64,000 nt of DNA from Beroe forskalii. Lineage: Eukaryota; Ctenophora; Nuda; Beroida; Beroidae. Location of the stretch: contig WFMF01000223.1 of the NCBI GenBank assembly GCA_011033025.1, forward strand, positions 124,001-188,000. Reading direction: 5' to 3'. This document shows positions 1-64,000 of this stretch, piece after piece. Position numbers and translations under genes: made by a program. The notes under the pieces were generated by a model. The model did no database searches, had not been told where the DNA came from, and saw only the letters and a program-made list of their open reading frames with translations. Position 1 is the first letter of the stretch. The number at the start of each line of letters is the position of its first letter.

Positions 1-753
1 AAGCGACCATTTCTCATCTTTGTTTAATAGATAACCAATCAATCATAAGGCTCTTGGATATTCGGATAATTGATTAAACTGTTACTTTAAGTAGTTAAAG
101 TCTAAATTGGTATTGGAATTAGATAAGTTACTCTTCAAAACCCTACTTAAAGTGAAAATTATCTTGTTATAATTTATATTAACAACGTTTCTTTCTTAAA
201 ACTACGTCATTGACACACACTTCTATGTTGTGACTTGTAATGTCACTAATCATCGTGGCTATAATAAATGAATTTCTTCAATCCTCCTCACATGAAACTA
301 AATATTTACTTTTTGCATCAAAACTCAAAAGAAAACTGATCCAATTTCCGATTTCTCTTTTCGTGTTTGATCGTGACTGAATGCTGCATTACATGGCGTT
401 GACGAATATTCCTATTTCCGTCAGTGGGACTGAAGCAATGTGGCACATGGTCAACTTTTCTGGAAGGCGCGGCAATTTGATTATTTATTTTCTTGCGCCG
501 TGAAATCAATTTCGCGCGCGCAAATAATCGTGACGTGCGCGCGGATGGCATTTAATCGGACTCTGGTTTCGTACGTCGGTCTCAGCTAGCTAATTCATCG
601 AAGCATTTTCGTTTCCAACTGTCCAGCTTCATAACAATGAACGGTCTAAGGTTATTTGTTTCTTCAAAAATCAAAGCCTGTGGTTGTTTAAAGCTTTTTC
701 TAAGTTCTAACTGTAAATTTGTATATTCTGATCATTTGTATACCATACCTCAG
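1..753. other. Intronic or upstream sequence of the KIAA0319L-like gene
   Basis: No exon could be supported here. The first recognisable coding block begins at 754 after an acceptor (cctcag) and in mid-codon, so at least one earlier exon lies upstream of the window or is too short to recognise here. A GC-richer patch around 470-560 contains several CGCG-type dinucleotides but shows no protein similarity I recognise. Confidence 0.5.
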
Positions 754-3700
754 GCGAAACCACAGACACGCTGCACGTGAAAATAGACGCAGGGGAGGGA
801 GAATTCACTTTTAAGCTAGAGGTAACTGCTGTCTTTTAAGGATATTATTGGATTTTATTTGAGTATTTTTTTACAATTTGATATGATCAAAAATCTTAGA
901 ATCGACCGTTTATTTGGAACTGTATGAAATCTCAATCAAGATTTCAAACTAGAGGTTACGGATGAGGACGGACTGACTGCAACAGCCAACAAATCAGTAA
1001 CAATCCTGAGAGAAGATGATTATCCACCCAGGTAAATGTAAAATGAAATACTAAGAGATAATAATTTCAATGCCATTTCGAAGTATTTTCTCGGTTTTAC
1101 AGTATCCCTGTACCCACGTTCTGAACCACGATGTTTCAGTGCCAAGGTGTCAGCTGGGATCACCATAACCCTTCCCGAGAACTCCGCTGTCCTGTCCGGT
1201 GCTGAAAGTACAGATGATCACGGAGTGACACGGTTAGGATATTACGTTTTAATCATCGGTGACAAAACTGATGATTGATATTGAAATGCTCAATTTCCCT
1301 GCACTTAACTCTGAGAATACTTGATGATTGCCCTCTTAGTCCATTCACTGAGACGTGCTTTGTTTATTCTTTAAGTGACCCTTAATTTCAGGTTTTAAGC
1401 ATCCATTTCACAGAGAAGATCCGCGTCATATCCAGTTAAACTTCACCTTAACCCCCAATCTCTCAGGTGGGAGTGGGAGAAGGTAGCCGGGAGTCCTAAC
1501 CCGGGCGACATGACGGGAACCACCACGGACACTCTGACCCTGACTAACCTGATTGAGGGAACCTACACCTTCACCCTCACGGTATACGATAAGAAGGATC
1601 AGAAGAGCAGTGCCAGCACTACGGTTACTGTACGGCCCGCCGAGGAGGGACCGCCTGTGGCGGAAGCAGGTACTTTTTTCTCAAGAGATTGAAGTTTAAA
1701 CGAAATAACTGATACGAAAGGTACTTTTTCTTTATTTTTCCTCCTGCTAATCCCTTTTTTTCTCATCACTTCTTTGCTTGTCACCTCTTCCCTAGTCGCC
1801 GCTTTGCGAATCGCCCCTTAGCTGAACGGCGGTTTTTATTCGTGCTTGGTGTGCTTGCTCTGCCCTGCAATGTGGAATTCAGGAAAACTGGATAACATAA
1901 CCCTTCCCACTTCCCAGGAGATAACAAGGAACTTATCATGCCGGACCGGGCAACGGAACTAGACGGATCCAAGTCCCACTCGCCTCTGGGGGAGTTGACA
2001 TTCTTGTGGGAGTTGATTGAGGGAGCAGATGGAGTGATTCTCAAGAACACAAATACTTCCACGCTTAGTGTGTCTAAGATGGACATTGGATTATACAGGT
2101 CGATAAAAGTCTTAATATTTCACTGATCATTGGCCTGTTTTTCTCATGAAAAACGCGATTCGGTATATTATAGTCAAGTACTCATTACTCAACTTCAAAA
2201 TTCTCCATTTTGAGATTAACACTTTCGTGTAGTTACGTATGGGAGTGAATATAATATTTTCCCTGAATTCCTTGCTGTTGTCGAGTGTTGAAGTGTTTTG
2301 GATAATGGAATATTCAAGTATTTACGCCATCAACAACCCGATGATTGAGGGAATCGCCTGGCTTGTCAAGTGCTTTCCTGGTACCTTCAAGTTTATCCGA
2401 AAAATACCCTCTTTCTGATGAGACGCCCGACGCCTACAAAATTCTCAAAAAAGGCCCTTTTCATATAAAGTTTACAAATGCAAAGATAATTCCCTTTTTC
2501 CTTACACCTCCGCGCCACCAGGTTCCGTCTGACAGTGACAGACTCCACTAACGTAACAGACACAGACGAAGTGTCTGTAACAGTCAAGGCAGACGATAAT
2601 AAGCCACCAGTAGCAGTTCTGGGGGATGATATCGTTATCTACGCTCCTAATACTGCTGTTGATATTGATGGGTCAAACTCTACTGACGATGGGGGTGAGT
2701 GGTTTGGTGAACATTGATTTGGTGTGTCGTACCTTTTTACAAACTTGCGAAGCTCAAATTCTGTTTTCTTTGCTAGGCTCTTTTCCAAAAACGTTTCTTC
2801 AGATGGATAGGGAAAACTTTCAAGTTAAGTTGTTTAGTTATTTGTTAGTACGGTGCAATTTTCAACGATTCTCGTATCTATTAATGAAGATAACACTGTT
2901 TTTCCCATTAGGTATAGTAAAGTGGGAGTGGAGTAGATCTATGGAAAGTCCTGCACTAGGTCAGGTTGTGTCCGGATCTAACCACGGACCCATCCTTAAA
3001 CTGTGCGATCTTATTGTTGTGAGTACTTTATCCGGACATTTTCAATTTACATTAGCACTTAGCAGATTTTGAGTAAGGTTCAATCTTGAATTCGCAAAAT
3101 CATTGAACTTACATCATCCTCTGGTCTCCTGTCTCCTCATTCCATTCCTCATCCCTCCCCTAGGGTGTGTACACGTTCACCCTGACCGTGTACGATGAGA
3201 AAGGTCTCTCCTCCTCTGCCTCCATCTCCGTGACAGTGGAGAGTAACCCTCACGCTGCTGACATTGTACAGGTCTACCTGTTCGAGGATCCGGCTAACTT
3301 TACTCAGGACAGACTCAACAGTCTCGTGAAGATCCTGATGGTGCCGTTCAGTGAGTCTTAATTCTTGTTTAATTCTTGTTTAAGTCTTGTTTTCCTTGCT
3401 GCTCATTTTTCTTACATCACACTTTTTGGAACCCCCGGCCTCTTGCTCTCCTGGGAGTTGGGAGTCGAAATTGGCAGTCCTTGATGAACCATAATAATTC
3501 CAGCCCCTTCTTCTAACTTTAAATTTCTACTCCATTTCAGCGAATTCCAAAGAAAGATCGATAAAGAAGTGGGACTTGGTGACCATAAGCGTTACAACCA
3601 TAGATAGCAAAGTTGTGGTGTATTTCTATGGTATGTTATGACGAAATGTCTTGTCAATTTAACTGATTTTCTGATATTTTTGCGAATCCGTGCATACCTT

Positions 3701-4545
3701 TTGTGCAATTACATCTAAAATGAAGAGAAATTTTGCTTTTCTTATTTAGAAACGTTTCCTTTTCAGCCTGTACTTCAGTTGAATTTATTCCTCTAACTCT
3801 CTTATGTAAATCTCTGGCAGGTAAGGATGAGAATAACGACATCATGGATGGAGCTCCTCTGGTTGAGCACCTCAGACAAACTGTCTACGGTAGAGTACTC
3901 GGCTTTAACTTCGATATCATCGACACAAGTTCGTGTAGCAATGATTGCGGTGGCCATGGCAAGTGAGTACCATAAATTATTATTTTCTGCGTGTTCATCC
4001 CCTCTTTTTCCATCGGAATTAATGGTCTATCATTGAGCGATTTTCTAGCTACAATCTAAGAATCGAACACTAAATTTCCCAATGAATATCATTATGATTT
4101 CTGACTTCTATCGCTCCCCTCTTTCCCTAGGTGTTCCGACGACACTCGTCTCTGTACCTGTGATAAGTTCTGGATGGAGAACTTCTTCCGAGCATCCGCT
4201 GGCCGTCAGTTCAGCAACTGCGAATGGAGTAAGATCTACTTCGGGATCGTGGTGCTGGCCATCTCCATCGCCTTCTTCATCGTTATCTACACGGTGTACT
4301 GCGTTCTGTCGCTGAGGAATACTCAGGTGAGGAGGAGGATGAAGTACAAGATCCTCGAGGAGGAAACGGGAAGAGGCGTCAATCTCAGTGCTGATACCTC
4401 CGATGATGAGGATTCGGATGTTTTTAAGATGCGGAAAATGAAAAAGTCGAATAGCGGACAGAAGTTGACTAATGGTTTCATGCCGGCTAATGTGCTTAAT
4501 AAACCGAGTGGCCCAGGGGGGTCTAACTCGGCCAAGAAGAAATAA
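754..4545 (+). CDS. KIAA0319L: KIAA0319L-like PKD-domain membrane protein (3' part of gene)
   Basis: Eleven exons with GT-AG borders join in one frame: 754-821, 955-1031, 1140-1232, 1467-1669, 1918-2098, 2522-2694, 2912-3018, 3164-3350, 3541-3630, 3821-3962 and 4131-4545 (TAA at 4543). They give about 577 residues, roughly the C-terminal half of the vertebrate protein. Order seen: the end of one PKD domain, three more PKD domains (signatures such as WEWEKVAG, TYTFTLTVYD and YRFRLTVTD), a conserved spacer, a cysteine-rich EGF-like motif (CSNDCGGHGKC), the diagnostic FWMENF...NCEW block, one transmembrane helix (FGIVVLAISIAFFIVIYTVY) and a basic/acidic cytoplasmic tail. Vertebrate KIAA0319 and KIAA0319L are type I membrane glycoproteins of the plasma membrane, Golgi and endosomes; KIAA0319L is also a virus entry receptor (AAVR) in mammals. 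The N-terminus is outside the window. The call rests on domain order plus the membrane-proximal block; KIAA0319 itself is the only close alternative. Confidence 0.93.
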
Positions 4546-4655
4546 TTAATATTTGTATTTTGTTTTTGATTTGTACTTTTCTGGGGGTTTTCAGATCAGA
4601 TTTTGTGTCGCTGATCCTTCATCCTTGCTGAGTGCTTGCGTGTTTTTGTTTGAAA

Positions 4656-4661
4656 ATTAAA
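4656..4661 (+). terminator. Candidate poly(A) signal of KIAA0319L-like gene
   Basis: ATTAAA lies 110 bp after the TAA stop and is followed by T-rich sequence. It is the common variant of the animal poly(A) signal. The transcript end is not demonstrated. Confidence 0.35.
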
Positions 4662-5141
4662 TGCCAGTTTTTTTGTGATGATCATGCCAAAGCTTGTCTG
4701 CGTTTCCTACCATTTGTCAGCCGATGACTGAAAATTTATGAAAACTTGAGTCTTTATTTTTGATGAAGAATTAAGACAATACTTACACCAGAATTTGTTA
4801 TTTGTAACTCTTTCAAAGGTTCTGATAAAGTAGATAGTAGGTAATTGATTTATCATTGCAATGATTTAAATTTAACAACATTTTCATCTAATCTCTCTTT
4901 TTTCTAGGGAAATCATCTCATGATTTTATTGTGTTTTCTTATGAAAAGGGAAATTCTTTTTCATTGAGGGTACGTCAATTCTATATAAAATGATTTAATT
5001 TTTGATGATCCTTGCTATTTGGATTAGTAATTGCAACGTTGTATTTGTATGTTTTCTGTCTTTTTTCAGATCAGAACTTATTCGCTTGTATCACTGCTTC
5101 CAAAGAGTTGATATATTTATTGCTTGTTTTCATTCTAACTG

Positions 5142-5239
5142 TGGCAGTTCGAACTAAAATTTTTATGTGCGCAGCGTATAGACATGTTATTCATAAGTCT
5201 TTCCGCCGCGCACACAAAACTGCAGTTCGAACTGACACA
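5142..5239. repeat. Short imperfect inverted repeat between two genes
   Basis: Arms of about 33 bp (5142-5175 and 5207-5239) both carry CAGTTCGAACT, then a T-rich stretch, then GTGCGC(A/G)GCG, in opposite orientation. It resembles a very short MITE or a hairpin in the intergenic space before GPD2. No clear target-site duplication is visible. Confidence 0.5.
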
Positions 5240-5345
5240 GTAAAGTCCATGTTCCTCTACATGTCTCATTCAATCTCATGTTTACCTGTATTGCCTACCT
5301 CTAACACCCTCCCCTCCCAGTAGCACATGGTAGCAGATGTAGCGG

Positions 5346-5521
5346 GGTTAGCGACTCAGAGAGAGTTAGAGACTCACAGAGGAATTGAAGTAAGACTTAG
5401 AGACTCAGAGAGAGAAAGTGAAGTTAGAAACTCAGAGAAAGTGAAGTAAAAGACCTGTAGAGAAAGTGAAGTTACAGACTCAGAGAAGGAAAGCAAAGTT
5501 AGAGACCTGTAGAGACTGAGG
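5346..5521 (+). repeat. Purine-rich degenerate repeat in the GPD2 5' leader
   Basis: Degenerate units built from GAGACTCAGAGA and AAAGTGAAGTTAGA recur about six times and run up to the GPD2 start codon. The strand is almost pure purine, so it could influence promoter or 5' UTR behaviour. That effect is inference. Confidence 0.6.
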
Positions 5522-8500
5522 ATGTACAAGGTAGTGGGAGCTCTGAGTGCAGTGGGCACTGTAGGAGTACTCAACACCTACCATGCCAGGAGCAAAGATA
5601 GGAAAGATTATAGCGGGCTGCCTCCCGTACCCAACAGGGCTGAACAGGTGAATCTAAGTATAATCCATAGTTCCTTACTCCTGTCCTAGCACCGAGTTAA
5701 TCGAAAGTAGCTGATGCCTTTTTTGACTTAATGATATCGAATATTTAGCTCAACTTTGATCACTAAAGGAAAGGGGCCGAAGGTTAGACCACACTATTAA
5801 AATAGTGTTTTCTCTTTTTTTCATCCCATGAATCCTCCACCCTCCATATACCACCCCCTCAGATTGAGAAGCTCAAGTCTGAAGAGTTTGACGTGCTGGT
5901 GATTGGAGGAGGAGCTTCAGGGGCAGGGTGTGTTCTGGACGCTCAGACTAGGGGACTTAAAGCAGCACTGGTGGAGAGGGGCGACTTCTCATCGGGTTAG
6001 TGGAGAAGGTGGTTTATTTGTTGGTTTATATCATCACCGGAAATGTTGTTTCAGAAATGTACATTCTCATGAAATTTTTGTCAGACGTTGTCTGACCCCT
6101 TCGATAACAAACTACCCTGAAGCTACCAGCTGACGTTTTTAAACCATGCAGGTACCATCATCAGTTCGCCCTTTCCATTACCATGCTGGTATCCTAAAGT
6201 TACCAGCCGATACCTTTAAGTTACCAGCTTACGAACTACCATGCAGGTACGAGCAGTAAGAGCACCAAGCTGATCCACGGTGGTATCCGGTACCTACAGA
6301 ACGCCATCTTTAACCTTGACAAGGAGCAGTATGATTTGGTGTGTGAAGCACTGGCAGAGCGGAAGAACATGCTGGATGCAGCACCCCATCTCAGTGCAGC
6401 CCTACCCATCATGATACCAGTCTACCAGTGGTGAGTGATACCAGTCTACCAGTGGTGAGTGATACCAGTCTACCAGTGGTGAGTCACCAAAAATTCTAGG
6501 GTTGAATACATGCCTGCCAACGGCATCACTTCGGTACTCGGTTTGGCCAAAAGTTCTGATATAGTTTTGAGTCAAAGTGCGAGTACATACTGCGATTTAC
6601 GATTGCTGAGTGATGAAATGAAGCGCCAATTTCACTTCTATATTCACTTGTTAGAACCGGCTTACTACGCTCTGTTTCAGGTGGAGGTTGTTCTACTACT
6701 ACGCTGGAACTCTCCTCTACGACCTCGTATCCTGGAGTGCCCGGCTAAAGTGGAGTAAACTCATCTCTAAATCCACCGCTATGGAGGAGTTTCCCATGTT
6801 GAGGGAGAAGAATCTCAAGGTTTGTCTGGAAGTGAGCGGGGTTAGTCAAGAACTTTGCGCAATTTGGTGTCTTAAATCACAGTTGGACAGGAATTCTTAG
6901 TAGAAACTTCGATAAGCATTAGGTGAGACATGCGTCGATTGTTCTTGGCTACCCATCATGCAACTATTTTAGAATCGAGTAAACTATACCTTTCTTTCAT
7001 TCATTTAAATTGAAGAGTCGAGTAAAGTATACCTTTCTTCACCTCCTATAATCTATCTCCCCACAGGGAGCGGTGGTTTACTACGACGGTCAGCAGAACG
7101 ATGCCCGGATGAATGTCATGCTGGCTCTGTCTGCAGCCAGGGAAGGAGCAGCTACCCTCAACTACACCGAGGTTATACTTCTTATGCAGTTCACCGAATA
7201 AATTTATTTTGCTTGGCTCAAGACTCAAACAAACAATGTCACGTTGTCCAAAAAGGGGGAGGCAGCAACCTGTGCACCTTCCCCCTGGCAACGCCCCTGC
7301 AATGACGATACCCGTCATAAAATGGTAAATTTAGATTGGTTCAGACAATATAGGATGTGGATCTCTTCAAACTATTGTTTGTCTTTCATCAATTCGTCTC
7401 GTAATCCTATATTCATCATGATTTTAGGTTCTGGAGCTGAATCATGACGCAGAGGGCAGGATAGCTGGCGCTCTGTGCCGCGATCAAATCACCGGGGAAG
7501 TATTTGAGGTAATAAAAACTTCTTTTTGTAGGATTTGTGAAGTTTGTGACGTCATCAAATTGTATACTGGCGTATTTAAACTACTAGTTTTGGTACAGTT
7601 CATCGCCGTATTTGTCAACTGCGATAAGTCTACTTCTATGGCTAGATTAAGGACAGATCCCTGATCTGTTCTCCCTCCTCAGGTGTCAGCTAAGGGTGTT
7701 ATCAACGCCACGGGTCCGTACACGGACAGTATCCGTAAGATGGACCAAGGAGAGGGGGTGGAGGAGATCTGTTCTCCGAGCACGGGGGTTCACATCGTAC
7801 TGCCAGGATACTTCAGGTTGTTATAATGATAAAACTGCTGAATGGACCAGCTGTCCAGCTGATATAGAACGTCAACGACTAAATTTGATTTTACGAAACA
7901 TGAGCCGAAACATGATACAAATCATGGACCACAACTTCTGGTACGTTTCGTCTCCCATTGGACAATTGTATTGCTGCTGAAGCATATTCAAAAAACTGTT
8001 CTTATCCTCAGTCCGTCAAACATGGGTCTGCTGGATCCTCAAACTTCAGATGGCAGGATCATTTTCTTTCTTCCATGGGAACAGTACACTGTTGCAGGTA
8101 CACAGAAGCCATTTTGTTTTGTTTCGTTCCATCATTTCTTTGAAAATTGGAAAAGCGCCGTTTTGCTTCTTCTCTTTCTTCTTAACTTTCCTACGAGAAG
8201 CGTGCGCTTTCTTCAGCCTAATTTTTAACAAGATTACTCTTATTCTTTAACCAGGCACGACTGATACACCATGCGTGCCTCACGATGACCCGGAAGCTAG
8301 TGAACGGGAGATACAGTTCATTTTGGGAGAGATAGACGGCTATCTGGACTGCAACATAAAGGTGGGTTTTATGTGATATTTCATAAATTATGTGGGTCTC
8401 TGAGCATTCTTTATATCAGCAGATTTGTATTGAAATTTGTGTTGGGGATTTGGGATGGAAGATTTTTCGAGGGCTTGCTACCAGCTATCAGCAGGCTTTT

Positions 8501-11500
8501 CTGTGTAGATTTTTAACGCATTAATGATGAAGATCAACTTTGTCACTGCGCCAAAATTATCGGCTATTTTGTTGATCTCACCTTTTCACAAGTTTGTCTA
8601 CGATCAGGTTGAGATGTATCTGTGTGCTCATTGGTAAGTGGTAAGCTGTGTCAAAATTTCATGAATTTTACCATGTGCAATTGTTAGAATTTCATGTATA
8701 ACGTATCATAAAAAACAAGAATTGCGCCTGCCGGGATAATTCTTGTTGTCTGTTGTTCCCGAATGCAGGCGCTTAATTTCCCTCCCCCATTATCTCTGAA
8801 ATAAAAGTGGAAGAAATCACGAATAACGGATGAATCACAGATTATTAAAGTTTCTTGTACCGTATATGCATAACTTTGTGGAGGCGCGTAGGTTTCACGT
8901 GTGATCATCAGTTCACGAAAGCCGCGCATGTTTCGTTATTTGTTGTAATAATCTGAGATTTCGCGCGAAGCTTTTATTTCATTTCATGTGAGTTTTGTTA
9001 CGTTTGCAGTTTGCTGACGCATTCTCCTACTTATGAATACGCTGCTTCTTTAATATGAATAAGTTAATGGTTTAATTATGTTTTTTCTCCGAGTCCAAAA
9101 TGTCATTGATCAGTCCTCTTGATTCAATGCTTTATACTTTTTATAGTTGTAACTTTTGTTGAAATAGTTGTTTCTTTTCACTTTTATTGTTAAAATGTCT
9201 TTAATAAAGTAAGAAGTATGTCTTCAGCCTTATGTTCTGATAGCTGCCCCTCATGGACGGCAAAAGTCTGTTCTCGATGTTCTGATAGCCGCAGAAAGTC
9301 CTCCTGCCGCTATCAGAACGTCGAGCACATGAGGAGGTAAGTGACTAATGTTCTGATAGCCGCCCTTGAAGCGGCTGAAAGCACTAATGGCTAAATCAGT
9401 GGGTCATTCTTGAGTGACTGTCAGACTGAAAGTTTAAGAATCATGAAAATTGGTGAGGACGGACGGACATCGGCCATCATTTTCGCGACTGATATTATAA
9501 AGGAGCAATCCGGGCACTTTCTAGAAATTACAGTAGTTGTATTGTAAATCTGTACCTCATATACACATATCCTATTTATCACTCTCCAAAACCACGATCT
9601 CTGCCAACCCTCTCATTTGCCTTTTTGTATTCACAAAAAGGCCAATGGGGAGGGAAAAATCCCTGATGAGTCCTACCAACTCTACATTCCTTGCTATATA
9701 TGTGAAAAATAATGCATGAAAATGGAATTCTATGTCAGATTTTCATGTCGGATTTACTTGTTACATGTTATCGAAACATTTAACTTCCTTGCTAATAACT
9801 TTATTACGGCTGCCTTTTTTATTTAAAATTTAGATATTGGTAAAATGTATCAAGGCTTCAAGCTGGCCTGTGACGACCACTTGGCTAAACTTGTCTACAT
9901 ACTACCCTGGGCTACAGCCCTTAATAATAATTAAAATCAACAAACCCCGCATTTCGTAATACCCTGATCGCACAGCAAGCTACTGAGCTATATAGTACAT
10001 ACCACGCACTGCACACTATTTAGATATTGGTAAAATGTATCAAGGCTTCAAGCTGGCCTGTGACGACCACTTGGCTAAACTTGTCTACATACTACCCTGG
10101 GCTACAGCCCTTAATAATAATTAAAATCAACAAACCCCGCATTTCGTAATACCCTGATCGCACAGCAAGCTACTGAGCTATATAGTACATACCACGCACT
10201 GCACACTACACGCCAATTCTTGATAATCACGCAGACAAGCACTCTCCGTTGCCCCTCACGCACTCTCCGTTGCCCCTCACGCACTCTCCGTTGCCCCTCA
10301 CGTGTGTCCCTGTGCAGGTTCGGCGAGGGGACGTGTTGGCCGCGTGGTCGGGCATGAGACCCCTGGTGAGAGATCCCAACGCTAAGAACTCAGCTGCTCT
10401 GTCAAGGAATCACGTGATAGAGACGAGCGAGAGTGGAGTGGTGACGATTGCTGGAGGGAAGTGGACCACTTACAGGAAGATGGCCGAGGTCGGCGTGTTA
10501 TTTTAATTCACATTTATTAATGATTTTGTGCTCCTACTCCCTCATTTTCAATCCACGCTCCCCCTTGACTCCCTGTAGAACTCACTCCCCATTATTCCTA
10601 CTCTCTCTCACAGTCACCCGCCCCCTTTCACTCCCCCATTCCACTCACTCACTACCCCTCTTCAGGACACTGTTGACAGGGTGATAGCAGAACACAACCT
10701 CTCCCACGCTCTCCCCTGTAAAACTCACCCCATCCCCCTCGCTTCTCACCCCCAGTCTATCCCCTCATTCTATCTCTTCTTCAGGACACTGTAGACCGAG
10801 TTATAGCAGAACACAACCTCTCCCACGCTCTGCCCTGTAAAACTCACTCCCCCTCCAGTCCCTCACTTACCTGCTCCTCCTATGATCCGCTCACCCCTCT
10901 CCAACTCACCCATCTCCTCTTCAGGACACTGTTGACAGGGTAATAGCAGAACACAATCTCTCCCACTCTATTCCCTGTAAAACTCACTCACCCACCCCTT
11001 CTTTCCCCACTCACCCACTCACTCTACCCCCACTTAACCCCCCTTTCCAACTCTCCCCTCACTCTTTCAGGACACTGTTGACAGGGTGATAGCAGAACAC
11101 AACCTCTCCCACGCTCTCCCCTGTAAAACTCACCAGATGCAAGTGGAAGGAGCTAAGGAGTACCATCCCAACCTCTCCATTGAACTGTGCCAACTCTACG
11201 GCTTCGATCCTGAGGTATGTTGTTTTGTTGGTGCCATTGTTTAGAACATTGTTTTGAATATCATTTTTTTTTGAAATTTGGAAGAGATTGCGCCATTTTT
11301 AGCTTCAGTTTAATTCCTTTGATTGCGAATATCGCCAATGCTATCTTGTTTTCTATTCCTGAGGTTGCCCAGCACTTGGCTCACAACTATGGTACACAAG
11401 CTCATCAGCTTGCCAAGCTAACTGGTTTAACTGGCAAACGGTGGCCTCTTGTTGGAAAACGCTTAGTGTCTGATATGCCTTTCATCGAATCGGAGGTGAT

Positions 11501-14470
11501 TCTTATTCAGATTGACTTATTTAGATTGAACTCATTTTTTTGGATCGCAAATTGTTTTAGCATCAAAATTTTTATGCAAGAATGATATTGAAAAAACTCA
11601 CTTTTGACATTTATTTGACCTAGATTACATGTTAAGACGATATCTGAGGTTGCATACGCCGTGAGATACGAGTACGCTTGCCATGTAAAGGATTTCATAG
11701 CCCGTAGGACCAGGCTGGCTTTCCTCAACGTTCAAGCTGCCAGAGAGTGCGTGCCTAGGGTAAGTGGGAAATTCTGGACCAAAAACGCAATAATGGGATT
11801 GTGCTCCAGCTGTGGAACATTGTGTGCCCAAAAATAGAATAGAGTAATGGACTAATGCTGCCTGGCATTCAGCTCACTTAGCAATTAAGAGAAAATTTAG
11901 TAAAATTCATTTCGTCAATAATTGACTTGATTGTCTGCAATTAATGGGATGTCATGATGAAACTTAGAATTCAGGAAAATTCATCCGTACTACCCCAGGT
12001 CGCCCAGTTGATGGCAGCAGAGCTGAGCTGGGATGAAGATACCATAGCTCAGGAGATCAATGATGCAGAGGCTCTTATCAAGTCTATGGGTTAAGTTTGA
12101 AAGCTTCCATATTCAAGTGTTATCTGTTTTTACAATTTTTGATGCTGAAAGAAATTCATTGTTCAGATGAAATGTCAAAAGTTCCTCTTATTGTTCGTTT
12201 TGATACTGATCATGACCTTGCTATTATCTCACAGTTACAAGCTGGCAACGGAAGTGAGACACGAATGTGCTGCGATATCAGTGGCTGATTATCAGCGTTA
12301 TGTCAAGGTCGGTGCTCGAGTTTTTTCATGCTAGTTTCCTAAATCAAAATGAAAATCCAACGTTTTGTTCAGTGCATAAGGTTCTTCAAGTTCAACGTAC
12401 ATTAAAACGTGATCTGAGAACGCCTTCTGTATTCTGTTATTTCCACACGAACCCCATTTGTACGTACGTGATGCTGATTTTACAGTAGGTAACCAAAAAC
12501 ATGAATGATTGTCATTTCTTGACTCAGCGAACCAGAAGCAAGCCGGAGCGGTATTACCCCGCACCGCCTTAACTATGATCTCTCCTCGTGCCTCAGGTAT
12601 TTGAGGAGTTAGATGAGGATGAGAACGGGTTCCTCCAGCCGACAGAGCTGTACAAAGCTTTCGAGAGGCTAGGAGTAGAAATGTCCATACAAGATGCTAT
12701 CAACATCGTCGATGAGGTATGTTTTTAGGAAAAAATAATGCATTTTTGGGCAGTATCCAAGAAGCCCGACCACCATCGCGGAATTCCGCGCGGAATTCCG
12801 TGGTAAAATTCCGCGCGGAATCGACAGCGGAATCAAGGGCGGAAAATTCTGCGCGGAATTTTACCACGGAATCGTGGTCGGAAGATTCTTAAAGCACTAC
12901 CTAAAAGGCGGAACTAGTCAATGCTAAAATCGCAAATAGAATTAAGCTGTATATAATAGGAGTGGGTAAATTTATTAATCAAACGTCAATGTGCTATCGA
13001 CTACATAGGTAAATTTATCAATCAATAAAACTTAAATACGTGAATAAAGCTGCGTAAAGGCAACTTAATCAGTCTCAAGGCGAAGAGAGTCAGAGCAAAC
13101 AACGGATCGCATAGCAGCATCTAAGAAATGATGTCTACAGATAGGATGGGTGTTGACCCCTTTGGAGACCTGGTCACGTGACCCATATGCCTAGCATGCA
13201 AGGGTGGACAGATTGATACAGTCCGGTAGGGCTGATTGGGTGTCTGGTTCGCTCTATACAGCCAGGCCGCCAGGCGTATCTCATCAAATGCTATGTGTCC
13301 CTGTTTGTTCGCTCGCGCTATGCGCGCGTGTTCTCAGAACACGCGCGTTTGCGCGTGCAAAATAAGTCTCACTTCCTTGAAGCTGCTATGCTTGCCTTAT
13401 ACTGGTGCCTTGACTCTTAGTTTGCCACAAGCTTTCTCTGAACACGCGCGCGCAACATAGGTCCTACAACGTAGAACAACCTCTCTATCACATTCGCAAG
13501 AAATTCGGGTAACCAGTATAAGGCAAGCATAGCAGCTTCAAGGAAGTGAGACTTATTTTGCACGCGCAAACGCGCGTGTTCTGAGAACACGCGCGCATAG
13601 CGCGAGCGAACAAACAGGGACACATAGCATTTGATGAGATACGCCTGGCGGCCTGGCTGTATAGAGCGAACCAGACACCCAATCAGCCCTACCGGACTGT
13701 ATCAATCTGTCCACCCTTGCATGCTAGGCATATGGGTCACGTGACCAGGTCTCCAAAGGGGTCAACACCCATCCTATCTGTAGACATCATTTCTTAGATG
13801 CTGCTATGCGATCCGTTGTTTGCTCTGACTCTCTTCGCCTTGAGACTGATTAAGTTGCCTTTACGCAGCTTTATTCACGTATTTAAGTTTTATTGATTGA
13901 TAAATTTACCTATGTAGTCGATAGCACATTGACGTTTGATTAATAAATTTACCCACTCCTATTATATACAGCTTAATTCTATTTGCGATTTTAGCATTGA
14001 CTAGTTCCGCCTTTTAGGTAGTGCTTTAAGAATCTTCCGACCACGATTCCGTGGTAAAATTCCGCGCAGAATTTTCCGCCCTTGATTCCGCTGTCGATTC
14101 CGCGCGGAATTTTACCACGGAATTCCGCGCGGAATTCCGCGATGGTGGTCGGGCTTCTTGGATACTGCCCATTTTTGAACTAATGATTATTTAAACTTGC
14201 CAACTGAATTGTTCAGAAAATGCTATTGATAGTCGGTGGATATCAACTGTTCAAAGTTTCACTATTTTCCTTATTTAATTTATTTTCAATATCGATACCT
14301 CCGCCTAGGTTGACACAAACCGGAACGGTGTCATTGACATGGACGAGTTCCTCATGATCATGGCCGGGTCAGCAGTGGGCAAAGTGGTGGACAGCCGACT
14401 CCAGAAGCTCGTGGAGATGAAGTTGGAGCAGGAGAGACTTCCTCCTGTAAGAAGCAACGGTGGACTTTGA
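5522..14470 (+). CDS. GPD2: Mitochondrial FAD-dependent glycerol-3-phosphate dehydrogenase
   Basis: Seventeen exons: 5522-5647, 5863-5995, 6247-6430, 6681-6819, 7067-7171, 7428-7508, 7683-7816, 8012-8097, 8255-8361, 10318-10488, 11071-11214, 11364-11495, 11649-11759, 11999-12089, 12235-12307, 12597-12716, 14309-14470. They give about 699 residues (human 727). The enzyme oxidises glycerol-3-phosphate to dihydroxyacetone phosphate at the outer face of the inner mitochondrial membrane and reduces ubiquinone. Seen: a short hydrophobic N-terminus, the FAD dinucleotide motif VIGGGASGAG (about 55-64), SSGTSSKSTKLIHGG(I)RYLQ, APHLSAALPIM, NATGPYTDS, GRIIFFLPWE, RRGDVLAAWSG(M)RPLV, TIAGGKWTTYR, TGKRWPLVG, RRTRLAFLNVQAA, two EF-hand loops (DEDENGFLQPTE near 612 and DTNRNGVIDMDE near 648), and a C-terminus ending SNGGL, like the vertebrate SCGGL. 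Summed exon length is one base short of a whole frame, and the defect maps to the 12089/12235 junction (see findings). All other junctions keep phase. Confidence 0.96.
6413..6484 (+). repeat. 24-bp tandem repeat (x3) duplicating a splice donor
   Basis: Three exact 24-bp copies (6413-6436, 6437-6460, 6461-6484) span the last codons of GPD2 exon 3 and its GTGAGT donor, so three identical donors follow one another. Only the first keeps the frame to exon 4; using the second or third adds an in-frame TGA. Confidence 0.95.
8712..8790. repeat. Dispersed hairpin repeat, copy 1
   Basis: It starts ACAAGAATTGCGCCTGC, ends GCAGGCGCTTAATTTCCCTC, and the two ends pair as an inverted repeat around GCGCCTGC/GCAGGCGC. 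A second copy with the same ends and a different middle lies at 23433-23515, which marks it as a mobile or dispersed family of about 80 bp. Confidence 0.75.
9233..9370. repeat. Cluster of GTTCTGATAGC words with a strong hairpin
   Basis: The word TGTTCTGATAGC(C/T)GC occurs three times on the plus strand and once inverted. The inverted pair forms a 20-bp stem with two mismatches at 9273-9325, with a 13-nt loop. It lies in a GPD2 intron, so the hairpin would be present in the pre-mRNA. Confidence 0.75.
9831..10207 (+). repeat. Perfect 190-bp tandem duplication
   Basis: Positions 9831-10020 are repeated at 10021-10207 without any difference I can see, stopping 3 bp short of a full second unit. 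Lack of divergence implies a recent event or an assembly duplication. Each copy holds a 30-codon open frame from ATG that matches no family I can name with confidence. Confidence 0.93.
10240..10302 (+). repeat. 21-bp tandem repeat (x3) before a splice acceptor
   Basis: CACTCTCCGTTGCCCCTCACG is repeated three times and supplies the pyrimidine-rich tract upstream of the GPD2 exon 10 acceptor at 10317. Confidence 0.9.
10666..11133 (+). repeat. Four copies of a GPD2 acceptor plus half-exon
   Basis: A 63-bp coding segment (translation begins DTVDRVIAEHNL) occurs at 10666-10728, 10785-10847, 10925-10987 and 11071-11133, each directly preceded by TTCAG. Only the fourth continues into the rest of exon 11 and a donor (11215). 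Copies 1 and 4 are identical; copy 2 has four base changes, all synonymous; copy 3 has four, two of which change an amino acid. Unit spacing (119, 140 and 146 bp) is not a multiple of three. Confidence 0.95.
12749..14169. mobile_element. 1.42-kb near-perfect palindromic DNA element in GPD2 intron 16
   Basis: Two arms of about 657 bp (12749-13405 and 13513-14169) are reverse complements with few differences and enclose a loop of about 107 bp. Termini read GGCAGTATCC...GGATACTGCC. The flanks carry an 8-bp direct repeat CATTTTTG (12741-12748 and 14170-14177), fitting an 8-bp target-site duplication such as hAT elements leave. No transposase frame is present, so it is non-autonomous. The arms hold GAATTCCGCGCGGAATTC palindromes and GC-rich CGCGCG blocks. 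Sense-strand transcription of GPD2 would make a very long RNA hairpin. Confidence 0.92.
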
Positions 14471-14628
14471 GATTGATGGAATATAAAATTAAATCTCATT
14501 CTCAGAAATGACTTGTCTGACGTCGTCGCGAGGGGGACAGGCAACACCTGACAAGAAATGACTTAATCTTCATTTTATTTTTATCCGATTCATGTCAACT
14601 GTCACGAGTGTGGACTATTTGAATTTTG

Positions 14629-14700
14629 ATCAGAAATAGGACGAATAGAGTGGTTACGAACATCTTCAATTGTAACCACTCCACTCGTCCTATTTCTGAT
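14629..14700. repeat. Hairpin in the presumed GPD2 3' UTR
   Basis: Arms of about 29 bp (ATCAGAAATAGGACGA... and its complement) surround a loop of about 14 nt, with one or two mismatches. Part of the arm (AGAAATAGGACG) recurs at about 14887. Confidence 0.85.
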
Positions 14701-14784
14701 TAAGAAAAAGAAATTGTCGAAGAAATTGTCGAAGGAATCCCTATATTTCTACACACCAGCCCGGTGTGGACTGTGGAGTGGAAA

Positions 14785-14790
14785 AATAAA
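14785..14790 (+). terminator. Candidate GPD2 poly(A) signal
   Basis: AATAAA, about 315 bp after the GPD2 stop codon. It is the first canonical hexamer downstream. Confidence 0.5.
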
Positions 14791-14962
14791 TATGAGCATT
14801 GGGCCTTGAGTTTGAGGCTTTGCCACCGCCAAGAGATATTTTTGTGACTTTTATTATTTTTTCTATAATAGAATTAGGATGTAATTAGAAATAGGACGTG
14901 AATTTTGATTTGACTTGAAGATGAACTATTGAATTTAGAAGGATTTTATTAAATTAGATGGA

Positions 14963-15136
14963 TTTCTTTCATCCCTAGCGCGCAACACTCTGAAATTGAA
15001 AGGGTCGTGTTGCAGAAAAAAATGCCGCGCGGCGGAGGGTAATTATAAAATCCGTCGCGCACACTTAGCAAAATACAACACGACCCCCCCCCAATCCCCC
15101 ATTTTTCGAGTGTTGCGCGCTAGGGATGGAAGAAAT
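14963..15136. mobile_element. MITE-like element of about 174 bp
   Basis: Terminal inverted repeats of about 28 bp: TTTCATCCCTAGCGCGCAAC on the left and its complement, GTTGCGCGCTAGGGATG, on the right. The interior has a run of C and a CGCGCGG block. Target-site duplication is unclear. Confidence 0.7.
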
Positions 15137-15889
15137 GATCTAATTCTATAACTCTTGAAATCCGTTCATTGAAATTGGTTCATTCCTCGGTCACTCACTC
15201 CACTGCCATGCCTCTCAGTACTGCAATAATACGATACCAGATGTGTGTACGAATTCACCGTTCAGACGTGTGTACGAATACGATTATGATACAAATGCAC
15301 CGTTCAGACGGTTGAATCTGACTTTGACAACGTCTGATTAGTGAATCCAGCATCTGTGATCTGATTGGTCATGGTTTATCAATTATCGTACACAATGAAA
15401 AATTTGATCACGTGAATTCGATCAATGAAAAATTTGATCACAATATTCATACTCATAGTGGAGTGACCAATGCAATGTGCCAATTAAATTTGAGTTCAAT
15501 ATGCGAAGTCTAGACTTTTGGATTTGACTTATTAATTATTTTTACGAAATAGTTTCTTACTTCACATTCAATTGATATATCAATATGCCATGTTTCACTA
15601 TCAAGATTTTACATTATAATTATATTTATACTGATTTCTATGATCAAAAGTGAAAAAGTCAAACCCGTTTTTCTGACTTTGAGAACAAGTACAACTTTGT
15701 CAGACGTTGTCAATGTCTGGCCCCGGTTATTTGTTATTTCAAATTTTATTTCCGGCCCTTGATGACCCTCGCGAGAATTCAGCGGCTTGCATTTGCAACT
15801 GCATCAGCGGGTCCGACAATGCGGGTGTTATGAATAACAGATCCTTATTCGGCGTTTGCATTGCACGCTTCCAGTTCCTCTGCAGGGAA
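15137..15889. other. Intergenic spacer with small direct repeats
   Basis: No gene seen. Short direct repeats occur (GTGTGTACGAAT and CACCGTTCAGACG, each twice, 15240-15320; TGAAAAATTTGATCAC twice, 15389-15442). The open frames reading through 15739-16224 on the minus strand match nothing I recognise. Confidence 0.5.
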
Positions 15890-15945
15890 GCACGCAAACC
15901 TATGCGAAAATTAAACGCGTTTAATTTTCGCATAGGTTTGCGTGC
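15890..15945. repeat. Perfect 56-bp palindrome
   Basis: 28-bp arms meet without any spacer at 15917/15918 (centre AAACG|CGTTT), outer end GCACGCAAACC. No mismatch is visible. It could extrude as a cruciform or be the centre of a larger eroded element. Confidence 0.95.
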
Positions 15946-16391
15946 CTTAGGGCAAGGGTTGTTGTACGATGTCTGCGACAGTGCGACCCGCTGACGCCAG
16001 CCGCGGCACTGAATTTTCAAGAGGGTCTCAGGTTGCCGGACACGTTGTCTCGTCGCACGGAGGGGGCGCGGGCCAGGCAAGTGCAACGTCTCAAGGCTGT
16101 CAACGGCCGATAAGAGAATCATGTTTACGCACGCGCATATGTGTAAAGACCGCTCGATTGACAGAGGCCTCGATAAAGACGCGCGGATTTCCTCTGCGCG
16201 CTTCAACTTTCTAATTCTATTCAAATTCCGTCAAAAGCACACAATTTTTGCGCGTCTCTATCGAGCCCTTTTTCAATCGAGCGGTTTGAACACAAATGGG
16301 TTAAAGCGAAACGTGTTTTAGCAAGACGTCGATGACATTTTACTTTTAGATCAAACGGGCCAAAACCCTATAAATTTAAATGTTATTTCAG

Positions 16392-16514
16392 TTTCGGCGC
16401 CGTGGCGTGTCGAACACCTGTGTGCTCGTGACCGGCAGTGAGCCGTGCAACTACACGATTACGCCGCGCATGAAAAAGCCGCGCACGCTGGAGTTCGACA
16501 CGGCGCCCCTTTGA
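16392..16514 (+). CDS. Unrecognised exon-like GC-rich coding island
   Basis: After a good acceptor (TTATTTCAG) an open frame of 40 codons runs to a TGA at 16512-16514, translating to a basic peptide with NTCVLVTGSEPCNYT and ITPRMKKPRTLEF. Third positions are strongly GC (CGC, GTG, CTG, ACG), unlike the surrounding AT-rich DNA and the neighbouring genes. I do not recognise the product. It could be the last exon of an unseen gene, a captured fragment or a chance frame in a GC-rich repeat. Confidence 0.3.
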   Translation, partial: FRRRGVSNTCVLVTGSEPCNYTITPRMKKPRTLEFDTAPL

Positions 16515-17240
16515 CAATTCATCTTTCAAAAAGGGGCCAAATTATTGACCAAAAGTGATACAACTTTATGAGAATTATGGCGAAACCAGTATTTGTATTT
16601 TTCGATTTCGAATCTATTCTTATGGCCACCAGGAGATTATCGGGGTCCCCCACACAAAGACAAGATAAAGCAACACGTATCACAGAGAAAACGAAATGAT
16701 TTTAGATATTATTTAGTAAAGGAATTGTGCCTTTTAAATTCAAGGGTCGACCAAAAATCTTAAAACATACAGCTACCTTAATAAAAGCAGTAACGGAAAT
16801 GGCTCGAAGATTTCTACTCTTCCTTCCAAGTGTTTAACAATAACATATTCAATATATGGGAATAATATTGATATTAATAATATACTTCAAAATATATATA
16901 TGAACTAATCATATAATCAAATTTCAAAATGTTAGTCAATGTAAATATTGTGTCCTAGACAGCCGTGAGGCAGTGAGCAATTCTGGAAATGAAGTTATCA
17001 GCTCAGATTTTCAAAATTGGAAGGCCTTAATTATTAAGTGGAGGAATCTATTCTCTGCAAAGACGGTCAAAAATTTCTTGAAGAACGGCAACTTTTGTTT
17101 CAGTAACAATAATTTAAAAAGCTGAACAAGTCAAAGAAATTTCATATTAATTCAAAAAAGCATTCGGGTATCCAGGAAAATATCTATCGAACCATTGACT
17201 GACGTTGAGAAATTAACTTATTCACAAAAAAATCACAAAA
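16515..17240. other. AT-rich spacer between convergent genes
   Basis: Nothing recognisable on either strand. It should contain the 3' UTR of the YTHDF gene, whose stop codon is at 17241-17243 on the minus strand. Confidence 0.5.
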
Positions 17241-18902
17241 TTAATTTTTAGGTTTGACTGGCTCCGAATCTTTGGTGTCCCCATTCCCAGTCCACGGTTT
17301 TCTTTCCGTCCCCTGAAACAAGAGGTGGTCATGAAACTCGAGGAAAATCGAAAAATTAAATTACCATTTTCTTCCTATCAAATGCTTGAGCAAAACGCCG
17401 ATTTTTTATTATGAATATTCCCCTCCGACAGAATGCCAAATTTAATGAACAGGAGCATATCATAACTAGCTCATTCAATGACAATTCAATATTGGACATC
17501 AATTTTGGGCACAAAAATAATCAATATCATGAATCTAACCCACCTTCCGTGCATTATCTTCGTCCTGCCTCTTCTCATAATGACCAAAGTCATCGAAAAT
17601 GGAAGTGGAGTGTTTGTAATCGTGAATAATTCTCATGAGCTGCATTCCCTTGTCCCTGGGGACCTCCTGGGTGTCTCTCGAGTTCGTAACGGGTTTGTTG
17701 TCATTGTTCTCCAGCTTTATATGCCGTAACTGATTATTGGGAACATCCTTGACGTAAATCCATTTGACATCGAATTTACCCTTCCATTTGTCTTGCGACC
17801 AGACGCCAGTACAAATGTTCGTGTCTACGCCCGACACCATCTCGGCAACCCCGCAGAAGTGCCCACTTCCGTTGACGCTGTACACCAGATAGATAGGTCC
17901 CTTGGACTTGGAGTCGTTCCAAGCCTCGTTCAGTCTCTTATTACCATGCTCTGTACTCGTCCAAATATTATACTTGATAGACCGGTGGATGTCGTCTTCA
18001 GAGTAAGATTTGATAACGAAATACCGGGCATTTTTGAGATCCATCGCCAGTTCCCGGGGATTATAAAGATTTTCTGATTGCAGTTTCTCCAGAACGGCGG
18101 GAGGAGGCGGAGGTTTGGAGTCCATCACACTACCGGGATACTCCGGGCCCTGAGAGAAGCCAGAGTTGCCACCAGCCCCTCCGCCCCGGGATTGACTCCA
18201 CCGCACCCCACCACGGCCCATCCTAGCTGGCACCTGTCCAGCCCCACCCAGCCCAGGTTTCAGGGTGAAGGCGCTAGGCGCTGGCTCAGGCTTAGGTTTG
18301 GGTTTAGCAGGTTGACTAGCAATGGCTGCCCAAGACTTCGGACCCGGATCAACCGGGGGCGGAGCAGGGGTAGGGTCTACGTTGTCAGAAGACTTCAAGT
18401 TGCTGAGCGATTCAGTCACCTGATCGATATCAGAAGCAGGCGACTGCAAGGGCTTATTCTTATCTTGATTAGGTTGATAGTGCCCAACTTGTTGAAACGA
18501 ATTGAACGAGTTAAAGCCCTGCATGGGCGGCAAGCCAGCAGTAGTCCAGTAATCGTTGGTATTATTAGGAGAGAAGTAAACAGGTAAGTTCGGCTGATAG
18601 AGAGACGAGGTTGAGGTCAGCGTAGGAGAAGCTGGGTAGCCGTGGTCGCCACTAAAATCTCTGAAATCGTGCAATGGCTGAGACGTGGGCAACTGGTTGT
18701 ATTGACCGTCAAATGCACCGTTCGACCACGTTCCACCCAGCGCCCCGATATTGTCGTAGTTGTTGTTGATGAACGGAAAAGCCGACATGGCCGGTGGCGA
18801 GTTGAGCGCTGACGTGGCGTAGTACATGGCGGGGATGTAGTTAGGGTCCATGATCGGTTGCTGGGCCAGCGGCTGGGGAACGCTCATCTGAGGTCCAGAG
18901 GC
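17241..18902 (-). CDS. YTHDF: YTHDF-family m6A RNA-binding protein
   Basis: The large exon is 18902-17544 and the last exon 17312-17241, separated by a 231-bp intron (donor GTGGGT, acceptor TTTCAG). From the ATG at 18887 the product is about 471 residues. YTHDF proteins bind N6-methyladenosine in cytoplasmic mRNA and steer translation and decay. Seen: a low-complexity N-terminus rich in P, N, S, Q, Y and G (1-270), the family motif [13 protein letters not shown] (about 183-195), [14 protein letters not shown] (264-277) and a YTH domain from about 287 to 440 ([41 protein letters not shown]). The aromatic cage tryptophans are present (W309, W363, W368). The ATG is preceded within 20 bp by an acceptor-like TTTCAG at 18903-18910, so a short upstream exon, perhaps with the true start, probably exists and was not identified. 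Confidence 0.96.
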
Positions 18903-19586
18903 CTGAAATTAATTAATAATTTAACACGTCATCTATAATTTCGGTTGAGGTAATTATATTTCCCCGGGGTAATTTCGTAGTTACCATGTGAATTCTGGAT
19001 GTGCGCGCAAGCGTTCGTGCGTGAGGTATCATCCCCGCGCAATGTAGTCTTTACGCGTGGACACCGAAATAAGAAGACCCTTTTGGCACATTTTCGCCTG
19101 AATTGTGACACAATGACATAACTGGATTTGACGAAAAATTGCACAATACCACATCACCCAGCCAAAAGTTTTCCATGTGATGTGGTGAAAACTATACACC
19201 ATATCACAGGTACAATTGCTATTTATACAAGTCAATGTAAGTCAACTGACCCTATTTCTTGAGGATTTAACGGTTTTCGTGAAAAACTCGCCGTATTTTG
19301 ATAGCAAATTTGAAATATAATTTCGATCAAATCTTGCGATCAACTTCGATAGCAATTGTTAATGGAGAATGAGGGTGTTAATTCGACAAAATTTGATCTA
19401 TTAATACCACACCAAATCATGGATCATTAATTACACCCTGGAAATGCGATAACCTGGATCATTTGAATTTGAATAGTGTACTTGAGTACCCTAACTACAA
19501 TTAATTTTTGATATCTCACCAAAAAGGGCTTAATGAGAATACCTTGAAATGAAATTTCATTGAAATGAACATTCTCGATTCATGTC
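18903..19586 (-). promoter_or_regulatory. Presumed 5' end and promoter region of YTHDF
   Basis: The sequence upstream of the YTHDF coding exon includes a CpG-richer patch near 19000-19050 (GTGCGCGCAAGCGTTCGTGC). No TATA box or first exon could be fixed. The assignment is positional only. Confidence 0.25.
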
Positions 19587-20370
19587 GGAGGGGGGGGGGG
19601 GGTTGCTAGGCATGGCAGCCCTTCAGTTGTTAAAATTGAAATCTAATTAGGTAAAGTTTACTCTATTCATTTTGATAATTTCATATGAAATTTTATACAT
19701 TCCCATTTATAGGAATAAGATTCCACAAAAACGGCAAGCAAAGTATGTCGGCTGTCGCCTATCTGAAATAAACGTAGTTATGTCACCCTCGTATGGTAGG
19801 GTGTTTCTCTTTCTGAAATTTCTTAAGTGTGTGATATTAAGGTGAATGGAAAAATTTCGAAACCAAATCATTAATAATACCCAGAGAGACAAAAGCCCAG
19901 TAACTAAGACCATTTCAATGTAACTTGTAAGTATACCAGTATAACATACAACCGTAAAATGATATGACATAAAACTATAGTTTAGATCAACATGAAAGTT
20001 AGCGATCTTAATTGTTTCATAGAGGAGGGGAGGGGGGTAGCTAGGCATGGCAACCCTTCAGTTATGAAAATTGAAATCTAATTTGGCACAGTTTACTTTA
20101 TTCATTTTGATAACTTCATAATTCATATGAAATTTTATACATTTCCAATTGATAGGAATAAGATTCCGAAAAAACGGCAAGGAAAGTATGTCGGCTGTCG
20201 CCTATCTGAAATAAAAGTGGTTATCAGTATCACCCTCGTATCTTGGGGTACTTCTCTTTCTGAAATTCCGGAAGTGTGTGATATTATGTGGAATGGAAAA
20301 ATTTTTAAAGCAAATCACTAGAATAATACTCAGGAAGACAAAAACGAAGAAACCAAGACCATTTCAATGT
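19587..20370. repeat. Two diverged copies of a repeat of about 335 bp
   Basis: Copy 1 (about 19588-19930) and copy 2 (about 20025-20370) both start with a G-run and GCTAGGCATGGCA(A/G)CCCTTCAG, share GTATGTCGGCTGTCGCCTATC in the middle and end near AAGACCATTTCAATGT. Substitutions and small indels are frequent, so the duplication is old. The G-run of 14 at the start of copy 1 is notable. Confidence 0.85.
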
Positions 20371-22241
20371 GAGTTTACCCGTATGTGAGTAATGAGTTTA
20401 ACATAGTCCGAGCAGCTATTGTGCTAAATGTTGGATTATAACTTTATAAAAAGTGTGTTTCTCAACACAAATTCAGAACAACCGTCAAATGGTACAAATA
20501 AAACTATGACTACATTTCTGATTTAGGCTGGCGCTGATTTGGTTGGCTTCCTGAAATTGTGTTAGTGTGCTGTATAAACAGATAATCTGTTGAACCTGGG
20601 TGAGGAATTCCACGCTCGAGAAGTGCAATCTGATTGTTAAATTGGGCAAACCAGTTAATGTTACTAAAGGGATTCTTGTGCCAGGACAGGAACCAGCCGT
20701 CCGGCTCTAAAGATAGGGGGGGGGGTGTGGAGCCCCCGCTTCACTTGTGGGCGAGTCCAGTGTCCGCCCCACCCTACCTCAAACCCTTACCACCACATTC
20801 ATCATAGCATGTAAAACAAATTGATACATTTTTGAGAGCAGTGCTGAATGCGGATAGTGTGATACAGTTTGCACAGCTCTCCGAGTGATATATGGTAGTA
20901 AATTGTATGATAATTTGTACTATACTCCCACACATCATAAATTGTATGCTGTATGATTGTTATATAATAATATATTATAATAAAGATATGATTATTCGGC
21001 GGATGGCAGCAATTCATGAATCAAAGAAGCATATAATTTAAAAAGTTTACCTGCTCTTGCGGGGCTGGATGGTAGTTCATAAACTACTGTCAAAATGCCA
21101 TAAACCTCTACAAAACGATTGATCAAACATTTGCAAGAATTACATTTATAAATTATACCACAATTGAGCCATTTCTGTTTGAAATTTTGAGTTTTTTGGA
21201 AATGTTAACTGAAAGATTAAACCCACATAAACCCTCAATTGTGGATATCGAAAAAGGAAAATGGGGGTTAAATTTCTAAGGGATTATGGGGGTTTCTAAC
21301 CCCCCCCCCCAGATAAATAACCTATTTTAAACTTTTTAACTTTAGTCACTTTATGCAATCAAATTTGTGATCATGTATGATGACAAGTTATTGTGCTGAA
21401 GGTCAAAGAAATAAATTCGCTGCCTTAGTCAAAAACTCACTTTTTATTAATGAAGAGATGTTCAAAATCCATCAATTTTAGAACCTGTTTTATCAAAGTA
21501 GCATGATTCACTAAACTGGCTCACTTTGTTAAAAATTGTTTCATATGTAGGTTTAGGCTATACACTATTATTGCGATGACTTTTGCATCATGATCTGTGA
21601 CCTCAATCAACAATATAAAAAGCTTTCAAAGGTTCAATCTCATTTTCTCATCAGGATGATCTTTTATTTCTTCAATATTGCAATGTTATTTTGGTCGCCA
21701 TATGCTGCATCTTTCGCCTCCTCAGCCACTGAGAAAAAGGTTACTCAAAAGCTTCTTGACAAAACTGAATTAGTGCCCAAAAACCCAAGCCACCATTTCA
21801 GAAAATGTACTTCAACCAATACCGGATAGAATAATCATTGCTCAAAGGTAATTATTAGAAGAGATTGAGCTTTGCTGGTTGTACTGCCTTCATACATGGG
21901 ATTGCAAAGGGCTTTTCTACTGAATGAATGAATGAATAAAACTTTTACAGCACAATAACATGATATATTTTTTCATAATTTATAACTAAGGAAACTTCTC
22001 GGTTGTGCTGAGGGAAAGCACTAAGCCAATCATGAAGACTGTTAAAAAGGCCACCCACAAAGGAAATAACAATAATATATTAATTCATATTCATCTTAAA
22101 GTAATGTCAGTTATAATAAAAACTACACTCTTCAAACAGTGCATACTCATCATATCTAAACTTTGCAGGTTGATATTTAAACTATCAACAAAGACAGCTA
22201 CAGTAGTAGATTTTAGCAGAATTTTCACATAAATAATTGAA
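20371..22241. other. Gene-poor AT-rich region
   Basis: Contains G- and C-homopolymer runs (20707-20716, 21300-21310) and a degenerate poly-C-terminated repeat at about 21216-21311, but no gene I recognise on either strand. Confidence 0.5.
21216..21311. repeat. Poly-C-terminated repeat, degenerate copy
   Basis: Has the same parts as copies at 30186-30290, 54300-54470 and 55500-55600: AAACCC runs, GTGGATAT, GGGGTTAA and a terminal C-run (11 C here). See the finding on this family. Confidence 0.6.
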
Positions 22242-22905
22242 ATGGAGTGTCTCCAGAGCGTCCTTTTCACCTCTCAGTTATATGCCTTGCGAAAGGAGGA
22301 CAAGAGCTATGAGGTGACAGATGGTGTTTTCATCACAGATACTGAAACATGGTCAAAGTGTTTGACACCAGTGGAGCAGGGTGACAAGGTGATGGTCTCG
22401 TGGGTTCAGTGTTCTTAGTCCAACTTGTGGGCACTAACCAGATTGGAAGAAATACTTTTCAAAGGCCAGCCTCACAATCGAACTTGTATTGTGCCATTTA
22501 ATGAACCTGATCATTCTCTGCAATACACAACAGCAGACCTCTCTGGCTCTCTTGCACTTGAAACGGCTTGAAATTGGTCACACTGTTGAAGATCTCTTTT
22601 TAGATCAAAGTAAGGAATCCAGATTTCTGCCTCAGAGCTTCAAACAACAGGCATTCTTTAAACAGCATGCTTCAATTCCTCTACTGTGGTACTATATAAA
22701 AGGTATTGAGCATAATGTTACTTCAGCTGCTGGTGACACTACACCTCAAAGTAGCAGTAGGCTGCTTTATATACCAGTGGACCTTGGTCTCATGGAAGTG
22801 CCCATTTGGCAGGCTGACCACTGGGTCACAACCTGTGCTAGGAATGTGCCTGTGGAAAATAGTGCTGTGGAGAACCCCTGGAACCCCTGCTTGGCAGCCA
22901 GATGA
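22242..22905 (+). pseudogene. Decayed coding fragment, family not recognised
   Basis: From ATG 22242 an open frame reads 58 codons (including YALRKEDKSYEVTDGVFITD and GDKVMVSWVQ) to a TAG at 22416. The same frame then continues with protein-like composition (WALTRLEEILFKGQPHN) to about 22566. The next 110 codons with protein-like content are in another frame (22489-22905: RLEIGHTVEDLFL, WYYIKGIEHN). One stop plus one frame change suggests a former coding region that has decayed. I cannot name the family. A single-exon chance assembly is possible, but the uniform codon-like composition argues against it. Confidence 0.35.
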
Positions 22906-23432
22906 CCATCAGGTGCAACTTTTGATACGGATTTGAAGCTCAGAACTTCTCAGATTCTCAGAGCATGGTTATACTTCCCAGCAAAATGATACCTTACTTC
23001 ATGGATCTATCAAATGACCCCAAAATTGTTAACACACAAGAGATGGCCTGGTGACAAGAGGGAACTCAGAAAGTATGGAACTACAGTACACACTGTTATT
23101 TCTCTTTTTATGTTCTTTCTTCTTGTGGTGTCTGACTAACCACATAACATAACATAACATAAGGATAATGGTATTTAACCATCACTCTTCACATGAGGTA
23201 GGTCATCAAGAACAAAGATACCCACACAATATGCACCATTGAACCTCAGGTGCCCATTGAATCATTGTTACCATTCATAAATAAACTGAATTTGCATAAA
23301 ACGAAGTTGTGATAAAAAATGCAGATAATAACTTAAGAGTATGAAATTCAAATATGAAATGTTGAGAGCATGAAACTAAAAAGTTTAAAAAATATCATAA
23401 AATTCACTATTCAGTATAAATAACTTGATTTA
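22906..23432. other. Spacer without genes
   Basis: Only a short (ATAAC) microsatellite at about 23142-23163 is evident. Confidence 0.5.
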
Positions 23433-23515
23433 ACAAGAATTGCGCCTGCGGGCTTAATTCTTCAATTCTTGTTTATGGGATGTACCTGTATGCAGGCGCT
23501 TAATTTCCCTCCCTG
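23433..23515. repeat. Dispersed hairpin repeat, copy 2
   Basis: Same ends as 8712-8790 (AACAAGAATTGCGCCTGC and GCAGGCGCTTAATTTCCCTC), with a different middle. Confidence 0.75.
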
Positions 23516-23599
23516 GCGGTGCTTGATGTAACCTTAGCATCATTCTACAACAGGCACCTCTAGTAGGATGTTACCAGGGAGAAATCCATCAAACCACAT

Positions 23600-23820
23600 T
23601 ATTGAACATTGATTTTATTCATTTCTGGACTTCCTCTTTACCACTATCACTTCTTGCACTGACTTGACTATTTTGACTCTCAACTTTCTTGAAAGTTGAA
23701 CAACTTGAATAACTTGACAACCTTTCTTAAACAATTTACCTATCTTGTCTAACTTGACTGAAATGACTGACTTGACTTTTTTGAATAACTTGACTGACAT
23801 CTAACTTGAATTCCAGACTT
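23600..23820. repeat. Degenerate AACTTGACT minisatellite
   Basis: The words AACTTGACT, AACTTGA and TGACTTGACT recur about a dozen times. The Val/Lys-rich minus-strand frame through it is a by-product of the repeat. Confidence 0.7.
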
Positions 23821-24044
23821 TAAGTCCAGACTTAAAAATAGAAAATAAATACTTTATGGTATTAAAGTGCATGTGTCCAGGGTGCCCTCCAAATTTTCAT
23901 TTGGGGTAATAAGTGCCTTTTTTTCAAAGAGGATTTTTTGAAACAATGGTCCACTGGTAGATCTCAGTGAGCTGATCACGAATATATCAAGTTTTTTGAA
24001 ATTGGACAATGCCTTCCTTGTCCGCAGGGCCTTTTTGTGTTTCG

Positions 24045-24073
24045 TGACGTCATGTCACGTGTCATATCACGTG
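24045..24073. promoter_or_regulatory. CRE plus two E-box words in the palindrome arm
   Basis: TGACGTCA (24045-24052) is followed by CACGTG at 24056 and 24068. The same trio is kept in the inverted arm (about 27223-27252) and in the third copy (63027-63055). Binding is not shown. Confidence 0.5.
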
Positions 24074-24842
24074 ACCCGTCTGCTAGTACTTTGTGCGCTG
24101 GTTGCTGCCGCACGCGCGATTGTTATACTGTGCGCGTTCGCGGATCTGTGATCTGATGGCAGAGGAATTGTAAAAGAGTCAAGAAATCTAGAAAACTCAA
24201 AGTACCTAAGCGGATCCGCTAAGCTACTGCTAAGCGGATCCGCTTAGCTACTGTTAAGCGGATCCGCTTAGCTTAGCGGATCCGCTTAGCTCAATGGATT
24301 CAGCTCAGCGGATTCAATATTCATCTGAGAGGATTCAGCTGACTGCCTGAGAGGATTCGGTTTTGCGGATTCAGCTATTGCTGTGTAGATCTGCTAAGCT
24401 ACTGCTAGTGCTAAGCGGATCCGCTTAGCTTAACGGATTCAGCTGAGAGGATTCAGTTTAGAGGATTCAGCTATAGGCGGATTTAGCAGAAAGGATTCAG
24501 GTAATCGGATTCGGCTTAACGGATTCACTTTCAGCTGAAGGCAGATTCAGCTTAGCGGATTCAGTAGTGGATTCAGCTCAGAACTAGAAGATTCAGCTAA
24601 ACGGATTCAGTCAAGTCGAGTCATCGATTCGTTGACCCGACTCGGTTTAGCGGATTCAGCTTGAGCTTGACCGATCTGCTAAGCTACTGCTAGTGCTATA
24701 AGCGGATCCGCTTAGCTTAGCGGATTCAGCTGAGAGGATTCGGTTTATCGGATTTAGCTAAAAGCGGATATAGCTGAGAGGATTCAGGTAATCAGATACG
24801 GCTAAACGGATTCAGCTGAGAGCCGATTCAGCTTAGCGGATT

Positions 24843-26235
24843 CAGTCGAGTCGAGTCATCGATTCGTTGACTCGACTCGACAACTCGACGACTCGACCCG
24901 ACAACTCGATTCGAGTCGATTCGACTCGACTCGACTCGACGGTACTCGACTCTGACGACACTCGACAACTCGATTCGACGACTCGACGACGACTCGACGA
25001 CGACTCGACTCGACTCGACTCGACTCGACTCGACTCGACTCGACGACTCGACTCGACGACTCGACGACTCGAACTCGACGACTCGACTCGACTCGACTCG
25101 ACGACTCGACTCGACTCGACGACTCGACTCGACGACTCGACTTGTGTCCAGTCGTCGAGTCCAGTCGTCGAGTCGTTTTGAGCCGTCGAGTCGAGTTTTC
25201 GAGTCGTCGAGTCGAGTACCATCGAGTTGACTTTGAGTCGTCGAGTCGAATCAAGTCGTCGAATTGGGTCGTCGAGTTGAATCGTCGAATTGAGTCGTCG
25301 AATTGAGTCGTCGAATCGTCGAGTTGTCCAGTCGAGTCGAGCTGTCGAGTCGAGTCGACGACTCGAGTCGTCTTTCGAGTCGTCGAGTCGAGTCGTCGAG
25401 TCGAGTCGTCGAGTCGAGTCGTCGAGTCGAGTCGTCGAGTCGAGTCGTCGAGTCGTCGAGTCGAGTCGTCGAGTCGAGTCGAGTCGAGTCGATTCGAGTC
25501 GTCGAGTCGAGTCGAGTCGTCGAGTCGAGTCGTCGAGTCGAGTCACGTCGAGTCGAGTCGAGTCGTCGAGTCGTCGAGTCGTCGAGTCGAGTCGTCGAGT
25601 CGTCGCGTCGAGTCGTCGAGTCGAGTTGTCGAGTCGAGTCGTCGAGTCGAGTCGTCGAGTCGAGTCGTCGAGTCGAGTCGAGTCGAGTCGTCGAGTCGAG
25701 TCGAGTCGAGTCGAGTCGAGTCGAGTCGAGTCGAGTCGAGTCGTCGAGTCGAGTCGAGTCGAGTCGAGTCGAGTCGTCGAGTCGAGTCGAGTCGTCGAGT
25801 CGTCGAGTCGAGTCGAGTCGAGTCGAGTCGAGTCGAGTCGAGTCGAGTCGTCGAGTCGAGTCGTCGAGTCGAGTCGATCGAGTCGAGTCGAGTCGAGTCG
25901 AGTCGAGTCGAGTCGAGTCGAGTCGAGTCGAGTCGAGTCGAGTCGAGTCGATTCGAGTCGAGTCGATTCGAGTCGATTCGATTCGAGTCGAGTCGATTCG
26001 AGTCGAGTCGAGTCGAGTCGAGTCGAGTCGAATCGAGTCGAGTCGAGTCGAGCCGAGTCGTCGAGTCGAATCGAGTTGTCGAGTCGTCAACTCAAGTCGA
26101 GTACCGTCGAGTCGAGTACCGTCGAGTCGAGTCGAGCCGTCGAGTCGTTGAGTCGAATCGACTCGAATCGAGTTGTCGGGTCGAGTCGTCGAGTTGTCGA
26201 GTCGAGTCAACGAATCGATGACTCGACTCGACTGA
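24843..26235. repeat. TCGAG/GTCGA pentamer satellite with strand switch
   Basis: About 1.4 kb of 5-bp GTCGA units mixed with 8-bp GTCGTCGA units. Left of about 25141 the array reads CGACT; right of about 25147 it reads AGTCG, so orientation flips inside. The left part is about 300 bp and the right about 1,090 bp. The long frames on both strands (repeating STRLD or RVESS) come only from the absence of stop triplets in the unit. Confidence 0.97.
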
Positions 26236-27345
26236 ATCCGCTAAGCTGAATCGGCTCTCAGCTGAATCCGTTTAGCCGTATCTGATTACCTGAATCCTCT
26301 CAGCTATATCCGCTTTTAGCTAAATCCGATAAACCGAATCCTCTCAGCTGAATCCGCTAAGCTAAGCGGATCCGCTTAGCACTAGCAGTAGCTTAGCAGA
26401 TCGGTCAAGCTCAAGCTGAATCCGCTAAACCGAGTCGGGTCAACGAATCGATGACTCGACTTGACTGAATCCGTTTAGCTGAATCTTCTAGTTCTGAGCT
26501 GAATCCACTACTGAATCCGCTAAGCTGAATCTGCCTTCAGCTGAAAGTGAATCCGTTAAGCCGAATCCGATTACCTGAATCCTTTCAGCTAAATCCGCCT
26601 ATAGCTGAATCCTCTAAACCGAATCCTCTCAGCTGAATCCGTTAAGCTAAGCGGATCCGCTTAGCACTAGCAGTAGCTTAGCAGATCTACACAGCAATAG
26701 CTGAATCCGCAAAACCGAATCCTCTCAGGCAGTCAGCTGAATCCTCTCAGATGAATATTGAATCCGCTGAGCTGAATCCATTGAGCTAAGCGGATCCGCT
26801 AAGCTAAGCGGATCCGCTTAACAGTAGCTAAGCGGATCCGCTTAGCAGTAGCTTAGCGGATCCGCTTAGGTACTTTGAGTTTTCTTAGATTTCTTGACTC
26901 TTTTGTTCTCTCGTTTACTTGATGCTGCCATCTTTGAGTAATTTTGCTAAATCTGCTTAGTCGAATCCGCTCGTGCTGAAGTATTAAGAGATTAAACAAA
27001 GAAACAAACTCGATCGCGATCTGGATTATAAGTTCATGCGTTTCTTCAGAAGCTGGTCTTCAGTATTATAGTATTGGTAAGCTTTAAAAGTTGAAACAGT
27101 GGACCCAGCCACTGCCATAAGCAATTCCTACAATTCCTCTGCCATCAGATCACAGATCCGCGAACGCGCACAGTATAACAATCGCGCGCGCGGAAGCAAC
27201 CAGCGCACAAAGTACTAGCAGACGGGTCACGTGATATGACACGTGACATGACGTCACGAAACACAAAAAGGCCCTGCGGACAAGGAAGGCATTGTCCAAT
27301 TTCAAAAAACTTGATATATTCGTGATCAGCTCACTGAGATCTACC

Positions 27346-27490
27346 AGACAGGGATATACAATATACTTGCTAAACACGTATATCCCTGTGTGGCTCGCGC
27401 GGCGCGCTTCCCCGTAGGGAAGCGTAGGGAAGCGCGCGGCGCGTACACACACCTATGCGGGCTTAGGAAGGGATATACGTGTTTAGCAAC
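27346..27490. repeat. Inverted GC-rich unit with terminal hairpin
   Basis: CAGGGATATAC...GTATATCCCTG (about 27349-27387) forms a hairpin. The following sequence, through CTATGCGGGCTTAGGA, is the reverse complement of 62603-62710. It sits exactly between the palindromic element and the 21-bp minisatellite. Confidence 0.8.
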
Positions 27491-28625
27491 CCGCGCGGCA
27501 TAAAACGCGAACGCCACGCTACGCGCGCGGCATAAAACGCCACGCGCGCGGCATAAAACGCCACGCGCACAGCATAAAACGCCACGCGCGCGGCATAAAA
27601 CGCCACGTGCACAGCATAAAACGCCACGAGCGCAGCATGAAACGCCAGGCCACGCGCGCAGTATGAAACGCCACGTGCATCATAAAACGCCACGTGCACA
27701 GCATAACACGCCACGCACGCAGCATGAAACGCCACGCGCGCAGTATGAAACGCCACGCGCGCAGCATGAAACGCCACGGGCGCAGCATGAAACGCCACGG
27801 GCGCAGCATGAAACGCCACGCGCGCAGCATAATACGCCACGCGCGCGGCATAAAACGCCACGCGCGCGGCATAAAACGCCACGCGCGCGGCATAAAACGC
27901 CACGCGCGCGGCATAAAACGCCACGCGCGCGGCATAAAACGCCACGCGCGCGGCATAAAACGCCACGCGCGCAGCATGATACGCCACGCGCGCACGCGCA
28001 GCATGATACGCCACGCGCGCAGCATGATACGCCACGCGCGCAGCATAATACGCCACGGACGAGGCATAATACGCCACGCGCGCAGCATAATACGCCACGC
28101 GCGCAGCATAATACTCCACGCGCGCAGCATAATACTCCACGCGCGCAGCATAATACGCCACGCGCCGCATAGTACGCCTCGCGAAGCAAAGTAAGCCTCG
28201 CGAAGAAAAGTACGCCTCGCGAAGCAAAGTTCGCCACGCGCGCAGCATGAAACGCCACGCGCGCAGCATGAAACGCCACGCGCGCAGCATAATACGCCAC
28301 GCGCGCGGCATAAAACGCCACGCGCGCGGCATAAAACGCCACGCGCGCGGCATAAAATGCCACGCGCGCGGCACAAAACGCCACGCGCGCGGCATGATAC
28401 GCCATGCGCGCGGCATAAAACGCCACGCGCGCAGCATGATACGCCACGCGCGCAGCATGATACGCCACGCGCGCAGCATAATTGATAATACGCCACACGG
28501 ACGAAGCATAATACGCCACGCGCGCAGCATAATACGCCACGCGCGCAGCATAATACGCCACGCGCGCAGCATAATACGCCACGCGCGCAGCATAATACGC
28601 CACGCGCGCAGCATAATACGCGACA
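27490..28625. repeat. 21-bp GC-rich minisatellite (about 50 copies)
   Basis: Unit GCGCGCGGCATAAAACGCCA plus C, with variants CAGCATGAAACG, CAGCATGATACG and CAGCATAATACG grouped in blocks. A divergent patch at 28163-28230 has CTCGCGAAGCAAAGTA(A/C)GC units. Because 21 is a multiple of three and units lack stops, several frames stay open on both strands (up to 387 codons). No start context or flanking gene suggests coding. Confidence 0.96.
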
Positions 28626-29139
28626 ATTGCAGTGTATAACAACCGAAGCAGTTGAACAGAGGCTTTAATAAGCTGTTAAATTGAAGCTTATTAGTTATAA
28701 GTTAAGAGTGGTATGTTATTCATATCGGTACCGCTGACAATAATATCAGAATTGCATTGCATGTCTATGTATTCATGACATGAATTTGAAATATGAAATT
28801 AAAGAAGACCACACTTTAAAAAGCAGTTGCAATTGCATAATTGCGAATTAGAAATTACATTTCTTTGAATTAACATTTATAATTTAGTGATGCATGATTT
28901 ATCAGACGTTTTGCAGGTCCCAACATGAAACTTGAATTAAAAGGGTTAAGGCATCATGGGAATCATATTTGACGTCAAAAACTTATTCCAAATGATGTTC
29001 TCTGAAAAACAGTATCAGTGGTTCAAATTGAAGCATTGATTTTGCTTTCAGAGGACATTGTTTGAAATGATCTCAGAAAGGAACACAATCTTAGTATTAC
29101 TCATTTGTAAGAAAATATCGATTTTCTTACAAAATGGTA
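28626..29139. other. Spacer with one palindrome at the satellite edge
   Basis: No gene seen. A near-perfect 30-bp palindrome (TTTGTAAGAAAAT and complement, 29104-29133) ends where the GGTACC satellite starts. Confidence 0.6.
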
Positions 29140-30185
29140 CTACTTAAGTTGTGTTTTTTCGGCTTTTCTCTCAAATGGTACCATATCTGTTGACGATTTT
29201 TTGCCCTTTCTGAAATAGTACCATTTTTGTTGACGACTTTCGGCCCTTTTCTGAAATGGTACCATTTTTGTTGAGGAATTTTGGCCCTTTCTGAAATGGT
29301 ACCATATTTGTTGAGGAATTTCAACTTTTCTGAAATGGTACCATATCGTTGAGGATTTTTGGCCCTTTTCTGAAATGGTACCATTTTTGTTGATGATTTT
29401 GGCCCTTTTCTGAAATGATACCATTTTTGTTGAGGAATTTTGCCCTTTTCTGAAATGGTACCATTTTTGTTGAGGAATTTTGGGCCTTTTCTGAAATGGT
29501 ACCATATTTGTTGAGGAATTTCAACCCTTTTGAAATGGTACCATATTTATTGAGGATTTTGCCTTTTTCTGAAATAGTACCATTTTTGTTGACGATTTTC
29601 GACCCTCATCTGAAATGGTACCATATTTGTTGACGATTTTGGCCCTTTTCTGAAATGGTACCATTTTTGTTGACGATTTTTGACCCTCATCTGAAATGGT
29701 ACCATATTTGTTGAGGAATTTCAACCCTTTCTGAAATAGTACCATATTTGTTGAGGATTTTGGCCTTTTCTGAAATGGTACCATATCTGTTGACGATTTT
29801 GCCTTTTTCTGAAATAGTACCATTTTTGTTGACGATTTTCGACCTCATCTGAAATGGTACTATATTTGTTGACGATTTTTGGCCCTTTTCTGAAATGGTA
29901 CCATTTTTGTTGAGGAATTGTGGCCCTTTTAGCCTTTTCTGAAATGGTACCATTTTTGTTGACGATTTTTGACCCTCATCTGAAATGGTACTATGTTTGT
30001 TGAGGATTTTTGGTACCATATTTGATGATGATATTGGGCCTTTTTCTGAAATGGTACCATTTTTATACAGGATTTTTGCCCTTTTCTCTAAATGGTACCA
30101 CTTTTTGGTGAGCAATTTTGAAACTTTTCTGAAATGGTACCCTTTTTGTTGAGGATTTTGGCCCTATTTTGAAATGGTACCCAGT
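29134..30185. repeat. GGTACC-centred satellite, about 42-bp unit
   Basis: About 24 units of the type TGAAATGGTACCATTTTTG followed by TTGA(C/G)GATTTTTGGCCCTTTTC. The core AAATGGTACCATTT is itself a palindrome. An array with the same core in the opposite orientation is at 54480-55460. Confidence 0.95.
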
Positions 30186-30295
30186 ATCTTCTAATTTAAA
30201 CCCCCAAAAACCCCAAAGTGGATATGAAAAAAGCCAAATAGGGGTTTAATTTTTCGGGGTTTAAGGGGTTTTTTCGAGGTTGCCCCCCCCTACTG
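30186..30295. repeat. Poly-C-terminated repeat flanking the GGTACC array
   Basis: AAACCCCCAAAAACCCC, GTGGATAT, GGGGTTTAA and a final GAGGTTGCCCCCCCC. Same architecture as the flanks of the second GGTACC array. Confidence 0.75.
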
Positions 30296-31086
30296 TAATA
30301 GAGCTCTATTGCTAACCGGTATACTCTGTCATTAAGTTTGGTGTTTAATATGATTCTGTAGCGTGACGTCTTCCTCTGTACGCTATACAACCATCTGCTC
30401 TGTGCTTTATTTCGTAACGGTTTTTCGGGGCGCTGGAGATGCTGGCATCCACGCCTGGAGTTTCATGATGTTTTATTGTCAGATATTCGTCCTCTGCAAG
30501 CATCTCAGTTTGTGTTGCTTCTATCTCCAAAATACTAATCTTACTTCTCTGTCGACTCTCTGTGTTTCGCTCTGCATTTTGGTATTTCAGAAACCCAATT
30601 CCCTTGTACGTCACAATTAGAGGAAAATTAGAATTTACTTCAATCATCGAAACCAAAACTTTGCCTTAATTACCCAATCTGGCTCCCCCAAATACTGCCT
30701 TCCTTCTCGTTTCCTTGCCGCGGTACATACTCTGGCATCATTTATATGTTCCATGAAATCGTGACGTAACACAGTGTAACACTCTCATTTGCATATGTAA
30801 TAATGTAATATATGCTATTCCTCTTGATTCGGGAGGTCGTGGCTCCAACGAGGTAATATGTGGACGTAATAAGGTCGTGTTTCGTCATCAGCTGCCCACT
30901 TTGAGCCCTGATAATGACGTCACTTTGTCTCCCATGTTTTATGTAAGTAGAGTTCATCAGGATCCCCAAGAACCGTACACTTAGGTTTTAATAGGCTCGA
31001 GGGTTGTTGGCAGGGTTCCAAGTATGTAGCTAGAAATACCTGATTCATGAGAGGCAACTATTTAAAAGGACCCGGTGTGTACCCAG
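30296..31086. other. Spacer, no recognised gene
   Basis: A 103-codon minus-strand frame (30345-30656) has no similarity I recognise. The sequence CCTGATAATGACGTCACTTTG (about 30908) recurs at about 31882. Confidence 0.45.
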
Positions 31087-31355
31087 GACTACGGACTGTA
31101 GAAGACTCGAGTGTGTAGTGTGTACCTTAGGGTTGGGAACATATTGCATAGTACATTGCCAGACTACGGACTGTAGAAGACTCGAGGGTGTACCTTAGGG
31201 TTGGGAACATATTGCATAGTACATTGCCAGACTACGGACTGTAGAAGACTCGAGTGTGTACCTTAGGGTTGGGAACATATTGCATAGTACATTGCCAGAC
31301 TACGGACTGTAGAAGACTGTAACCTCGCGTGTCTACCCTAGGGTTGGGAACATAT
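31087..31355 (+). repeat. 68-bp tandem repeat, about 4 copies
   Basis: Marker GGTTGGGAAC occurs at 31131, 31199, 31267 and 31342, each unit also containing ACTACGGACTGTAGAAGACT. Units are nearly identical except the last. Confidence 0.93.
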
Positions 31356-32005
31356 AGCCTAATGTTGACACAGGGTGGCAAGCCCCTCTACATGGTGATT
31401 GGTGCGCTTTCTTGGGTTTTATTTAGGTTTATGGTTATTTCAAGATGAACTTGCAGCCAAAAGGTAGCCATTTTTTATAACAGATATTAATGAAATGTTT
31501 CCAATATAAACTCTAAACCAAGCCTCAATGTATCCAGCTTCGAGCACTAAATTTAGGAAATGACTGTCGAGTCATATCTTCATAAGTGACGTGACTTGAA
31601 TGAATAAAATATTAATTCGTACCGTTTGTTGATTGAATATTTATATTATGTGTGTGTGTACATGGAATAAAACTGTACATTTCTCATACAATCGTGTATG
31701 TATTTTAGAAGTTCTGTGCTCATTATACGAATCTTGATTCAATGATGTGTGCATTATTACATAACGCTCTCCCCCACTGCTGAATATTTCATAGACTCAC
31801 GACTTGAGTCTTGTGGTAATCCTGGCATCATATGCCTGAACCAGACGCAGGGTGGCGTAAACAATTCACCATGTTAATACCTGATAATGACGTCACTTTG
31901 GACAGTGTGTAGCCCCAAGTGGGGGTACATTGAGCTAACGTTTTGTACACTGTACAGGCTGTGTCAGGATGGGATATGTGCATGAACACGCATCATTATA
32001 GGTCC

Positions 32006-33114
<1,109 letters not shown>

Positions 33115-33218
33115 CTAAGGAAAGAGAAGATAGATCTAGAGAACCACTTGGAGGCAGAACAGGAACAGTTCGTCAACAGACTTTGGAAGAGAATGGAGCA
33201 GCTGGAAAACGAGAAAAT
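33115..33218 (+). CDS. CCDC6: Single exon of a CCDC6-like coiled-coil protein
   Basis: An acceptor (GGTTCAG) and a donor (GTAAAT) bound 104 nt that translate to [18 protein letters not shown] and [16 protein letters not shown]. This matches the very conserved coiled-coil segment of animal CCDC6 ([32 protein letters not shown] in vertebrates, quoted in parts: [16 protein letters not shown]). CCDC6 is a mainly coiled-coil phosphoprotein linked to DNA-damage checkpoint signalling. The exon ends in phase 2. Its neighbours were not found: the downstream side is interrupted 20 bp later by a 6-kb foldback element. It may be part of a live gene with very large introns, or an isolated remnant. Confidence 0.85.
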
Positions 33219-34339
33219 GTAAATATCTGATGAATTGTTGATACAAGTGGGCTATAAATAGACGGGTGCTCGGAGCACGTTCATGGTGCTCGGAGCACGT
33301 GACAGGCTTTGTAACATATACCTCTCACGTGGGGTATCTTAATTAGATTGACAAGTACCCAGGTACGGGTGACTTCCCTGCAATAGATGCGCGCATAATA
33401 TGCAACGTGCATATAATTTGAAATTCGCGCTGATCTCTTCGCGGTTAGAGAAGGGGCTGATTCAATTACTGGCTCAACGTACGTCGTACACCCATGTAAA
33501 CACTACATTGTATTTACTGTGATAAACTTGATACCTACACACTACATGTTTTTAGTTTTATATGATAAATCTCACACTCATGTAACGCAGAGATCAACAC
33601 AGCTTCTTTGTACACCGTTCTGGAAGACAAGTCCTGCAGAAATACGAAAAAAAATCTGAAAAAAAATATCCAACAATAAAATAATGGACGATAAAAACCT
33701 AAAAATTTATACTACTAATAACACCCGACAGCGAATATCACATCGTGCTCGAAAGTGATTTTTGACGTCTATATTTTCGTATCATTCAACGTTTTCAACT
33801 TATCTTACTTAAGCTCTTATGATATACGCAAGAAGAGGCAGTTTTAAACATAGAACATCTTTAGTACATTACAGAAGTAACTGTGGGCTACTGACCACCT
33901 TGGCAGGGTTAAAAGCTTTTGATTCCGGAAACAGTCCCCTGTTTACTTCTAAAAAAAAGGGGGATATTATGCGTTAATAAAATGAAATAAAAAATACGTG
34001 AAAATACTATATCAACTGTCTCTCATATCTTAAGTAAAATAACATTACAGAATATTAAAGAATAAAAAATAATAAAAACGTTAAAACTTTAAAATGCTAC
34101 AATATAAGTAAACTAATACCCAACTACGAAACAATGTACCAGTTCCACAAACGACACTGAACAATGACCAGAATTGCAACGTAGTGAAACTAGGAACTAG
34201 AATCACTGCGGAAAATGTCATTACAAGCCTGACCATACTTATCCATGAAGCAGTGCCTCCTGCTTGTCTGTTTATACAATGAGTGTAGTCGAGATGTATC
34301 ATAGCCTAATTTGATAAACTCTGTGTACATTGTATTGGT

Positions 34340-34816
34340 TCAAGCTACAAAGCTGTCTACATCATTACAGATTCTAAAATATCGTATCAATTGAGAAGTA
34401 AACACACCGTATGCAACATTGCGAGGCTGATTAGAACACAATGGCTGAAACTGAACTACATTGAATTTAAAATCATCTCGCTTGTCATACACGCTGCATT
34501 TAAACTCTCCATCACAAATTTTAATGTTCAAATCAAGAACATTTGCTTCATTATCAGCAGCATTCTCCTTATTCAATTGCAGTGAGTCTGGGTATATCAT
34601 GTTAAAATGACTTTCAAAATAACCATCGGAATTTATGCTTGTAATATCATCAATTAATCTGTATGTTTTACCTAGTTTTCTGGCAACAAAATATTTAGAT
34701 TTATATGTGCTCTCCAGGAACCTGTTTTCGATACCAAGATCCCTCGAAATCCCGTGCATATGGAGTGGTTTTGGGTACTTTGGGACCATTTCGAAACAAT
34801 TTAGACGTGGCGACAA
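34340..34816 (-). pseudogene. Reverse-transcriptase C-terminal fragment
   Basis: A 158-codon frame contains YRLIDDITSINSD, which aligns with the Y-x-D-D catalytic box region of retroelement RTs (the box reads LIDD, first Tyr replaced), then FNMIYPDSLQLNKEN, LDLNIKICDGEFKCSVYDKR and AYGVFTSQLIRYFRIC. These are strongly reminiscent of an RT group common in invertebrate and fish genomes (YRYIDDVLS, YDKRDDFNF, AYGVYISQLIRY). Exact family (Penelope-like or another non-LTR type) not settled. Only this fragment is present, without N-terminal fingers or nuclease, and it lies in the 3.5-kb insertion within the foldback arm. Confidence 0.75.
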
Positions 34817-34899
34817 TTTTTATTTCAATGCCGCCACCCATTTTGGGCCCTTTTTGCATAGCCCAAAAACAGAAAACGACAATAAATCCGAATTCGGCA

Positions 34900-35600
34900 T
34901 ATTATAGTCTAATGCGTTACATTTATGGTAAATTGACTCGAGAAACACGATGAAACCAACTATTTTTCTTTCCGAGGCTCCTGTCAGGAGAAAGATGACC
35001 ACGCCCACTTTTTAGCTTGCATGAAGGCTGTTATGAGTCTATAGAATGAGTACCTTGTGATACATCGAACTTGTAGTTAATTGACTGGAGTTAAACATGA
35101 TTCTACCAACTGTTCTTCACTCCAAGGGTCCTGTCAGTAGGAAACGACAGGTTAACCGAAACCGAAATACCGGTCAACCGGGCATTTTCAGCCAACCGAA
35201 ACCGTAACCGGATATATTGAGAAATGGTAACCAGTCCATTGCTACCTGTCAGGAGACAAGGTGACCACGCCCACTAATTGGGCTTGCCATAAGGCTGATT
35301 TTTGAGATATATCACTATTATGGAATGAGTATCATGTGATACATCAAACTTAGGTATATACTAAATATAAACCCTATAGTGAGGGCCGGGCCGTGAGGCC
35401 CGCAATAGGATAGTCTCAAGATGGGACTGGGCCTGCCTCTAACTGTCGTGACGGTGAGGGGTGAGGGTTGGGTGAGATGATTGGATGAAATGGGGGTGTG
35501 AAAGTGATACATCGAACTTGTAGCTAAATGACACAGAAAGACGATGCAACCAACAATTTTCTCTTCATTGCTCCTGTCAGGAGATAAGGTGACCACACTC
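34900..35600. repeat. Three diverged repeats around GCTCCTGTCAGGAGA
   Basis: At about 34930-35040, 35240-35345 and 35505-35610 the same order recurs: a gap-prone start, TCCTGTCAGGAGA, AGGTGACCACGCCCACT and GAATGAGTA(C/T)C(A/T)TGTGATACATC. The CTCCTGTCAGGAG word is a palindrome. Confidence 0.7.
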
Positions 35601-36104
35601 ACTTTTTTGGTGATTTTCGGGAGTTAACCGAGGACTAATTCATGAGAAAAAATAATTGTGAGTATATGATTTGGGTACCGTGTACACCAATTTTTTTATT
35701 TACCTACAGGCCATTATAGGTACCATTTGAATACCTTGTAATAGACTTACTAAAAACATTTTCAGGGTGACCAATCCTTTTATGTAATAAATCATCTTCT
35801 GTAAACAAGATGGAACCGTGATAGGGAGGTACAATTTTACATGCACAAAGATCCAAAATAAGGGAAGAGTAGAAAGGACAGTGGTCGCTCGAGCTCTCGA
35901 AGGAAAAATAGTTTTTGGGTGTATAGTTCTCAGATTGTTGTTCAGCAATGCGAAAGGTTTGCTAGGCATCAGTAGTGCAAGAGGGTTTCTTAGGAGTACC
36001 TAAAAGGATGCTGCACATGAGTGCAAGGGGGCTTCATATACGTGCAATAGAGAAGAACAGGAGAGTCTTGCTCAGAAAACAGGTGTGACAGGGTGCTCAG
36101 GAGA

Positions 36105-37240
36105 AATTGTTGCTCAGGAGCCATTCAGTAGTGTGAGAGGACCGTCAGGAGTGTTATAGGATCATTCAGGAGTGTTAGAGGACTGTCAGGAGTGTAAGAG
36201 GGTAATTCAGGAGTGTTAGAGGACTGTCAGGAGTGTAAGAGGGTCGTTCAGGAGTGTTAGAGGACCGTCAGGAGTGTTAGAGGGTCGTTCAGGAGTGTTA
36301 GAGGACTGTCAGGAGTGTTATAGGATCATTCAGGAGTGTTAGAGGACTGTCAGGAGTGTAAGAGGGTAATTCAGGAGTGTTAGAGGACTGTCAGGAGTGT
36401 AAGAGGGTCGTTCAGGAGTGTTAGAGGACCGTCAGGAGTGTTAGAGGGTCGTTCAGGAGTACAAGAGGACCTTCAGGAGTGTTATAGGATCATTCAGGAG
36501 TGTTAGAGGACTGTCAGGAGTGTAAGAGGGTCATTCAGGAGTGTTAGAGGACTGTCAGGAGTGTAAGAGGGTCGTTCAGGAGTACAAGAGGACCTTCAGG
36601 AGTGTTATAGGATCATTCAGGAGTGTTAGAGGACTGTCAGGAGTGTAAGAGGGTCATTCAGGAGTGTTAGAGGACTGTCAGGAGTGTAAGAGGGTCATTC
36701 AGGAGTGTTAGAGGACTGTCAGGAGTGTTATAGGATCATTCAGGAGTGTTAGAGGACTGTCAGGAGTGTAAGAGGGTCGTTCAGGAGTGTTAGAGGACTG
36801 TCAGGAGTGTTATAGGATCATTCAGGAGTGTTAGAGGACTGTCAGGAGTGTTATAGGGTCATTCAGGAGTGTTAGAGGACTGTCAGGAGTGTAAGAGGGT
36901 CATTCAGGAGTGTTAGAGGACTGTCAGGAGTGTAAGAGGGTCATTCAGGAGTGTTAGAGGACTGTCAGGAGTGTAATAGGATCATTCAGGAGTGTTAGAG
37001 GACTGTCAGGAGTGTAAGAGGGTCGTTCAGGAGTGTTAGAGGACCGTCAGGAGTGTAAGAGGGTCGTTCAGGAGTGTTAGAGGACCGTCAGGAGTGTAAG
37101 AAGACCGTCAGGAGTGTGAAAGGGTCGTTCAGGTGTGTGAGGGTCGTTCAGAACTGTGAGGGTCGTTCAGAACTGTGAGGGTTGTTCAGAAACTGTGAGA
37201 AGGTCGTTAAAGAGATTGAGAGGTTGGTTCAGGAGTGTGA
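36105..37240 (+). repeat. 20/21-bp minisatellite (about 50 units)
   Basis: Alternating units TTCAGGAGTGTTAGAGGAC and TGTCAGGAGTGTAAGAGGGTC build a 41-bp dimer, with higher-order blocks repeated (for example the block with GAGTACAAGAGGACCTTCAG twice). It fills the right side of the insertion in the foldback arm. Confidence 0.96.
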
Positions 37241-37334
37241 GATTCATGATTATAAAATCTAGATAATTGACATCAATTAACACGGGTTTGAATTTCATGA
37301 ATGTGATTTTATATGTTGAAATCTATCCTTGTAT

Positions 37335-38550
37335 GTATTTCAAACCGAGGTTTCTTGAAATTTTAATTGACACTTTTTGCGACAAGATAAACTGCTCTTT
37401 AAGGGAGTCTTAAAACGTTTCGATGTTACAAACATACATCATCTTCAGTTCTGAAAAATACTTTATTCAAAATTTAAATTAAATCAAATACAAACGAAAA
37501 ATAAATTAATTCAAAAACAACAAATATTCAATCAAAATTCATTACTAAACGTACTAAATCTACTAATCTGTTACTAAAACTAGTTACATAATCTAATTAG
37601 GCGGAGAGTATCAATTGACCTATACACAAATACATTAGTTATGAATAATACTGCGTAATATCTAAGTACACACTACACATTACATACGGAGTACCTAAAC
37701 GGGCCTACACTGGAACAATTATCAAACATAACAAGTGAAGTGAGAGCATGCAGCGTGTGTCAAAACATGTACTCCATAGTAGTGACGTAATTTTCTGTCC
37801 CCTAATATGGAATAATGGCCTGACCCCGGGTGCAGTGTCAAGTGTTATTGATCAGGAACCGTTGTATAGTTTCCAATTCATCCTTAGTGTTGATTTCCGG
37901 TCTGTGTCTAATGATTAACATTGCCTCAAATATTTTACATATTACAATCAACTTTTAAAATTTCAAATCATTAGACACAGACCGGAAATCAACACTAAGG
38001 ATGAATTGGAAACTATACAACGGTTCCTGATCAATAACACTTGACACTGCACCCTGGGTCAGGCCATTATTCCATATTAGGGGACAGAAAATTACGTCAC
38101 TACTATGGAGTACATGTTTTGACACACGCTGCATGCTCTCACTTCACTTGTTATGTTTGATAATTGTTCCAGTGTAGGCCCGTTTAGGTACTCCGTATGT
38201 AATGTGTAGTGTGTACTTAGATATTACGCAGTATTATTCATAACTAATGTATTTGTGTATAGGTCAATTGATACTCTCCGCCTAATTAGATTATGTAACT
38301 AGTTTTAGTAACAGATTAGTAGATTTAGTACGTTTAGTAATGAATTTTGATTGAATATTTGTTGTTTTTGAATTAATTTATTTTTCGTTTGTATTTGATT
38401 TAATTTAAATTTTGAATAAAGTATTTTTCAGAACTGAAGATGATGTATGTTTGTAAACATTGAAACGTTTTAAGACTCCCTTTAAAGAGCTGTATAATAT
38501 ATTGTCGCAAAAGTTTCAATTAAAATTTCAAGAAACCTCGGTTTGAAATA
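37335..38550. repeat. 1.2-kb inner palindrome of the foldback element
   Basis: Arms of about 585 bp pair almost perfectly around a loop at about 37920-37963 (TAACATTGCCTCAAATATTT...). The outermost matching words are GTATTTCAAACCGAGGTTTC and its complement. Confidence 0.95.
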
Positions 38551-39204
38551 CATTTATCATGCGACTTATATCAAACATCCCAATCCGCAAATTACATATC
38601 TATCCTTGTACCTATCATTAATTATACCCTACCATCGTATGTAGTTGAAACCGTTGAATGATACGAAAATGTAGACGTCAAAAAATTACGTTCGAGCATG
38701 ACGTGATAATCGCTGTCGGTTGTTATTATAAATGCCAGAGGTTTTTATCGTCCATTATTTTATAGTTGATGGATAATTTTTTTCAAAATTTTTCGTATTT
38801 CTGCAGGACTTGTCTTCCAGAACGGTGTACAAAGAAGCTGTGTTGAGCTCTGCGTTACATGAGTCATGAGTGTGAGATTTATCATATAAAACTAAAAACA
38901 TGTAGTGTGTAGGTATCAAGTTTATCACAGTAAATACAATGTAGTGTTTACATGGGTGTACGACGTACGTTGAGCCAGTAATTGAATCAGCCCTCTCTAA
39001 CCGCGAAGAGATCAGCGCGAATTTCAAATTATATGCACGTTGCATATTATGCGCATCTATTGCAGGGAAGTCACCCGTACCTGGGTACTTGTCAATCTAA
39101 TTAAGATACCCCACGTGAGAGGTATATGTTACAAAGCCTGTCACGTGCTCCGAGCACCATGAACGTGCTCCGAGCACCCGTCTATTTATAGCCCACTTGT
39201 ATCA

Positions 39205-40129
39205 GAGCGTCCGTCAATTCATTGAAAAACTTTAAAAAGTTGATCGCAATATACTTTTTGGAATGTTAATTACTTAATTGCAACATATTTAGTAATTTAT
39301 TTACTACTGCTTACACATGATTCAATCTGAGTTTTTGCTATTTCATAAAATTGTTGCCATTAAGAATGTGAAAACGAGTTTTTTGTTACCTGTGCAATTT
39401 CCTCAGTCAATACAAGCATTTGATTTATATCATAATACAAGTTATGAAGCGATTCAAAATGGAGAGCCGTGAAACAAAAGTCAAAACTTGATAATTTTAC
39501 TCACGTTTGAAATGGAGGCGTGCATGAAATCACGAATTCAGGGAGCGAGGTTTGGTGAGGTCCCAAGCACTTGTAAGGTCAGATCTGCAGATAGCTTCTC
39601 TATTTCTCTTCTCTAGTGTAACGAGTGAGAAGGACGCTGCACTGTCACTTCTGAAGCCCGGAGCTCGTCTGCAATGACAAAAACTGAATAAACCTATACG
39701 ATATTAGGGGAGATTAGGGTATGCAGTTTGGGGAATAGATATCATGTTACAAATTAAACCATTATATCAGTATCATGGTTTGGTTAATTCAATGAGAAAA
39801 ATGTAAGGTGTATTATAAGGTTCCCTCACTTTTCACATGCATATTATGCATGCTATGCATACTTATATTCTGCTCACCCTATAATATAACTATATGCCAT
39901 CATTTCGATGCAAATTTGTGCATATTGAACTCGGCTTCGCCTCATACAATATGCACTAATATGCATCTCAATGCTGTCCTATAGTTATATATTACATGGT
40001 CAGTGATCGCATAAAAGTTTCGCATCAGTTTTTAAACAGTTGTTCAAACCCATTAATAATAATAATCTATTATTATAATCGAAAGAGGTAGTTATAAGTA
40101 GGAGCCTCCGCTTTCCATGAAAGTCTGAC
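39205..40129. other. Spacer after the foldback element
   Basis: No certain gene. It holds a weak candidate exon at 39617-39677 and an AT-rich inverted-repeat patch at 39830-39995 (ATGCATGCTATGCAT; GTGCATATTGA and TCATACAATATGCAC; CTATAATATAACTATA and complement). Confidence 0.5.
39617..39677 (+). CDS. Weak candidate terminal exon in phase with the CCDC6-like exon
   Basis: A strong pyrimidine tract and acceptor (TTTCTCTTCTCTAG) precede 19 codons (VTSEKDAALSLLKPGARLQ) and a TGA. AATAAA follows at 39687-39692. Phase fits the donor at 33219. The peptide does not resemble the conserved CCDC6 continuation, so this is a guess from splice signals alone; the intron would hold the whole 6-kb foldback. 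Confidence 0.2.
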
Positions 40130-40480
40130 ACACTAGGAGTTGAAAACCCGCGATTTTTTTGCAGGGTGGTAGGAAAAAGGTGTCTTCGTATTACATCGTT
40201 TTCCTTTTTTGCGTAAAGGCTTTAGATTTTCCGTTATTAATGCTCAAAGTTGGAAAAAGGGCCGCGAAAATCAAGATTGAGTTATAGGTTTGATTCACCA
40301 GTTGCGCGCGTTGCTATGGCTACATGGGCTAGCGCGCACAAAACTGCACGTGCATTTTTACGAAGACTCTGCCATTTCTTTAATTGTGTATTTTGGAAAC
40401 GTTTCAACAGGTTAAATTCATAATTTGCGTTTTCAATTAAATTTTCGGTAAAAAGTTTACGACAGAAGACTATTATCAGT
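40130..40480. repeat. Dispersed repeat family R40, copy 1
   Basis: Shares with 41105-41480 the order TTTTGCAGGGTGGTAG, CAAAGTTGGAAAAA, TTCACCAGTTGCGC, GTTGCTATG, GCACGTGCA, GAAACGTTTCAAC and GGTAAAAAGTTT. Copies are about 70-75 percent alike by eye. Confidence 0.75.
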
Positions 40481-41035
40481 ATTTTAGGAGAGTAGGAGAA
40501 AAGGTACCTAAGAATTGAACTTTTTGTTCCATTGGGCATTGTGAAAATCAGCGATAATTCTTTCATGTGAAGATATTAATTGTTTCGATGGTTTGCTGCG
40601 AGAATTCGACGGAATGTAGAAGTCATATTTACTCAAGTTAGAAGTGGGTTATAAACGGATAAAAATGCGAACAATTTTTATTTCAATGAGCTTGGATTCA
40701 AATTTGTTGCCCATGATCTATTCTCCGAATCGGAACTTTTGATTGGAAAACCACTGTTCTTCAGTTCTTCTTAATTACCAACTTAGTGTTAGATATCACA
40801 TTTGACACTTCCAAACTTTAAAAAACGCAATTGATCATGTTTCAATTTCATACGTTTTACAAACATTTGTTTTTGTCATTAATTTCTATCATTCAATATT
40901 TATGAAATCTGCGACGTTGTAATCCATGAATTTTGAAAATACTGGTTTAAGAAACCAGGGTCCTGGTTAGGGCAATTATATGTTAGCATTGTGGTACTCT
41001 ATAGCCAGCATTGAAATGGTCGGGTGTCCTGTGAC

Positions 41036-41060
41036 CTAGAAGGCCCAACGGGCCTTCTAG
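41036..41060. repeat. Hairpin motif CTAGAAGGCCC-AAC-GGGCCTTCTAG
   Basis: Perfect 11-bp stem with a 3-base AAC loop, followed by TCATTAATATAAAGG. A structurally equal hairpin with a different stem lies at 44321-44343, followed by GTCTTATATATAAAG. Confidence 0.75.
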
Positions 41061-41104
41061 TCATTAATATAAAGGAAAGAGGGGAATTGCTCAGTGGCCC
41101 CCAG

Positions 41105-41498
41105 ATTTGAACTAATAACTGAACCAAATGGAGTTGAAACGCCGCAATTTTTGCAGGGTGGTAGAAAAGTGGATTTCGGTGTCGACGATCATTTAACATA
41201 TCGCATTAAGGCTATCCTTTTTTTCGTAATTAACGTCCAAAGTTGGAAAAAAGCGTCGCGAAAAACAAGGTTGAGAATTGCTCTTAATTCGGCTCAATTC
41301 ACCAGTTGCGCACGTTGCTATGCGACGCGCAAGGTGCACGACGCACGTGCACGCGCGCACCACTTTCACGATGCGATTGCCATTTCGTTTTTTGCTCTTT
41401 TTGAAACGTTTCAACTGTTGAAAATCACAACTTACGTTCTGAAAGGAATTTTCGAGTTTGGTAAAAAGTTTGCGGCCGAAGATTTATCAACCTTTCCT
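41105..41498. repeat. Dispersed repeat family R40, copy 2
   Basis: Second copy of the repeat at 40130-40480; a Tc1/mariner-like MITE is inserted at its right end. The 151-codon plus-strand frame through it is not conserved in copy 1. Confidence 0.75.
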
Positions 41499-41500
41499 TA

Positions 41501-41841
41501 CACCCGGGTTCCTGTTACGAGAAAACTCGCGAGAAAACTCGCAACTTGAAATGCTGCCGCAGTTCTGTACAAAAATTTTCGAGAAAAAACACCTTTTTCC
41601 TCGCGAGAATACTGAAATTTGAACACGTTTTTTTGCACATTTTTTCTCGAGAATTTCAAGGAAAAGTTTGGAATAATTGATTTTGGATGGAATGTTATGG
41701 GAATATCGAATTATGAGCGTCAATAACGTCCAAGCAAAACAAAAACTCGTGTACAGGAACTATGTTGATGAAAATCCTGATTTCTCGCAAGTTTTCTTGC
41801 AAGTTTTTTCGTGAGTTTTTCTCGTAACAGGAACCCGGGTG
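41501..41841. mobile_element. 341-bp MITE with TA target duplication
   Basis: Terminal inverted repeats CACCCGGGTTCCTGTTACGA...TCGTAACAGGAACCCGGGTG, extending about 45 bp with imperfections (CGAGAAAACTCGC). Flanked by TA (41499-41500, 41842-41843), the signature of Tc1/mariner-type insertion. No coding capacity. Confidence 0.9.
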
Positions 41842-42039
41842 TAAGAGACTAAAACGTCAAGAAAATTAAAGGTTTGGACATTTTATTCAAATACTTAGCA
41901 CTTTTGGTGTTAATTAAATTGGTGATAATCTTTCGTCATTATAATTGTAGGGGTATGCTGGGAGGTTCCCGAGAAGAAAAATCATTGAAAATAACACTGA
42001 CGTGTCTTCTGTAACTCACACTAGCTGGCGCCTCAAACT

Positions 42040-42102
42040 GATGTCAACTATTCATCAAACTGGTGTCAACTATGAATGACAAATATGTCAACTATACCTC
42101 AC
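42040..42102 (+). repeat. CACACTGGTGTCAACTATACCT tandem repeat, left part
   Basis: About three 20-22 bp units with words CTGGTGTCAACTAT and ACCTCACAC. The right part of the same array is at 43027-43420, separated by an inserted element. Confidence 0.85.
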
Positions 42103-43023
42103 ACCGGCCCAGATCAATATCATAATTAATTGGTCGCCCCCGAAAGTGAATTTGGTCTCCCTATTTTGGCCACGTAATTTAATTAAGAAATTTTGTTAAT
42201 ATGATGTCAAATTAAAATCGAAAGTTCATGGCAAAATCTGAAGACTGAAACCTATGCATCAAACGCGCACCTGAAATCCTATTCACTAGGTATAATTTAT
42301 GTTCAATCATGTCAGTACCTATAGTACCTACTCAGTACTCGACGTGAAAAATCCAACACAATCAGCGGAAACGGATCAATGAATATCTCCTGAATTCCCG
42401 TCTGAACGTGAAAGCGTTGTAACGTGTGAACCAAATTAACTCCTAGGTCATAGGTGCAAATCGCCGTTACATTTATTTCATCATTCAGCTCGGTTCAGCT
42501 ATGTAAAATTATATCTGCTTGGCTCAAAAGTCTCGAAGTAACGTATCGGATTACTCATCTTGATATAGCAACAATCATACTCTCCTCCTCACTGCGTTGA
42601 GGCTCCAAATCTAATTTGATTAGGGTCCAAATCGAATGAAACCAAGAGATATTATTCAAACTAAATTACGACCAACGTTGAAGTAACATTTTCGTTCGTT
42701 TGGGGGGTCAGATTCATGAAACCTGCGAACGCGTTCGTCTTGAGCTCGCTATTAATAAGATTACGACAAGGAACAGGAATTGCTATCACCTAGCACAAGC
42801 TGCACATTAAACAATAGATGATTCCGATATAGAGTAGTAAGTATCAAGTAGGTAGGTACTGGCTTTCTAGGTATTATAAAAATTGATTGAATGAATAAAA
42901 TGATGCATTGTTGTTAATGGAGTTAAAGAACTAATTGATAAAACAGTAAATTTTTTGATTAATCCACTCAAATTTGGTCGCCCCCATATGAACCTTCGTT
43001 CGCCATGATATTGATTAGGGCAC
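42103..43023. mobile_element. Non-autonomous DNA element of about 0.92 kb inside a tandem array
   Basis: Ends read GCCCAGATCAATATCAT and ATGATATTGATTAGGGC (complementary with two mismatches); near both ends lies TTGGTCGCCCCC. The flanks are CACACCG on both sides, compatible with a 6-7 bp target duplication, though the array itself is repetitive. A relative with similar termini is at about 50985-52312. Confidence 0.7.
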
Positions 43024-43420
43024 ACCGGTGTCAACTGTCAACTATACCTCACACTGAGCCGCTAAAACATCACATTGGTGTCCACTATACCTCATACTGG
43101 TGTCAACTTTACTTCATAATGGTGTCAACCATACCTCACACTGGTGTCAACTATACCTCACACTGGTGTCAAATATAACTCATACCAGCTTTTTTTACTG
43201 TAAATTGCACTGTTGTCAACCATCCCTCACACTCACACACACACAGTGGTTTCAAATAATTTTAATACTTTACCTCAGTAGCTCACACTGGTTTCAACTA
43301 TCATACCTCACCCAGAAACTGTTATCAGGGATGTGTTCACTGGTGTCATCCTTATCAATACTTCGTATTGTTCTCAAATGTCGGTTATAATATATTTTAT
43401 CGGTCATACTGGTGTCATTG
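43024..43420 (+). repeat. CTGGTGTCAACTATACCTCACA tandem repeat, right part
   Basis: About ten degenerate 21-22 bp units with CACACTGGTGTCAAC, degrading toward 43420. Confidence 0.85.
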
Positions 43421-43559
43421 ATCCGCCAAAGACACGCCTTACCTCTAAAATAAATAACCCTATGAACGGCAAATTGGTCGGTCTCCCATATAAACGAGAG
43501 CCTTCATTATCTATGAACATGACGTCACTCGGAAAAATATAATCAGGCGCATCTAGCGC

Positions 43560-43655
43560 TTTAAGGATTTGGGTTAGGATCATGGTTAGGGTCAGAATTT
43601 GTTAGGTTTAGGGTAAGGATCAAGTTAGGGCGGTCGTTAGGATAAGGTTTAGGCT
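43560..43655 (+). repeat. Degenerate TTAGGG-like interstitial repeat
   Basis: GGGTTAGG, GGTTAGGG, GTTAGGTTTAGGG and similar words occur about ten times in 95 bp. They resemble the metazoan telomere unit but are irregular, as in ancient interstitial copies. Confidence 0.6.
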
Positions 43656-43657
43656 TA

Positions 43658-44135
43658 GGGCCGTATGATGCAAATTGACTTAAGGGACACTCACACTTAA
43701 GCAAGTTTAGGGCGAACTTCTAGTTTTGCCAATTTGTAAAAATGCCTTGATCCAATTTAAGTATTTCGATTTGGTTCACACGAAAAGATGAGACATCACA
43801 CTTAAACAATGTCACACATTAATTAAGGGGCAGCTGTTTATTTAAGGGTGATGTTTCTGACCCTTAAATATGAGGGGTTTAAGTGGCAATTTAAGTGGCT
43901 CTTGAGACAAAATTTTCGGTTGGGTCAACGCAAGTTTAAGGGTGACACTTAAAAATCTGGTCAAACCGGTTTTTCTAAGTGGGACTTAACTTTAGCGAGG
44001 CTGCCCCTTAGCTACTAAGGGTCACACTTAAAAAAGCTGATTGGATCATACGAATCGATATTAAGGGTGAGCTGCCCCTCAAATACTGATTTTAGCACAG
44101 TTAAGGGCGAACTTAAAATTGTATCATACGGCCCT
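43658..44135. mobile_element. 478-bp MITE with TTA target duplication
   Basis: Ends GGGCCGTATGATGCAAATT and AATTGTATCATACGGCCC are inverted repeats. TTA flanks both ends (43655-43657, 44136-44138), as in PIF/Harbinger-type elements. Internally many TTAAGGG and TTAAGTG words appear in both orientations. Confidence 0.88.
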
Positions 44136-45110
44136 TAGGATACAAAAATATTGAGGTTTAGATATGTGACGTCAGTCAACGCGCTTTACATATATTGGGA
44201 GACCTCCCGTAAAATTGCTCCAGATAACGAGAAGTTCCATAGAACGTTAACTTTTCAAAATTTCGATTCTATAATTCGTCCAATTGACCGTACGTCCAAT
44301 TGAATATACATTGAAATAAAGAGAAAACCCAACGGGTTTTCTCGTCTTATATATAAAGTAAAGTCACACGTGAATAATGTTTGTCTGTGCCGCCGTATAC
44401 AATTAAATTTGAGCTTGCCAAGAAAATATCAAGAGAAAGGAAGGCAAAAGGGAGAAAAGAGGTACCGTTGCTATGGAAACCAATTTTTACGCACGTGCAA
44501 ATTATAATCAGTTCTATGCGAGTGCTTTCTATTACGTTACTACCTACTGTTGTAAATGCTGTGCTGTAGTTTTTGAAAATTTTATATTCTTTTTACTTCA
44601 AATTCAAGATCTCAAGATGAAGAATGGACATAAATCGAATAACGGAGGATGTTTCAGATGGTTTGTTTTGATAAAACTGTGGCAGAGATCGGTCAATAAT
44701 CAATGCTGAGTCGGTGATAACAGTAGTAAATGTAGTTTTAAAATTGACAGTCAAGAGCAATTGAAGGTTAACAAAAAGTGTAGAATTTAATCGAGTCAAA
44801 TAGAGTTGATCGAATCACTGCAACTTTGTACTGTGTTTTATAGATTACAATAGGAGTAGCAGATTACGATGACCATAAGACCATAGCTTCCGACCTTTGG
44901 AAATCCGTTCGGAGGGCAGTTTTTTGCCCAAGAAGGAGGGCAAATGAACGCAAAAAGAGGGCAATATTCTACAAAATAGTGGCGACCTATTTTTTTTTGG
45001 AACCGTCTCAAAAATGCAATCCGAGATAGAAGATAGTGCTTATTAGGTGTATTTTCACAATCATGGGTGTATTTCTGCAACTTTAGGTGTATTTTAGGTG
45101 AATTCAGTAA
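44136..45110. other. Spacer with hairpin and weak frames
   Basis: Hairpin at 44321-44343. The frame at 44381-44569 shares the GTTGCTATGG and CGCACGTGCA words with repeat family R40, so it is more likely repeat-derived than coding. 44840-45080 carries GAGGGCA words only. Confidence 0.45.
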
Positions 45111-45116
45111 AGTGTA

Positions 45117-47299
45117 TTTGCAAAATCAATCCGAGATAGTGCCACAAGCTGAAATTGCACCAGAGACCCTTCTCAATGGTCCCGTCAATGATATCTCAGA
45201 GTCTTACTTCGACAAGATTGACGAGGATATGATTCTCAGAGCAACAAAGCTGACGAACGGAGCAGCCGGACCTTCGCAAACTGATGGGCTGTTCTTCCGA
45301 TACATATTAACCCACAAAAACTTCAACAATGTGGGGATGCGTCTCAGAAGCTCAGAGAAGAAATGGCCCAGTTTGCAAAATTGATTGCAACTCGCTGTTA
45401 CAGCCCTTCCATACTTGACTCCTACGTCAACTCTCGACTGATACCCTTGGACAAATGTCCTGGTGCTCGCCCAATTGGAGTTGGAGAAACTTTTCGACGC
45501 ATTGTGGGAAAAGCACTGAGCTGGGTACTGAAACAAGACATCCAGGAAGCTGCAGGTCCCTTGCAAGTTTGCACCGGGATTAAAAGTGGATCAGAAGCAG
45601 CTGTTCATTTCATGCGTGAGCAGTTCGAGCTACAGTGAACTGAAGCAGTTATACTTGTCGATGCCGCTAATGCTTTCAACTCCGTCAATAGAAAAGCTCT
45701 TCTCCACAACATTCGGATATTATGTCCAGAGTTCAGCACTGTAGCCATCAACATGTACCGATCAGAGTGCCGTCTATTTGTCTGTGGTACAGAGATTTCC
45801 AGCCGAGAAGGAACGACACAGGGGGACAATCTAGCAATGTCACTCTTTGCCATTGCTACGTTACCTGTCCTGAGAGGCCTGGAAAAACACACCACGGTCA
45901 AGCAGGCGTGGTTAGCAGACGATGCGACAGGAGCTGGAGACTTGGAGGGGTTGCGACGCTGGTGGGATGAAATTACAACCGAGGGTGTGAAATACGGCTA
46001 CTTTGTTCAACAGTCCAAATCATGCCTCATACTGAAAAATCCTGAGTTGTTCGAGAATGCCAGTAGGATATTCTGGGACACTGGTATCCCGATAACTCTT
46101 GACGGAAAACGGCACCTAGGGGCCGTGTTGGGGAGTGATGAATTCAGAGATTCATACATCCAGGATCTCGTTGCAGAATGGACTGAGATGATCAGCAGAC
46201 TAGTTGTGTTCGCCAAGAGTCAGCCACACGCTGCTTACTCTTCGTTTACTCACGGTGTACGACATAAATTCACGTATTTTATGAGGACTTTAGAAATAGG
46301 ACAGCAACTAAGACCGTTAGACAGTTTTATAGACAATGAACTCATACCAGCGTTATTTGGGTGTCGTATAACACCTGAATTAGGAGAGCTGGTCGCATTG
46401 CCAGTCAAATTCGGAGGGATGGGAATTCCTGTCATGTCCGATCTAGCAGTAAGGGAATATAGCACTTCTCTTCTCGTTACTCGGAGTATTGTAGACAACA
46501 TGCACCCTAACGGATCTACTGACACCACTAGTTCACAAGAACAACTGAAAAAGTTACTTCAAGAGCGAGTTGTCGAGTATGATAACCGTCATAAGGGCAT
46601 TGTTGAGAAACTAGGTACATCCAAAGCGAGACTGGTTGAGCAAGCCACAGAAAAAGGTAGCTCTAGCTGGCTTTCATGCCTTCCACTGAAGCGTTTTGAG
46701 TTCTCCTTCAACAAGTCAGAGTTCAGGGACCTCATCCGCTTACGTTATGGAATACAGCTAGCTAGACTACCTTTGCACCATAGAACATGCACTGAACTGT
46801 CCTATTGGTGGGTTTGTTATAATACGTCACAATGCTCTGAGGGACTTTATAGCAGACGCCATCAAAACAGTTCAGAATGATGTTGAAATTGAGCCCCCAC
46901 TGTAACCTTTGGATAATGAGCAGTTTCACCACCGCTCTGCATTGACAGGGGGACAATGCCAGACCTGACGTCAGAGCACGTGGATTCTACCGTTCAGCGC
47001 AGAACACCTTCTTTGACATCAGAGTAACAAACCCCAATTCCGAGTCATATATCAGAATGCCAACGGCAAAGGTATATAATGAAAGGGCAGAACAGAACAA
47101 AATCAAGGCATACAACGAGCGAATGTTGAATCTAGAACATGGTTCGTTTGTGCCTCTGATTTTTTCAGTTACAGGTGGAATGGGGAAGCTGGCAAAAACA
47201 TTTTGTAGATACCTTTGCAGTAACATCAGTTTTAAAAGAAAAGAGATTTATAGTGATGTAGTGAATTTATTTAGATGTAAATTACAGTATCGTTTTTAA
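45117..47299 (+). pseudogene. Decayed retroelement: reverse transcriptase plus C-terminal nuclease-like domain
   Basis: Protein similarity runs through the whole stretch: a thumb/finger region with NGAAGPSQTDG, RLIPLDKCPGARPIGVGE, VDAANAFNSVNR, EGTTQGDNLAMSLFA, catalytic box LADDATGAG (the usual Y-x-D-D Tyr replaced by Leu), WWDEI...GVKYGYF, then GGFVIIRHNALRDF, DVEIEPPL, FFDIRVTNP and HGSFVPLIFSVTGGMG. The last blocks resemble the restriction-enzyme-like endonuclease region that follows RT in early-branching non-LTR elements; exact clade unsure. Breaks seen: an 8-bp duplication near 45340 that shifts frame, an in-frame TGA at 45636-45638, a frame change near 46800, TAA at about 46903, TGA at about 46966 and 47010. 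No 5' UTR or tail boundary was found. Confidence 0.85.
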
Positions 47300-47809
47300 T
47301 TTGTAGAATGGTTCTTTTATGTATCAGAGGGTCAAGAACCCTCAGGCAGAGAGAAAATATTATTTCAGGAAATGACTGCAGCTTCATCTGCAACGAGGCA
47401 AGCATTTCGTAAGTTTTTTTTGATGCTATGTCGCGTTTTATGTGAATAATTTGCTCTGTAGTTACATTCTGTAAATATTATTTTATATTTTCCAAAAAAA
47501 ATCATGTTACTTGTCTTCTGACGATTGGGTATGAATTTACCCATGAAACTTAAAGTAAAGACGATTAACCGTTTTTTTAATTTGTTGTAACTCGCTCGCT
47601 TATGCTAGAGCACTTTGTGAAATTGAATTTCAACACACTGGTAACACTCACATTATAATATGTACGGTAACATCGTCAATCCAATGCTCTGCTGTTTCCT
47701 GCGTGAAATCCAGGACGAAGGGTAACTTCATTTTTTGAAATGAGTCGTCAGCAATTCATGGGCCCATGCCTGTAATGATATTATGTTTAAAGGTTGAAAT
47801 ATGCCTTAG
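47300..47809. other. Spacer, no gene seen
   Basis: AT-rich sequence between the decayed retroelement and a DNA element. Confidence 0.5.
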
Positions 47810-49344
47810 GACATGTTTCTTTAGTCACAGCACATTTTGGAGTTTTTTAGGTCAATGCCTTTGACCAAAATTTTGAGGCATTAGATAACGGATTGGAGGA
47901 TTTGTTATATTTCAATATTGATCAGGAAGAACTAAAATATATCACACATTTTTTCATTCTGTTCTACGTGCTTCACAGCTAAAGTTAGACCCTAACAAAG
48001 TTCGGTAATGCTAACAAAAGACCTGGATTTTCATTAGCTCCATTTTATGGCAAAAGCAAACGCATTTATAACTTAACTATCATTCCAAAGTTAGATTAAA
48101 TTGAAAATATAGTATTTTCTCCTAATAATAGACCACATTTCAGAGGTAAATGTTACTTACTAATGCTAAATTTGGACCATTCAAAAATAAGTATGTTTTT
48201 GAATATCTGACTCTCAGAATAGCTATGATAAATATTTATGTTCAGTTTAGTCTCCCTGATGATGAGACGACTTTAAATATTGAATTGATGTTAAATTTTT
48301 TGGTAATTGTTGACCCGAATGCTAAATATGGACCATTCCAAATCTGGTCGATTTGATAATATTTCTTATTCAGGAACCACTCTAAGACTTGTTAGCAAGT
48401 TATACTTGCTTCAGTACATTTCAGTTCAATTTACTCATCATTTTAACGTCGAAAATCTATTAAATATTCCGTTATGAGCTAAAAAGAGACCATTTTCTCG
48501 AAAAAGGGTGTTAAATTAGCATTTTATGATTTCTTTTCAATTCAAAAATGATACCAAGGGCATTTTTGACCATACTGAACCAATTAGGAACACTCAACTT
48601 AGTTATTGGGCACTTCTGATGCTAAATATGGACCAATTTCAAGTCCCTAATAGGCGAGATTTCATTCTTGAGGTCAAATTTTACCGAAAAATCGACAGCA
48701 ATGGCCCTTTATTAGCATTGTAGAATATTGTTATCAAACAAAAAGAAGTCAGTACATCATATTAGATCAAATTAGAATGATTCTTGATAGAATTAAAAAA
48801 GGACCTTAATTCATGAAATGTTTTTTAGTGACTCTAGATGAGGCAAAATGGTTATTTTTTAGCTTATATTCATACTAAAATCATTGGCTTTTGATAGAAT
48901 TAGATTTGCTGCCTAGATTATAATGGAATTTCGATCAAAAAGGTATTGAATGACTTAATTATTCTCAAAGTGTTAAATTCTTCAGGCATGGGGATCAATA
49001 TTAGCCAATCCACAACAATAATCAAGATAATAAGGACATTTAAAGTTTTGGGACTGAAAAAGGTTCAAAATGATTATTCAATTGACCAAGTATATCTAAT
49101 CACTATACATTTGTAGTTATTTGTCACTAATGCTAAAAAGCTAAAAAAGGTGTTTTCTTAGCATAATTCCTTAACAATTAACGCAATCAATAAATTGAAT
49201 GGCTTATATTTAGCATAATATCATTAGACACTATATCCTAAATTTTGAGACCAATTGGGCAATAAATGGTCTTTTTATAGCAGCTTTTGTAAATTTTCAG
49301 AATTTTCAAAATCCCAAAATGTGCTGTGACTAAAGAAACATGTC
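47810..49344. mobile_element. 1.5-kb non-autonomous DNA element
   Basis: Ends GACATGTTTCTTTAGTCACA and its complement, with about 31 bp of inverted repeat up to CACATTTTGG. CCTTAG occurs directly outside both ends (47804-47809, 49345-49350), either a 6-bp duplication or TTA plus terminal bases. Internal AT-rich sequence repeats the word AATGCTAAAT(A/T)TGGACCA three times (about 48160, 48320, 48620). No long frame. Confidence 0.85.
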
Positions 49345-49671
49345 CCTTAGAATTTAGATAAAAATCTATTTTTCTAAAATGGTAAATAACTATATCTGCA
49401 AAGTACAAAATAGATCATAACTAATAAATACAAAATAATTGGGCTTAATACTAAATATTTAACAATCCTGCTATCTACAAATTATACTCCAGATGAAAGT
49501 GGCCTATGAAATCGACAATCAATTGGCATCAGGAAACGTGATGATATGCTCAGAAAGACTTGCAACGAATGGTAGCCAAAGTGTCAGATATTATTGGAAA
49601 TATCGCTAATCGCCATTGTAGACAATGGCAATTTGTATCGTCATTGTCAACAAATGAAAAATTTTCATCAA
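49345..49671. other. Spacer, no gene seen
   Basis: AT-rich DNA between two mobile elements. Confidence 0.5.
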
Positions 49672-50975
49672 TTGTTGATACAAGTGGGCTATAAATAGAC
49701 GGGTGCTCGGAGCACGTTCATGGTGCTCGGAGCACGTGACAGGCTTTGTAACATATACCTCTCACGTGGGGTATCTTAATTAGATTGACAAGTACCCAGG
49801 TACGGGTGACTTCCCTGCAATAGATGCGCGCATAATATGCAACGTGCATATAATTTGAAATTCGCGCTGATCTCTTCGCGGTTAGAGAAGGGGCTGATTC
49901 AATTACTGGCTCAACGTACGTCGTACACCCATGTAAACACTACATTGTAGGTATTTACTGTGATAAACTTGATACCTACACACTACATGTTTTTAGTTTT
50001 ATATGATAAATCTCACACTCATGACTCATGTAACGCAGAGCTCAACACAGCTTCTTTGTACACCGTTCTGGAAGACAAGTCCTGCAGAAATACGAAAAAT
50101 TTTGAAAAAAATTATCCATCAACTATAAAATAATGGACGATAAAAACCTCTGGCATTTATAATAACAACCGACAGCGATTATCACGTCATGCTCGAACGT
50201 AATTTTTTGACGTCTACATTTTCGTATCATTCAACGGTTTCAACTACAGTACATACGATGGTAGGGTATAATTAATGATAGGTACAAGGATAGATATGTA
50301 ATTTGCGGATTGGGATGTTTGATATAAGTCGCATGATAAATGTATTTCAAACCGAGGTTTCTTGAAATTTTAATTGACACTTTTTGCGACAAGATAAACT
50401 GCTCTTTAAGGGAGTCTTAAAACGTTTCGATGTTACAAACATACATCATCTTCAGTTCTGAAAAATACTTTATTCAAAATTTAAATTAAATCAAATACAA
50501 ACGAAAAATAAATTAATTCAAAAACAACAAATATTCAATCAAAATTCATTACTAAACGTACTAAATCTACTAATCTGTTACTAAAACTAGTTACATAATC
50601 TAATTAGGCGGAGAGTATCAATTGACCTATACACAAATACATTAGTTATGAATAATACTGCGTAATATCTAAGTACACACTACATTACATACGGAGTACC
50701 TAAACGGGCCTACACTGGAACAATTATCAAACATAACAAGTGAAGTGAGAGCATGCAGCGTGTGTCAAAACATGTACTCCATAGTAGTGACGTAATTTTC
50801 TGTCCCCTAATATGGAATAATGGCCTGACCCAGGGTGCAGTGTCAAGTGTTATTGATCAGGAACCGTTGTATAGTTTCCAATTCATCCTTAGTGTTGATT
50901 TCCGGTCTGTGTCTAATGATTAACATTGCCTCAAATATTTTACGTATTACAATCAACTTTTAAAATTTCAAATCA
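49672..50975. mobile_element. Half copy of the 33-39 kb foldback element
   Basis: Starts with the same terminus (TGATACAAGTGGGCTATAAA) and runs through the outer and inner arm to the loop (ends AAAATTTCAAATCA). It is nearly identical to the right arm of the 33-39 kb copy read in reverse, and keeps the outer and inner arm contiguous. Only one arm is present, so it is a solo half element. Confidence 0.93.
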
Positions 50976-50984
50976 CCCATACTA

Positions 50985-52312
50985 TGGATCGATATCATTA
51001 TTAGGTAATTGGTCGTCGCCAAAAAATTTCAAAGGATGTCCTAATTGAATTAACTCTGAAACTCTCATCAATTAACTAGCAATTTTTTTGGGAATTCACG
51101 AGAGTTCAAGATGCATATAATGCCGTACAGTGCGAAAAAAGGCGACGTGTAAAGTAGGTAACAAATTTATGTTTTATGTTTTGATATACAATGGTAGCAA
51201 TTAATGGCTCCACAGTCCACTTTACAGCTTCAGCCAAAATGCACGAATTGTGACCTATCGTGATAAAATTAGATTTTATAATTAGATTTTATAATGAATA
51301 GAGGGTCAGTGGTGTAGTGGTATCGAGTTGAGCACAGGATCGAAAGATCCCGGGTTCGATTCCCGGCCAGCGCCACTGAGCTAAGGGTGAGAGATTCATC
51401 TTGAGCCTATGCAGCCCGACGGTTCACTCAGCCGAGCGTACAGGAAACTGTGCGGGAGGGTTAAATGAGGAGCTGCCCATTGCAGCGAAGTCTCGGGCGA
51501 AGAAAGTATGGATTACACTTCCTTCTTTCCTTAACCGTCACTGGCTTGATTATACTTGAATCCTTCGATTCCTGTCATTGGCCGTACGGCTGTTGGAATA
51601 GCTGAATAGAAGTAAAACCTTCAAAAAAAATGGTAGGTAAATGAATATCATATCACAATCATTTTAAAGGTTTTGATCCTCCCTCATTTAACGTTGCGGT
51701 TGAGTACTACATGGCATCATTAAAATACACCAAGCTTGATATCCACCAAGGATTAATATGCCCACAGAATAAATGGGCGGTTAAAATGTCGTAGTTATCA
51801 AAAAACGGTGAGTTGAGTTAATGACGTTGAACCTCCACTTTTTTGCAACGAGAGAGCAGAGGACAACATCAAATTCGATTGATTGAGGACGTCCTCCGAT
51901 TCCAAAAATCATTAATATCATAGCTTTACGTAGGTATGGAAAGTTGGGAACGGCGCGATACCGCGGGGGTAACGCTAGACTTATCGTCTGGAGTCCCAAG
52001 TAGAACACAAGAGATAAAATTAGAGTACTACATCGCATTTTATGTAACATATTATGCCTAAGGAGCCTTACCGTGATCAGTGCATCAAGCTCTAAAAATA
52101 ACGCCATGTTATGAGATATGGGAACGGGAAGAAATAGAGAAATATGATGACAAGTAGCAATAGGATAACAAGTAGCAATTAGTGTAGAGAGCTAAAGTGA
52201 GTTTTTAGAACTTTTTCAATAAATATAGAAATATTAAGTAAAATGACATTATATTCTGTGAGATTTTGTCGTCCCTATTTAGACCTTCGTTCCCAATGAT
52301 ATCGATCAGGGA
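50985..52312. mobile_element. Non-autonomous DNA element carrying a nested SINE
   Basis: The left end (CCATACTATGGATCGATATCAT ... GGTCGTCGCC, in parts) and the right end (TTTGTCGTCCC ... AATGATATCGATCAGGGAC) are partly inverted and share ATCGATATCAT and GAACGAAGGT-type words with the element at 42103-43023. Boundaries are approximate. The 108-codon minus frame at 51781-52107 is hydrophobic at its start and unrecognised. Confidence 0.55.
51301..51639 (+). mobile_element. tRNA-derived SINE
   Basis: The head has intact RNA polymerase III boxes: A box TGGTGTAGTGG (51311-51321) and B box GGTTCGATTCC (51353-51363) with T-arm CCGGG/CCCGG. The body continues about 250 bp (AGGAGCTGCCCATTGCAGCG and so on) to an A-rich tail near 51630. 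AATGAATA flanks both sides (51293-51300, 51640-51647), a plausible target duplication. The 5' GGGTCAG cannot pair with the 3' CCAGCGC, so this is not a functional tRNA gene. Confidence 0.85.
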
Positions 52313-53380
52313 CCCATAGTAGGTAATGGTGATTGACTATCAGCAATTTCGACAATGATCCACTGCATCTGTCGCCACTGTCCAAAATAAATACATGAAT
52401 ATCCATAATCAGCAATTGGTTCACTGCATATCATTGTGTGCTATGAACCCTTATCCAAACCCTCACCACACCATTACCAAACCCTGTGCTATGGCTCAGA
52501 GGTTGAAATTCAAACGCTATAACTCATGTACGATAGTGTTATCATCAGAAACTTTCGAAAATCATGTGATTTTGTGATTACTGATTATCACTCGCAGCTA
52601 CATTGACTGGCTACAAGTGAGGCCCGAGGGTTGGTTAGGGTAATTTATGGATTAGTCAATAGTCATAATTAGGATTCATCGACGACATTGGCGATACATT
52701 TGGGCAGATTATTATGGAGGTAGGTAATATCTGGAATCAGATGGTCCCAAGGGGCACAATGAAGGAAATCGCCACAAGGACCTACAAGGAATGCTCCATA
52801 CCTACTGTGCTCCACTATGCATGAACGAATCTCAGACCACAACCTGACATATTGGCAACATATTGGTATACCAGAAACTACTAAACTAGATGAAATTTCA
52901 GCAAAACAAACAGCAAATATGAATTGGAATTTGCCATTGAAACTGACCAAATTAGCGCAGATACCAGAATAAAAGTACTGAATTTCAATAATAGTACTGT
53001 ATCGAGACATTATTACTTAATTCAGGCAAGAGCCTGCAAGTCTGAATATTTTTAAATCCCCAAATCTGTGAACAGATTTGTACTGATCTTTCGATTGACA
53101 TAGGGCTCAATAAAGACATTCAAATTTGTATGCTTTCGATAAAATCTATTTAGAAAGTTGACATGTGAACAGGAAATCCACGAGTCCTCCGTTAATTGAA
53201 TGATCACACACACACAGTTACTTCTGTAATGCCCACAGTTACTTCTGTAATGTACTAAAGATGTTCTATGTTTAAAACTGCCTCTTCTTGCGTATATATT
53301 CATTTGGCTCTTTTAGACCCCTTATCAGAATTTTAAAATCCTTGGTGCCTAAAAGGGCACTCCTCCGTTCCCCCTAAATG
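52313..53380. other. Spacer, no recognised gene
   Basis: A plus-strand stretch at 52675-52830 reads in one frame (IDDIGDTFGQIIMEVGN, GTMKEIATRTYKECS) but matches no family I know and is not bounded by clear splice sites. The minus frame 52669-53010 over the same DNA is equally unsupported. Confidence 0.4.
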
Positions 53381-54195
53381 GAATGGAATCAATGGAATGG
53401 TCATAGTATGGAGTAAAAAGTGGGCAGCAGTTTGTATAAAATAGACATATCGGTAAAAGGGTCACAAGAGTTTTGAATTTTGTCCAATGGATCCATAATG
53501 TCCAATGGACGTCCATTGGACATCCAATGGACATCCATTGAACATCCAATGGACATCCATTGAACATGATGCCCATCGGTAAAAATATGTCCAATGGTGT
53601 TCAATGGATCCAATAGATCCATATTTGATGTTCTATGGACATGTTCAATGGATGTTCAATGGATCCATCTTCTGAGAGGATTTAATGGAAACAATTTCAC
53701 CAAAGATGGTTTGGTAGATGAACATCAGTCTGGTATTTTTATTCAATGGATCCAATGGATTCATTGTGTCCGTTGAACACCATTGGACGTGTCCATTGGA
53801 TCCATTGTACATTGTGTCCATTGGATCCGATTGTTCCATTTTGTCCATTGGACACAATGGATCCATTGAACACTTGCACTATAGATCCAATGGACTCAAT
53901 GTGCAATGGATGCAATGGACATGCCCAATAGTGTTCAATGGACAAAATGGATCCATTCGATCCAATGGACACAATGGGTCTGCACTCTGCATTGAACAAA
54001 AATACCAGACTGATTTCCATCCACCAAAACATGACTTGGTGATTGTGTCCATTGAATCCATTGAACATCAAAAATGGATCCAATAGGTCCATAGGATCCA
54101 TTGAAAAACCATTGGACAATTTTACCAATGGACATCATGTTCAATGGATGAGCATTGAGCAATGAACGTCTATTGGACATGATGGATACAATGGG
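53381..54195. repeat. CAATGGATCCATTG palindromic-word array
   Basis: About 35 occurrences of CCATTG/CAATGG in words such as CAATGGATCCATTG, TCCAATGGACATCCATTG and GGACACAATGG. Because the core is palindromic, both strands read alike. A small remnant (CAATGGATCCATTGGAC) lies on the far side of the nested block at 57229-57245. Confidence 0.93.
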
Positions 54196-54302
54196 GCAAA
54201 ATGGTACCACAGGAACACGACAAAAATTAGCCTCAATTAGCCTCCATGGAGGCTGAGTGGAGCCTGAGTGGAGGCTGAGTGGAGCCTAAGTGGAGGCTAA
54301 TT

Positions 54303-54470
54303 TGGGGGGGGGGGGGCCAACCCCCCAAAACCCCCCAAAATCAAACCCCCTATTGGAAATTTGTAATATCCACTAGGGGGTTAAATTAAACCCCCCAAAA
54401 TTAAACCCCCTATCGACAGCAAAAATTAAACCCCCCAAAATTAAACCCCCTATCGACAGCAAAAAATATT
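54303..54470. repeat. Poly-G/C-terminated repeat, left flank of GGTACC array
   Basis: Starts with a run of 13 G, then CCAACCCCCCAAAACCCCCC, TATCCACTAGGGGGTTAA, and two copies of AAATTAAACCCCCTATCGACA. Confidence 0.9.
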
Positions 54471-54479
54471 CTAGTATGA

Positions 54480-55465
54480 TTCAAAAAAGCACCAAAATGA
54501 AGAAACAAAAAAGGTACCATTTGAAAAAGTTGCCAAAAATCACAAATAACTGAATAAAAAAGGTACCATTTCGAAAAGGCGCAAAAAAATCAGACACAAA
54601 TTTGGTACCATTTCAAAAGGGTGCATCTGAAAGATCAGAAATGAAACGGGTACCAATTGAAAATGATGCCAAAAATCAACAACAAAATTGGTACCATTTA
54701 AAAAAGGGGCTGAATGCCTGAAACAAAAACGGTACCATTTCTGAAAGGTGCAAAAATCAGAAACGAAAAATGGTACCATTTGAGCATTTGCAAAACGTGT
54801 GAAAAATCACGAACAAAAACGGTACCATTTCAAAAAAAAGTGCCAAAAATCACAAAAAATGGTACCATTTCAAAAAAAATTCCAAAAACTATGAAGAAAA
54901 ATGGTACCATTTGGAAAATGTGCCAAAAACCGGAAACAAAAATGGTACCGTATTTAAAAATCGCCAAAAATCACACCCAAAAATGGCACCATTTTGAAAT
55001 GGTGCAAAAATCAGAAACGAAAAACGGTACCATTTCACAAAAGTGCCAAAAATCACGACCAAAAATGGTACCATTTGGAAAATGTGTCCAAAACCAGAAA
55101 CAAAAATGGTACCATTTTTAAAAATCGCCAAAAATCACGACCAAAAATGGTACTATTTTGAAATGGACCAAAAAATCAGGAACAAAAATGGTACCATTTT
55201 GAAAATGTGTCAAAAACCGGAATGAGAAATGGTACCATTTTGTCAATGTGCAGAAAATAAAGAACAAAAACAAACGGTACCATTACAAAAAAGTGCCAAA
55301 AATCACAAACAAAAATGGTACCATTCCAAAAAAAGTTCAAAAACCGGACACAAAAATGGTACCATTTTGAAAAATCGCCAAAAAATACGACCAAAAATGG
55401 TACCATTTTGAGATGGTGCAAAAAATCAGGAACAAAAATGGTACTATTTGGAAAAAAATGCCCCT
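54480..55465. repeat. GGTACC-centred satellite, second array
   Basis: About 22 units of roughly 42 bp (AAAAATGGTACCATTT, then GAAAA.GTGCCAAAAATCAC.A). Read on the minus strand they match the 29134-30185 array (GATTTTTGGC, AAATGGTACCATTTTTG). Confidence 0.95.
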
Positions 55466-55499
55466 TTTTGCACAGTTAAGGTTGTTTTTGTTTAAGAAT

Positions 55500-55600
55500 T
55501 AAGCCCCCCAAAACCCCCCAAAACCCCCCAAAATTAAACCCCCTATTGACGATTTTTTATATCCACCAAAATTGAGGGGGTTGCCCCCCCCCCCCTAATT
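55500..55600. repeat. Poly-C-terminated repeat, right flank of GGTACC array
   Basis: Three AAAACCCCCC units, AAATTAAACCCCCTATTGACG, TATCCACC, GAGGGGGTTG and a terminal run of 13 C. It mirrors the left flank. Confidence 0.9.
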
Positions 55601-55604
55601 TCAA

Positions 55605-57199
55605 AAATTAGCCTCCATGGAGGCTAATGGAGGCATGAGGCTAATTTTTGAAAAATAGCCTCCACTATGGAGGCTAATTAGCCTCCACTAGCCTCCATTA
55701 GCCTCCACTAGCCTCCATGGAGGCTAAAATTTTGGTTTAGCCTCCACTAGCCTCCACTAGCCTCCACTAGCCTCCACTAGCCTCCACTGAAGAATTAGCC
55801 TCCATTAGCCTCCACGGAAACTGAAATATAACATTTTTGTGGAGGCTAAAGCTTTAATATGGAGGCTAATGGAGGCTGAGGAGCCTAGTGGAGGCTATGG
55901 AGGCTGGAGTGGAGCCTAAATCAATTAGCCTCCAAAAACAAAATTTCTTGCTGAAAATGTTGATTTATGTGCACAATGTGAAAAACAATATATAGCTTCA
56001 AACTTTCAGACAGCTCCAACTATCCTACACTCAGCCTCCATTAGGCCCCACTCAGCCTCCACTAGGCTCCACTCAGCCTCCACTAGGCTCCACTCAGCCT
56101 CCACTAGGCTCCACTCAGCCTCCACTAGGCTCCACTCAGCCTCCACTAGGCTCCACTCAGCCTCCACTAGGCTCCACTAGGCTCCACTAGGCTCCACTAG
56201 CCTCCACTAGGCTCCACTAGCCTCCACTAGCCTCCATTAGGCCCCACTAGCCCACCAGCCTCCACAGCTCCACTCAGCCTTCCACTAGGCCCACTCAGCC
56301 CACCAGCCTCCACTCAGCCCACTAGCTCCACCAGCCTATCCCCACTCAGCCTTCCAGGCCCACCAGCCTAGTAGAGCCTAGTGGAGCCTAGTGGAGGCTA
56401 ATGGAGCCTAGTTAAGGCTAGTGGAGCCTAGTGGAGGCTAGTGGAGCCTAGTGGAGGCTGAGTGGTGCCTAGTGGAGGCTTAGTGGAGGCTGCGTGGAGG
56501 CTAGTGGAGGCTGAGTGGAGGCTGCGTAGAGGCTAGTGGAGGCTGAATAGAGCCTAGTGGAGGCTGAGTGGAGCATAGTGGAGGCTGAGTGGAGCCTAGT
56601 GGAGGCTGAGTGGAGCCTAGTGGAGGCTGAGTGGAGCCTAGTGGAGGCTGAGTGGAGCCTAGTGGAGGTTGAGTGGATTCTAGTGGAGGCTGAGTGGTAC
56701 CTAATACTAGCTGGGTTAGAAACTTTGGTCTATGTTACAAAATGCACTCTTTTTGTACAAAACTGACATAAATCTAATTTTGTGGAGGCTAGCATATTAT
56801 CTGTGTTTTTTCATGATTTTAGCCTCCATTTGGAGGCTATAGCCTCCACTAGCACTGTCAAAACAGCTTCCATAGAATCCAAAAAATGAATTTTCAAATT
56901 TCCGTGGAGGCTAATGGAGGCTAATTCTTAAGTGGAGGCTAGTGGAGGCTAGTGGAGGCTAAACAAAATTTTAGCCTCCATGGAGGCTGAGTGGAGCCTG
57001 AGTGGAGCCTGAATGGAGGCTAGTGGAGGCTAATGGAGGCTAGTGGAGGCTAATTAGCCTCCATAGCGGAGGCTATTTTTCAAAAATTAGCCTCATGCCT
57101 CCATTAGCCTCCATGGAGGCTAATTTTTGAAATTAGCCTCCACTTAGGCTCCACTCAGGCTCCACTCAGCCTCCATGGAGGCTAATGGAGCCTAATTTT
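55605..57199. repeat. GCCTCCACTAG(G) minisatellite with strand switches
   Basis: Units GCCTCCACTAG, GCTCCACTCA and GCCTCCATGGAGGC dominate. Between about 55930 and 56360 the strand reads GCCTCCACTAGGCTCCACTC; from about 56365 to 56710 it reads the complement GTGGAGCCTAGTGGAGGCTG. Two A/T-rich interruptions (55930-56025, 56700-56920) are partly inverted copies of each other. Confidence 0.93.
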
Positions 57200-57538
57200 G
57201 GTCGTGTTCCTGTGGTACCATTTTGCCTACAATGGATCCATTGGACAAAATTCACAACTCTTGTGACAAATCAATTGGAACCAAAAACTGTTGGTCTAGA
57301 ATCAAAAGTTGATCTAATATTTTGCCTCAAAAATCAAATAGACACATCAAGTGTCACCAGAAACTAAGTAAAATTGTCAGAGAAAGCTCACAATGAAAAG
57401 AACTAAATATTACATAAATCCAGGTTCATATTACTATATTAGCCAGGAAAGTGGACCATCCTGCCTCAAATAGGGATGCCAATTGGCACCAAAAACTAAA
57501 TAAACTTTTCAGTGAAAATTTACAGTAGTAGTAGACTA

Positions 57539-57959
57539 CCTTATTGGCCTTTATTTAACCGGCCCTTAAGGACAAAAATGACTTTGAGATTTTTGTCCAA
57601 AGGGCCAGTTAAAAAAAGGCCGGTTAAAGTTGGGCCGGTCAAATTAAAGGCCAGTCAATTTAGGTCAAATGAAACTTTTATGACTTGCCTTTTATTCTTG
57701 TGAACGTCATTATATAACACGATAATGACCCAAATCATCACATAAGATCGGGATTTGGGTCTTTTGGTGCAATTTATGAAATGTAAATGGGTTTTAATGG
57801 CCATTTTAGAGCAAAAAATCGTTGCTCTGGTGACCACTAGAAAAATTTTTGTCGAAGGGGCCGGCTAAAACGGATCAAAATTGATTCGATTCTTGTCCAT
57901 AGGGCCGGTTAAAAAAAGGGCCGGTTAAAAAAAGGCCGGCTAAATAAAGGCCAATAAGG
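57539..57959. mobile_element. 421-bp MITE with TA target duplication
   Basis: Ends CCTTATTGGCCTTTATTTAA and TAAATAAAGGCCAATAAGG are inverted; GGGCCGGTTAAAAAAAGG words repeat inside. TA flanks both sides (57537-57538, 57960-57961). It is absent from the homologous site in satellite block 2 (near 60494), so it inserted after the block duplication or was lost there. Confidence 0.9.
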
Positions 57960-60900
57960 TAGATTGAAAATATAAAATAAATGTGTATATATTGGGTTAA
58001 AAATTGGGAAATGCATAGGTATTGAATATATATGTAAATACATGTTTATAATTGTGGATTATACAGTGGGCAATATTTTGCCTTAAATAGACAACCAAGA
58101 ACTAGATAAAATTTCAAGCAAAGCTTGCAATAAACTTACAATAAACTTGATAGGAAAATACAGAAGACACAAGCTATAAAATTGTGCAGAATGAAGAGAG
58201 TTATATTTTGACTCAGACAGCAAATCAAGTGCACAAGTGGCATCAAATACTCAATAAAATTGTCAGTGAAAGTGTACAACAATGCAGTTTGAAAATAGCA
58301 AAAATATATGTCCATATTGTGGGATATAAAGTATGTGAATTTTGTCTCAACAATGAATGAACAAATATTTTGCTTCAAATATGCAATGTGCCAAGTGGCA
58401 CCAAGAACTAAGAAACGTTTTCAGTGAAAATTTTCAATAAAGTAGATTGAAATTGACAAAATGCATGTTCATATTGGGCAAAAAATTGGGCAGTGCTTGC
58501 CTCAAATAAGCAAATAGACATATCAACTGTCATCAAAAACTAGGTAAACTAGGTGAAGGAAAAATTACATAAAACTTATAGTCTTCTTTGTAGAACAAAT
58601 ACAGATTATGCATGGAGCTGTTGGAGGGTTTTTGGGCTATACTTCTTCTTTGTGAAAGTTAAGCCACAAAACTCTCCAACAACTTCATCCAAACTCTTTT
58701 TGGGATCCATGAAAGAGTGCCTTCATCAAAGATCTAGGCAGATCAAAATAAAGCATAATGAGACACCAAAAATGATGAGGTGTAATGATCAGCCGAATGG
58801 GCTTTAAAAAAGTTTTAAAAAGTGAAAACATGGTTGAAATTAACATTAAATGCATGCTCATATTGGGCATAGAAATTAGGCAAATGATTTGCCACAAATA
58901 GGCCGGTCAAGTGGCATGAACAAAAACTATGTAGTGTTCACTGAAAACTTGCATTAAAATAGATTACAAATAACATAAACATATATATGTTGATATTGTG
59001 AAGTATTTGAATTAAAAAGAAATCTTTCTTCAAGACAATTAATAAATCTACAGGAAACATGCTCCTTCTTGTGAGCACAATGTGAAGTATAAGGTGGGAA
59101 ATATTTTGCCTCAAATAGACAACAAATACTAGTTGAAATTTTCAGTAAATTAGCTTACCAATTCAAAATGACAGAAAATAAATTATGTGGATAATGAAAT
59201 GGGCAATATTTTCCCTCAGATAGACAAGACATATCAAGTGGAACCGAAAATGGAAAACTAGATAAAATTTTAAGTAAAAGCTAACAATACTAAATGGCAT
59301 CAAGAGGCATATATAGCTTGAAAGGAAAACCATATCCACAGTATTTTGCCTCAAAACAGTGCCTTAAATGAACTTAAACTTAGTTCATATAGAAGGATTA
59401 TAAAAATATTTATATATCAAGAATTAGAACAACTCATCAATAAAGCTGGGATCCAAGGATTGAAACTTGGAGATGAAAACCTGTGTTTAGTTTGATAATA
59501 AATTATAAGCAACTATCTTACAGGACCAAAACAAGGCCAAAAACTGTTCTTTAAATTGTAAAATGGGTGATTTTTTTTATTTCAAAGGTTCAAATTATAT
59601 ATTGCAATAATATGTACAATAACACTTGTCAAAATTTCCTACCTATTAATGCAACATATAACTTGGGGAACACAACACAGCTTAGCCATAATAACAGTGT
59701 TCCCCTACAATTATACCAATCAAATCATATTTGTATGATAATCATAGAAGCCAAGAAATAAATAGTAAATGTGCCCATATTACTTACTTAAAATCCTAAT
59801 TGATAAATTAGAAAGTTAAAATAGATAAATAAATTAGGGATATCAAACACAATTTTTATATCACAGATTTAAACCTTGACGACATACATGAAACCTTGAC
59901 TAAATAAATACATACTACATGATACTACATAATAGGTTGATTTTAGTTTATTAATACCTAGCATTCACAGCTGCATTTCTCAGTATGATTCAAGGTAAAT
60001 ACTAAAATATTATGTGTCACTAGTCATCCTATACTTCAAGGCAAAAACGCCTTTTTCTACGAATACCCAATGCATGCTTGAAGCTGCTGTTACTTTTACC
60101 TTGAAGGAAAAACCTGGGTCCTGATTATTGTGGAAGCTGTCATTCCTGGCCGTTTGTACTTACAGACCTATGCTCTATCGTTCCTTGAGAGGTTAATACT
60201 CATGCACTTAATCTCTCTTGTGACCCTTTTAACGATATATCAATTGGAACCAAAAACTATTGGTCTGGAGTCAAAAGTTGATCAAATTATATTTTGCCTC
60301 AAAATTCAAATAGACACATCAATTGGCACCAGAAACTAAGTGACATTGTCAAAGAAAGCTTACAATGAAATTAATTAAATATTACATAAATCCAGGTTCA
60401 TATTAATAGCCAGGAAAGTGGACCATCTTGCCTCAAATAGGCATGCCAAGTGGCACCAAAAACTAAGTAAACTTTTCAGTGAAAATTTACAGTAGACCAG
60501 ATTGAATATGACATGAAATTAATGTTTATATTGGGCCAAAAAGTTGGTCAATGCTTTGGCACCTCGAATAGACATATGAAGTGCCACCAAAAACTAGGTA
60601 AAATAGGTAAAATAGATTGACAATGACATATTATGAATATGTAATTATGTAAATACATGTTTATAATTGTGGAGTATAAAGTGGGCAACATTTTGCCTCA
60701 AATAGACAGCAAAAAACTAGATAAAAGTTCTAGCAAAGCTTACAGATAAAACAACAATAAACTTGATAGGAAAATACAGAAGAAACAAGCTAATATTGTG
60801 AAGAATGAAGTGAGCTATATTTTGACTCAGACAGACAAATCAAGTGGCATCAAAAACTAAATGAAATTGCCAGTGAAAGTTTACAATAATGTAGTTTGAA

Positions 60901-61274
60901 ATAGCAAAAATACATGTCCATATTGTGAGGCATAAGGCCATTTTTGTCTAAACAATGAACAACTACTTTAAGATGAAATTTTCATTAAAACTTGTCAGTG
61001 AAAACATCCAATAAACAAGATTAAAACTAACATAAAGTGCATGTCCATATTGGGATGAAAATTGGGCAAGGTTTTGCCTCAAATAGGCATGACACGTGGC
61101 ATCAAAAACTGAGAAAAATTTTCAGTGAAAATTTTCAATAAACTAGATTGAAATTGGCATAAAATACATTGCTTGCCTCAAATAGACATATCAACTGGCA
61201 CCAAAAACTAGGTAAACTAGGTAAAGGGAAAATCACATAAAACTAGTCTTCTTTGTAGAACAAATACAGACTAT

Positions 61275-61355
61275 GGATGGAGCTGCTAGAGAGTTTTGTG
61301 GCTTGACTTCTTCTTTGTGAAAGTCAAGCCACAAAACTCTCCAACAACTCCATCC
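61275..61355 (+). ncRNA. Candidate precursor-like hairpin in the AT satellite
   Basis: A perfect 21-bp stem (GAGAGTTTTGTGGCTTGACTT with its complement) around an 11-nt loop, a small bulge, then an 8-bp lower stem (GGATGGAG/CTCCATCC). The size and shape resemble an animal microRNA precursor. The equivalent place in block 1 (58611-58690) keeps the 3' arm but the 5' arm has mismatches. Expression is unknown; a satellite hairpin without function is equally possible. Confidence 0.35.
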
Positions 61356-62155
61356 ATAATCTTTGATGGTATCCATGAAAGAGTGCCTTCATCAAAGATC
61401 TAGGCAGATCCAGATAAAGCATAGACACCAAAAATGATATGGTGTAATGAAAGCTAACACTGAGCCACATGGACTTTGCAAAAGTGAAAACATGTACATG
61501 GTGGAAATTAACATGAAATACACATTAATATTCTCATACTGGGCATGAAAATTATGCAAATGATTTACCTCAAATAGGCATATCAAGTGGCACCATAAAC
61601 TGAGTAAATTGTTCACTGAAAACTTGCATTAAAATGAATTACAAATATCATAAATATATGTCCACAATGCGAAGTATAAAGTGGGAAATATTTTGCCTCA
61701 AATAGACACCAAAAACTAGGTGAAATTTTCAGCATAAATTAGCTTACAAATTGAAAACGACAGAAACTACATTTTGTGGAGACAGAAAATGGATTTTGTA
61801 GAGAATGAAGTCGGCAATGAAATGAAAGCTCAAAATAATAAGGCATTAAGAGGTAAATATAGCTTGGAAAGAAAAAATCACATTCATGGACACTGTTTGC
61901 CCTCAAAACAGTGCCTCAAATGAGTTTAAAAAAAGTTACTTCCTATGGAGGTATTATGAAAACTATACATATATCATGACCTCATGAAGTACAACTTGTC
62001 AATAAATAAATAAATAAAATAAAATAAACAAAATAAATAAAAGGGATCCAAGGATTGAAACATAGAAAGGAAAACCTGTGAATGATAACAGATTATAAGC
62101 AGCTATCTTACAGGACCAGAGCTAACCGAAAAACTGTTCTTTCAATGGTAAAATA

Positions 62156-62924
62156 GGCTGATGTAGACGAAACTCAAACAAGCAATAAAGTCTTTCACTA
62201 ATTTATTATAATTTAAAAAGATAGAAACGATTGGTATTCCTCACCCAGATCCTTCGATAGGTACATTTGAAGGAAGAAGTGGAAGAAGACTTGGTTAGAT
62301 AAACTTGGAAGCAAGAAGGAAATTTGTATGAAGTGATTTGTTGGTACTTCACATGAAGTCAGCTATCCAATGCTGACATAATTGGTCAGTTTTTGGATGA
62401 AAACTGAGAAACTACCATGAACGTACGGCGCGGCGGCTTGCCGCGCCGCGCACTCCGTGCGCGAAACCAGGGCGCTGGTTAGGGCAACGACCAGACGAAG
62501 TCATTGTCAGACGTCGCGTTGTCTGAATGTCTGATCCCTTCGCCCTCGGCGCGGCGGGCGCGCGCGTCCGCGGAAGGCGTTGTCTGACCCTTTCGGCTTC
62601 CTAAGCCCGCATAGGGGTGTGTACGCGCCGCGCGCTTCCCTACGGGACACACTGTGCTGGGGAAGCGCGCCGCGTGAGCCACACAGGGATATACGTGTTT
62701 AGCAACCCTTCGGCGGGCGGGTGCGCCGCGTCCACCAATGTCCGACACAGGTTTGTGTAGTTGTTTGTCAGACTATGGTTGTCAGGCGTTGCCTGACCCC
62801 CTCGCGCGCGCGAAGCGCGCGCGCCACGACTCGCAATAAATAAATTTAAAATTTTAAATAATGGGTCCGACGACGTCAGACAAGAGTGACTAGGGTGCGC
62901 CCTTTTTTCAAAGTTTTTTGGGCT
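62156..62924. repeat. GC-rich repeat patch with hairpins
   Basis: Contains GGCGCGGCGGCTTGCCGCGCC (hairpin, about 62429), GAAACCAGGGCGCTGGTTAGG (similar to 40953-40978), three TTGTCTGA.CC-type words and the block 62603-62710 that is the reverse complement of 27356-27470. The minus-strand frames here arise from the GC-rich repeats. Confidence 0.75.
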
Positions 62925-64000
62925 CAATGGTCCACTGGTAGATCTCAGTGAGCTGATCACGAATATATCAAGTTTTATTGAAATTGGACAATGCCTTCCT
63001 TGTCCGCAGGGCCTTTTTGTGTTTCGTGACGTCATGTCACGTGTCATATCACGTGACCCGTCTGCTAGTATGTAGTACTTTGTGCGCTGGTTGCTTCCGC
63101 GCGCGCGATTGTTCGCGGATCTGTGATCTGATGGCAGAGGAATTGTAGGAATTACTTATGGCAGTGGCTGGGTCCACTGTTTCAACTTTTAAAGCTTACC
63201 AATACTATAATACTGAAGACCAGCTTCTGAAGAAACGCATGAACTTATAATCCACTAGATCGCGATCGAGTTTGTTTCTTTGTTTAATATCTTAATACTT
63301 CAGCACGAGCGGATTCGACTAAGCAAATTTAGCAAAATTACTCAAAGATGGCAGCATCAAGTAAGCGAGAGAACAAAAGAGTCAAGAAATCTAGAAAACT
63401 CAAAGTACCTAAGCGGATCCGCTAAGCTACTGCTAAGCGGATCCGCTTACCTACTGATAAGCGGATCCGCTTAGCTTAGCGGATCCGCTTAGCTCAATGG
63501 ATTCAGCTCAGCGGATTCAGCTCAGCGGATTCAGCTCAGCGGATTCAATATTCATCTGAGAGGATTCAGCTGACTGCCTGAGAGGATTCGATTTTGCGGA
63601 TTCAGCTATTGCTGTGTAGATCTGCTAAGCTACTGCTAGTGCTAAGCGGATCCACTTAGCTTAACGGATTCAGCTGAGAGGATTCGGTTTAGAGGATTCA
63701 GCTATAGGCGGATTTAGCTGAAAGGATTCAGGTAATCGGATTCGGCTGAACGGATTCACTTTCAGCTGAAGGCAGATTCAGCTTAGCGGATTCAGTAGTG
63801 GATTCAGCTCAGAACTAGAAGATTCAGCTAAACGGATTCAGTCAATGTCGAGTCATCGATTCGTTGACCTGACTCGGTTAAGCGGATTCAGCTTGAGCTT
63901 GACCGATCTGCTAAGCTACTGCTAGTGCTAAGCGGATCCGCTTAGCTTAGCGGATTCAGCTGAGAGGATTCGGTTTATCGGATTTAGCTAAAAGCGGATA
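62925..64000 (+). mobile_element. Arm of the palindromic element, cut by the window end
   Basis: From CAATGGTCCACTGGTAGATC the sequence follows the left arm of the 23945-27345 element, and includes the roughly 200 bp missing there. It reaches the AAGCGGATCCGCTT and GCGGATTCAGCT blocks at the window edge, so a TCGAG-type array may lie just beyond. Confidence 0.93.
63348..63425 (+). CDS. Short basic open frame in the palindrome arm
   Basis: ATG opens 25 codons, 12 of them Lys or Arg (MAASSKRENKRVKKSRK...), before TAA. GTAAGC follows codon 4 and would make a good donor, so the ATG could instead be a captured first exon. The inverted arm at 26930-26865 keeps the ATG and the first 15 codons with one synonymous change, then shifts frame by an inserted A. 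It sits about 300 bp downstream of the TGACGTCA/CACGTG cluster. No known product. Confidence 0.25.
   Translation: MAASSKRENKRVKKSRKLKVPKRIR

Follow-up and report, generated by a model that had tools for sequence, protein, structure and literature searches.

The window analysed here is a 64,000-bp stretch of the Beroe forskalii assembly (C274:124001-188000; the assembly searched holds 216 Mb in 1134 contigs), and between 53381 and 57275 it carries a layered block of short tandem repeats, the parts of which are collected in the table. A YTH-family protein is encoded in the same window, at 17535-18908. The nested order of the block is real and far above chance. Both the layer order and the inverted words, including the outermost pair, are present as reported in a preliminary description of this DNA: TCACAAGAG lies at 53462 and CTCTTGTGA at 57258 (with a single further copy at 60215), and CAAAATGGTACCACAGGAAC at 54197 has its reverse complement at 57206. 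Among exact inverted repeats whose arms lie at least 2500 nt apart, the longest measures 38 nt, against a maximum of 13 nt in 100 dinucleotide shuffles, and with arms at least 1200 nt apart it reaches 69 nt, against a shuffle maximum of 15 nt.

Table 1. Coordinates, in the window, of the three nested elements, their target-site duplications (TSDs) and the surrounding repeat
Feature	Position	Strand	Remarks
Element A	53452..57267	.	foldback transposon, CCAATGG/CCATTGG arms, GGATCC cores; interrupted by B
Left TSD of A, GACATATC	53444..53451	+	right copy lost in the window
Dispersed repeat hosting A	57268..61700	+	sub-repeats containing AAATAGACATATCAAYTGGCACC
Element B	54195..57227	.	foldback transposon, native 1735 bp, GCCTCCA arms, CCATGG cores, terminal inverted repeat (TIR) GGCAAAATGGTACCACAGGAACACGAC
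Left TSD copy of B, TACAATGG	54187..54194	+	present singly in the A-only junction of L009
Right TSD copy of B, TACAATGG	57228..57235	+	8-bp match to left copy
Element C	54304..55595	.	poly-G/poly-C ends (GGGGGGGCCAACCCCCC...GGGGGTTGCCCCCC) around an array of about 41-bp TGGTACCATTT units
Left TSD copy of C, TAATTT	54298..54303	+	sequence; single copy in C-empty L009
Right TSD copy of C, TAATTT	55596..55601	+	sequence; 6-bp match to left copy

Each layer has its own vocabulary. Within 53381-57275, all 11 copies of GGATCC fall in A, all 76 of GCCTCCA/TGGAGGC and all 6 of CCATGG fall in B, and all 7 of CCCCCCAAAA fall in C, as do 20 of the 23 copies of GGTACC (the remaining 3 are in B). That description had also composed the outer layer of a tandemly repeated word, and A does contain one, but the word named, ATCCATTGG, is rare (once on the + strand and twice as CCAATGGAT); the actual repeated word is CCATTGG/CCAATGG, whose 16 copies in the block are all in A. 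The claim that the same series is met when reading inward from either side stands for the order of the layers and fails for their size. With one TSD copy counted on each side, the arms of A around B are 743 bp (left) and 40 bp (right), and those of B around C are 109 bp (left) and 1632 bp (right). B sits 40 bp from the right end of A and C 109 bp from the left end of B, so neither is central, and the proposal that each insertion went into the palindromic centre of the previous element fails at the scale of whole elements.

Element A has a native length of 775 bp (783 bp when both TSD copies of B are counted) and the TIR GGTAAAAGKGTCACAAGAGT. Its end, the 25 bases GGTAAAAGTGTCACAAGAGTTGTGA, finds 495 matches in the genome at three mismatches or fewer, and the reversed-pattern control finds none. 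Among the 80 matches to its left boundary (best 40 of 700 candidates scored), the dispersed copies match from about 53452 onward, which moves the start of the outer layer from the 53461 given earlier to 53452. The right end in the window lacks the last bases of the TIR, reading GTGAC in place of GTGACCCTTTTACC. A fuller right end is kept in another copy, L015, where it is followed by GACATATC, identical to the 8 bases immediately before the A of the window. Eight other copies, hand-picked from 30 loci of which some overlap, comprise four with an exact 8-bp TSD, two with one mismatch and two with none. Folding of one A copy gives a hairpin that is nearly complete (z = -21.9). The spacing of its repeated words is not confined to 10-11 bp; the commonest among 220 spacings are 9 bp (41 cases), 18 bp (36) and 11 bp (34).

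There is probably a further layer outside the outermost one first described, judging from the resemblance of the joined flanks of A to a unit of a dispersed repeat, and because sub-repeats containing AAATAGACATATCAAYTGGCACC fill much of 57.3-61.7 kb. The joined flanks give 107 genome matches at three mismatches or fewer, none of them exact, with none for the reversed-pattern control; 37 of the 100 places listed lie at 2 mismatches, so the closest matches carry at least 2.

Element B is found throughout the genome. When the right end of the block was used as query, at least 41 matches were obtained (40 of 888 candidates scored), and 38 of these 41 cover only query bases 1 to 48-62 and thus stop near one common boundary. 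The 27-bp end GGCAAAATGGTACCACAGGAACACGAC is fixed, and overlapping loci apart, the flanks beyond it differ between loci. The first 22 bases of this end have 269 exact matches in the genome and none with the reversed pattern, which would correspond to about 130 copies of B or more. Copies of B carry the same 8 bases at both ends: among 19 two-ended copies the 8-bp TSD is exact in 16 and has one mismatch in 3 (L020, L025 and the outer element of L065). This count leaves aside the one-ended loci L009, L017, L019, L022 and L024, the loci that overlap others (L001-L008, L029 and L030), and the B-like ends with 3 mismatches in L044, L045, L047, L054 and L056. A B-like copy of 208 bp with an exact TSD, outside the main count, was seen in L044 and L045. 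The shortest two-ended copy measures 280 bp (L026, with an exact duplication) and the longest, inserts included, 7360 bp; L026 was either mobile at its present length or has been shortened since. In 17 copies, the words GCCTCCA and GGCTCCA and their complements are 10 or 11 bp apart in 1084 of 1543 same-orientation spacings below 60 bp. Ongoing homogenisation between the two arms of a copy was considered and left no strong sign. The left and right arms of one copy are on average 0.875 identical, against 0.841 for opposite arms across copies (L026 excluded as too short), and a copy's own arm ranks first in only 4 of 18 cases.

Element C unites what had been taken for two layers, a poly-C repeat and a central GGTACC array; they are one element. 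A separate innermost layer made of the array was tried and rejected, because C ends enclose the array at each of the seven loci concerned, the window and L059, L060, L061, L062, L063 and L064. In the latter six, of which L061 and L063 have a common flank, a G-run and a C-run flank the array just as in the window, and the fetched stretches of L060, L061, L062 and L063 contain 10, 23, 5 and 21 GGTACC words, respectively. Within C, GGTACC words are spaced by 41 bp in 64 of 122 cases. All of 20 further right ends run to the same C-run and then into differing sequence, with the exceptions that L069 has the flank of L061 and that L070 has a less clear edge, where more Cs follow. Exact 6-bp TSDs were found in the window (TAATTT), L059 (TACCTA) and L064 (AAATTT); L061 and L063 match at 5 of 6 positions, L062 has 5 bp and L060 no clear TSD. 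With L061 and L063 sharing a flank, this amounts to exact duplications in 3 of 6 independent loci. A similar array at 29.1-30.3 kb of the window is bounded by a C-type end on just one side.

Loci with fewer layers had been suggested as a place to look, as had the recurrence of the same boundaries elsewhere. The latter is documented by the ends of A, B and C just described, and the former by a second copy of the locus, L009 (C247:668304-676304). This copy is collinear with the window, with gaps; its main left pieces are 97.8-99.4% identical to the window and its right pieces 93.3-98.3%, and the collinearity of C247 extends back to about 39.8 kb of the window, again gapped and for the most part 98-100% identical. 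L009 has A and the left part of B, joined at the same left junction and at the same position as in the window, and C is absent, its target CTAATTTCAAAAATTAGCC being uninterrupted. About 470 bp into B, the L009 sequence switches back to A (window position 53952) and then crosses GATGGATACAATGGATCCATTGG, the locus-specific uninterrupted target of B, to reach the truncated right end of A. In the other A copies listed, the corresponding site is likewise uninterrupted and reads TCCAATGG, with one copy missing a base. L009 thus contains B without C, and A with an uninterrupted B target, and therefore three states, A, A+B and A+B+C, are on record, the A-alone state as a junction only. The simplest reading of L009 is recombination between copies of the locus with and without B in A; a duplicate that lost B precisely is a less likely source. 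L009 may be the other haplotype or else a recent or segmental duplicate, in favour of which the YTH segment was located only once, on C274.

Taken together, the block is almost certainly a nest of three non-autonomous foldback transposons of the cut-and-paste type, with C inside B and B inside A, and the element boundaries, the duplications, the copies elsewhere and the intermediate states are all present in the assembly. The features that place an element in the foldback structural class were found: long inverted arms holding tandem repeats; fixed TIRs with TSDs of constant length (exact in 16 of 19 copies in B and one mismatch off in the other 3; 6 of 8 copies in A, two of these with one mismatch; and weaker in C, 3 of 6 loci); and dispersed copies with empty sites. 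In this reading the history begins with the insertion of A into an older dispersed repeat, with an 8-bp duplication. B then entered A close to its right end, duplicating TACAATGG, and C, with its internal GGTACC array, later entered B close to its left end, duplicating TAATTT. Since each element has inverted ends and a minisatellite arm word of its own, nested insertion automatically reads as the same series from both sides. The earlier suggestion of repeated insertion of foldback elements is thereby upheld, through the TSDs, the copies of each layer elsewhere and the copy of the locus with fewer layers.

A different way to arrive at such a structure would be for foldback elements to prefer the palindrome or hairpin centres of earlier elements, so that onion-like stacks are a directed outcome. 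This is very unlikely as a rule, even though the window itself would fit it. Here the C target adjoins the centre of a hairpin with 12-bp arms, a score equalled or exceeded at 8 of 1695 positions in B, and the B target adjoins a GGATCC palindrome, as high a score being reached at 61 of 735 positions in A; the B target in L020 also has top rank. Palindrome-centre targeting was tested in three ways, none of which supported it as a rule. For B, 18 sites were ranked, one for every two-ended copy but the outer element of L065; the mean mid-rank is 0.47, where 0.5 means no preference, and three sites (L020, the window and L025) rank at or below 0.09. For C, 25 right flanks were compared (the 20 new ones with the window, L059, L061, L062 and L064, L069 and L061 having a common flank), a comparison confined to the duplication and what lies downstream of it; arms longer than 3 occur in the window (6) and L064 (5) alone, and the mean hairpin arm is 2.2 against 2.25 in the control. 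Over 31 sites of A, B and C, with the C site of the window off position, on average a fraction of 0.59 of the controls equal or exceed the score of the site. At local scale, the proposed insertion at a palindromic centre therefore applies to the C target in this window and does not recur at the other sites, and the landing of C at a hairpin centre is best seen as an exception.

Nor do the B sites support a preference for nesting in foldbacks as such. Inverted flanks surround B at 4 of 18 sites (L011, L027, the inner element of L065 and the window, the last one ascertained; flanks were shortened for 3 of the 18); for random positions of the window away from the nest the figure is 17 of 133. At these 18 sites, nesting is thus not shown to exceed what the local density of inverted-repeat DNA would give. 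Independent nests do occur: B has inserted into A at another site (L027) and into another B with the TSD GTTTTTCA (L065), and in L064 C lies inside an element of GTCCCAATTG words.

It is scarcely credible that the satellites grew outward where they stand, starting at palindromic centres, by slippage or hairpin-primed copying, and so produced concentric layers without transposition. This reading, which the preliminary description had offered as an alternative origin of the layers, could draw on the arms being built of short palindromic tandem words and on the 10- or 11-bp spacing in B, which is expected under tandem amplification. It is contradicted by the exact TSDs and the fixed element ends with differing flanks, by the off-centre position of the layers and by the absence of a whole layer from L009, and as the origin of the layers it is ruled out by the duplications and empty sites. 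Slippage or amplification in place may nevertheless be the source of word multiplication inside one element. The last alternative, an assembly artefact joining unrelated repeats, has next to no probability even in so repetitive a region, where the nest is known from the assembly alone, because a misjoin would not give exact 8-bp and 6-bp duplications at family-standard ends and the A-B left junction recurs at the same position on a second contig.

The nest of three foldback transposons raises the question of how its members are mobilised. Open frames of at least 120 amino acids in the block read through the repeats, and in the long copies of B examined the frames are those of satellites or apparently unrelated. 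Judging by these frames, the copies of A, B and C look non-coding, and we infer mobilisation in trans by transposases. Profile searches linked no transposase to A, B or C, though they gave 35 Merlin-type (IS1595-type, PF12762) and 46 MULE (PF10551) matches in the genome. GGYAAAA ends were not seen at Merlin loci in about 2 kb at each of 2 of the 35. Searches with PF21787 (P-type/THAP transposase) and PF18758 gave no match, and the controls of both gave none either.

The repeated words of the arms may be present or former accessory binding sites for transposase, multiplied by slippage or unequal exchange, as analogy with Galileo would suggest. The steps of 10-11 bp in B and of 41 bp in C are suggestive of helical phasing; against phasing as a general property, A is not so phased, and regular spacing would be equally expected from simple tandem amplification. 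A much broader proposal joins several of these points. A, B and a further element at 12749-14169 would be foldback families with GG-starting ends and 8-bp duplications, each having built its arms anew out of a short palindromic word of its own (with the 10- and 11-bp steps of B as one helical turn and the roughly 41 bp of a separate C family as four); the words would be same-face arrays of binding sites, each bound by the transposase of its own family, these transposases all belonging to a single superfamily that is unrecognised or little known, and new satellites would arise steadily through nesting and arm expansion. As a single joint claim, this is rather improbable.

Foldback elements with repetitive arms, and insertions nested in them, are already published. 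In the Galileo element of Drosophila, a member of the P superfamily, the arm repeats are described as holding extra transposase-binding sites (PMC3688188), and other TIR elements with 8-bp TSDs are nested inside it (PMC2775673). Galileo resembles the present elements in its long, internally repetitive inverted arms, its non-autonomous copies and its nested elements, but its TSD is given as 7 bp (PMC2775673), whereas A and B have 8 bp and C 6 bp, so that the 7-bp duplication of Galileo does not describe them. Tetris of Drosophila virilis is a non-autonomous foldback element whose arm tandem repeats can grow into satellite arrays; its TSDs are 8-10 bp, and no autonomous partner was found in that account (PMC4079207). 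It shares with A, B and C the tandem repeats in non-autonomous foldback arms and the lack of a linked transposase partner, and differs in having repeats of about 220 bp rather than short palindromic words (mostly in 9-11-bp steps or doubles in A and B) or a 41-bp unit (C). Tm1 of Meloidogyne, assigned to Mutator/Foldback, has composite TIRs with repeated motifs of about 14 bp; one copy holds a second inverted-repeat element, and some elements encode a putative transposase (PMC3169594). The short motifs in the TIRs and the nested inverted-repeat element are points of likeness. Its TSDs are reported as 8-10 bp, mostly 9 bp, whereas B has 8 bp in 19 of 19 copies, and the putative-transposase-encoding elements of Tm1 contrast with the non-coding look of A, B and C. 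Nested LTR retrotransposons of plants, for which a weak preference for palindromes has been reported (PMC6911290), are similar in the insertion of whole units and differ in being another class of element and in that no palindrome preference was detected for B and C. Among the titles and abstract openings of the papers listed, with the organism's name not a search term, no description of the A, B and C families was found, and they are apparently new families of the known foldback kind.

As an instance of transposon nesting, the block is clear but ordinary. Its meaning lies in the conversion of a seemingly mysterious, concentric satellite array into a stratigraphy of transposon insertions, with the intermediate states found within one genome. 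The boundaries of the three foldback families can be used for a repeat library. Furthermore, given a transposase, the regularly spaced palindromic words would allow a binding assay to address the old question of what makes foldback arms internally repetitive.

Foldback elements nested within one another are also found away from the A-B-C nest, at other loci of the same genome (see the table). One of the three nested transposons, B, with its GCCTCCA-word arms, occurs within another B copy at L065, and the outer copy seems to contain additional unrelated inserts. The element that hosts C (poly-G/poly-C ends around a GGTACC array) at L064 is apparently a member of another foldback family. The frame between the arms of the B copy at L066 was recognized by eye as non-LTR retrotransposon-like. 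A B-like element, found at L044 and L045, has three mismatches in its ends and is flanked by an exact 8-bp duplication, TTTTGACT.

Foldback elements and related loci in the window and elsewhere in the genome
Feature	Location	Details
Further foldback element	window 12749-14169	perfect 18-base ends GGCAGTATCCAAGAAGCC
Foldback, palindromic AGCGGATCCGCT arms flanking long GTCGA array	window 24206-26869	provisional boundaries
Second copy of GTCGA-array foldback	window 63409-64000	at right edge; outer sequence matches; provisional boundaries
B within B	L065:145-7504	inner target-site duplication GTTTTTCA exact; one mismatch in outer
C within element built of GTCCCAATTG words	L064:130-2560	
B copy with reading frame between arms	L066:150-4984	
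B-like element	L044:2619-2826 (208 bp); L045:2676-2884 (209 bp)	near A copy

The further foldback element of the window, described from a single copy, carries CGCGGAATTCCG words in its arms and is flanked on both sides by the 8-bp duplication CATTTTTG; its GG ends and 8-bp duplication are the end type of A and B. The window also contains a perfect 190-bp tandem duplication (9828-10208), a 520-bp GT run (32008-32527; 99% matches), a minisatellite with about 24 copies of a 41-bp unit (36122-37101; 91% matches), and a 413-aa open frame (45639-46877) with a weak reverse transcriptase match, under the curated cut-off.

In the second copy of the nest locus, L009, the right part of B is gone and part of A is repeated (L009:3770-4040), a rearrangement that apparently arose by recombination between an occupied and an unoccupied A.
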